A DNA stretch of 46,576 bases from Dimargaris cristalligena (lineage: Eukaryota; Kickxellomycota; Dimargaritomycetes; Dimargaritales; Dimargaritaceae): assembly GCA_027576995.1 (NCBI GenBank), contig JANBQC010000130.1:1-46576 (forward strand), written 5' to 3'. The first letter of the stretch is position 1; each line of letters opens with the position of its first letter. Under the pieces are notes generated by a model. The model ran no database searches and had not been told where the DNA came from. It saw only the letters and a list, made by a program, of their open reading frames with translations. Both the position numbers and the translations under genes were made by a program. Below are positions 1 through 46,576 of this stretch, piece after piece.

Positions 1-573
1 GGTATTCTCACATACAATATATTCACCCTTACATGTATTATGTAAAACCTTATACAGCTGGTTTGAATTTCACCCATCTGGTGAAATATGCTGATACCCC
101 TGCTTTATATTTTGTCTAAAAGTGCTATTATTTGGATACGGTAACCACACTTGGTTAAAAATTTAATATAGTGATATGTATTTGATACAAGAATAACAGT
201 GTCTCTGTGGTGGAATCTGACGCTGGGGGGTAAGTGGCAGGACATCCTGGTACGAAGGCAACGGTTATAAAGGAGATAAAATTGCAACTGGTGCGAATGG
301 TAATAAAGATGGGTCCCGTAGATGGTGCGAGACCAGTGAGGTCAATAGCAAAGCGATGGAATCCGAGGAAGCGTGCAAGTAGTAGCCACGCAAGACCTCG
401 CAGTTCGAATGAATAAAGTGATGCGCAAACCGCCGGTGTCGATATCACCAGGAAATATAATGTATATTCTTATAATAATAATAAAAAAAGTAAATATAAG
501 AAATACACACCCAACAATAGAGTGAGCAGACCCTAGCCATTCCACCAATGGATTGAAGAACTGTGGGTGCATT
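1..573. other. Intergenic, 3' flank of KOG1
   Basis: This AT-rich stretch lies downstream of the minus-strand KOG1 gene. The only open frames are under 100 codons and overlap each other on both strands, with no recognisable domain or signal peptide. It presumably contains the KOG1 3' UTR. I see no RNA gene or repeat beyond short A/T runs near 470-490. Confidence 0.5.
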
Positions 574-3500
574 TTACAAGTGGGGACTAATAAAGGTCAC
601 GGTGCTATCATCATTGCCCATGGCTATTGTGGGCGACATTTGGTGCATGGCCAGGGCGGTAACCGCTGCCACTCGGCCTAGAATCCCCGTAGAATGGCGG
701 AAAAGACCAATATGTTTGAAATCCATGTCCCAGACTTTAACGGTATGATTGCTGCTACCGGCATTCCGATCGGCAACGCCCGTGCCACCGCCGGAGCCAG
801 CGACGGGGCCTCCCGATAGAGCCGAGGCTCCCCCGGGGTTAGCACCGGTACCTCCATTGGCGGCAGTCAGCGAGTTGGCCGCGGCTGTCGCGAAAATGGG
901 CATATTATCATGGACCGCCAGATGGTTCAGCACGCCTGAGCTGTGGGCCACCAGCGAACCACGGGAGCGGCCAGTGCCGACATCCCATAGTCGCACCTTG
1001 CCGTCAGTACTAGCGGAAACGAGCTCCCGGCCCTGGCCACCTTGGAGAATGGTTTGTATCACTGAATTACCCGGTATGGTGGGGTCTCCCAACACCCGGG
1101 CCTGGCAGCGGGTTTGATCCATTCGCTCATCGTAAACCCGCACTACACCATCGGAGCCACCGCAGAATATAAGATTGCCCCCGACCTGGTCCACCGCAAT
1201 GGCATTGACGATACCGGTGGATTTGCTGTGGATTTTCTTAACGCACAACTCCCGACTGAGGTCCCAAACATTAATGGTGTTCGTGGACCCGGTAACGTAC
1301 AAGAGTCCGGTTCTCTGGACCCATTCGGTAACCATTCGGGTAGGTCGGCGGCGGTCCTGGACGTGCTCGGTGAAATTCTGCCAACCCGTAATCATCTCGC
1401 ACCGGTCAGGGTCGGCGTAATTCTGGAAGAAGCGCAGGGTGCCGTCATGGGTGCCCACCATCAGGATGCCCATATCCATTTCGTTAATAAGTTGCACGGT
1501 GGTGATGCGGGGCAGTTTAGGGACAAGCAAGGGGTTCTGGGTAGCGGTTAGTGGGTGGACCGCGGTATGGGTGGAGGTGGCGGCGGCACTCGAGAAAAAA
1601 TACGAGGTGGCCTGGGCCCCACCGGGCTGGCCTCCATTGTAGGCGCCGGGGGTCGCAGCCGAGGTGCCGCCTACCCGGCGACCGGCGGGATCAGTATCTG
1701 GCACCACCCCATTCAATAAAGGGTTGACCGAGATTTGGTGTAGACGGCTTTTGTTTTCCCAGTCCCAGATGGAGACGGTCTGTTTAGCGTCCGATACAAC
1801 CAGTTGCTTCTCGTAGTGGTGGAAGTGAAGCAGATTGGGCACCTGGTCCACCGTCATGGTGGTGCTTTTGCTCCACTGGGCCCGTTTGCGGTAGTTGGCC
1901 CGCACGGTCTGGAACTGGGCGACTATTGCGTCATTACGGGTTTTACGCCAGGCGCTGGCCAAGTACTCTTCGCTCCCCTCCTGTTGCTCCTCGGGTTTTC
2001 GCAGGTATGGCTCGAGCACCAGTAAGGTCTGCCACTCCAGGAGTTTAGAAACTAGCGGTATCTCTACAGGGGGTTCAAAGTAGGGGACATGGCTAAGAAC
2101 ACTCATAATATTATCGGGGGTAAGGTGGGGTGGCAGTTGGGGGAATGGTGGCACTTTGCCGGTGGCCATAGAGCCCCGGGCAGGACCGGCGTTGATATCC
2201 AGCGATTGGAGCGAGTGGCTGAGTTGGGTGTCCAAGGCACGCAGGGCAGGGTCCTCGTAGGAGTAGATCGCCGACTGGCGGTTTAGGGCCGAGTGGGCCG
2301 ACGACGTGGTCGAGGCTAGGGCAGCGGTGAATGATGTTGACAGGGCCTCGGTTGGTCCGGGAGTGGGGGGTGAGTTCTGACCGCTGGGGCCTCCCGTCCC
2401 GGTATGAGCCAATTGGAAGCGCATCTGGGCGGGGGTGGGTGTCAAGGGGGGGTTGTTATTAGCCGTACCCAAAGGGGGGTACGCCACCGAGCCCGTGGAC
2501 GAGGCCCCGGCCGACGTACCATACGGGTGGGTCGACGTAGGTTGGTGGACCGACGTCGAACTTCCGGTGGTTAGATTGTACATTAGGTTAATCGTGGACG
2601 AAGCCGACCGCTTAAGACTCGAGGTCAGCTTGGACGCCATGCTGGCTTGATCCTCGATCCGGTTCTTGGTTGGGGTGGGAGGGGTGGTGTGAGCCACCAT
2701 ACCGCTGCTTTCACCGCGGTAGCCTGTAGGTTCGGGTTGGGCCCCATACTTTTCGGCGGTTTGGGTAAGGGCCTCGAGAGCGACTGCGTCGGAGGGATTA
2801 TGCCGGGGGAAAGTACCGCGTACTGAACCGCCCATGTGGGGCGGGGGGTTGGTCTTGGTCGGGGAGGTCAGCGAGGTGTGGTGGGATACGGAGCGCTGGC
2901 GCGGAGACACCGGGTGGCTGGTGGACAGGGTGATCCCAGTCGCAGATGGCTGGCTCCCGAGCTCGGTCAAGTCGCTGGGTAGGGAAATTGGAACAGGGGT
3001 CTGTGCCACAGCCGTAATGGTCGCTAGGAGCGGATGCGTAACAAAGTCAACGATAATCGAGGTCAGTTGCGCCACCTCGGCCACCGGATCAACCGACAGC
3101 CGCAAAACAGTCCGCCAGATGGTAAGGCACATGTCGTACGGAAGCAGGTCGGCCCCCAGAAAGTGGGTGATGGGTTCGCCCGAGTCCGACGGAGTGGTGG
3201 TGGTCTGCGTAGACAGGGAACCGGCTGTCTGGCTCGCCTGATCGGTACAACGCTGGGCTACGGCCAGGGCCAGGATCTGGCTAACTTCGGTGGAGAGGCC
3301 GGAGCTGGCCAACGGGGAAGAGGTACCTCGGCCCAGTCCGGCTTTGAGAGTACTCTGGCGGGACAGGGCATTGAGTGAGGCGCGCTTACCCAATGGGTCA
3401 GCCGACGGGGCCACCAGTCCCGAACCAGTGTAAAAGTCGTGGGGCCGTTTTTGGATCGTTTCCATGGCCAGGGTGAAGAAGCGCTCCGGATAGCGTTTGA

Positions 3501-5721
3501 TGTAATGAGAGAGGGCAATCACAATCTCCTTACGGACCACGGGGGAGGCGTCCTGGGCCGCCCCGACCAGAGCGATACAGATGATCAACTCCACATTCAC
3601 CACATGTTCCGTCTTTTCGGCCGGGCCGAAGAATGCACTGAGGGCCATCACAGCGGCCGCGCGTACCTCGGGAATGGGGTCTTCGAGCAGGGCAAATAGG
3701 CATTCGTGCATGTTGAGCTGAACCACCTGCTGGATATTGGTGACGTGGTTCCGGCAAAGCTCCGCCAAAAACAGGCAGGACCACTGCCGGAGGGGGGTCA
3801 CCGTGTTCGGCTGGATCAGGTCCTTCAGGCGTTCGACGATTTCGGGCATACCGCACACCTGCTGCGCTTCGTACAGGTCCCGGCAGAGGTGCGTTAGAAC
3901 CATTAGGCAGTGGGCCCGGCAGGCCAGCACCGTTACGGGGGTATTTTCGACCAAGTTGAGATTATCGAGGAGAAGCCCGTCGAGGAAGTATTTGGGTGCA
4001 TTGCTGCGCATGAGCTCTTGGCGGACGCTGTAGTCCACACTGATGATGGCCGACCAGATGGCCGCGAGGTACCCCCGCGAATTAGTCTGAGTGCTACTGA
4101 TTAGTTTGAGTACGTAGGGGAAAATGCCTACGGCCAAGCACTGATTAACCGCCCAACGGCCAAATTTGAGGAAATCGACCAACAGGGACAGGGCCCGATT
4201 GCGGTGAAGTTGACTCAAAAGGACCTGGAGGATAATCGGTAGCAGTTCGGGGTGGGCCTGCTGGGGGGCCCCGTGGCCAAGGTAGGTTTGGAACGAATCG
4301 AGTTGATATGTGAAAAAATCCGACGGCATGTATTCGTAGTGGATCTGGTTCTGGGAGGCGTTGATGAAGTCAGGCAGCTGGATCAAACACTCGTCGAGGG
4401 CGCTCTCAAAGGAGCCCCAGAGGTGGTGGTCGTAGGTGGGGGGAAGCTCGGGATAGCTCACGGGATGGCAGTTATAGTGGCGCATTAGGCGGACGGCCAG
4501 CATGAAGTTGCGGAACAGAGTGGAGGTCAGCAGGTCCTGCCGGAACAGCTTCTTGAAGGATTCCTTGGACAGGGTGTTCCAGGCAATCGTGTCAGTGACG
4601 GCTGTGAATATCCAGTTGATCTCCCCCAGCGGGGTCCGGCGGCTGCTGACTACACCCGGGACCATGGTGATGGCCGACTGGTTGAAGTCAGTGAGGTGGT
4701 TATTGCGCATGATCCACCACCGCATGGCCATCTCAATGGGGGTGGTCATACAAGCCGTGAAGACGTCGGCGGGTAGGTGTGGAGACAGGGGTAGATTCTC
4801 GTCCCCCCGGCACGCGGCGAAGTGGACGCTGTGGGAGTGGGGTAGGGCGGCCAGCGGCGGGGGACCTTTGGTTGCCCCGGGACGACCGGAGTCCGAGGAC
4901 GGGGGCGGGGCGTCGGGGGGCGCCCCCGATTCGATACCGGCTAAAATATCCCGCTCCTCCTGCTGGCTGACTGCTACCAACCACTCGTTATCCTTACGCT
5001 TGGCGTGTTTAACAAAGTTCTCGAGGATATTACCGGCGGCGGAACAGTCGTATACGAAGATACCTGGGCTCCCCAGCCATATTTGAATGTCCTGGACCGA
5101 CACGGGCATATACTGGGTGTAGTTGCTATTGAACACCCAAATGTCGCCGTTCCGGGTGGGTTTAGGAACCCCATGGCCGTTGTAATGAAACAGGACGCGG
5201 CCGCCCTTGGCCTGCCGCCGCATATTAACAGTATAGCGCTTGGTATCTTCGATGGTGGGATCGGTCAGTAGTTTGGTACGGAGGTTCTGGTGCAGAAACT
5301 CGTACTGCTTCTGCAAGTTCTGGGCGATCCGGGAGAGGGCGGCCATGGCGGGCTCGGCAAAGGGGTCCGCCCAGGCCTCTAGCTTGGCGCAAACCTCGGG
5401 TTTAGTGATATCGGGTGGGTCAATGCCAATGCGGAGGCAGAGGGCGATGATGGCCCCGTAGGTATGGTTCTTATCCACCAGTCGCCAGTCGAACAGCCGG
5501 AAACTGCGATCTAGCGCACGGAATGGGTGGCGGTAGCGACGGGTGGAGAAGAAGTTGTCGACGTAGGTGGGCTCTTCCATGGGAAGAAGTTCCGTATCCC
5601 TAATGCGGGTGGACTGGGGGCCGCTGATGGGCCAGTTGCCGGTGGCCCGGGCCAACCCGAGGGAGTTTTTCGGGCGCGCTTTGGTCGGCGGGGTACGGGA
5701 ATCAAGTAGGGTGGACGACAT
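574..5721 (-). CDS. KOG1: Raptor/Kog1, TORC1 scaffold subunit
   Basis: Intronless 1,715-residue protein, a full-length Raptor orthologue that recruits substrates to TORC1 at the lysosome or vacuole surface. The Raptor N-terminal conserved (caspase-like) domain spans about residues 75-235. It shows LFHYNGHGVPKPT around His179/His183 and FVYDCSAAGNIL with Cys226, the positions matching the caspase dyad; Raptors are thought to be non-proteolytic. A helical HEAT/ARM region follows (about 480-770, e.g. LLVDFLKFGRWAVNQCLAVG), then roughly 500 residues of Ser/Thr/Pro-rich linker. The last 400 or so residues form a WD40 propeller (SIWDWEN, NVWDLSREL, RLWDVGTG, KVWDMDFKH). Length exceeds human Raptor (1,335) because of the linker and a Gly/Ala-rich loop before the last repeats. 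The ATG at 5721 is the first in frame, and an AT-rich TATATATC-like stretch lies about 50 bp upstream. TSC2 is the next gene upstream on the same strand. Confidence 0.96.
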   Translation of the reverse strand: MSSTLLDSRTPPTKARPKNSLGLARATGNWPISGPQSTRIRDTELLPMEEPTYVDNFFSTRRYRHPFRALDRSFRLFDWRLVDKNHTYGAIIALCLRIGIDPPDITKPEVCAKLEAWADPFAEPAMAALSRIAQNLQKQYEFLHQNLRTKLLTDPTIEDTKRYTVNMRRQAKGGRVLFHYNGHGVPKPTRNGDIWVFNSNYTQYMPVSVQDIQIWLGSPGIFVYDCSAAGNILENFVKHAKRKDNEWLVAVSQQEERDILAGIESGAPPDAPPPSSDSGRPGATKGPPPLAALPHSHSVHFAACRGDENLPLSPHLPADVFTACMTTPIEMAMRWWIMRNNHLTDFNQSAITMVPGVVSSRRTPLGEINWIFTAVTDTIAWNTLSKESFKKLFRQDLLTSTLFRNFMLAVRLMRHYNCHPVSYPELPPTYDHHLWGSFESALDECLIQLPDFINASQNQIHYEYMPSDFFTYQLDSFQTYLGHGAPQQAHPELLPIILQVLLSQLHRNRALSLLVDFLKFGRWAVNQCLAVGIFPYVLKLISSTQTNSRGYLAAIWSAIISVDYSVRQELMRSNAPKYFLDGLLLDNLNLVENTPVTVLACRAHCLMVLTHLCRDLYEAQQVCGMPEIVERLKDLIQPNTVTPLRQWSCLFLAELCRNHVTNIQQVVQLNMHECLFALLEDPIPEVRAAAVMALSAFFGPAEKTEHVVNVELIICIALVGAAQDASPVVRKEIVIALSHYIKRYPERFFTLAMETIQKRPHDFYTGSGLVAPSADPLGKRASLNALSRQSTLKAGLGRGTSSPLASSGLSTEVSQILALAVAQRCTDQASQTAGSLSTQTTTTPSDSGEPITHFLGADLLPYDMCLTIWRTVLRLSVDPVAEVAQLTSIIVDFVTHPLLATITAVAQTPVPISLPSDLTELGSQPSATGITLSTSHPVSPRQRSVSHHTSLTSPTKTNPPPHMGGSVRGTFPRHNPSDAVALEALTQTAEKYGAQPEPTGYRGESSGMVAHTTPPTPTKNRIEDQASMASKLTSSLKRSASSTINLMYNLTTGSSTSVHQPTSTHPYGTSAGASSTGSVAYPPLGTANNNPPLTPTPAQMRFQLAHTGTGGPSGQNSPPTPGPTEALSTSFTAALASTTSSAHSALNRQSAIYSYEDPALRALDTQLSHSLQSLDINAGPARGSMATGKVPPFPQLPPHLTPDNIMSVLSHVPYFEPPVEIPLVSKLLEWQTLLVLEPYLRKPEEQQEGSEEYLASAWRKTRNDAIVAQFQTVRANYRKRAQWSKSTTMTVDQVPNLLHFHHYEKQLVVSDAKQTVSIWDWENKSRLHQISVNPLLNGVVPDTDPAGRRVGGTSAATPGAYNGGQPGGAQATSYFFSSAAATSTHTAVHPLTATQNPLLVPKLPRITTVQLINEMDMGILMVGTHDGTLRFFQNYADPDRCEMITGWQNFTEHVQDRRRPTRMVTEWVQRTGLLYVTGSTNTINVWDLSRELCVKKIHSKSTGIVNAIAVDQVGGNLIFCGGSDGVVRVYDERMDQTRCQARVLGDPTIPGNSVIQTILQGGQGRELVSASTDGKVRLWDVGTGRSRGSLVAHSSGVLNHLAVHDNMPIFATAAANSLTAANGGTGANPGGASALSGGPVAGSGGGTGVADRNAGSSNHTVKVWDMDFKHIGLFRHSTGILGRVAAVTALAMHQMSPTIAMGNDDSTVTFISPHL

Positions 5722-7840
5722 GGCGACGGGCCAAGCAAATCAACCAAAGGCTATAGTAAAGTATAATAGAGATATATAAAGATATGTATGTGTGAATGTA
5801 TGTATGTATATGGGTTTGTCGGACAGTCAGAAAAAAAGAGAATGGCGAAAGCGCAGAATAAAGGAAATGGTGCAGGACTGAAGGTGGGGAATGGTCGGGG
5901 TTTCAGATAGTGAGAACGTCACACGACTTAGCAAGTGGAAGGTAGTCTACCCACTGATTGATGGCGAGGGGCATCAGTCTGGTATCAACCCAAAATTACT
6001 TAGCCGTAGCTTGATGAGTTGGCAAGGCCGCCGGGTCCCTCAGCGAAGTCCGTGATTAATTGGCCTTGGAATCCCCCCGCCCTCTTATCACCGCGGATTG
6101 GGGTCAGTTGATTGTTCGGACTACATATCGGGGACTCACTCAAATGGTTTCCATTCTGGTCTGTGTTACAAAGCATTGTTTACCAATAAACGGACCTTAC
6201 GGCTGTATCCGTTGGCAAGAACTGCCAATGGTGCATTTGCCATGCTATACTTCAACAGATCACCAAGGAAAGTACCGCGCGGACATTGAAATATCGGGAG
6301 TGATTGGAAGGTAAGGAGGGGGGATGGGGCAATTCACTACTACGTAGACCAGCTTTCCAGACGCCTGAAAACCCTGGCCAGCTACAGCATCCGGAGCTTA
6401 ACTTCACTGTCGATTCCAATAACGGCGGCGCCTCAAACATGCATCGCCAGGCTTTGTCATTTTTTATGGCGGTAAACCAAAAAGCAATAGCATTCAGTGA
6501 AATCTAGGGTCAAAGTTGGCCTGCGTGACTCAAGTCATTGGCAAATGTTGAAATCCGTGGGCGAAATTATATAGTTGAATATATCGGAAAGATTGGTCAA
6601 CTCATGGGCTATTTGCCACATTGAAGATTTAATATAAGAAAAGCCAGCGGGCAAACTGTTTAGCTATTAAAACCAATAAATATGGTATATATAAGATGGT
6701 GCAATGATGCCAACAGTGCTAAACACAACATTAATAAGTCAGTTTATCCAATCCCGTCTTCACCAATGATGCCCGAAAACTATCTATTTATACCAAGTCT
6801 CTGTGGCATAACTAACCATCTTCACGACCTTTGCCTTAATATTTAGGGATAATCTTGGCACTTAAGATTATTTTTTGTGACCCACTCGCAATATGTGATG
6901 ACCTGGAGGTAGATTAAACTGGTGGGACAGTATAAGTCTCCGATTATATATGCAGGTTGGCAGGCTAATGAATAACCGAAGAGAGGCCAACATAAGATCA
7001 TTTATTCTAAGGATAGATCCCTCAAAGAAAGGCCTATCAAGACTATGATTTATGCACGAACCTGCAGTAAAGATATTTAGAAGTCAACATCGTAAACATA
7101 GTTTTCACTAGTGGGGGGGAGGGGGGGGGGAAACCGATGGTCCGTAGCCGATAAACCATGTGATCGTAACAGGTAGGTAATTAATTGCTATTATAGATGT
7201 ATTGTTTAGATTGGCATTGGCTATTTATTGCGATATTTCGTTGGGCTAGCTAATACAAGCTACATTCCCTTGCTGATTTCCCTTAAATATTACCAACGCT
7301 CCCGTTTATGGGTTTTCCATAGATCACTTAATACTAATATGGGAGAAGTTCAGTGTAACTGGATACCGAAAGTCCCGTTTGCAAAGACCGGTTTTGCTGG
7401 CTGATACGTAATATCCTGCCTATTACCTCCGTTATATTTCCTTTGAAACACTATATAGCTACGTGGCATTTCGTCCATATGAGGGAAGAGGGAGGAATAT
7501 TACTATATTTATAAAGACTTGGCCCAACCATTATATTTTAACTATACGACTGGTTTAGTTGAATTTTTCAAATCTAGTCTAAAACATGGATGATTCCCCA
7601 TGAGCAACTGACTATACAAGTACAATTAGGCTGTGGTGGATAGTTGTGCCTTCATGGTTTATTAACGAGGTGACTTTCCAAGTTGGCAGGGGTAGTGTGA
7701 TATTAGCATGTGTGTTTCGGACTATTGGATAAATCAAGGTAAGCGTGAGTTAATACCAAAGGCAAAGTTCCCAGGCATGGTTGGTTCAACCGATAATAGG
7801 CACAGTGTGACGTTCGAATTGACAGTCAAGGAAACTTAGG
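5722..7840. other. Intergenic between KOG1 and TSC2
   Basis: This is KOG1 upstream DNA merging into the TSC2 3' flank. Frames are all short and overlapping and none is convincing. A G-run pair (seven G, one A, ten G) sits at 7113-7130 and could form a G-quadruplex or simply be slippage-prone. Most of the rest is AT-rich with no repeat I can define. Confidence 0.5.
7113..7130 (+). repeat. Long guanine tract (G7-A-G10)
   Basis: Seven G, a single A, then ten G, flanked by ordinary AT-rich sequence. It lies about 700 bp past the TSC2 stop codon, in intergenic DNA. The length is enough for an intramolecular G-quadruplex on the plus strand, but no function is implied. Confidence 0.8.
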
Positions 7841-10800
7841 CTACTGAAGGTAGTTGGAAAAATCGAGTACCGCCTCAGACGACGAGGGCCGACGTGAATG
7901 GGGGCGAGAGTGTCCGGTCCCACCCCCACTCGGGGAGGGCATCGAATGAAAGGCCGCATTCTCCCCCGTCTGCGTTGAAAATGCACCGTTATTCGGGGTG
8001 GTGAATGGGCCTGGAGGGGCGGAGGTCGCAGGGGGTGTAGGTCCGCGTCCACCTCCACCGCCGCTCTCCACGGGAGCCTTGGAGCCACCACCCCCATTGA
8101 CCTGGTGATCTCCGCTTGTCTGCTGCGCAGCGAGGGCCCGCTCCTTGATCATTTTAATTTGGCGGAGCCGCTCACGCCAGTTTGACACATACTCCGTACC
8201 GTCCAACACCCCGCTCTGCAGAAATACCTGTGTAAAAATATTGGCGTGCAAAGCGACTTGCCGAGTAAAAGGGGCAATAGCTTCTTCGGTCATGATCTTG
8301 GAGTCGATGATGGGGCTAAAGGGGGGCATATCGGGTCGTCGCTGGAGGGTGACCCGATATTGGGGAGGCGTTTCAATCACGCCTGCCGTATCGGTCACTC
8401 CACCCACCAGGTCGAGAGGCTCGCTCGAATCGGCATTTCCCTCGTCCACTGCCCCCAGGTGAGTCGGGGCCCCGGCGGGACCCAAAAGACCGTCGCTAGC
8501 TTCACTATCGGAACTGTCGCTGCCTACTCCCCAATTTCGTGGATCAGCCGGCGAGGCCGGCGTAGCGGACGAAGAGTTGGTGGAATGCTGGACGGTCATC
8601 CGCCGGCGCGGGGCCACGGGCTCGATCACAATATTGACCGAGTTGAATTGGCCAGGGATGGTCTCAAAGTGGTAGGGATACCCCGACTCGTTATAGATGA
8701 TACGTACATGTTCGTTACCGACGTGGCGCTTTTTGAGTCGACACTCCGGGTCACGCTGGACATTGGTCGGCATCAACGGCGTGGCATGGAAAATGATCTG
8801 GGTGATATCTTCTTTCCAGTAAACGGCGTATTTCCCATCCGTATCGTACTCGGTATCCAACCCACCCGTGTAAATATCCTTGCAGCCTTTCAAGGCAAAT
8901 AGGTTACCCAAGTGATTCAGGAACCGCCAGAAGCCCGCGGAACACTGAGTGGTTTGGAGAATCTCGGATTCCTGGTATTTCCCCGGCCCCACATAGACCA
9001 CCCCGATCTTGTGAAAGTCGATAACCGCCACTAGGTCCAGTGTCCGGAGATGCCGTTGGAACATTTCATCATTGGGGATGGGCTTCAGTGGCCGGACCTG
9101 GGAGATTTCGGGATAGGACGACAGCTGGCCGAATATGAATCGTGGATCGAACAGTTGCTCCCGGACTGCGTTGGCAAGCGCAGGTGATAACCGATCTTGG
9201 GATAACGAGTGGCTTTCCTGCGGGTTATTCGATCCCGGTAGAGGCCGACTTCGGGGGTTTTGGTAATGGGCATTGATGCGGGTAAGCAAATGTCGCATAT
9301 AGGTGGGCAGGTACTGGTCGTTACCGGGGGTATTACTGGGCAAGGTGGCCAAATCACCGCTACTCGTAGGTGTTTCCGTCAGAGTGGGTAGAAAGGGTTC
9401 TCGGCGACCAGGGGTAGCGTTGATCGCCCGTCGAGATACTTCCGATACTGTGGATCGGCGCCGGCGCAGGCGGGGCGGTTGGGGATCCGATTTGCTACGG
9501 TAGAGGTGGGCAATCTCAGATGAAGCAGGGGTTGGTGGCGAGCCCATGGAGGTTACGTGGGGGATTGTCGACAATCGCCGGGGGATGGCATTGGGCGGCA
9601 CCTCCGGGGACGAGGTCGGTGTTCCTTCGGTGTCCGATGGTAAGTCGTCGACTGATTTGGGCGAAGCCGTTTCGGGGAGTTCCACCGAAGTCAGATGAGG
9701 CGTAACCAGCTTGACCAAGTTCGCAACATCGTCCCCGGCCTCTCCCTCTTCACCCGTGGGTAGCAGTAGTGGCGTCGTATCCTCCCGGACTTGTTCTACC
9801 AAGTTCCTTAGGTAGCACTCCACGTCGTCGTCATTCATTTTCCAGTGAGTGAGCAGAAGGGAGGCGACGTCAATTTGGGAGGGCCGAGCGGGGGCCCCCT
9901 TATTGCCCTGACCATCGCAACCCTCCATGTCCAAAAAGTCCTTGAGCTCGTTATTCAGATGCAGCAGGAGGGTGGCTACTCCGGAGGGCCGCCGAATTGT
10001 TACATGGGTCCAGGAGGTGAACTTGGATGAAAGGAGCGTAATGATACCGTATCCTTGGACCCATGTCCGTTCGGTACTGTACTCGGCGGCGGGCGTGGAC
10101 ATGACCAGTTTCGCAAAGGCGGATTTGGTTAGGCGGCCGGTAGTTCCGCTTTCGGGTGGTTCAGTGAACCCCATCTCGGTGGCAAGCCCCGGGTCCCGTA
10201 GTTCCTGGGACAAATCCACCCCAAGTTTCTGGGCCCGCTCAACTAGAAACTGGGGTCCCATCAGCAGTAATTTGGTCACCTCTTTCGATTCGGTGGATTT
10301 GAGAGATACGTTGGAGAAGGTGTAGCGAAGCAGCATGTCGAGGCACATTTCCGTGGCCTCGTCCAACTGGTTATTACTATGATTGGCATTGATAAGTCCC
10401 CGGACAATCATCGTCACATAGTCGGGTCGGTCACTCATTTTGGTGGCCATGAACCATACGTCAATAACCTGAAAGGCCAAGGTGAGGACATACTGAGACA
10501 GTGCGTGCTGAGCCGACTCGCTCAACGCCGAGTTGTCGGGGGTGGGAGGGCCAGAGGGATCGGACAAAATGGGGGACTGAGCAAACGATACACCCTTGGC
10601 CGGGATCGGGGGTGACCGGGTGACGGCGGGCTGTGAGGTATGGTGGGCTTGGTAGGGGTGGGTGGCCCGGCTGACACCGAACCCGCCAGAAGGCCCGGCC
10701 GAGGGGGTTTCGCCGGTCGCCAACCGCCAGCCCTGGCTGCTGTTTGTGTTCTTGATGTAAATGAGGGCGATGGAGAAAATATTCATGTACTCTTCTTTAC

Positions 10801-13800
10801 GCAAATACGTTCGGAGATAGGGTAGCCGGGCCAGGGCCGAGAGAAACTCTAGGATATAGACGTCCAAAGTCCCCATCGTGATGAGTTGGTTGAGGGAGGT
10901 CAGAATGCGAGGTAGTTCGCGGGCCATTTCGACGGGAATTTCGTAACATGCTAACTGCAGGGTATGCATGCAAACCACAACGACCCGGCTGTCCAGGATG
11001 TGCTGCAGTCCGCGGGCGAAGCAGGACAGGAGGGCCGAAAAGTGACGGCGGTCCAGCAAAGCCCGGTAGCTTAGCAGGTAGGGCAGTAGTGCGTACGCGT
11101 GATAGTAAGCCGCCAACTGGGCATCATCGCTGCGATCTTGACCGGCGGCTGCGGGAAACTTACGGGTTTTTGGGCCGACGGGGACTGACGAACTGAGCTG
11201 GGTGGCGACGGAGGCAGACGTGGCCGGGACCATGTGGATCTCCCCTGCATCACCCCCCACCACCGAAGGCCTATACATCAGGTTGGTTATCAGGTGGGAC
11301 GCGGCCTGATGGGCTTCGCGGGGTGGTACACCGGCCCGATAAGCCGCCGCCACCTGATCGACCCAGTTAACGGTGTGCTCATGAAGCCGGTCGGCCGAAA
11401 TAACCTGGACGAATAGGTCCTGGTCTTTACAGGCAACAGGCATGGGATAATCCTGCAGGAGGCTCAGCATAGTCTCGGTCAATTTGCGAATAAGGCTCCG
11501 CTGGCCCTGGAAGAAGGGTAGACATTGCAGCTGGACCGGAAGCCGCGCTAGGACTAGCCGAAGAATCGCCCAGGAACACTCGGATTTAAATAGTTGGAGA
11601 ATGAAGTGGAGATACGTGTGAATATCTAGCACAACAAAGGGAGGCGGGTCTATTTTGTCAGAATCCGGGGCACCTTGGCCGGTGGGGGGTTGCTCAGAGT
11701 TGGGGGTAGAAGCGAATACCATGGCACTAGGAAACTGCGAGCTGAAGTCTCGCAAACAAGTTGATTCGCCCTGACCAGGGTCGCGCGCATTGGGTTGGGG
11801 GGTTTCGTACAACCGACTCGGCCGAGTATTCGATGGTATGGGGGAGGTGAGTGGGGTGCCTCCCTGAGGTAGCGGGGACACTCGACCACCGGAGGGTTTG
11901 TGGGGGTGAACCCGTAATGTGTCCGTACTTTCGGGAGGTTTAGTATCCGCCCCGCGCGGCTCGGGCACCACTGGAATCATTGGCGACTGGGAAGTCGCAG
12001 CGGCCGCGGCCTTCGAGATCCCGTAAACATTCCAGTCCATGGCCTCCTCGTCCGCATCACCACGGGCACAGCACTGGCCAGGATCGTCCACAGGGTGCCC
12101 GGGGTAGGAAGGGAAGTGTAGATACACTCGCCCAGTATCACTGGCCCGGAAAGCCAGTAAAATGGCGGTGACTGTGTAGCGAGCCTCAAGCCGGGTTGTA
12201 GAGCCACGACTTACAATCTGCATCAGTTTACGGTAGAGGTATTGGCAGCAAGCGCCCGCCTGGAGAGACCCGCTGAGGGTAAGGTAATGGTGTAGAGCGT
12301 AGGCCAAGCAATAGCCTGCCGCATAGGCACGAACCACGACGGGCGGGAAGGGCCGAAGGTCAGAGAGGGCAAAGGGAAACGACACCAACTTTTTCGGCAC
12401 AAGGGAGGCGTGCGGGTGGTAGGGCGTTTTGGTCAACATACCGCTATCCATAAATTCATTACCGGTGGGCATCTCGGGATCTGTCGTACCCACCGTGTGA
12501 GACAGGCGGCGAACTGTGCGCAGATGGCGGGACTTTCCCATTCCAATCGGACTTGTGGGGGAATGGGGCTGACCCAGCCGCAGGCTAAGCGGTTCGCCCA
12601 GCCCCGGCGTATTAGAAACACCGCGCAGTACCTGGGAAGAAGCCCGGCGGATTACTTCGGAGCGACGTCCGGCGCGCAGTCGCACCGTGCCCCCGCGAAT
12701 ATGTTGACCGTCGGTGGCTTGCTGGGAAAATGACGGCCGCTTTAGCCGACGGTACCCGGGAAGCAGGGCGGGTAACTGAGTCATGGCCACGACGAGTCTA
12801 GTCAAACGGCGGAAATAGGGAAGCTGGCCCTCGGTAGACGTTAACATATCGATCAATAGCTCTACCATTTTAAGCAGTAGGCCAGAGTTTTGTTCCCGGG
12901 GCAAACGAAGACGCAAGATAGGGATAGTTAAATCACATAGCTCGGGGAGGGCCATGTCGCTATAGAGACTGAACGACTCCGCTAGTTGGTAAATGAAGAA
13001 GTGGCGGACGACAGTGGGGCGCTCGTAGGGGTGATCCACCTGCCGGTTGGCCGACCTGGGGCTGCCCGGTACGAACAGGGCTGAGCTAGACTCCCGTAGG
13101 CGAGGGCTGGTGGCCGGGCCGAAGTGACGGTCGGTCCAAGTCCCGGCCAGGCATAGCGCCTGTAGACGCTCCAGCCAGCCCGGGCTAGTGGCCAAGAGCT
13201 CCCCCTCCCGGCCAAAGTGGCCGCCAATGCGGAGCAACATTTCGTCGGGCACGTAGCTGGTCCGGCAATAATAGGCCAGTAGGCGGGATAGAGTAGTCCG
13301 GGGGAAATATTGGGGCAGGCGGTGGGCGAACTCCATCAGGTAAAGTAATGTTAGGTGGAAGTTATCGTGGGTCACCCAGTTGAGCTCGGGCCATTGCCGA
13401 AGGTGGAGGGGGAGGCGATCGGGTGGGGTATCCGCAGGTAAGGGGTGGCAGTGGAAAGAGGCCCGCGCCAGCGGGGTCATGGGCTGATTGAACTGCTCTG
13501 GGGTGGCCAGACCGTTATGCACATCATCGTCGGTCAGTTTGGGTGGGAACAGGTGCTCCAACGGGGTTCGGGAGGCATCGGTCAAGCGGAAGCTAGGGGC
13601 AGCGGCCAACTGGCTGGTATGGTTCTGCACCCATTCGGTAATGTACCGCTCCAGGATAAGGAGGACAGCCTCCCATTCGACGGTAGTTATACGGAACGCA
13701 AAATCCAAGGTGACCTGTTCCTGGTTTGTCACAATATAGGGGGCACAGGAACGGACAAAGTGGTACACTTGGTACATAATGTCGTACATGAGCAACGGGG

Positions 13801-15265
13801 GCCACTTTTCCGGGGGCCTTCCAATGGCGCTGGAGGCCAGGGGAGCTGGCCGAAGCATCTCGGCTGTCAAGTGTAGGAAGGTCCCGTAGAAAGGTTCGGC
13901 ATTCTGAGGTTCGGGATGACCCCAAACCCAGCGGTTCAAAAGGTACATGGCGCCATGGCAAAGGTGAAGGTTGGCTCGGTCGGAGGGGTCCTGGAGGATG
14001 GCTGTGAGTTCCTGGATGGCGTAGAAATAATAATGGGTATTCACCAGTTTGCCGATAATCTCCCGATCGAGCTCTTGGTAAAGCTGGGGATCGGAGAGGT
14101 TGATTAGGATACTCAGTAGACGGAAGAAGGTAGGCATCGTCGACTTGGGCACCTGCCCCAGCATCATAATGCATCGAATGATCTGGATCAGTAGGATAAT
14201 GTGCGCGGGTCGCCAGTAGTCGTTGATCTGGTAATAGAAGTAATGGATGAGTTGGTCAATGTGGTGTATTTGAATGATGGGGAAATTGATCTTGATGACG
14301 TCGCGGATGAAGCTCAGAGAATTTTCAATGACGGTATCGGCGCCATCCAGGTAGACGTCAGGCGAGGTGTCTTCTGGCTCAGAGGGCAGCGGGGAGGGGG
14401 TGGGCGTGGAAGGGCTCGACGGCATAGTCCCACCGCCCGAAAAAATACTAGACAGGGTAGCGGTAATGAAGGAAGAAGCGGACTGGGAGGTCGATCCAAT
14501 CGGCTTGGCGCTGGCGGGGGAAGCGGGGATGGCCGAGGAGTGGGGGACGGCAGCGGGAGCAGGGGAGTTTTCGTCGGGATGGTCCGGGGTCGCAAACGGA
14601 GTCCGGTCCTTACGTTGGAGGGCCTCGTCGACCCACCATAATAGGTGGGGCAGCAGCTTACGCTCGCAGGCGTACAGGTCCTTGCCGTCCCGGGTCAGTT
14701 GGCGCAGACAGAGAATTACCCAAGGAAAATCCTCCCAGGCCTGACAGCGGCACAGGACGTCGTAGAATACGGTGCGGAGAATGCCCAGGCGGTTGTACTG
14801 ACCTTTAATAAGGTCGCTCATGAAACGCAGGGTTAGGTGGCGGTCGGCGGGATCGGCCGAGGGCACGACCAAGTCTTCGACGGCCAGCCAGAGGGCCTCA
14901 ATGTGTTCCACCGGTTGGTATTGAATGTAATGGCAGAGTGCCCGTATGTGGACCCGGCGATCGGACAAGGGCACGGTCTGGTCGATGGCCCGAGCGAGCT
15001 GACGACCGTCCAGCGCCGTAGCACGGGCACTGATATTGGAAAACTGGGCAGCGAGCTTGGCGTGCGAGACCTCCCGGGTCTCTGACTTGGGCTGCAGGAA
15101 GTCGCGCAGGGTATTGAAGAGTTTAGAAGGCCGCCGATGCGAGGAGGGCGATACTTTGGGAGTGGAGGAAGTCGCACGGAGCTTGCTTGCGGACCCGTCG
15201 GGCCCTCCCTTGGATGGGGCGGCCGGGTGTTTTGGGCTGGTGGGATTGGAACCGGGGTCGGGCAT
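7841..15265 (-). CDS. TSC2: Tuberin (TSC2), Rheb GAP of the TSC complex
   Basis: Intronless 2,474-residue tuberin (human 1,807), the catalytic subunit of the TSC complex that inactivates Rheb and so restrains TORC1. The open frame runs on to 15481 but begins there with GTG; the first ATG is at 15265. Family similarity starts near residue 45 (KLFNTLRDFL, then EHIEALWLAVEDLV and GQYNRLGILRTVFYDVL) and continues through a long alpha-helical repeat region. The Rap/Ran-GAP domain lies near residues 2060-2220, with KIGVVYVGPGKYQE, GGLDTEYDTDGKYAVYW and KKRHVGNEHVRIIYNESG. Asn2184 in HVGNEH corresponds to the catalytic asparagine thumb. After GQFNSVNIVIEP there is an insertion of about 80 Ser/Asp-rich residues, then the conserved tail (FTRQVALHAN, WRERLRQIK) and an acidic/aromatic C-terminus. 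Several Ser/Pro-rich insertions explain the extra length. Confidence 0.96.
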   Translation of the reverse strand: MPDPGSNPTSPKHPAAPSKGGPDGSASKLRATSSTPKVSPSSHRRPSKLFNTLRDFLQPKSETREVSHAKLAAQFSNISARATALDGRQLARAIDQTVPLSDRRVHIRALCHYIQYQPVEHIEALWLAVEDLVVPSADPADRHLTLRFMSDLIKGQYNRLGILRTVFYDVLCRCQAWEDFPWVILCLRQLTRDGKDLYACERKLLPHLLWWVDEALQRKDRTPFATPDHPDENSPAPAAVPHSSAIPASPASAKPIGSTSQSASSFITATLSSIFSGGGTMPSSPSTPTPSPLPSEPEDTSPDVYLDGADTVIENSLSFIRDVIKINFPIIQIHHIDQLIHYFYYQINDYWRPAHIILLIQIIRCIMMLGQVPKSTMPTFFRLLSILINLSDPQLYQELDREIIGKLVNTHYYFYAIQELTAILQDPSDRANLHLCHGAMYLLNRWVWGHPEPQNAEPFYGTFLHLTAEMLRPAPLASSAIGRPPEKWPPLLMYDIMYQVYHFVRSCAPYIVTNQEQVTLDFAFRITTVEWEAVLLILERYITEWVQNHTSQLAAAPSFRLTDASRTPLEHLFPPKLTDDDVHNGLATPEQFNQPMTPLARASFHCHPLPADTPPDRLPLHLRQWPELNWVTHDNFHLTLLYLMEFAHRLPQYFPRTTLSRLLAYYCRTSYVPDEMLLRIGGHFGREGELLATSPGWLERLQALCLAGTWTDRHFGPATSPRLRESSSALFVPGSPRSANRQVDHPYERPTVVRHFFIYQLAESFSLYSDMALPELCDLTIPILRLRLPREQNSGLLLKMVELLIDMLTSTEGQLPYFRRLTRLVVAMTQLPALLPGYRRLKRPSFSQQATDGQHIRGGTVRLRAGRRSEVIRRASSQVLRGVSNTPGLGEPLSLRLGQPHSPTSPIGMGKSRHLRTVRRLSHTVGTTDPEMPTGNEFMDSGMLTKTPYHPHASLVPKKLVSFPFALSDLRPFPPVVVRAYAAGYCLAYALHHYLTLSGSLQAGACCQYLYRKLMQIVSRGSTTRLEARYTVTAILLAFRASDTGRVYLHFPSYPGHPVDDPGQCCARGDADEEAMDWNVYGISKAAAAATSQSPMIPVVPEPRGADTKPPESTDTLRVHPHKPSGGRVSPLPQGGTPLTSPIPSNTRPSRLYETPQPNARDPGQGESTCLRDFSSQFPSAMVFASTPNSEQPPTGQGAPDSDKIDPPPFVVLDIHTYLHFILQLFKSECSWAILRLVLARLPVQLQCLPFFQGQRSLIRKLTETMLSLLQDYPMPVACKDQDLFVQVISADRLHEHTVNWVDQVAAAYRAGVPPREAHQAASHLITNLMYRPSVVGGDAGEIHMVPATSASVATQLSSSVPVGPKTRKFPAAAGQDRSDDAQLAAYYHAYALLPYLLSYRALLDRRHFSALLSCFARGLQHILDSRVVVVCMHTLQLACYEIPVEMARELPRILTSLNQLITMGTLDVYILEFLSALARLPYLRTYLRKEEYMNIFSIALIYIKNTNSSQGWRLATGETPSAGPSGGFGVSRATHPYQAHHTSQPAVTRSPPIPAKGVSFAQSPILSDPSGPPTPDNSALSESAQHALSQYVLTLAFQVIDVWFMATKMSDRPDYVTMIVRGLINANHSNNQLDEATEMCLDMLLRYTFSNVSLKSTESKEVTKLLLMGPQFLVERAQKLGVDLSQELRDPGLATEMGFTEPPESGTTGRLTKSAFAKLVMSTPAAEYSTERTWVQGYGIITLLSSKFTSWTHVTIRRPSGVATLLLHLNNELKDFLDMEGCDGQGNKGAPARPSQIDVASLLLTHWKMNDDDVECYLRNLVEQVREDTTPLLLPTGEEGEAGDDVANLVKLVTPHLTSVELPETASPKSVDDLPSDTEGTPTSSPEVPPNAIPRRLSTIPHVTSMGSPPTPASSEIAHLYRSKSDPQPPRLRRRRSTVSEVSRRAINATPGRREPFLPTLTETPTSSGDLATLPSNTPGNDQYLPTYMRHLLTRINAHYQNPRSRPLPGSNNPQESHSLSQDRLSPALANAVREQLFDPRFIFGQLSSYPEISQVRPLKPIPNDEMFQRHLRTLDLVAVIDFHKIGVVYVGPGKYQESEILQTTQCSAGFWRFLNHLGNLFALKGCKDIYTGGLDTEYDTDGKYAVYWKEDITQIIFHATPLMPTNVQRDPECRLKKRHVGNEHVRIIYNESGYPYHFETIPGQFNSVNIVIEPVAPRRRMTVQHSTNSSSATPASPADPRNWGVGSDSSDSEASDGLLGPAGAPTHLGAVDEGNADSSEPLDLVGGVTDTAGVIETPPQYRVTLQRRPDMPPFSPIIDSKIMTEEAIAPFTRQVALHANIFTQVFLQSGVLDGTEYVSNWRERLRQIKMIKERALAAQQTSGDHQVNGGGGSKAPVESGGGGGRGPTPPATSAPPGPFTTPNNGAFSTQTGENAAFHSMPSPSGGGTGHSRPHSRRPSSSEAVLDFSNYLQ

Positions 15266-18200
15266 ATAGGCGATGGCGGAGGAATATGTTATGAGATAAC
15301 GAGGCGATAATGAAGCGGTCCAGGTAGCGTTAGACCGAACGGCAGGGCTGCGGAGGCCGGGCAACAAGTCAGAAGGGAATGTTATGCAGAGAAGGTGGTT
15401 TAGACAATTGGACTGAGAATGCAGAGATGGAGACGAATTGGCGGAAGTTAGAACGGGTGGAAGAGAGTAGTGGGGGACCACTGGACGAAGGAGTGGGCTG
15501 GGGGAAGAGGGGTTGGACTACATACACACAGCCCTTCTGTCCGCATAGAGCGATGATATGCACCATGTAGGGGAGGGAGTTTAGGCCATCTGAGTCGCCT
15601 TCTGAATCGCCACTGGCCATTTTATCTAGGCGCCAGGAGTAACTACCGCCCCATTATGTCACCACCAAAAACATTGGCAGTACCATCACCATTTCCATCT
15701 GGGGGGACCTTTCCCCACAGACACATGGGTCAATCATCCCTTTACCACACCGCCCGCTTGCACAGCCTCTCAGATTGCACCTGTAATTATACATTAGTAC
15801 AATCACGATCCTTCCGACATCATGCCTCAGCCGACTGACCTGTGTTGTGTTCCCCTATCAGCCCTATAAAGATGAACCATTTGTCCCAGTTCTCCATTCA
15901 GCAGTATGTATCCGGTTTCCCTTAAATGTAGCCCGATATCTCAGCATAATTATGAAGGCCTTTGTGGAATTAGGGCTGGGCAGTAGGTAAACAAGTGGTG
16001 GAGTTTGGGTTCAATCTATACACATCACGTGAGTACCCCTCGCTACCCAGCTGGCGTATTCGGAGTAGCTAAAAGTGGTTTCTAGTGAACCTCCCGGCCC
16101 CTGTTCGCTTAGTACGGCAGCCCATGCGCTGGTGTAGTGGTGATTAGAACTCCGGTGCAATTGCGCACACTATTCAGTGACCACGCCCTATAGGGCGAGA
16201 CGGCTGTAGCATGGGTGCCTTATGTTGTATAAATGGTTGATTAGAAATGCCTCCCAGGGATTTAGGGTCATTAAATCATAATTACATTGCTGATTGTGGT
16301 CGTATCAGCCGCCAGTTATTAAGAAACATAAGCATTCTTCAGCACCTCTTGTCAACGGCATTTGTTATGGTAAACAGCCACACCCTGCCTTCCGGCGCCT
16401 TCCCCCGTACCATACAGAGGGAATTTCCTGAGAAACTACTGTCCACCGGTTCTTCTATTTGTAATTTGTGTACCCTTGTATTAGATTACATCACCCAGCC
16501 GGATCATGAGACGGTAGCCCAACCATATTCCTTGAGAAGTAGCAGTGAACAATGTGTAATATTTTACGAGTGGTTGCCCGATGTGAATTACAGTAAACCT
16601 TACCTATAGGGTATCCATAAACTACAGTGCCCAATGTTGGGGCTTCACATTGGCAACTGTCGTAATCAAGATTTCCACCATGATTATCCAAACCAGCCGA
16701 TAAAGTCGCGGATTGCAATTTAGTTTACAAGTTCTGGCAAATAAGGCTGTTTTCAATAGAGCCCACCCTCCACACGTCAATACCAAGGCAATTATTACTC
16801 TTTCCCGCCGGAAGTCCGCTAAAGCCTTCCAATTCAGCAATTGGTTGTTTCAGCTTAAACCGTCCAAAAGCCTCTGATCAATTGTACCGGTCAGTAAGTG
16901 CCTCGGTGGAAGTCCCTCCCTGGCCACTTGTGGTCCTTCGCAACCTGTCGCAATAGTCCAAGTAGATAACCCCAATGAGGATACTACTTGGGTTCGATTG
17001 GATAGGGCCAGTCATTTACAAACTCCATCTGCACAATGGTGATGCCCCTTAACTTGTATTGTAAATGCCATCATCTTCTGAACACTCCCAAACCGAAACC
17101 AACTCCGCTGTGGATTTTAACCAGTCAGTCTGGTGGTCAAAACACAGTGGCCTGTCAGGACCTACAACTAGATAGTCCCGTTGGATTCCACCTCATATTT
17201 TCACCTGCAGGGTCGACTAACCGAATCCACCAGTATTGTAAAAAATACATATACACGAGATTAATTATATGCCTATCCCTAGGGACATCAGTCCTCTCTG
17301 CTACTTCTTACAGTACAACAGGTCACTCCATTTCCATCCAAAGGAGGACTCTTGACTCATAATATCACATTATATATTTTTCATTGCCAGTCTCCTCAAA
17401 TCTAAAATTTACGCCTGTCTTGTGTATCCCAACGATAACACGCCCTTTAGGGTATTCCCTAAGATAGTAAACTATTGCAGCTGGTCCTAGGCTGATTTTC
17501 CACCCTATTGACAAGCTATTACCGGTAATACACATTCATTTGGTAGAATACTCCGTTGGAGACAGATAACTGGATTGAATATAATTACAATGGTGTGGTA
17601 TATAATGCGAACGTAGGTTAAGTAGTAAAACTGCTTTTAACTGAGTAAGAATACGGGAGTTTACCAATAAAAATGAATCCAACTATAAAATATGTTGTTC
17701 GGGAAGTCCCTTAATTGTAGAGTTACCAAGGGTCGGGGTTCCACAACCGAACTGGCGAAGTATTTTTTTCTTACTTTTCCTGACTTTTCCTGCTCCTAAA
17801 ATTATCAGATGAGCCCCCATTACCTTTTATATTTTTACATCCGATCCTCTCGCCACTAGAGCTGTTATTACATCATTATAGTCCAGACTTTGACACGAAG
17901 CGCCAAGACCTGTAACTGTAGCGATATTCAAGGCGGGCATTGAGCCACTGTAAATTTTTCCGTCAATAGCAGAAATGGAAGTGTGCAATTTAACACATAA
18001 TAGGCATAAGTAAATGCCCTTGGAGACTCTCACACCGTCCACATAAATTGGCAATGCAATATTTTCGTTACATAGCATTGAGATGTCACCTATTATATAC
18101 AAGTGCCGTGAATTTTAGAATCTGGTGTAGATTTTGCCAACGACAAACTATAGAAAAATTTACATCACGGCTTTCCCGCCGTGCTTAAATGTAAAGCGAA

Positions 18201-21200
18201 AGAAGACCAGAGGAGGCCCGATAAACTTTATTACGGCTACTCCAGTAACATTGGTGATTATACAATTCCAAATAAATCTACAGTGCTCTACCCCGTCGAT
18301 CCATGTCCGCGGCATAACCATACTGTCGCCTGGTGATGTGGGTATCTCCTTCAACTGAGGTTTATATTGGCCGTTATCCACCCAAGCGCTGGGCCAATTG
18401 CCAAGTTCGAACAGGAAGGCTTTAGGATGGTTTTCACTATGGTAGGAAATGGCCTCTAGGTATAGTAGCCACCACTGGAACGGCCGTAATCGGAAAAAAT
18501 TATTCATTTGATTGTTTTTGCAGGCCTAAAAAGTCGATATAGACCTATCTACCATTGGGCTTCACACCCCGCTGCTGAGACCAGGCACTCCGTTGTTTTT
18601 TCCATATCAGTAATATTATTTTACGGCTGCGGTGTAATGAATTTATGATCTACCCAGCACAGATAGGCCAACTATATATGTTCGTCATTCAGTGTATTCA
18701 GGTGCTAATTAGGGCACCCATCGGCCCTAGGACCTCAATCAAGGGTGATAAGCATTTCTAGAGAGGGGAGGAAGCCATAGGATTCTTGATAGCCAGGTGT
18801 TTTAAGAATATTTTGATAGCACTGCTAGCGCCGATACTAAGCTGAAACCTCGTATAAACAAGTCTACTGCAGCTACTTCGGATGGTCATTAAGACTCCAT
18901 TATCAACTCAGGGCAGTAGTAACCTTAGAGAATGGTTAATCTCAGTGAAATGATCTCACACAGTAGCGGTTTCGGGGATAATATATAGCCACGGAGGATA
19001 TGGGTACATTTTATCGCGTTCGAAAACCGCCATTTTGCATACCTCCCAATGAAGCTATTCAGTGTCGGTGATTTTAAAAGGAAACTTCCAAAGACGGGCG
19101 TTGTTGCACATAGCCACACTAGATGTAACCGGTGTCTCCGCCGGTTTCATCTTCTCATACTATTAGCCGACTAAAGACGCAGATGGCTTGAATTCCCCTA
19201 ATGAATGGGGGTCATGGGTAGAAAGAACCGCCGGGAGGTCACTTATTGAGTCTACAGATGAAATTTCGAACCATTTTACTCGTATACCATTAATAATCGG
19301 CTAATATAGAGTTGGCTAGAGAACGTCAACTATTCCTATATCGTGGTACTTTTACAGGCCTATCCGCCGGTTATTGTACAGCCTTGCCGCCTTGGACGGG
19401 CTTCCCTTGCCCTCACTAGTATCGCCCATTTGATAAACTAGCCATTCTCAGCTGAAAAAAATCAATTATGCACTGGCCTTTACTATGATAAATTTATTAT
19501 CGGACGCCAAATACCAGAATGAACCAACGGACTATTTGGATAACTGATTCTCCCTATAAGCGGCCCTATAGCTCGACAGTTATACTCCGATTTACCGACT
19601 CCAACATTGTGACAGGGTCCAAACTATGCCGGGGTAAAGGGACCAGGCGTCCCAGCTGTATATTGGCGACGTATATCCTTTAGGCTAAGGGCACCTCGCG
19701 AACATACCGCACCCGTCTACCTTGAGAGTTGCGGACCTAATGTGTATATTTTTTATAGCGGCATTTCCATAGTATTCCTTGGGCTTCTTTTCGCCAGTGG
19801 TCCCCACTCAGTGCCCGATTTAAAGGGGCGGCGCTTGAACCGGGTCCTTCAACTGGTGGCCTAATTGTAGGGAGTATTTTAGAGCGAAACAAGTGTACAG
19901 CCAATACAGCCCATTGTTCAAGCCATGTCACCGGAATTCCTCGCCGTTTAGTTCGGACTGATAAGATCATTTATGACCCTCCCAGTTTCCACTCCATAAC
20001 CCATTGGGTACATTTCGTAGAATAACACCTATTCGTTTGACTATTATCCCGAAAGGCATACCTCTACGAACGGGCATTGCACTGGGATTATAAGCGAGGT
20101 CGGCAGTAGATTCGATGGCAATAATATGTCAATGAGGCAAAGTGAGAATCTTAGGTTGGGGCCGAATTAAGATGCAAGTCCTATGCATATTCAACATAAA
20201 GGAACCCGACATTAGTGTATTCGAACCCATAGACATTAGGAAGATGAGGGATAATATATAGGGATATATATGTTAACTGATATGGCGGGCCTAGTCCATG
20301 TTTTGCAATTGGTATTTCGCAAAACGCCGAAATCCGATTACGGTAGGATGAAGGGTCTATCGGTTCCACAGTCACGTGTATACCCATCTGGTTAAAGTAT
20401 TATCCCTACGGTACACTACCCCAGCCCAACCTGTGGTTTGACCAGCAACACTGGATAAGCTATAGGCCACTAATACTTTGGGAAATGGCCGCCTGTGTTA
20501 AAGTATTTTCGACGGACATGGCTAATTGCTTGCCATTTTTAGTGGGCTCGCTAACTGATCACCTACATATTCGTCTAAAATAATTGAGACTTTCGCATTT
20601 CTGTGGTCTGTAGACAGACAGCGCTCTACCCTACCCTTGAACGATTTAGCTGTTAGTAAGGAAGAATTTACCGGTAACATTGTTAATCCGGTTTTATTTT
20701 TATAATGTTAACCTCTCACTGTAAATTGGACAGCGGCTGGTCTTTGCCGCATTCTTTCGACGATAGCCAAGCGAGCGGCCGAAAAATGGCCTCGGCTAGC
20801 CCACCCCTCTTAGTCATGCAGATAAACCGTTATAATGAGCCACACGGAAAGCGCCGCTGGGGCTTAGTAGGTCACAAAAATGACGAATGTAACCGCAGCT
20901 TATTCTTGAACCACTCTTACCAATTCATTAATTGGTTTGGGTGGTACCACCATTTAAACCTGCACAAGAGAACAGGGGTTGGCCTCATTCCCCCATTATC
21001 CTTCATACGGGAGATTCATTGTGCCCCGGCGATGGCTCAACAAATCATGTAATCGTCGCTTTTGGATTCAACGCAAAACCCAGCGAGTCCCTCCGACATC
21101 TCCACTACTGGCCAGGCATTTTTACACCAAGGCACTCTCTCTCCCAAGTAACTGGCTATTGGCGCGGCTTATTTATAAATACTGTATTGCTCGCACAGGA

Positions 21201-21284
21201 TTTCTGCCAAGACTTACCCTCTGTAGTGCTCTTGTTTACACCTTTGACTTCCCTATTACATTTTTGTAAGACCCTTAGACCAAC
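15266..21284. other. Six-kilobase gene-poor region
   Basis: I find no supportable gene here. Open frames reach only about 120 codons, occur on both strands and have no family signature. CpG is present at ordinary frequency, unlike the 27-29 kb segment. The first few hundred bases hold the TSC2 promoter and 5' UTR; the last 150 hold the promoter of the secreted-protein gene. Two minus-strand frames in the same phase (18160-18507 and 17827-18102) are the only stretch I would re-examine. I looked for tRNA A/B-box pairs and found none that fold. Confidence 0.5.
21174..21181 (+). promoter_or_regulatory. TATA-box candidate for the 21.3 kb gene
   Basis: TATAAATA lies 104 bp upstream of the ATG at 21285, with pyrimidine-rich DNA between them. 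Position and sequence suit a core promoter. Confidence 0.45.
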
Positions 21285-22973
21285 ATGAAAGTCTGTATTG
21301 CTCCGACCCTTCTGGCCTTTTTTTCCTTCGCTACTCTTGGAAGGGCCACCGAAACACCCGATGAGACGCTAGGAAACCTCATTGAACAGCTGTTACCCTA
21401 CGAACTCCGAGTAGCCATCGGACACCAGCTGTCCATTGGTGATTTTGTCCGAAAAGCCGATTTTATAAACCAGAGCCTGGTCCAGAACCATCTTGCTATC
21501 ACTAATCGAGTAAGTTATTTTCCCCCGTCATCTCGGCCCTCTTTTTGAATCGTACTCGTATTCCCATTCCTAGGGCGAAAATGCCCTGGGCACGCTCCGT
21601 CCTTGTGGCCCATTGGGGCCTTCAATTGTGTAGAGATGCATTTGCCGGCTGTCTAATCAGTGTGTTATTGGGGTTTGCTTGTGGGGGACATTGGATTGTA
21701 TATTACGGATTATAACTGATAGATTAACAAATTATTAGAAGATACATCAATTGCACTCGAAGCGGTGGAAACCTTGGACCAACGAGTCCCAGAGAATTCG
21801 GCTCAACAGATCCTGCAATTTACGGCCGATTTTTATTCCCTAGCCCGCCTCGAGTCCTGGGCTCAGATGATGGGGAGTTTTCTGAGTGAATTCCAGGATA
21901 TTCCTTTAAACCAAGACACCTTGGACGAGTCCTCGATTGACGATGAGAACCCCATGAGCTACCGGCCTATCGAATTTTTCAAGCTGATCAGCGCAAATCG
22001 CCTCGCTCCGATTTTACAAAAGGAAACGTGGAGAGTAGTCAGTGTTCCTGCCTTATCAGCCTTTCAACTAAGACAGCTATTCCCTTTAGTGCCCTATGCC
22101 AATGCTGGCACCATGGTGTATTTGGAGCGGATTTACCGCTCCACCTCAACCCACTTTAGCCTGCTACATGAACCGCAATCCACTATGGATACCCATTTTG
22201 GGACTGCTCTTCGACTAGCCCCCGAGTCGGTGGATGCCCTTCAGCTGGCCCGTACACCAGTGGGGGGATCGATTGAGCTGGCCATTCCCATGATAACCTG
22301 GTACCTCCACCACCGCCAATGGACGACTGAGTTGGATAAGTTCTTCACGGCCCTTCTGCGCTCAGTACCGTCGGAGGCCGGGGGGAACGGCCAACACCGC
22401 ATTAGCCATGTGGCCGGTAGTGTGGCTTACCTTTCTCTAACCCTTGCTGCCATTCGTAAGGACTCGGCAAGGGTGAAAATGCTGAGCGAACTGCTGGTTA
22501 CGGTGGAAATCTTTGATGGTGCTGACCAGCGAGCCAGCCATATTTTTGAAAGTCAAAAACAGCCGTTTATCGAGTGCCTTGCTGCCCGAGATTTGACCGA
22601 TGTCGCCCGATTCCTAGCCAATACCTGGGGAGTGGAAGTCAGCCTGAATAATTACAATGCCGACCGCACCACCTGTTGGTACCAGTATCTTGGTAGTCGC
22701 TGGTTTACACTCACTCCGAAAGGCGAATTGGGAGTTCAGGTGCCGATAAATTTACTTGGAATTACCTTGGAAGCCAACCAGTACATGGATCCTGGTGTTC
22801 AAACCGATTTCCCATCGTTCCAGCCGGTGGAACGGGCGGTAAATGCAATTTATAGGAAAAACAGGACTTTATTCAGTCAGGCCGCGGATTTTGTTAAAGG
22901 GAATTATCGCATAGCATTAACCCTCCTGGTTGGGATGGCTTACTCCCATTGGATAAATCAACGTTTTCTTTGA
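21285..22973 (+). CDS. Secreted helical protein of unknown family (two exons)
   Basis: Predicted 491-residue protein, join(21285..21509, 21723..22973). Exon 1 ends at a GTAAGT donor at 21510 after codon 75. The acceptor is the AG at 21721-21722 (ACTGATAG), which restores the same phase; the intron is 213 nt. Residues 1-20 form a good signal peptide (MKVCIAPTLLAFFSFATLGR), so the product is probably secreted or lumenal. The rest is mostly amphipathic helix with few cysteines, a possible N-glycosylation site (NQS, about residue 62) and a mildly hydrophobic C-terminus (ALTLLVGMAYSHW) that could be a weak membrane anchor. I recognise no domain. Codon choice and uninterrupted length make exon 2 convincing as coding. 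Lineage-specific secreted protein is the safest description. Confidence 0.75.
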
Positions 22974-23648
22974 AAGAACTCGTTTTTGAGTAATGTTGGC
23001 GATTAACGTAGCTAATGAACAATGTTTGTTGTTGTTTTTCTAGAACGGCAAGAGTAATGGGAGGGACGTTTTAGGATGTACAGCATGACTGCGGTAACTA
23101 GCTTGGCGATAAATGATAAATAGCAGGGATCCAATAATTTTATACGACACCGCACACAGGTTGAGTCGGTATAGTGGGCCACTTTTTGTACATACCAAGG
23201 AGGGAACTTGCTATAGTGGATTGTCCGGATACGGAAATGGTCGTCGAAGGCACATGACTAGTGAAGAATATATGATGGTATTAGTGGGAGGAGTGCCAAG
23301 GGACGCGTGGGCGTTCGCCACCCCGGCCCACCTTAATTGCCGTCGTCACCCATTTGCTGACTAATCCACCCCTGATTCGAATTTACAATGGCCTAAGCCT
23401 AATTATCGGAGCATCAATGGGAGAGGGCTCCAGAGATTCGTCACCCATTGGGCTACGGTTTGTTGGAATTAGTGCTGGTGGCTGGATAATAATGGTGCGC
23501 CTGGCACTCAAGAGTCGCTTTTATCACTTTAAGGGTATAAAGCCCCTAAGCCGTCTTCTCGGCTTTTATAAAACCCTAGCCTGCCCACCCGGACCAAAGC
23601 CCGACATAAATAACGGAAACATTATTCCAACCATCTCACTATTTTTTC
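22974..23648. other. Intergenic and promoter of the first CLD1-like gene
   Basis: Short overlapping frames only. The right-hand 120 bp carry promoter-like sequence for the gene at 23649, including TATAAA motifs. Nothing else stands out. Confidence 0.45.
23567..23573 (+). promoter_or_regulatory. TATA box of CLD1-like gene A
   Basis: TATAAAA is found 82 bp upstream of the ATG at 23649, in a C-rich leader. Spacing is right for a transcription start around 23600. Confidence 0.55.
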
Positions 23649-25673
23649 ATGCATCTCGTAGTTCGCTTGTCTCACCTGCCCAAGCCAATTCACCGCTTGT
23701 CCGTCTACTCATCCCTTCAGCCCGTTCGTAGAACGGCACACGCTTCTAAGCTGCGTTTCATTTCGGCTTCGTATTCCCCCCCTGTTTCCAGTGAATATCC
23801 ATTTTCCTCACTCTCAGTGCCCCCTATGGCGTCCCTCGGCGAGTCCCAGCCTAGCGCCGGCTTACCCAAGCTGTCCATGCCCTTCCACCATTACCTTACC
23901 ACATTGCCCGGTCGGTGGCCGTCGACCCATTTTAAGGCCCGGCATGCTGAAGTACAACTTCTATCGAGTCTCCCTATTTTTCGGCCTTCCGAGCCCCTAG
24001 AGGCCTACCTGGCCCAACTCCGCGCGGGGGGGCGTCAGGAGGACCCTGCCTCTTCCACCCCTGGCAAGTGCCCAACAGGTCGCCAACGCCACGCCACGGG
24101 TCTCGTTTCAGGTCTGCTAACCCGTTTATCACCTTTCAAACATGTGAACAAGACCTCCTCGGAGGGTCCCAGTAGTCCAGCCGCCTCGGGCTCCCCTACT
24201 TCTGCTTCCAGCCGCCGGTCTTTCGCCAGTCAAACCACCAGTGAGTTGGAGTCGAACGGCGTTCGAGGCCCCGGACCCCACGGTGACATGGTGGCCCGAT
24301 TGGGTTCTGTCGATATTGGTGACGGCTTATTCGTCCGGACTCTTATGATTGACTCGGACGATGCCGCCACCTTAGAGGAGCGTGCCGATCGCCCCACCTT
24401 GGTAGTAGCCCACGGCTTTGGTACCGGTCTAGGAATTTTCTTCCGCAATTACGAGCACCTCGCCAACCATAGTGGTCGTCGGGTGTTCGGAATCGACTGG
24501 CTGGGTATGGGCCTAAGTGCTCGCCCCACTCACCTACCCTGGCATAAACAACGCGAAACTCCCGCTAATGCTGCCACCGAAGAGCCAGTGCATTGGGGAA
24601 CCGACGAAGGTTCGGCCGCCCAGGTCCGTGAGACCGAAGAGTTCTTTGTGGATTCTCTGGAACGCTGGCGGGAAGCCATGGGCATTTCTAAAATGGTCCT
24701 ATTGGGCCATAGTTTCGGCGGTTACATGACAGCACTCTATGCCCTGCGCTACCCCGAGCGGGTCGAAAAACTCATCTTGGCCTCGCCCATGGGCGTGCCC
24801 GAAATTCCCGAGGGGTTCCTTCCCTGGGTGGACGAACTTATGAAAGGCAGCGGCGCCGACGCCCTCCCAGATTTCGGCCCCACCCGCCCCAAGGCCTCCA
24901 CTTGGTTACCGGGGTCGGAAGTGCCACTGGTTCAGCCCAACACGGGCCCTGCGGATGAACAAGCCCGCCCACTGCCGCCACCGGAAGTACAGGCCGCCAT
25001 TGCAAAACAAACGCAGGAGTATACAGGGATCGACCTCACGGCTGACACCCAGCTGGATTCAAATCCCGATGTGAATACTCCCCTGGTCAACGATACGGAC
25101 GTGGACGATGCCACCGCCGAATCCCCTTCCCCGCCGGCGAAGCCCGCCGGCCCAAAACCTTTGTTTGGGAGCCGCCAGTTTATGTTCAAACTGGTGGCCT
25201 ATTGCTGGCGTTCCCAGTCCTCCCCGCAATGGTTTGTGCGCAATTCAGGCCCACTGGGCTCTTACCTAGTGAACCAGTACATCAGTCGTTATGAATATCT
25301 GGCTAAACCGGAACGCACCGCCCTCTCGGACTACTTGTACCACTTGGCTACCCGTCCCGGATCGGGCGAGTATTCCATCACCATCCTGACCCACCCGTTT
25401 GTGATCGCCCGAAACCCCCTTGCGAGTCGCCTCCACGATCTGAAAGTGCCTACCGTTTTTATGTACGGTGAAACGGACTGGATGGACTACCGGGGGGCTG
25501 AGGCAGCAGCCGCTCGGATGCGAGTCCCCACGAAAATCGTTCATATTGGCGACGCAGGCCATAATCTCATGGTGGAAAACCCCGAGGACTTTAATGCTTT
25601 CCTGATTCAGGAGATGAAGGAGGGTCCACACCTTAGCGGCCAAGAAACCCCAACTGAAATTAATGGGGAATAG
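23649..25673 (+). CDS. CLD1/ABHD5-like alpha/beta hydrolase A, probably mitochondrial
   Basis: Intronless 674-residue member of the ABHD4/ABHD5/CLD1/ICT1 group, whose fungal members deacylate cardiolipin and other phospholipids. Residues 1-45 are rich in Arg, Lys, Ser and hydrophobics and have no acidic residue, a typical mitochondrial presequence as in yeast Cld1. The hydrolase core has the oxyanion segment HGFGTGLGIFFRNYEHL, the nucleophile elbow LLGHSFGGYM (Ser355), the group-typical segment around SPQWFVRNSGPLG, and FMYGETDWMDYRGAEAA bearing the likely catalytic Asp. His638 is in HNLMVENPEDFNAF. The HX4D box of the family reads HX4E here (Glu643). A Pro/Ala/Asp-rich insertion lies in the lid region (about 430-510). 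A diverged paralogue sits 8 kb downstream on the same strand. Substrate is inferred from the family, not seen. Confidence 0.9.
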   Translation: MHLVVRLSHLPKPIHRLSVYSSLQPVRRTAHASKLRFISASYSPPVSSEYPFSSLSVPPMASLGESQPSAGLPKLSMPFHHYLTTLPGRWPSTHFKARHAEVQLLSSLPIFRPSEPLEAYLAQLRAGGRQEDPASSTPGKCPTGRQRHATGLVSGLLTRLSPFKHVNKTSSEGPSSPAASGSPTSASSRRSFASQTTSELESNGVRGPGPHGDMVARLGSVDIGDGLFVRTLMIDSDDAATLEERADRPTLVVAHGFGTGLGIFFRNYEHLANHSGRRVFGIDWLGMGLSARPTHLPWHKQRETPANAATEEPVHWGTDEGSAAQVRETEEFFVDSLERWREAMGISKMVLLGHSFGGYMTALYALRYPERVEKLILASPMGVPEIPEGFLPWVDELMKGSGADALPDFGPTRPKASTWLPGSEVPLVQPNTGPADEQARPLPPPEVQAAIAKQTQEYTGIDLTADTQLDSNPDVNTPLVNDTDVDDATAESPSPPAKPAGPKPLFGSRQFMFKLVAYCWRSQSSPQWFVRNSGPLGSYLVNQYISRYEYLAKPERTALSDYLYHLATRPGSGEYSITILTHPFVIARNPLASRLHDLKVPTVFMYGETDWMDYRGAEAAAARMRVPTKIVHIGDAGHNLMVENPEDFNAFLIQEMKEGPHLSGQETPTEINGE

Positions 25674-26098
25674 ACATTTTGCATGTTCTCCGTGTATTCC
25701 TTAATCCACGTTTCCATCCTCTCAATTTTATTTTGACTTTTCTTCTGGTATTTTGCATTACCACGGAATAGGGTAGAGTTGGAAAATGAGTGAGCGTCGG
25801 TTATTGTAATTATATTTTCTTTTTATTATTGTTTGTATGCTGTATGCTGCAGGATGCCTTTGTTGACATTGCTATAACGCTCAATCCCCGCCGAACAGTA
25901 CTGCTATTTTCATTTAGGAAACCGCTCTGTTTATTTAGAAGTGAATGATTATTTGTTTTAGTAAAATGAGTATACTAAATATCAATTTAAAATGAACTGT
26001 GAGTCGCCAATGGCATCACAAACGAACGCGGAGCACGGATATCTAGGCCTTCTCCGGTTAAATGGATAAGTCAAGCGGTTTGAATGAGTGAGACTGCT
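25674..26098. other. Intergenic between convergent genes
   Basis: About 425 bp between CLD1-like gene A (plus) and small secreted protein 1 (minus), so it should hold both 3' ends. It is AT-rich and T-tract-rich near 25730-25830. No frame of interest. Confidence 0.5.
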
Positions 26099-26431
26099 TT
26101 AACTACGCCGCTCTTCGTACTTCTGGCGGTTGAAATAGGGATAGTTTTTGAGGGAAGACCACCATGAGGATATCGGCGGCTGGGTCGTGGATCGGATATT
26201 GTCGCTATTCCCTGGCGTCTTCTTTAAGGCCTCGCCGGTTCGGGGGGTGCTTATGGGAGAGTTGCGATGATCAAGTTCGTTTTTCATGTACATGGCCGTA
26301 TGCATCATCGAGCGCCTGTTCAGCCGAGGGTTAGTTGCCGAGGTCCCCTGGTTCGCGGACGCGGCCATGGCGGGGATGTTGAAAGCAACGAGGCCCAAAA
26401 GAATCAATGGGAGCGCAATTGTTCGCACCAT
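26099..26431 (-). CDS. Small secreted protein 1, dibasic-processed family
   Basis: 110-residue protein. The ATG at 26431 has a strong context (ACCATGG) and opens directly into a signal peptide (MVRTIALPLILLGLVAFNIPAMA). An upstream in-frame ATG at 26518 would bury that signal behind 29 residues and is less likely. After a short spacer comes TNPRLNRR followed by SMMHTAMYMKNELDHRN; the RR at 39-40 fits cleavage by a Kex2-type protease, leaving a mature peptide of about 70 residues. The tail carries PPISSWWSSLKNYPYF and a charged end, and there is no cysteine. The gene at 30500-30832 encodes a clear paralogue of identical length, with the motif TNPxLxxRSMxxxxxYxKN and a matching P-[IV]-S-[SA]-W...YP segment. 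Function unknown; effector, signalling peptide or defence peptide are all open. Confidence 0.75.
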   Translation of the reverse strand: MVRTIALPLILLGLVAFNIPAMAASANQGTSATNPRLNRRSMMHTAMYMKNELDHRNSPISTPRTGEALKKTPGNSDNIRSTTQPPISSWWSSLKNYPYFNRQKYEERRS

Positions 26432-27381
26432 GGTAAATTCAGGATTTGGCAATGGAAGTAAGCAGGGGAGGGGAAGGCCAAAATGAAACTTCGATAAAAA
26501 GAACGGTAGGCAATGCAATACACGGGCTACTGTCGAGTAGTCTTTAGTTTAACCAGAGTGATTGAGGGTGAGTTTGGAGGGGATATATCTCAGTATAGGT
26601 ATACTAGTCGTGCCTTTTATATAAACTAGACAGCTGTTTCGCTGGGACACCTCTCATCTAGGCAGAGTATCCATCCCCTTGACCATGTGTTCATTCACCT
26701 AGATGAGTTTGGTACTCATATTGTTTAAAGGGTGAGACCACTACGAATATACTGTGTATTTGGGGGCGCTGCCCGTAATATTGGATATAAACTTAGCGAA
26801 GGTATAATGTAGTTGGGAGTATAAATATCCATTGACCCTTGTCGACTCCCTCGTACCACTCTCCCTGTACTCCCCAACCCACCCTGGGCCTTCCCTTTTC
26901 CCTTCTCGATTATTATTCTTGGAATTGCAGCATGTGGAGCTACGAATAGCTTAGTAAAGAATGAAGCCGACATGGCCATGGTCATATTCTTTCTTTTCTC
27001 CCCTTTATATACAAATGTGGACTGATGAAAGGGGGACGTTGAAGAACCCTGCTCAGTCTTCTATTCTTGAACTCATGGAGGCTATGTTCAGGCGGACCAT
27101 CATGACAATGCTCTGCGGGCCCCCCTCCCTCTGTCCAAATTAGGCATCTGGAATTCCAACACATGTGAGGGTCTCACGGCTGTAACCATTACCACTGGTG
27201 ATAAAAGCCACAGATTTCCTTTTATGTATTGGCAGAAGGTCGATTGAATTAAAGGGATTTAGTCCCAGCCATTGATAGCAGCATGTAGCTGAGGAGGGGA
27301 GGGGATATCGTGCTGTACCCCCTACAGTAGAAATGTAGCAAAAAATACTAATATAAGACTAGTGGAAAATACAAATCCCCG
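26432..27381. other. Intergenic, upstream of small secreted protein 1
   Basis: Contains the promoter of the secreted-protein gene and short frames only. An 86-codon minus-strand frame (26725-26985) has no signal peptide or family match, and the TATA-like sequence at 27001-27011 is too close to its ATG to serve as its core promoter. CpG dinucleotides are still present but become rare toward 27,300. Confidence 0.4.
26614..26623 (-). promoter_or_regulatory. TATA box of small secreted protein 1
   Basis: Read on the minus strand this is TATATAAAAG, about 180 bp upstream of the ATG at 26431. The match to the TATA consensus is strong and suggests a leader of about 150 nt. Confidence 0.5.
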
Positions 27382-29161
27382 ACATACCAGTTGCAATAAT
27401 AGACCCTAGCTAGTGGTTGATTCAGCATTTGCAATGATATTCAAAAATCTGGAGAGTCCCTTTTTAGGGCTGATCAATTAAGTACCATGACTAACACAAG
27501 TGAAGATTTGCCCACATGGCTACAATATCTATTAGTGTTAAAATTAGGCAAATATCTAGCTCTTTTTTATCACTGTCAGCCCTCCTAATCTGACTTAACC
27601 CAGACCTAATGATTGCCTGTTCCATTCTGGCCTTATAAAGCCATATTGACCCTCCCATAGTCACCCCCAGTACTATGGGGCATCCTTTATTATATAACCC
27701 CACCCATTTGACCCCAACACTAGCACCCTAAACACTCAACTTGCTGATCCAAGACTTTTCCAGTTCCCATGAGAGTCTTCCCAATGCAAATTCATCTGGT
27801 TGGATTCTTTACTTCTATACCTTAGTCTTAGTAGTATTCCCTTAGGACCTCCCTCTGGAGCTGTCCCTATGTATATATAACCAGGCCCCCACTGGGGCTG
27901 GTTCCATGCCTTAGCTTATTCTTATCCCCCAGTTTACCTCAAAAAACTCTATATGCTTATTCCCCTTGTACTGACTAGTAAGTGTACCTACTGCATATCC
28001 CTGATATTAACCTACATCTATCCTTTATTGGTTAGTACTATGCCCCCATCCTAGCACTAGTAGCCCACTTGGCTGAGCCTAAGCCCCACCTACTGTTAGA
28101 AGCCTATCCTTGGAACTCTTGATGGACTAAGAGTGGTTAACCCAGGTAACAATCACATAGAGCAGTCACAAATATCCGAGATGATTGGGCCAATTTATCT
28201 TACTTTTAACTATTGACTCATCAGACCTATGACTGTACAAGCCTCCTCTTTTGTTTCCATATTCCCTTGCACTAAATAGTAGGCTATATGGCACATCCCA
28301 TTCTATCATTAAGAGGGAGGTCTTACTTTGGTAGCTATCCATTTCATGATTAGAGCTCCCAAAGACAGGTTTATTAAGTGTAGGTTGTAAAACAAAAAAT
28401 AGACTGTTGCTCCAATAGTATTCCTGCCAGTTGGCCATACTCAAATCCATGGGTGATATAGTAGTGTGATAATAATAATAGCATAGGGATACAAAGCAGT
28501 GCTAACTATATCAGCAACTTACTAGTTTTTATCAAATATAGACAATATCACCCTGTAATTATACTACCTGGGATGTCCAGCCTATTGCTAGTAGCCTTTG
28601 GAATTTATAAGGAGGCAGTGGCCTCCTTATCAGTACAGCCTAAAGTTGTGGTGGCCAGCTCCCTGGTGGCAGAAGATGGGAGGTTTGCAGAGTTGGATAA
28701 GACTGGGGCAGAGTTGGGTGCTGTCATAGCAGGATTTTGGAGGGGTGAATGATCAGTAAAATAAATGGAGGATGGGGATATAAACAAGGGGTGCAAAAGT
28801 TTATTGAAAGATAATAAAGAACAGTAATGTTAATAATAATAAATCAATAGAAAAAGGCATAGTAGAGTTTAAGGAATAAAAAATCAGTTCAAATAAAACA
28901 AATAGTGATTGTTCTTCTCTTAAAAAATAAGCAAGAATTTACTGGTTACTTATGTAACTATTTTGTGGGCCTTAGAGGCTGCTGGGTGTAAAGAAAAGGA
29001 TGTAGAAAATAATCAGCAAATGGAGTAAAATGGAAGGGAAAAGAATCCACCAAGAAATAAGTCAGACTTTTTAATGTAAACTATATGTGTAAAATTTAAT
29101 AAGATTTTTGGTATTCTTAGTATATGCCACAGTCTAGGTGGCAGTTTTAATGGGAAAGTGG
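27382..29161. mobile_element. CpG-depleted decayed repeat (probable transposon relic)
   Basis: Reading line by line I find one CpG (28177-28178) in about 1,780 bp, although the segment has plenty of C and G, and CpG is common in the genes and in the 15-21 kb region. Such loss is the usual mark of long-term cytosine methylation of a silenced repeat. On the minus strand it holds short broken frames, e.g. 28166-28450 and a Ser/Thr/Ala-rich one with an ATG near 28730 that stops at 28605, followed by A/T-rich leader-like DNA. I recognise no transposase, reverse transcriptase, LTR pair or target-site duplication, so the class is unknown and the ends are set only by the CpG change. Confidence 0.4.
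28607..28630. repeat. Perfect 10-bp inverted repeat with 4-nt loop
   Basis: Left arm ATAAGGAGGC (28607-28616), loop AGTG, right arm GCCTCCTTAT (28621-28630). It lies inside the CpG-depleted segment, at the stop of a minus-strand frame. It could form a cruciform or RNA hairpin. Confidence 0.8.
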
Positions 29162-30499
29162 CGGGAATGATACTGCTGTTATATATTGTGGTATATTCCG
29201 CCCTTTGATAACAAAGACTGGCCATCCATAGTCTGGGGTTAAGTGCCGACCTCCAGATGGCACTACATATTCCCTACCTCCCCCTCTACCCACCCCCAAT
29301 TTTTTTGGGATAATAAATACTCTTTTATACTATAATTGGCCCCCCTTTATTTTTTACATTACTCAGTATAGAACTAAAAACCAATTATGTGTCATTAAAA
29401 CAAAGCAATTTGTTGCCTATGACAACAAACCATGTAAGGTATGTTCTAGAGTTACTATAGGACCTGTGCAGAAAAAAAAACACATAAAATTGAGCCACCC
29501 AGCCCCCCGCTTTCTACCCCAGTTAGTTTAACTACACCTTAGTTGTACTTGCCGGTCTAGCCTAAATTTTGACACTGATTACAATTTCCTAAGGAGTTTA
29601 ATTGGATGGGTTGGCCACACCACAATTGATGAATAGTTCTATCGGACTTTCAGGAACAATCTTGCCTGACACTATAAACTATAGCCCGCCATCCCAAATG
29701 GAGGTATTATTTTACACCCAAGGAGGATCTGGATCAAGGTTCATCAAATAATTCCAGACACCCCTCCAAAGAAAACCATTGTGAATGAACAGTCTGCCAA
29801 ATACCAGACACGTCATACATCCATAGGCCCCACTATTACATCTTATGAAGTAGTGATGTAAATGGTTGTGTGTGGGTTTGTTCAAGTTGATCAGCAGGAC
29901 ATTGGTTGTAAACAATCAGATTGATATCTCCTGTGTTTCAACATTAGGTGTTTTATTGGGGTGACATCTGATGAAGTTATCTGGGATTTCAAATATAGAT
30001 AAAGCAGGAGAGACAATAGAAAATGTATCAAGCATCATGGACTATCAACTTCGGAAATAAATGACAATATCCTATAGGAGTGAACTTATCCTGGGTGGTA
30101 TTCCCGTTAAACTCCAATATACCACCGAGGCCTGAGGGGTTACTATTAATAGTGGAGGTTCGTAATGTCGGTACCTATTTGATGATTATAGCCGATACGC
30201 CTCAAGTTAAGTTCGGAATATTCCCTCGGTATTCTAGTATCAATTAGCGCTATACGATTCAATTCGTGTGTAGGGAAGTTTGTCGAACCTGGAAAGCGAT
30301 GGCGAGCAAAATATTAATGATTACTAAAAAAAACCACAATCCGAAATATATTTATGAGGTAGGGCCCGTATGGAACTAAGCCAGTGTATATGAAGTAATT
30401 TCCAGGATACATATTATATATATATAAAAATCTTCCGGCGTGGAAGGTTTGGGCAAAAACCCTATTCCCTTCTTCACCTCCTCCAGCCCTGAATACGGT
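29162..30499. other. AT-rich intergenic DNA left of small secreted protein 2
   Basis: CpG remains sparse up to about 29,600 and then returns to normal, so the decayed repeat may extend that far. No frame above 70 codons has any support. A TATATATATAAAAA stretch lies at about 30,416-30,430. Confidence 0.4.
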
Positions 30500-30832
30500 C
30501 TAAATACGGCATCCCCTGCGCCTGGGATGGAACAGGGAAGGGTAACAGCTAAAAATCGCCCGCCACGCCGAAACTGGTTTGGCTTGTATCTGAGCAGGAC
30601 TACCGTGAGCCGGGCTCTCCATTGGAATCCGTTCGACCAGATTGGCCGCAGTGGTGGTTTCGGGTGTATCGCGATTGTTCTTAAGATACAAGAGTACGTT
30701 AAGCATGGATCGCTTATCCAAGTGGGGATTGGTGTCTACCCCATGTCGGCCGGTCGGCAAAGGAACGGCATAGTCGCCGAAGGTAATGACGATACATCCG
30801 ATGAATAAGGCTAAATTTACCAAGCGAACCAT
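30500..30832 (-). CDS. Small secreted protein 2, paralogue of the 26 kb gene
   Basis: 110-residue protein, exactly the length of small secreted protein 1. The ATG at 30832 starts MVRLVNLALFIGCIVITF, a hydrophobic signal sequence; an in-frame ATG 12 codons upstream would mask it. The dibasic KR at residues 40-41 in TNPHLDKR precedes SMLNVLLYLKNNRD, matching the paralogue's core almost position for position. The tail has KPVSAWRAIFSCYPSLF and a basic end with two cysteines (96 and 108) that the other copy lacks. Conservation is concentrated just after the dibasic site and in the Trp/Tyr-Pro segment, as expected for a processed secreted peptide. It lies 2.7 kb from, and divergent to, CLD1-like gene B. 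No known family recognised. Confidence 0.72.
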   Translation of the reverse strand: MVRLVNLALFIGCIVITFGDYAVPLPTGRHGVDTNPHLDKRSMLNVLLYLKNNRDTPETTTAANLVERIPMESPAHGSPAQIQAKPVSAWRAIFSCYPSLFHPRRRGCRI

Positions 30833-31081
30833 TATGGAAAGACTAGATGCGAATGGGTGTATGATCAAAAATACTTGAGTACCAATTATTAATAGTATAT
30901 AAAATATGGTAGTGAATGATTAATTAGCGGAAGCTATTAAGAGGTGGTGCCATCGGGTGTGGTAGTAAATCCACTCGTTTCGAAGGAATCGATAGCAACG
31001 GTACATATCAGAGTCGGGATTCTGGCCCACAGCTGCTTAAATACAGCTAGCCACTGCTCGTTCCCTTCCCAGTACTACCGG

Positions 31082-31131
31082 TTGCAGCAGCCGTCTACTT
31101 ATTGCACGCGGTTAAGGACGGGCTGCTGCAA
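31082..31131. repeat. Imperfect 14-bp inverted repeat with 21-nt loop
   Basis: The left arm (31082-31095, TTGCAGCAGCCGTC) pairs with the right arm (31117-31131, GACGGGCTGCTGCAA) with a single bulged base. The stem is GC-rich in an AT-rich setting and would be a stable hairpin in DNA or RNA. Confidence 0.8.
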
Positions 31132-33333
31132 TTACTCAATTGACTACTTTGTAAATTACAATATGTCACTAAATAGGTGGCAGTGGACGCTGCTTACTGA
31201 CGAGTGGGTAGTACAAGGTTCAAGTGGCTGCTACCAATTCCTTTGCACCGGTGCCTCTGTGTCCTCCTTGACTCTATTTTGTTTTGGCACTGTCTTGATT
31301 TTTTCTTCCCGTTTCGCACCACAGGATTTCAGGCTAAATATACCTCTTAAGTTGGACAGGGAATACCTGCTCACATCAGCATCTAGCCCATTTGCGCGTT
31401 TACTGTCCCTTTTGACGCCTACATGATTCGGCTAAAGTGGGGATGGAACGGATGAGGGATTGTCGCAAATATAGCAGTTGCCATAGGACGCGAGCAGAAA
31501 AAAAAAAGACTTTGAGGCAATCAAACGCAACCATTGCCTACCAGACATAGAGTAAAGTTAGGCAGGGTAAGTTGTGGATTGATCAATTATTTTATAGGAG
31601 CACGCCCTAAACAATAGGACAATATGCCCGAACAATATAGAGGGATTAAGAGCGGGTGTGGCAATAGACTATCGGCCAATAGGGAAATTTGCTGTGTAGT
31701 TGTGAACGGTACATGCGGCAGGGCGAGGAGATACAGTCTGAATAATAAAGTAAATAGCCGACAATGTTAGGATGCCCATATTTACCTGATTAGGTGAGTG
31801 TGAATTTCAGGTACCCAATGATGTGGTTCATTAGAATTAAAATACATTTACTAATAGATGTGGGTCGATGAGAGTCCAAGTGTCTAATGATAATGCGTTA
31901 CGAGCAATGCCAGTATCCGAATGTCTTCATACATACTTTCACTATTACCGACCAATTCCGAGGGAAAGTGCCCATTCTCCGGTTGTTGAGTTACTACAAT
32001 TGGACTAATGGGGGAGATACATTCTATCCACCAAATTAAAGATACCGATAACGTAATATAATTATTCATCTATTTACAAAATAATAGTAATAACAATGAT
32101 AGCAACACTACAGCCAAAGCCTCCGGTGATATATTACTTTGGAGTAACGAAGCGTGTTTCAGAATCATTTTTAAATAGCCCGAGGTCGGCCATCGCGTTT
32201 ACCCCGCCCAACCACTCGGTCGCTAAACTAACCAATGATTAAAGGGATCTGGAGACCGCCCGATGGTGCTAGACCTGTTGCACTTAATGCATAGGCCAGT
32301 AGTACTTTTCCTGTACACTTCTCATCTGCTGCGATACTATATTAACTGTAACCCAGAAACCAGAAACCCACAGCCTAGGGTACGGGGATTAAATCGGCCA
32401 CGATAACGGCCACCGAGGTTCGACCGATATGCCTAACGGGTTGTGACCGTTCTAGCCCAGACCCTGGTCATCCGCCATCAGCTGCCATTATTGTGGAGGA
32501 ACCTTGTGGATGATCCACACGAGACCCTCACCGCCGTTTCAATATGGTCAAATGTCGTAACCAGGCTAATAAGTCTTTCAATAAAGGCAAGAGGCGGGTC
32601 TGGGAATTCGGTTGCCCAGACTGGTTATTTCCATTATTGGGGTGGAGGGGGGTAGTCTGAGTTCAAAATATATCCAAAATGACCTCTAGCAAGAATACAA
32701 TCCGCCATTGACTGATGAGAAATAGGAAACACGAAGCACTTTTAGGCTGACACCGGAAAATCCTTGGTGCACCACGCCCAAGTCGCGGGGAGATTTTCTG
32801 TACTTGGCATGTGAAAGGTTTCTTATACGATTGAGTGATAAATATAGATTGGGTTGCTGGTTGGTGTTGCCGATACGGCTGGCCCAATATTACTCGATAA
32901 TGACACCAAGGCAACTGAAGATGTCGGTGGTACAGATAGATACCGACTAGGGAAGACGAGAGTACAATTGACCACTGCCCCCAATCGGAGCGTGGGGCCA
33001 ATAGAGGGGTTCTTGGGTGACGCAGATGACGGATGTGATGAATTCCCATCGGCTTCTACTTTGGACAAATACGTTGTAATCTGGGCGGATACTGATCAAT
33101 TTAGGCTGATATAGTTGATGGCAAGGGATGGCCTCCGCTACTTCTTCGGCTGGAAATGTACAGCGCCACCTAAAGGAATTGTATTGGAGTCGACTGGGCC
33201 TGCATTGTCAAGTTTGAGTGTATTACGTATACTCAATATTATCACCAAATACCACCGGAATATAAAAGGGTAAGTTACTCAAATGACAAATCATTTATAT
33301 TTTGGTAAAGGGGTGGACAATGACCCCGCACAC

Positions 33334-33341
33334 TATAAAAG
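33334..33341 (+). promoter_or_regulatory. TATA box of CLD1-like gene B
   Basis: TATAAAAG lies 212 bp upstream of the ATG at 33553 and is followed by a pyrimidine-rich leader, consistent with a core promoter and a leader of about 180 nt. Confidence 0.5.
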
Positions 33342-33552
33342 ACCGGCACGAACCGCTTAGGGACCGTGCATGGTATTTTTCTCCTATTTATACCGCTTAC
33401 TAAACTCATTCGTCCTCGCTCTACCTAAATACCAGTCAAATATACTTCTTCCTTATCAGCCCCTGTTTATACCGGTTACACCTAATATTCCCTTCACTTT
33501 GCCTTGGACTGCTTTTATTTCAAATATTACAATTTATTAAGTCCATTACACA

Positions 33553-35562
33553 ATGGCAGCCACTGCTCTAACCCAGCCATTAACAACCGCCAACTCATCC
33601 AACCCGTCTACCGAAAGCCCGTCCGGTTCTCCGGGCTGGTCATTCCGTATCCCGTCTTTAACGGCCTCGATTGGCACGTTGTACAACTATCTCCCGACCT
33701 GGCAGAGTCACTGGCCCTCCACCATCGACAAGGCCACATTAGCTGAACGCTCCCTTTTGTCAACTGTTCCCCTATTCGACCCTACCGTTAGTCTGCAGGA
33801 GCATCTAGATGCGCTGCTTGATCTCCACCATGACCACAGTGGTGACCCCACCTCCCATGGAGAGGAAACCACCGGCAGTTTGGACGATGGTACGGCGGCG
33901 GGGCTTTCGCCTTTAGGCCCCCACGGCCGCCTCGCCATTTATCATTCGCCCCAGTCCGCACCCAAGGCGTATGTAGGGTCCGTTGATATTGGTGGAGGTC
34001 AGACCATCCGGACCCTGGCAATCCATCGACCCGTCCCCACCTCGACTTGCACTAGTAGGGCTGCTAAGTCGACCCATGACGTGCCAGCAAGCCATCACCA
34101 TACTGTGACCTCTGCCGCCGCGCCCATCGTCATGTTGCATGGCTTCGGGGGTGGGCTGGGCATTTATTTTCGCAATTACGCTCCGCTGGCGGAGGCTACC
34201 CCCCAACGCGTTATATACAGTGTCGACTGGATTGGGATGGGACTAAGTTCACGCTCCGAGACCCTCCCGTGGGTCCGCCCTGGGAATGGTTCGCCTTCGG
34301 CATCGTCTTCCGGTTCCTCCTCATCGGAGTCGGAGACCGATTCGGAATTGGGTGACGAGAGTGGAAGTACCTCTAAAGGGGAGGTGGTGGCCCAAACGGA
34401 GGATTTTTTTATTGATGCGCTAGAAAGGTGGCGCCTAACCATGGGCATCCCCCAGATGTACCTTATGGCCCACAGTTTCGGTGCGTACATGGCCGCCCTC
34501 TACGCCAACCGCTACCCCCACCGGGTCGAACGACTGGTCCTGCTTAGTCCCATGGGAGTATCGCCCACCCCGCCGGGCTACGACGCATGGGTCCGGGAGA
34601 TTCTGCAAGGCAACTTTAACTGTCCGTTACCGCGCTGGGCCTTTAAACGACCAACTGCCCCGAAGTGTTGGCGACCTACCAATTGCACCCCCGGGCAGTC
34701 GATGGATACCCCTAACCAAGCCCATGGTTCGCCGGAAACCCCAGTGGCGGACATGATGGATCCGATGGAACTTATGGTGGGCGGGCCCAAGTCGACTGCC
34801 GTCCCCGTTGCCGAAGTCATGTTGGACACCGCCCCTTCCGACGATGGTGTCCAAGACCATGCCGCGGATCTTCCACCGGACTTTAAAGTACCCGCGGGCT
34901 TCCGATTGGTACCCCTGGACAACGATCCCGAAGCCCGTCTTCACTTACCCGGTGCGCCCGAGAGTTTCTTAGGCAGTCTCCGGTTGCACGGTCCCTTTTT
35001 TTACCATATTTGGCGATGGAATCTCTCGCCCCAGTGGTTTGTACGGGCCACTGGACCATTGGGCCCTACTCTGATCACACGATTCTCCAGTAATAGCCGA
35101 CCGCAATCTTCCCAGCACACCGGCAGTAGCCGTTCACTTGAACCGGAGGACCATTGTAATTACGCTGAGGGCACTACCACAACTACTACACTGACCAGCC
35201 ACTCCGCCGACCTGGCCCAACAGCGGTACTTGGAATACATTTACCATTTGGCCGCGCAACCGGCGTCGGGCGAATACGCCTATACCGCCCTTCTGACCCC
35301 CTATGCCTTTGCGCGCGCACCCCTGACACCCCACCGCCTGGCTGCCGTCACCTCCCCCGTGACCATTGTCTACGGCGAACACGACTGGATCAACCACGGC
35401 GGGGCCGAGGAACTGATCCAGCACTTGCCCACCGGATCCCGGGTGACTTACCTCCCGGGTGCTAGACATAGCTCCATGGTGGAACAGCCTGACCAGTTCA
35501 ACGCCTTTATGCGGGAGGAACTCACCTTGACCGCGAAGAGCGAATCATCCCCCCGACCATAA
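33553..35562 (+). CDS. CLD1/ABHD5-like alpha/beta hydrolase B
   Basis: Intronless 669-residue paralogue of the hydrolase at 23649-25673, alignable over nearly the whole length (WPSTIDKATLAERSLLSTVP, GSVDIGGGQTIRTLAI, LHGFGGGLGIYFRNYAPL, SPQWFVRATGPLG, VTIVYGEHDWINHGGAEEL). The N-terminus is Ser/Thr/Pro-rich without the basic residues of copy A, so it probably acts outside mitochondria. The nucleophile elbow reads LMAHSFGAYM: Ser308 is present but the first Gly of GxSxG is Ala306. His639 sits in HSSMVEQPDQFNAF, again with Glu at the end of the HX4D box. The lid region has acidic and low-complexity insertions (Ser/Glu-rich near 255-275; Ser/Thr-rich before the final Asp). The family hydrolyses or transacylates lipids; the exact substrate is unknown. 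Confidence 0.9.
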   Translation: MAATALTQPLTTANSSNPSTESPSGSPGWSFRIPSLTASIGTLYNYLPTWQSHWPSTIDKATLAERSLLSTVPLFDPTVSLQEHLDALLDLHHDHSGDPTSHGEETTGSLDDGTAAGLSPLGPHGRLAIYHSPQSAPKAYVGSVDIGGGQTIRTLAIHRPVPTSTCTSRAAKSTHDVPASHHHTVTSAAAPIVMLHGFGGGLGIYFRNYAPLAEATPQRVIYSVDWIGMGLSSRSETLPWVRPGNGSPSASSSGSSSSESETDSELGDESGSTSKGEVVAQTEDFFIDALERWRLTMGIPQMYLMAHSFGAYMAALYANRYPHRVERLVLLSPMGVSPTPPGYDAWVREILQGNFNCPLPRWAFKRPTAPKCWRPTNCTPGQSMDTPNQAHGSPETPVADMMDPMELMVGGPKSTAVPVAEVMLDTAPSDDGVQDHAADLPPDFKVPAGFRLVPLDNDPEARLHLPGAPESFLGSLRLHGPFFYHIWRWNLSPQWFVRATGPLGPTLITRFSSNSRPQSSQHTGSSRSLEPEDHCNYAEGTTTTTTLTSHSADLAQQRYLEYIYHLAAQPASGEYAYTALLTPYAFARAPLTPHRLAAVTSPVTIVYGEHDWINHGGAEELIQHLPTGSRVTYLPGARHSSMVEQPDQFNAFMREELTLTAKSESSPRP

Positions 35563-36597
35563 CTTACTTGATGCTGTTTTTTTATTGTATAACGTGTTGC
35601 TCCATCATTCGACAAAATAAAGTGTAAATTATATGTACGAGTCGTTTTATTTTTTTGAAGCGAGCCTGGAATTTCATTCGCGTACTACTGCAACTTGTCC
35701 TTGGTGGTCGATTATGCCCAAACAGGCCAATTCGGGGAATCCCAACCATAATTGGTCCACCAGTGTCGACATTATGCGGACGCACCAACTCGAGTGAAGT
35801 GCCCACAGTAGACTGATTTGGGGCGTATGCTTTATACGAGTAGACCAGGGCTGCGCAACATTCATTCATTTACCCATTCACTCACTGACTCACTTAGTCG
35901 AGCCGGGCAACGAAACGCCACCATAAGAGGGTGGGGGGGTCTTGGGGGTTAAATGGACCGTTCTTTGGACCAGCAGCCACTCTTTCATAACCCAGGAATA
36001 GGCCAAAGGGGAGGTGGGGGGATTATATTTGAAAATCACTATCCAAACGGAAGGAGTTCCGTATGATAAAAATTGGTGATGAAGCACAAAGTCGGGTGAT
36101 CTATTCGCCACAATGGCCCAGAAAATAAGAAAATCCCCGGCAAGATACAAAAGTGATCGTTAGCGAGGGAGTTTGGCATGATTGCTGTCTCTGAATTGGC
36201 AGTGACCCATAAGGGGATATTTCGAAGGAACCTGGCCCTGATCCCACCCGCTTGTTATACCGCTGGGTGCATAAAAACCGGTCAGTCTGGGAAGATATAG
36301 CAGCTGCCGATGTATGGTCGCCGCCGGCCCGTCCCTATACTTTAACTTATCTCTCTCTCTCCCATTCCACCTGCCCTATTCCTTCTCTTACTTAGTTACT
36401 GGTATAGCCACACTCTCTATTTCCTTCTCTCTCACTAAACTAACCCTAACGGCCCTTCTTAACTTCAGTCCTCTTCTCACTATTCCTTCTCTGGTGTTCT
36501 TGCTATTGCGTTGGTGGCCCTAGCCCTATATGCCATACACATACACGCATATCTATATATCTATCTATAGACACACCCAATCCCCTCATTCCTAGCG
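35563..36597. other. Intergenic upstream of the BRO1-domain gene
   Basis: The left 60 bp hold the 3' end of CLD1-like gene B. From about 36,345 to 36,500 the plus strand is strongly pyrimidine-rich (repeated CTCTCT, TTCTCTC), a pattern common in fungal promoters and leaders, just ahead of the ATG at 36598. No frame in between is convincing. Confidence 0.45.
35616..35621 (+). terminator. Poly(A) signal of CLD1-like gene B
   Basis: AATAAA occurs 54 bp after the stop codon at 35562, in an AT-rich context, and is followed by T-rich sequence. Confidence 0.5.
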
Positions 36598-38905
36598 ATG
36601 CATTTCTATCTGCTCACCCCCAAGACCAAATCCGCTTCGTTTCTCCGTATTTTCCGGGTCAAGGGCGACAATCCCGAGGATACCCGAGTTATCCACCCGC
36701 TATCCGAAGCCACGGCCCACCGAGAACGCATGCGGGAGGCCCTCCGCGTCTACCGCCAAGGTCCCCAAAGCACTCCGAACCCGGCTGATGTGTCCAAACT
36801 GGTAGCCAGCATCGAGGCGTACCTACCCCACCTCTTCTGGTGTGTCAACTACTACGAACAGAGTCGATTGGACCAGGCCGGGCGAAACGGTGGCGGCGGC
36901 AGCAGTAGTAGCAGCAGTAATGGGAGGTCAAAGACCCCCACGGCCAGTTCGGTAATAGACTGCGAGGATTTTGGCATGACCGTGAGCAGTGATGAGGAAC
37001 TAGAAGACCCCTCCTCTGAGGGGGGCAATGGTGGTGGTCCAACGCCGGGCTTTTTAGACCCGGACCAGTTTGTCCACCACCATCACCAGCAGCAGCAGCA
37101 ACAGCAACATCAGCAGCCGCCGCCTACGGTGCGGGGGGGTAGTTTCAGCAGTAGTCGGTCGACCAGAATGCTCCAGGCTATCGGGGTTGGTCGATCGTCG
37201 ACCTCCAGCGCGGCCCCCACTTATACGGCCTCCCCCGTAAGTTCCACCGTGCCTACCGGCGGACCCGATACTGGTAGCACCGAAATGTTTATTTGGAAAT
37301 CCCCCTTGCTTAGCGGGCTCGATGACTCCACCCGGCTGGGCCAGTGGGCGAATAAACTCAAACGGGGTAAATTTGCCTCCAATTCCGTGTACTTTGAAAC
37401 GGCCTTTACGCTCCTCGCGTACGGGCTGGCCTTGTCGACGCTGGCGTTCCGCATGGTGGACGCCCTGACCATTTCGGAACGGGACCGGGTCATTGCTGAA
37501 GGGGATATCAAGAAATTTAAGCAGGTAAATAAATATACGATCATTTATATATGTATTTAAGGAAACGGGTGTCCGTGTGCCGACTAAGATTATGTTTTTT
37601 ATAAAAAAAGTCGTGTCTAGTCATGAACGACAACAGCCCCCAAAATTTTACCATGTACTCATCATCTCCCAACTCGATATCCTAAAAAGCATTACTGACC
37701 CCTCTATATTACTTTCGACATTTGGGTACGATTCTTTCATGTTTCCTCGAAAACAAGGCTATGCTGTATTTGTCCCAAGCAGCAGGCATCCACGACTACA
37801 TTCTCGAAAATATTTTGCCCAAATGGAAGTACAACGATGCTACGCACCGCCCCCCAGACCTGACGCCTGGTATGCTCCGCATTCTGTCAAAGTAAGTGTA
37901 ATCCAAATTAGTATCCCCGAAATGACTACTCTCATCTAACACTACCAACGGACAACCGTAGCGATCAATATTTGCGCAGGTGCTCAGACTCCGCAATCCT
38001 TAATTTACCATCTCATCATATCCACTTTGGTTAATGTTATTTTCTATTTTATTATATGTGTTTCATACGTGGGTTGGGGGGGGGTACTTTTTTAAAAAGA
38101 CTCGCTCTGGCCGATGCCCAACGGATCGCCATTCGGGTGTCAATGCCCCAAAAAACCTCGCCCGGCCTCGTGGCCAAACTGCTCATCGGCGTCGCGGAAG
38201 AGTACGACATTATTTTCGGTCTGTTCCAGGCCCAACATTCCGATGACGTCAAAGTTATGACCACTGAATTGCGCCGCTATATCAAAGACGGCCGGACTTT
38301 CCTGCTGGGCTGTGCGAAACGCTACTTGGCCCTGGATGCCCACAACGGTGACCACAATGGCGTGGCGGTGGGGTTTGCCCAGTTAGCCATGCAGGACTTG
38401 GAAACTCTGGTGAAGAAGAGTAGTGGGGGTCGATGGGCAATTGCTGTGGAAGCGACAAAATCGTTAAAGGAGGTGAAGGATGAGTGGCTGCTGTACAACA
38501 AACTTAACTCCACGGTAAGTAGACATTTGCTAGGATCCCGGAAGGAAAGAAGGAAGGAAGGTTTGCCTTAGTTAAGGGGGATATGGGGGACTTGGAGTCT
38601 ATATAACCTCTCTGGTTTAAAAGCATTTTTCTGGGGAAGAGGAGGGAGAAATTACCCAGGCGTAATTAGATGGACTAACGCAATTCATTGTATATGGATA
38701 TTGGTATTTTGAGGCGGGCTTTTAGGTGACTTTTGAATCGATACCCAACGAAGCAGAATTGAACCAGCGGATACCAGGGGGGCGGACCCTCCTAAAGATG
38801 AAGGTGTTCATCCCCATTGCTTTAGATCGAAATGCCGGAAGCCAGTTCAGTGAAACGTCCACGTCGACCGAGAAAAAATATGCGCTGCAGCACGAGTATT
38901 ATTAA
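36598..38905 (+). CDS. BRO1-domain protein, BROX-like (four exons)
   Basis: Predicted 551-residue protein, join(36598..37524, 37758..37891, 38100..38514, 38726..38905). Donors are GTAAAT, GTAAGT and GTAAGT, acceptors all AG; introns are 233, 208 and 211 nt, and all phases match. The product resembles the BRO1 domain of BROX/Alix/Bro1, a banana-shaped helical domain that binds ESCRT-III (CHMP4/Snf7) on endosomes. Diagnostic segments: FIWKSPLLSG with the helix SVYFETAFTLLAYGLALS, QAAGIHDYILENILPKW, then LADAQRIAIRVSMPQKTSPGLVAKL and the closing strand FESIPNEAEL. An insertion of about 140 residues (Ser-rich, acidic, then a His/Gln run near residues 160-175) splits the N-terminal part. There is no V domain and no C-terminal CaaX box (ends QHEYY). 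BROX-like is therefore a fold assignment; the cargo or pathway is not known. Confidence 0.82.
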
Positions 38906-39332
38906 TAGTTTGCTATCCCCATCCCTCTCTGAGGGCGGAGATTAACGAACAAACCGCGGTGTACGAATTATTACAGGATACCCCCTCCCCCAAATAGACC
39001 ACTATTAAAATCGACTCTAAATAAAACCTGACTCTAGCATTAAACTGGTGGTAACTCTTTAAAAGAGGGATCTGAGATTATCCGTTTATTTCCACGCTGG
39101 TGTAAAATGCAGCGTAATGGAATAGCGAAGGAGAGAGTAGCTGGAACATTATATAAACAAAAAAAATACGACAATAGGGTAGAGTAAGTCAATGATGATA
39201 TGGAAGGAGAGGAAGAGGGGAGTTATAAATGGTAAAAATATAATAATACGTCGATTGAATCAAGGAGGGAGGGGAGAATAATAGAGAAAAAGAGCGAAGC
39301 GTACCACCTTAAGCAAACGGAGTCAAGTTCAA
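38906..39332. other. Intergenic between convergent genes
   Basis: About 430 bp holding the 3' ends of the BRO1-domain gene (plus) and the alpha/beta hydrolase (minus). It is purine-rich on the plus strand toward 39,200-39,300. No gene seen. Confidence 0.5.
39020..39025 (+). terminator. Poly(A) signal of the BRO1-domain gene
   Basis: AATAAA lies 115 bp beyond the stop codon at 38905, within an A/T-rich stretch. Confidence 0.4.
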
Positions 39333-40364
39333 CTAGAGAACCGCTACTCGCTGGGTGAAGTCGGCCACCGTAGCAAGGAAATCCGGGGTGGTCAGCATAT
39401 CATCATGCCCACCGGTGAGGTCGAATTTCCGGGATTCAGGATATCCGCAACGGGCGAGGTGATCCGCGAAGCCAGCTGATTGGGGCAGGTCCACCAGGGC
39501 ATCACCAACACTGTGGGCAATACACCAGGGTAGCCGAGTCCGGGTGGTGGTGGATGACGTGGCCACCGAAGATACAGAAGCGGATGGCTTGACCAGCTGG
39601 GGTGAGGCTTGGCTCAAGACGGCGGGGTCGGCAGTCCCAAAGGCCTGTCGCATAAATTCGACATATGGCGGGTAAGTTTCAATGAATAACGGAAGGTGGT
39701 AGAGGCCAGCGGCACCCAGTACGCCACGGATACACTGGTAGTAGTCTAGGTAGGGTGTCGTCGATGGCGAGGTGGTGGAGGGGGCTTCGGTTTCGGTTTC
39801 ATTTTTGGTTTTGGTGTCGGTATTAGTATTAGTATTGGTAGCAGGAGTAGTGTCGGAACGATCGAATTGGTAGGTTTCGTCGAGAGCCGGGTTTAAATAT
39901 AGGTCGGGTTGGAGAGCCAAAAGCGAAATCAGGTGGGCACCAGCGGAGTGGCCGCTCAGTACGATGCGTTTGGGATCGAAGCCCAGTAAATGCCCGTGGG
40001 TCATAAGGAAAGCGACGGCGCGGGCGGTGTCGAGGACATGGGTAGGGTGGTAACACCGGCTAGCGAGGGGAGTGCCGGCAGGGGCGTCGGGGACGGCTTT
40101 TTCTAAGGTACTCAGGCGGTAGTTAATGCAGGCCACGGCCAGGCCGTACTTGGCGCTCAAGGTTTGGCCTAGCTGGGCATGCTGGGACTTGTCGCCGGAG
40201 CGCCAGACGCCGCCATGGACGAAGACAACGAGGGGCGGGGGAGTGGTGGTCGCTTGGGGTAGGTAAAGGTCAAGCTTGTGCAAGGGATCAAGGCCTGACC
40301 GGGGATGGTAGTAAATCAGGTCACGGATGGTGAAGGTGGAGGGGGTGTCGTTAGAGGAGGCCAT
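39333..40364 (-). CDS. Alpha/beta hydrolase, kynurenine formamidase-like
   Basis: Intronless 343-residue serine hydrolase. It has the HGGxW oxyanion motif (FVHGGVWRSGDKS, residues 48-60), the nucleophile elbow LSGHSAGAHLISL with Ser140, a likely catalytic Asp288 (HSVGDALVD) and His320 (LTGGHDDML). HGGxW together with GHSAGAH is characteristic of arylformamidases (AFMID/Bna7, tryptophan-kynurenine pathway) and related carboxylesterases such as isoprenylcysteine methylesterase, so the substrate is uncertain. A Thr/Asn/Glu low-complexity tract (about 172-204) interrupts the cap region and is encoded by imperfect trinucleotide repeats. No signal peptide, so probably cytosolic. The upstream region (40,560-40,640) is pyrimidine-rich on the coding strand. 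Confidence 0.85.
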   Translation of the reverse strand: MASSNDTPSTFTIRDLIYYHPRSGLDPLHKLDLYLPQATTTPPPLVVFVHGGVWRSGDKSQHAQLGQTLSAKYGLAVACINYRLSTLEKAVPDAPAGTPLASRCYHPTHVLDTARAVAFLMTHGHLLGFDPKRIVLSGHSAGAHLISLLALQPDLYLNPALDETYQFDRSDTTPATNTNTNTDTKTKNETETEAPSTTSPSTTPYLDYYQCIRGVLGAAGLYHLPLFIETYPPYVEFMRQAFGTADPAVLSQASPQLVKPSASVSSVATSSTTTRTRLPWCIAHSVGDALVDLPQSAGFADHLARCGYPESRKFDLTGGHDDMLTTPDFLATVADFTQRVAVL

Positions 40365-41900
40365 GCTCTCCCGCTTTGGTCACCGTGAGGTAGGGAAGGG
40401 GAAATAGGGTGTGTATAAGAGGGGGAGAATAGAAGAATACTAGAGCAATAAAGGGAGCCTTGTTGTCACTGGAAATATAGAGGCAGAGAATATAAAAGCA
40501 TAAGGCGGGCGGACAGCATGAGTTATATGGAAAGAATGCAGTGAGTAGGTGACTGAGTCACTAGGTAGGTCCACGCAATGAGTGGAGGAGGAGGAAGAGG
40601 AGGAGGGTGATGGGAGGAGAAAAGGAAGAGAGGGGGGTATCACACACACACTGCTAGTGAAGTTGTTAATAATGGATGACCAGCATATACTCTACTAGCG
40701 CAACGGTGGGACATTATAAATTTGACAAATGCAAGTAAATATGTCTGTGGGTATCTATGCATGCATATATGGTCTGTATGCAGGCGGCATTAGGCCAAAT
40801 GGCCCCACGACTCACTCGGGCTGTCAAACCGATGATCCTCCTCCCATTTGCCGAAGGTCGGGCCGAGAAAATCCCCCTAGGTCGCGGAGCCGGTGAGCGT
40901 CCGCAGCCCGTTCTCTCTCTGTCTGTGTGTGTTGTTCAGCTTGGGGGAGGGGTACCTTCCAACCAAACAGAGGAGGAAGAGAGGGAAAGGTCCGAAGAAG
41001 ACCCTCCTTCCATGAAGGGGGTTGTCCCCCGCACCCGCCCGCTCACAATGAACTATTAACCACGGGAGTTTTGGCTGGTGCGACAATCGTGCGATGGAAT
41101 GACGGGTGGCGCAGTCGAGCCGTGGTGGTGTTAGGCAAATAGGAGAGAGCATCACCAAGTTCAAGAGGTGTAGTACATTCCTCTAGAGAGAAAAAAATAG
41201 ATGGATAGTAGGGGTGTATTGTCCCCTCGTCTAACGAGCCTTCTCCCTACCCCTGTCAGCCCCAGAACTCCTTTAGTATCAAAAGCCCCCCGAATTTGGC
41301 ACTTGGCCAAATGGGGGAAATAACGAAGTATTGATTAATAAGGAATGTCGCCCCAACTGACTAATGTGCCGAATTCCACAGCCTAAGCGAGGTGGTTTGG
41401 CTTTAAAACGACTGGACATCGGGCCATAACCCCTGGGTAAGTTTAAAACGTTCATTAGCAACCATTGGAGCGTGCATGGATAGCCCTTCCCACCTCTCTA
41501 TTCTAAAATGGCTTACCTTTTGATTGCTCGATCATCCAAGATGCAATGTAGAGAACTGAAGCCGGCTTATATACAGAAACGACACAGTATATATTATCTA
41601 GTCTCTTCCTCGTAAAGTGTTTAGAGACGAGACTCGCCCTGCCCCATAATAAAAATCAACAACCATGGTTCACTTATGATTGACCATGGATGTGTGCGCA
41701 TATATCAGGTAAACCATAGTGCCTTCTCTCTCAGCACCTTTGGAGGGGCGCTACCAGGAGGACTGCTGCTGCATTCCCCTTCTTTGGGTTTTTTATTTGA
41801 GATAATTCTCCTAGGTTGCGCTTGTACTTTGACTTATCTTTTTTATTCATATATATATATATATATATACTTTAGCAAAACGATTCTTCCCCTGTCCACT
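40365..41900. other. Divergent promoter region between the hydrolase and PPT1
   Basis: About 1.5 kb upstream of both genes. It includes a purine-rich tract (40,575-40,640), a short CA repeat (near 40,640) and an AT dinucleotide repeat close to the PPT1 start. Open frames here overlap on both strands and are not supported. Confidence 0.5.
41849..41869. repeat. (AT)10 microsatellite before PPT1
   Basis: Twenty-one bases of alternating A and T end 31 bp before the PPT1 ATG. It may serve as a TATA-like element or be a length-variable leader repeat. Confidence 0.85.
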
Positions 41901-42875
41901 ATGAAATCCCGTTTCGTCCTACCTGCTCTCGCCGCCCTTCTGGGCACGGCCACTCTACTGACCACCGCCACCCCCAGCGTCCCAATTGTCGTATGGCATG
42001 GAATGGGCGATTCCGCCTACACCAACCGGTCCATGCTCACCCTCAAACAAGACCTCCAACGACTCATCCCCCGCGCCTTTGTCCACCTCATCGCCCTCGG
42101 CACTGACGAATCCTCGGACCAGTCGGCCTCCTTCTTCGGCCGCGTCACCGACCAAGTCGACCAGGTCTGCGAGACACTACGCACCATCCCCGAGCTCCAA
42201 CACGGCTTCAATGCCCTCGGCTTTTCCCAGGGCGGTCTATTTCTCCGCGCCTACTTGCAGCGCTGTTCCGGCGCCCCTATACATAATTTAGTCACCCTGG
42301 GGTCCCCGCACGGTGGTATTGCCGCGCCGCCGCAGTGTCACAACGACGGGTGGTGGTGTACCAAAATATTCGGCCAGCTGAAGGGTCGCGCCTACGCCTG
42401 GTATTTCCGGGACCATGTGGTGCAGGCCCAGTACTTTAAAGACCCCGCCCGTCTCGCGGAATACCGGACTGCTAATGTGTTTTTGCCCGATATCAACCTC
42501 GAACTTCCGGCCCATAACCCCGCGTACAAACCACGACTCGTGGCCCTGAATAAATGGGTCATGGTGCAGTATATGAACGATACCATGATCGTACCTAAGG
42601 AATCCGCTTGGTTCGCGACCATCGAAGCGGAGCGCACGGTACCCCTGCGGAGCTCCGAACACTACAAACAGGACCACTTGGGTCTGCGAACCCTGCATGA
42701 GGCCGATAAATTGGTGTTTCTGGAGTTCCCCGGTGAGCACTTGGCACACAACGATGAGCTGTTTCAAAAGGAAATTCTACCCCATCTAGCGCAGCCCGTC
42801 AAACCTGCCGGGAATGGTGACGACTGGTTTACTCTAGCCATGGGTATGTTGACAACCTATCTGTGGTCTTTCTAA
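41901..42875 (+). CDS. PPT1: Palmitoyl-protein thioesterase 1
   Basis: 324-residue lysosomal-type thioesterase that removes fatty acyl groups from cysteines of S-acylated proteins. The frame is open upstream to 41676, but the ATG at 41901 begins a clear signal peptide (MKSRFVLPALAALLGTATLL) immediately before the conserved VPIVVWHGMGDSAY. The triad is complete: Ser109 in ALGFSQGGLFLRAY, Asp227 in QYMNDTMIVPKESAWF and His280 in FPGEHLAHNDELF. Other family signatures are NLVTLGSPHGGI and QDHLGLRTLHEADKLVFL. About 25 extra residues follow the usual C-terminus (after EILPHLAQP), ending in a hydrophobic segment (WFTLAMGMLTTYLWSF) not expected in a soluble lysosomal enzyme. Single exon. Confidence 0.95.
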   Translation: MKSRFVLPALAALLGTATLLTTATPSVPIVVWHGMGDSAYTNRSMLTLKQDLQRLIPRAFVHLIALGTDESSDQSASFFGRVTDQVDQVCETLRTIPELQHGFNALGFSQGGLFLRAYLQRCSGAPIHNLVTLGSPHGGIAAPPQCHNDGWWCTKIFGQLKGRAYAWYFRDHVVQAQYFKDPARLAEYRTANVFLPDINLELPAHNPAYKPRLVALNKWVMVQYMNDTMIVPKESAWFATIEAERTVPLRSSEHYKQDHLGLRTLHEADKLVFLEFPGEHLAHNDELFQKEILPHLAQPVKPAGNGDDWFTLAMGMLTTYLWSF

Positions 42876-43396
42876 TCGGATGATGTTGGGCTACCCCGCC
42901 CACCAAGGACCTCCTCCATGTTTCCTCCCATGTATGTGCTTCTATTGTAATTCACATGGTCTGTATAATAGTCACTCGTCCACTATTACCATCACCCATT
43001 TATATTTAACTACGCGCACCCTATAATGCCCATGTAGCCGTTTCAGCATTGAAGATACCTCCTGGATCTATGGAATCGAACTCGCTTCTATATTATACTG
43101 TCGCGGTTTAGCGTTTGAAAAAAAAAACCTAATAGATACGGTGCAACAGCTGATAGTGCCGAAGTGGAGGGATGTAGTTGTCTCCCGAAGAATTTTATTA
43201 ACAGTTGGGCTTGATGCCACGGCAGCCAATTGCATGAGGGTTCCGGTTACTACACCGAACATGTATATACAAGAAATATAAAATAGAAGGCTGCCAGAAG
43301 ATGGTATCTATTTCTCCCACTTTTCTTACCATAAGAAAAATAACCAAAAATCAAAATGAAATGAAACAATGGAAGAAAAGGGTGCATCCAATCATG
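42876..43396. other. Intergenic between convergent PPT1 and the MIT-like gene
   Basis: About 520 bp, AT-rich, with no frame of interest; it should contain both 3' UTRs. Confidence 0.5.
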
Positions 43397-44695
43397 CTAG
43401 GACGGAGTACGCTGGGGCCTGACGGTGTAGTAGGGCTGCGTCTCCCGATAAGCAATCACCGCTCTCACCACGGCCGTCGTCAGCACGGTCACGGACTGAC
43501 CCAGTCGCTGATGCACTAGATAACGGCGTTCCCATTCCAGCAGCAGCACCAACACCATTTTGGTCCATTCCCAGAGGCGCTGCCGAAACTCCACATGCTG
43601 GTCCACGGTCCGGATGACTTGGAGCGTAAACTGAATCAGGGCGGCCACCAGGGTCGGGATGGGGGAGCGTTTGAGGGTGATGGCAATCTGTTGGGCGAGG
43701 GAGATACACCGGTCCCCGAGTGACCGGACGGGAGTCGAAGGGGTGGTTGCTGACCGCCACTGCCACTGCCGCTGGGACGACGACCGGTCGGACAGTGGTT
43801 CGGATTCAGGATCCGACCACCACCCGGCTTCCCCTTCCACGGGGGGGGAGTCGTCCCCGTCTACCATCTCCTCTTCTCCGCCGGCATGCACCCAGCGGGA
43901 CTTTCCCCCACGCCTCCGGTGATTACCAATACACCTCCTACTAGCGTACGGGATATCATCGTACGCACCTACTGCCGTTGACTCTTCCTCCGAACTCAGA
44001 GATCCCGCAGAAACACTCTCCTGCTCGCCGGTGATATCGATCCAGGTGGCCCTAGGAGGGCATGTAGTCAGGGGTGTTGGGATAGTAGTAGTAGAAGTAG
44101 AAGTAGCGGTGGAGGACGATAATAACCAGCGTTGGCCCAGGGTGGTAGGAAGGGTTAATAAATGATAAAAAAGACCCCCCACGAAGGCCAGAGCTGCCGG
44201 GGTGGGGTCGTTGGGTGCGGGGGAAACTGCCGGTTCGGGGGAGTCGGCGACCCTACGCTGCCACGGACCCCGGCGGTTTGAACCGGCGGACGCATACACC
44301 GGCGTGGACGATGGCGATGGCTGTAGTGCCGAAATACCCCGGGCTAGGTGAGTGGCCGGAAGAATATCCTGCTGTCCCGGCTGGATAGCTTGGGCCAGAC
44401 TTTCGAGGGCCACCAGGTACAGCTGGAGAGCCACGTCCCGGGCCCCCTCCGAGTCTTTATGCACGGCTTCCAGGGCAACCGTTACGGCTGCCTCCACTTT
44501 ACCGGGAACGAAAAGCGGTTTCGGGGCCTCGGAGGGACGGGCCGGGAGGGCGGGGGAAGAGGAGGAGGAGGAGGTGGTGGTGGTAGTAGTGATGAAGGTC
44601 GAGACGAACGGTAGGCGGGAGGTGACGGCCTCACTCAAGGGGAATACCCGGTGGGTCATGTCGACCAGGTAGCTTACAGGGGTGAAGAACACCAT
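43397..44695 (-). CDS. MIT-like helical protein, unknown function
   Basis: 432 residues from the first ATG (44695, context GCCATGG); the frame is open upstream to 44818 but begins there with TTG. After a Thr/Ser run (about 36-48) comes a helical hairpin, residues 65-105 (KVEAAVTVALEAVHKDSEG then DVALQLYLVALESLAQAI). Its spacing and small-residue pattern are those of the MIT domain found in Vps4 and spastin, which binds ESCRT-III tails. The middle third is low-complexity, acidic and probably disordered. The C-terminal 100 residues form hydrophobic/amphipathic helices (LVAALIQFTLQVIRTVD, MVLVLLLEWERRYLVHQ). No catalytic motif is seen. Adaptor at endosomal or other membranes is a guess from the MIT-like part only; a TPR-like or unrelated helical repeat remains possible. 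Confidence 0.7.
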   Translation of the reverse strand: MVFFTPVSYLVDMTHRVFPLSEAVTSRLPFVSTFITTTTTTSSSSSSPALPARPSEAPKPLFVPGKVEAAVTVALEAVHKDSEGARDVALQLYLVALESLAQAIQPGQQDILPATHLARGISALQPSPSSTPVYASAGSNRRGPWQRRVADSPEPAVSPAPNDPTPAALAFVGGLFYHLLTLPTTLGQRWLLSSSTATSTSTTTIPTPLTTCPPRATWIDITGEQESVSAGSLSSEEESTAVGAYDDIPYASRRCIGNHRRRGGKSRWVHAGGEEEMVDGDDSPPVEGEAGWWSDPESEPLSDRSSSQRQWQWRSATTPSTPVRSLGDRCISLAQQIAITLKRSPIPTLVAALIQFTLQVIRTVDQHVEFRQRLWEWTKMVLVLLLEWERRYLVHQRLGQSVTVLTTAVVRAVIAYRETQPYYTVRPQRTPS

Positions 44696-46363
44696 GGCGG
44701 ATAGGCTGCGTAAGAATGAGGCGATTTTTTTAAGAAGAAAAAGAAAAGTAGGGAATGGGGAAGTACGGCAGGATACACCCACCAAAGCAGAGCTGTGGAG
44801 TGACCTTAAGTATGACAATACTGCCGACAGTTTCCTTGAGACGGCTATAGTGTAGCGACAGGCACCAAGCCGAATAGACTATATAGAGGGTTGGATAAAA
44901 GACTAATTGAGTAAGAGTTTGGCCAGGTCGTTGTCAACCAGGCGAAGAGGAAGAATGGCGAAGGAATCTCGGGAGGAGAAGGAAAACGCCCCAACGAATA
45001 TCGTATCGACTGGGTCGCCGGAGTTGGTGAATACGGGGCGGACTTGCTGGTGGTACGGTAAGGGTAAGTGACGAATAAAACCAAGCAATAGGCGTTGAAC
45101 TATATTTTATAATTACCGGATATATTTCTCTATGGAGGGTAGTAGAGGAGTAGTCAATTCCCCACAATCCACTCGGCAGGGCCTTGCGGTAGACTGCCTC
45201 ACATCTGACGGAGCCTCCCGCTGCTCCTTTTTTTGCTTTGGCTCTGCCCTCCTCTTCTGTAGCGGATCGATTTGGGATCTTTCGTCGAAAACGAGGACTT
45301 ACAACTATTACTCTACTATACTATGCTGTATCTATGGCCTCTGCCTAATCGCATAGCATATCTTGCGCACGTGAAAATATAATACCGGATTTTCTTTTCT
45401 CTCCGCACAGGATTTATAATAGGCCACTTCCATGTGACTCCCCCCATTGGTTAGACTATTCTACTCCTCGTTCCCCACAATAATGCCTTTGATTTACCCT
45501 TATCAAATATGCCCCCTCCTATAGTAGCCACCATCCCCCCCTCTTCCCTATCAATAACAGTACATCATACGTACAGACATGCATAAGTACACATTACCAT
45601 CCTCTCCTTCACCCGTCATCTGTCAGAATAATTCAAGGGACGGGATCAGCCCTTCGTTAATTAATGAGTCTGCCCACATATAGCCTTAAGTCCCGAACCT
45701 ACCCAATGCCAGCCATTGCAATCCGATCCCCATCGATGAAAATGCAGTGCAGCAAAGATAAAAGCCGGGGTAAGTGGCACCAGATCCCAATCCAGTCTTC
45801 ACTATGGTAAATATACATTCCGACTCCGTCTACTACATGCCCAACGGTAACCTTAACCGCATAATAAACCACCCAGCTGACTCCACAAGATCAAAGGCCC
45901 CCCGGGTATCATCATTCAAGAAGGTATTTTTCATTGGACATATAATCGGTCTATATAAATAAGGAGGGGGGGTTTGTAGAATAGTAAGTATAATTCCTCA
46001 TCATCCGCATTCGATTGCTTCAACCACTGAGCCAGCATTTTCCTAAATGAAGGAAGGGATGGGCCCATTCATCAACTAGGTATATACTGAATTACTTAAA
46101 AAGGGACAGGCGTGGTAGGCATCGAGTAGGACACATGCGTGAAAAGGAGGATAATATTATTTAAAATGGCACATCACCAAATCAAGGAAGATACACTGCG
46201 AAAAGACAAAGAAGCTGAGGATGAAGAAGCCGAGTCCAGCATCTTCCTTCGCATCTCTAGACGAGACACACCCAAGGAAGGTCAGATACGCGGAGCAAAG
46301 TGGTGATGGTAATGGTGGTGGTAGTAGAGATAGTGGATGCCATGGTCAGGCATTAGAGAGGGC
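44696..46363. other. Intergenic between the MIT-like gene and SDHB
   Basis: About 1.7 kb holding the promoter of the minus-strand MIT-like gene and the SDHB 3' flank. Frames are short and overlapping. TATATAG read on the minus strand near 44,880 could be the core promoter of the MIT-like gene. No RNA gene or repeat recognised. Confidence 0.45.
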
Positions 46364-46576
46364 TTACTCAAAGGCCATCTTCTTCTTAATTTCGGCAATC
46401 GCCAGACCGGGGTTCAGACCCTTGGGGCAAGTACGCGTGCAGTTCATGATGGTGTGGCAGCGGTACACACTGAAGGCATTCTGCAGACGAGCCCGGCGTT
46501 CGGGGCCGAACTGGTCACGACTATCGGCCATCCAGCGGTACGACTGGAGGAGCACCGCGGGTCCCAGGTACTCGTC
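46364..46576 (-). CDS. SDH2: Succinate dehydrogenase iron-sulfur subunit, C-terminal part (partial)
   Basis: The last 70 codons of SDHB, cut by the window edge. The translation contains [14 protein letters not shown], then [19 protein letters not shown] and the end [11 protein letters not shown], a near-perfect match to the C-terminus of the mitochondrial complex II iron-sulfur protein. The cysteines in [16 protein letters not shown] belong to the C-terminal 3Fe-4S/4Fe-4S cluster region. The subunit passes electrons from the flavoprotein to ubiquinone at the inner membrane. The rest of the gene lies beyond 46576. Confidence 0.96.

Follow-up and report, generated by a model that had tools for sequence, protein, structure and literature searches.

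Two small genes on the minus strand of a single contig raise the question of whether they are related, whether their products are secreted, and whether a conserved stretch around a pair of basic residues marks the point at which a Kex2-type protease would trim them. A sequence-only reading of this DNA had proposed exactly that, describing two paralogous proteins of 110 residues, each starting with MVR and a signal peptide, that match no known family and may be founder members of a lineage-specific one. In what follows the window is the whole stretch analysed, 46,576 bases long, which is the entire contig C130 of an assembly of 27,093,018 bases (27.1 Mb) in 779 contigs, and the two genes are called SSP1 (P0001) and SSP2 (P0002). 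Our answer, which we hold with a probability of about 0.6, is that they are a two-gene orphan family of neighbouring genes for predicted secreted proteins trimmed by Kex2.

Results

The gene pair and its homology

The coordinates, the length of 110 residues and the MVR start of both genes are as had been claimed, and a stop codon follows residue 110 in each (Table 1). Both proteins carry the blocks TNPxLxxRSMxxxxxYxKN and P[IV]S[SA]W...YP, and both have a basic pair immediately N-terminal of SM, namely RR at residues 39-40 of SSP1 and KR at residues 40-41 of SSP2. The equal length is partly coincidence, because their alignment takes four gap columns per protein.

Table 1. Positions in the window of the two genes, their predicted parts and neighbouring features
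Feature	Position	Strand	Basis or remark
SSP1, predicted secreted protein gene (P0001), 110 aa	26099..26431	-	frame, homology and codon analyses
SSP1 residues 1-23, predicted signal peptide ending in A-M-A	26363..26431	-	hydropathy, -3/-1 rule by eye
SSP1 conserved core TNPRLNRRSMMHTAMYMKN, residues 33-51	26279..26335	-	alignment
SSP1 putative Kex2 site L-N-R-R, residues 37-40, before SMM	26312..26323	-	motif rule, PMC8528282
SSP1 C-terminal block, residues 86-98	26138..26176	-	alignment
SSP1 nearest TATA-like string, 192 bases 5' of ATG	26618..26623	-	bare string match
SSP2, predicted secreted protein gene (P0002), 110 aa	30500..30832	-	frame, homology and codon analyses
SSP2 residues 1-19, predicted signal peptide ending in T-F-G	30776..30832	-	hydropathy, -3/-1 rule by eye
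SSP2 conserved core TNPHLDKRSMLNVLLYLKN, residues 34-52	30677..30733	-	alignment
SSP2 putative Kex2 site L-D-K-R, residues 38-41, before SML	30710..30721	-	motif rule, PMC8528282
SSP2 C-terminal block, residues 86-98	30539..30577	-	alignment
SSP2 nearest TATA-like string, 69 bases 5' of ATG	30896..30901	-	bare string match
Abhydrolase A gene	23649-25673	+	
Abhydrolase B gene	33553-35562	+	
Probable solo LTR (TG...CA), 578 bases, between SSP1 and SSP2	27574-28151		5-base target duplication ATCAC, 27569-27573 and 28152-28156

Paralogy of the two proteins is supported by several comparisons, all of which place their similarity above chance. BLASTP of the pair gave E=6e-10 with 30% identity over 105 columns (29% in the global alignment), and in whole-assembly searches SSP1 and SSP2 retrieved each other at E=2.6e-4 and 1.1e-4. 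When residues 1-25 were left off, the observed score was reached by 0/5000 shuffles in global and local mode, and the 10 identical columns of the 19-column core, which was picked after the alignment had been viewed, were matched by none of 20,000 codon permutations. Around the genes, BLASTN matched no corresponding 800-base flanks and gave just three hits, 10-14 bases long, when opposite sides were compared, and the best translated local scores, for which no null was run, were 29 for the upstream and 37 for the downstream flanks against 92 for the genes. SSP1 and SSP2 are a real two-copy pair, old and orphan.

Coding evidence and selection

Across 106 aligned codons the two genes are identical at 41 first, 65 second and 34 third positions. 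These values were compared with those of 500 shuffled-codon controls, each of which was realigned because a protein alignment by itself inflates positions 1 and 2. Identity at position 2 (60%) exceeded the null mean of 43% and was reached by 0/500 controls, whereas positions 1 (39% against 37%, reached by 174/500) and 3 (34% against 29.5%, reached by 81/500) stayed within the range of the null, a pattern that argues for an old pair kept by selection at the protein level. We therefore read the genes as probable old duplicates, with silent sites near random and a protein that selection appears to have kept. Among the residues that do not differ between the proteins, 31 in number, 13 have the same codon in both genes, a count that includes Met and Trp, for which there is no alternative. 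By NG86, dN amounts to 0.75 over the whole comparison, with 0.35 for the core against 0.88 for the rest. Conservation at the protein level is thus supported.

The GC content of SSP1 (0.55) and SSP2 (0.52) lies above the 0.39-0.45 of their flanks. When codon usage was trained on seven genes of the window, whose own scores range from 0.094 to 0.414, SSP1 scored 0.171 per codon, the highest of its six frames, and SSP2 0.012, the highest only marginally, the next frame having 0.003; random intergenic pieces of 330 bases scored as high in 24/5000 cases for SSP1 and 42/5000 for SSP2. Among 63 intergenic stop-to-stop frames, three outscore SSP2 and one outscores SSP1, all within 37700-39300, a stretch that could contain a gene of its own. 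For SSP2, codon usage gives weak support.

Secretion and the dibasic site

The maximum Kyte-Doolittle mean over 11 residues is 2.91 near the start of SSP1 and -0.31 elsewhere, and the corresponding values of SSP2 are 2.85 and 0.95. A hydropathy rule requiring a strongly hydrophobic segment close to the start and none further on, applied to the first ATG after each stop and with thresholds set after both proteins had been measured, was passed by only SSP1 and SSP2 among the 42 ATG frames of 80-200 residues in the window; the same rule overlooks gene A (described below), whose frame at 21285 also has a hydrophobic start. Of the earlier claim of signal peptides, the hydrophobic N-termini of secretion type are present, and the signal peptides themselves are predicted; both proteins would probably be secreted.

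The Kex2-type site fits better than had been proposed, since the alignment places a Leu at P4 of both sites, LNRR/SMM in SSP1 and LDKR/SML in SSP2. The leader of yeast alpha-factor likewise ends in LDKR. According to Outram et al. (2021; PMC8528282), Kex2 favours a P1 Arg, a P2 Lys (or Arg) and, at P4, Leu or some other aliphatic side chain, Pro being allowed there too, and Asp at P3 was unfavourable in kinetic analysis; SSP2 carries such an Asp, which counts somewhat against its cleavage. The same paper looked for Kex2-processed pro-domain (K2PP) effectors by KR, RR or LxxR within the first half of a protein and preceded by disorder-promoting residues, and reports a Kex2-type motif for about 30% of 120 effectors. 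A single protein with the motif therefore says little; that two proteins otherwise 29% identical have both kept it says more.

One kexin gene was found in the genome that carries the pair: the kexin-type P domain (P_proprotein) has a single match in the assembly, on contig C159, where an 875-residue frame contains Peptidase_S8 and P domains and has yeast kexin as its best PDB match (E=1.2e-157), furin being weaker (3.9e-123). We infer cleavage at the dibasic site from the motif and this enzyme gene. Other dibasics occur in SSP1 at 70 (KK) and 108 besides that at 39, and in SSP2 at 104-106 besides that at 40; the basic residues close to the C-terminus (108-109 in SSP1, 104-106 in SSP2, the latter forming a second possible site, P-R-R-R) could allow further trimming.

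The putative cut would leave 70 residues of SSP1 and 69 of SSP2, with calculated pI values of 9.9 and 10.0, a charge of +4.6 each, and 0 and 2 cysteines, respectively. The first 12 residues past the cut are not strongly amphipathic (moments 0.15 and 0.26), which lends no support to a membrane-lytic peptide. Between residue 21 and the site, the disorder-promoting fraction is 0.90 in SSP1 and 0.67 in SSP2. AlphaFold2 models built from two-sequence alignments are of low confidence (mean pLDDT 55.8 and 53.2), and the pLDDT of the pro-segment is low, yet it is low across most of both models; in both, a stretch free of secondary structure leads up to a helix that begins at the dibasic site (39-56 and 40-52), followed by a linker, again without regular structure, and by a pair of short helices close to the C-terminus.

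Searches for further copies and relatives

Whole-assembly searches with SSP1 or SSP2 returned nothing beyond each other at E up to 10, and searches with each core returned only these two genes; a candidate must have words in common with the query to be scored at all, and very diverged copies could escape such searches. As a DNA pattern, TNPxLxxRSM had three matches in the assembly (reversed control 0), of which the third, on contig C25, was rejected as an extra copy, its frame being broken by stops and without a leader. The shorter pattern RSMxxxxxYxK had 33 matches (control 24), and the eight inspected by eye among the 31 outside the window gave no relative. A third copy was also considered on contig C723, beside a duplicated block described below, and dismissed, the best SSP match there reaching only E=0.18.

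The absence of a known family is borne out, with neither protein assigned to one in Pfam (E up to 0.1; 0/2) or in NCBIfam, a library made for prokaryotes (E up to 1; 0/2), and with no significant chain in the PDB, where SSP1 alone gave three weak rows (E 0.042, 0.26 and 1.1) and a profile of both sequences gave no row with an E of 1 or below. In a collection of 5.8 billion proteins searched at E up to 10, SSP1 retrieved only itself (eight candidates scored) and SSP2 nothing, not even itself (one candidate scored); absence from this collection is weak evidence, because SSP2 is missing as itself and the genome is incompletely covered. No confirmed relative was found in viral contigs (100 pattern stretches) or in prokaryote genome contigs (77), and a literature search, made by topic and not by sequence, found no paper on such a family by title or start of the abstract. 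The proposal of a founder family accordingly stands as regards the two paralogues and is weak as regards "founder members", with only two copies found in the assembly, and a restriction to the lineage is weakly supported.

Neighbourhood and genome context

The order of genes is abhydrolase A, SSP1, a repeat-rich and AT-rich gap, SSP2 and abhydrolase B, the abhydrolases lying on the plus strand and the SSP genes on the minus strand. The abhydrolases are also paralogous and diverged (42% over query residues 213-547), and the SSP and abhydrolase genes are each doubled side by side, in an order unlike one simple tandem block. The only other protein matching abhydrolase B at E up to 1e-20, among 7995 candidates scored, is called a "cardiolipin-specific phospholipase" by its source. 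The protein collection assigns SSP1 and abhydrolase B to different contigs, 42,002 and 55,165 bases long respectively, against the 46,576 of the window; this may reflect a second assembly of this organism, broken between SSP1 and abhydrolase B.

The 578-base element in the gap reads as a solo LTR from its ends and target duplication. At least 37 copies of at least about 460 bases and 81-88% identity are among the 50 matches listed for the query 27600-29400, a lower bound, with 40 of 628 candidates scored. An inverted pair (27593-27620 and 29217-29244, 71% complementary) had at first pointed to a single DNA transposon; the repeat boundaries and the target duplication fit a solo LTR better. A second repeat, at 28554-29271, is about 82% identical to stretches on contigs C687 and C162 and about 70% identical to one on C723.

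Gene A (21285-22973) consists of two frames, hydrophobic at start and end by eye and without a Pfam match, and its family is multi-copy, with 15 assembly matches for 21765-22973, itself included, on 13 contigs and down to 22% identity. Contig C723 (L043) copies window positions 20995-22832 and 23060-23884 at about 72-73% identity; this duplicated block (20995-23884 in the window) contains gene A but, of abhydrolase A, just the 5' end, the similarity stopping inside the abhydrolase gene. The same contig has a reverse transcriptase frame (RVT_1, L043:5789-6418). In the window itself, homologues of Raptor (574-5721) and tuberin/TSC2 (7841-15481), both of which belong to the TOR pathway, are neighbours on the minus strand. 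The assembly also has a match to Chitin_synth_1N (E=2.6e-26; 0/14 control genomes), a domain typical of fungi, which supports a fungal host.

Discussion

In the reading that we favour, the signal peptide would be removed at about residue 19-23, leaving a short pro-segment that terminates in L-x-[KR]-R, after which the genome's own kexin would cut during export. The cut would release a basic protein of 69-70 residues with a calculated pI of about 10, predicted to begin with a short helix (SMxxxxxYxKN) that a variable linker joins to a W...YP tail, and this protein would presumably have an extracellular role, at the surface of the hyphae or towards a partner or host cell. A more specific version, in which a lineage-restricted pair of peptides of about 70 residues, matured by a single Kex2 cut and lacking a cysteine scaffold, would have diverged as signals or host-directed effectors with a target each of its own, strikes us as quite unlikely.

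That the proteins are secreted and left uncut at the basic pair is possible, though we think it unlikely. TNPxLxxRSMxxxxxYxKN would then be one continuous binding element or helix cap, the basic pair having a structural or charge role, and the conserved block does extend across the putative cut, with T, N and P kept before it and S, M, Y, K and N after it, as a single uncut element would also show; the helix, too, begins at the basic pair in both weak AlphaFold2 models. The positions read by Kex2 (P4, P2 and P1) are nevertheless among the kept residues, and the genome has a kexin gene, both of which favour cutting.

We consider it improbable that each frame is an exon of some longer spliced gene, or a pseudogene remnant, the 110-residue proteins not being real products. 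The weak codon bias of SSP2 and its failure to be retrieved from the protein collection would agree with this, but both frames are intact, the translated scores of the flanks fall far below the score of the genes, and conservation at position 2 speaks for selection that has acted on the protein for a long time. That the frames are open by chance and the motif a coincidence is scarcely credible: the 42 ATG frames of 80-200 residues show that such frames occur in the window, yet the E-value of the pair and the complete failure of the shuffles and core permutations to equal the observed similarity speak strongly against coincidence.

With Kex2 trimming of a secreted pair as the preferred reading, several known classes invite comparison. 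Cysteine-rich small secreted proteins are defined by several cysteine pairs in the mature protein, and SSP1 and SSP2, with their 0 and 2 mature cysteines, fall outside that class. K2PP effectors such as SnTox3, as PMC8528282 presents them, share with our pair a hydrophobic N-terminal leader followed by a short pro-segment, the presence of KR/RR and LxxR in the first half, and a single N-terminal cut, which is expected for those effectors and predicted here; the pair differs in its 0 and 2 mature cysteines and in showing no significant sequence similarity to any PDB chain. Kex2-processed repeat proteins (KEPs), reported in early-diverging fungi (Le Marquer et al. 2019; PMC6339444), are likewise secretory precursors with Kex2-type sites, as SSP1 and SSP2 appear to be. 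Unlike them, however, KEPs contain several similar peptide units between the Kex2 sites; no repeated unit was seen by eye in either protein, Tandem Repeats Finder detected no arrays anywhere in the window, and SSP2, for all its second possible site, has no repeat of a peptide core.

Nothing in SSP1 and SSP2 points to an unusual mechanism, and they are new as sequences and ordinary in kind. Orphan secreted proteins are common in fungi, and, if real, this orphan family with a common processing motif would join the fungal small secreted proteins. The general picture would be unchanged, Kex2 pro-segments having already been described in about 30% of 120 effectors (PMC8528282). What the pair would offer is a concrete and cheap handle on kexin processing, in the form of the kept Leu-x-[KR]-Arg and its flanking residues.
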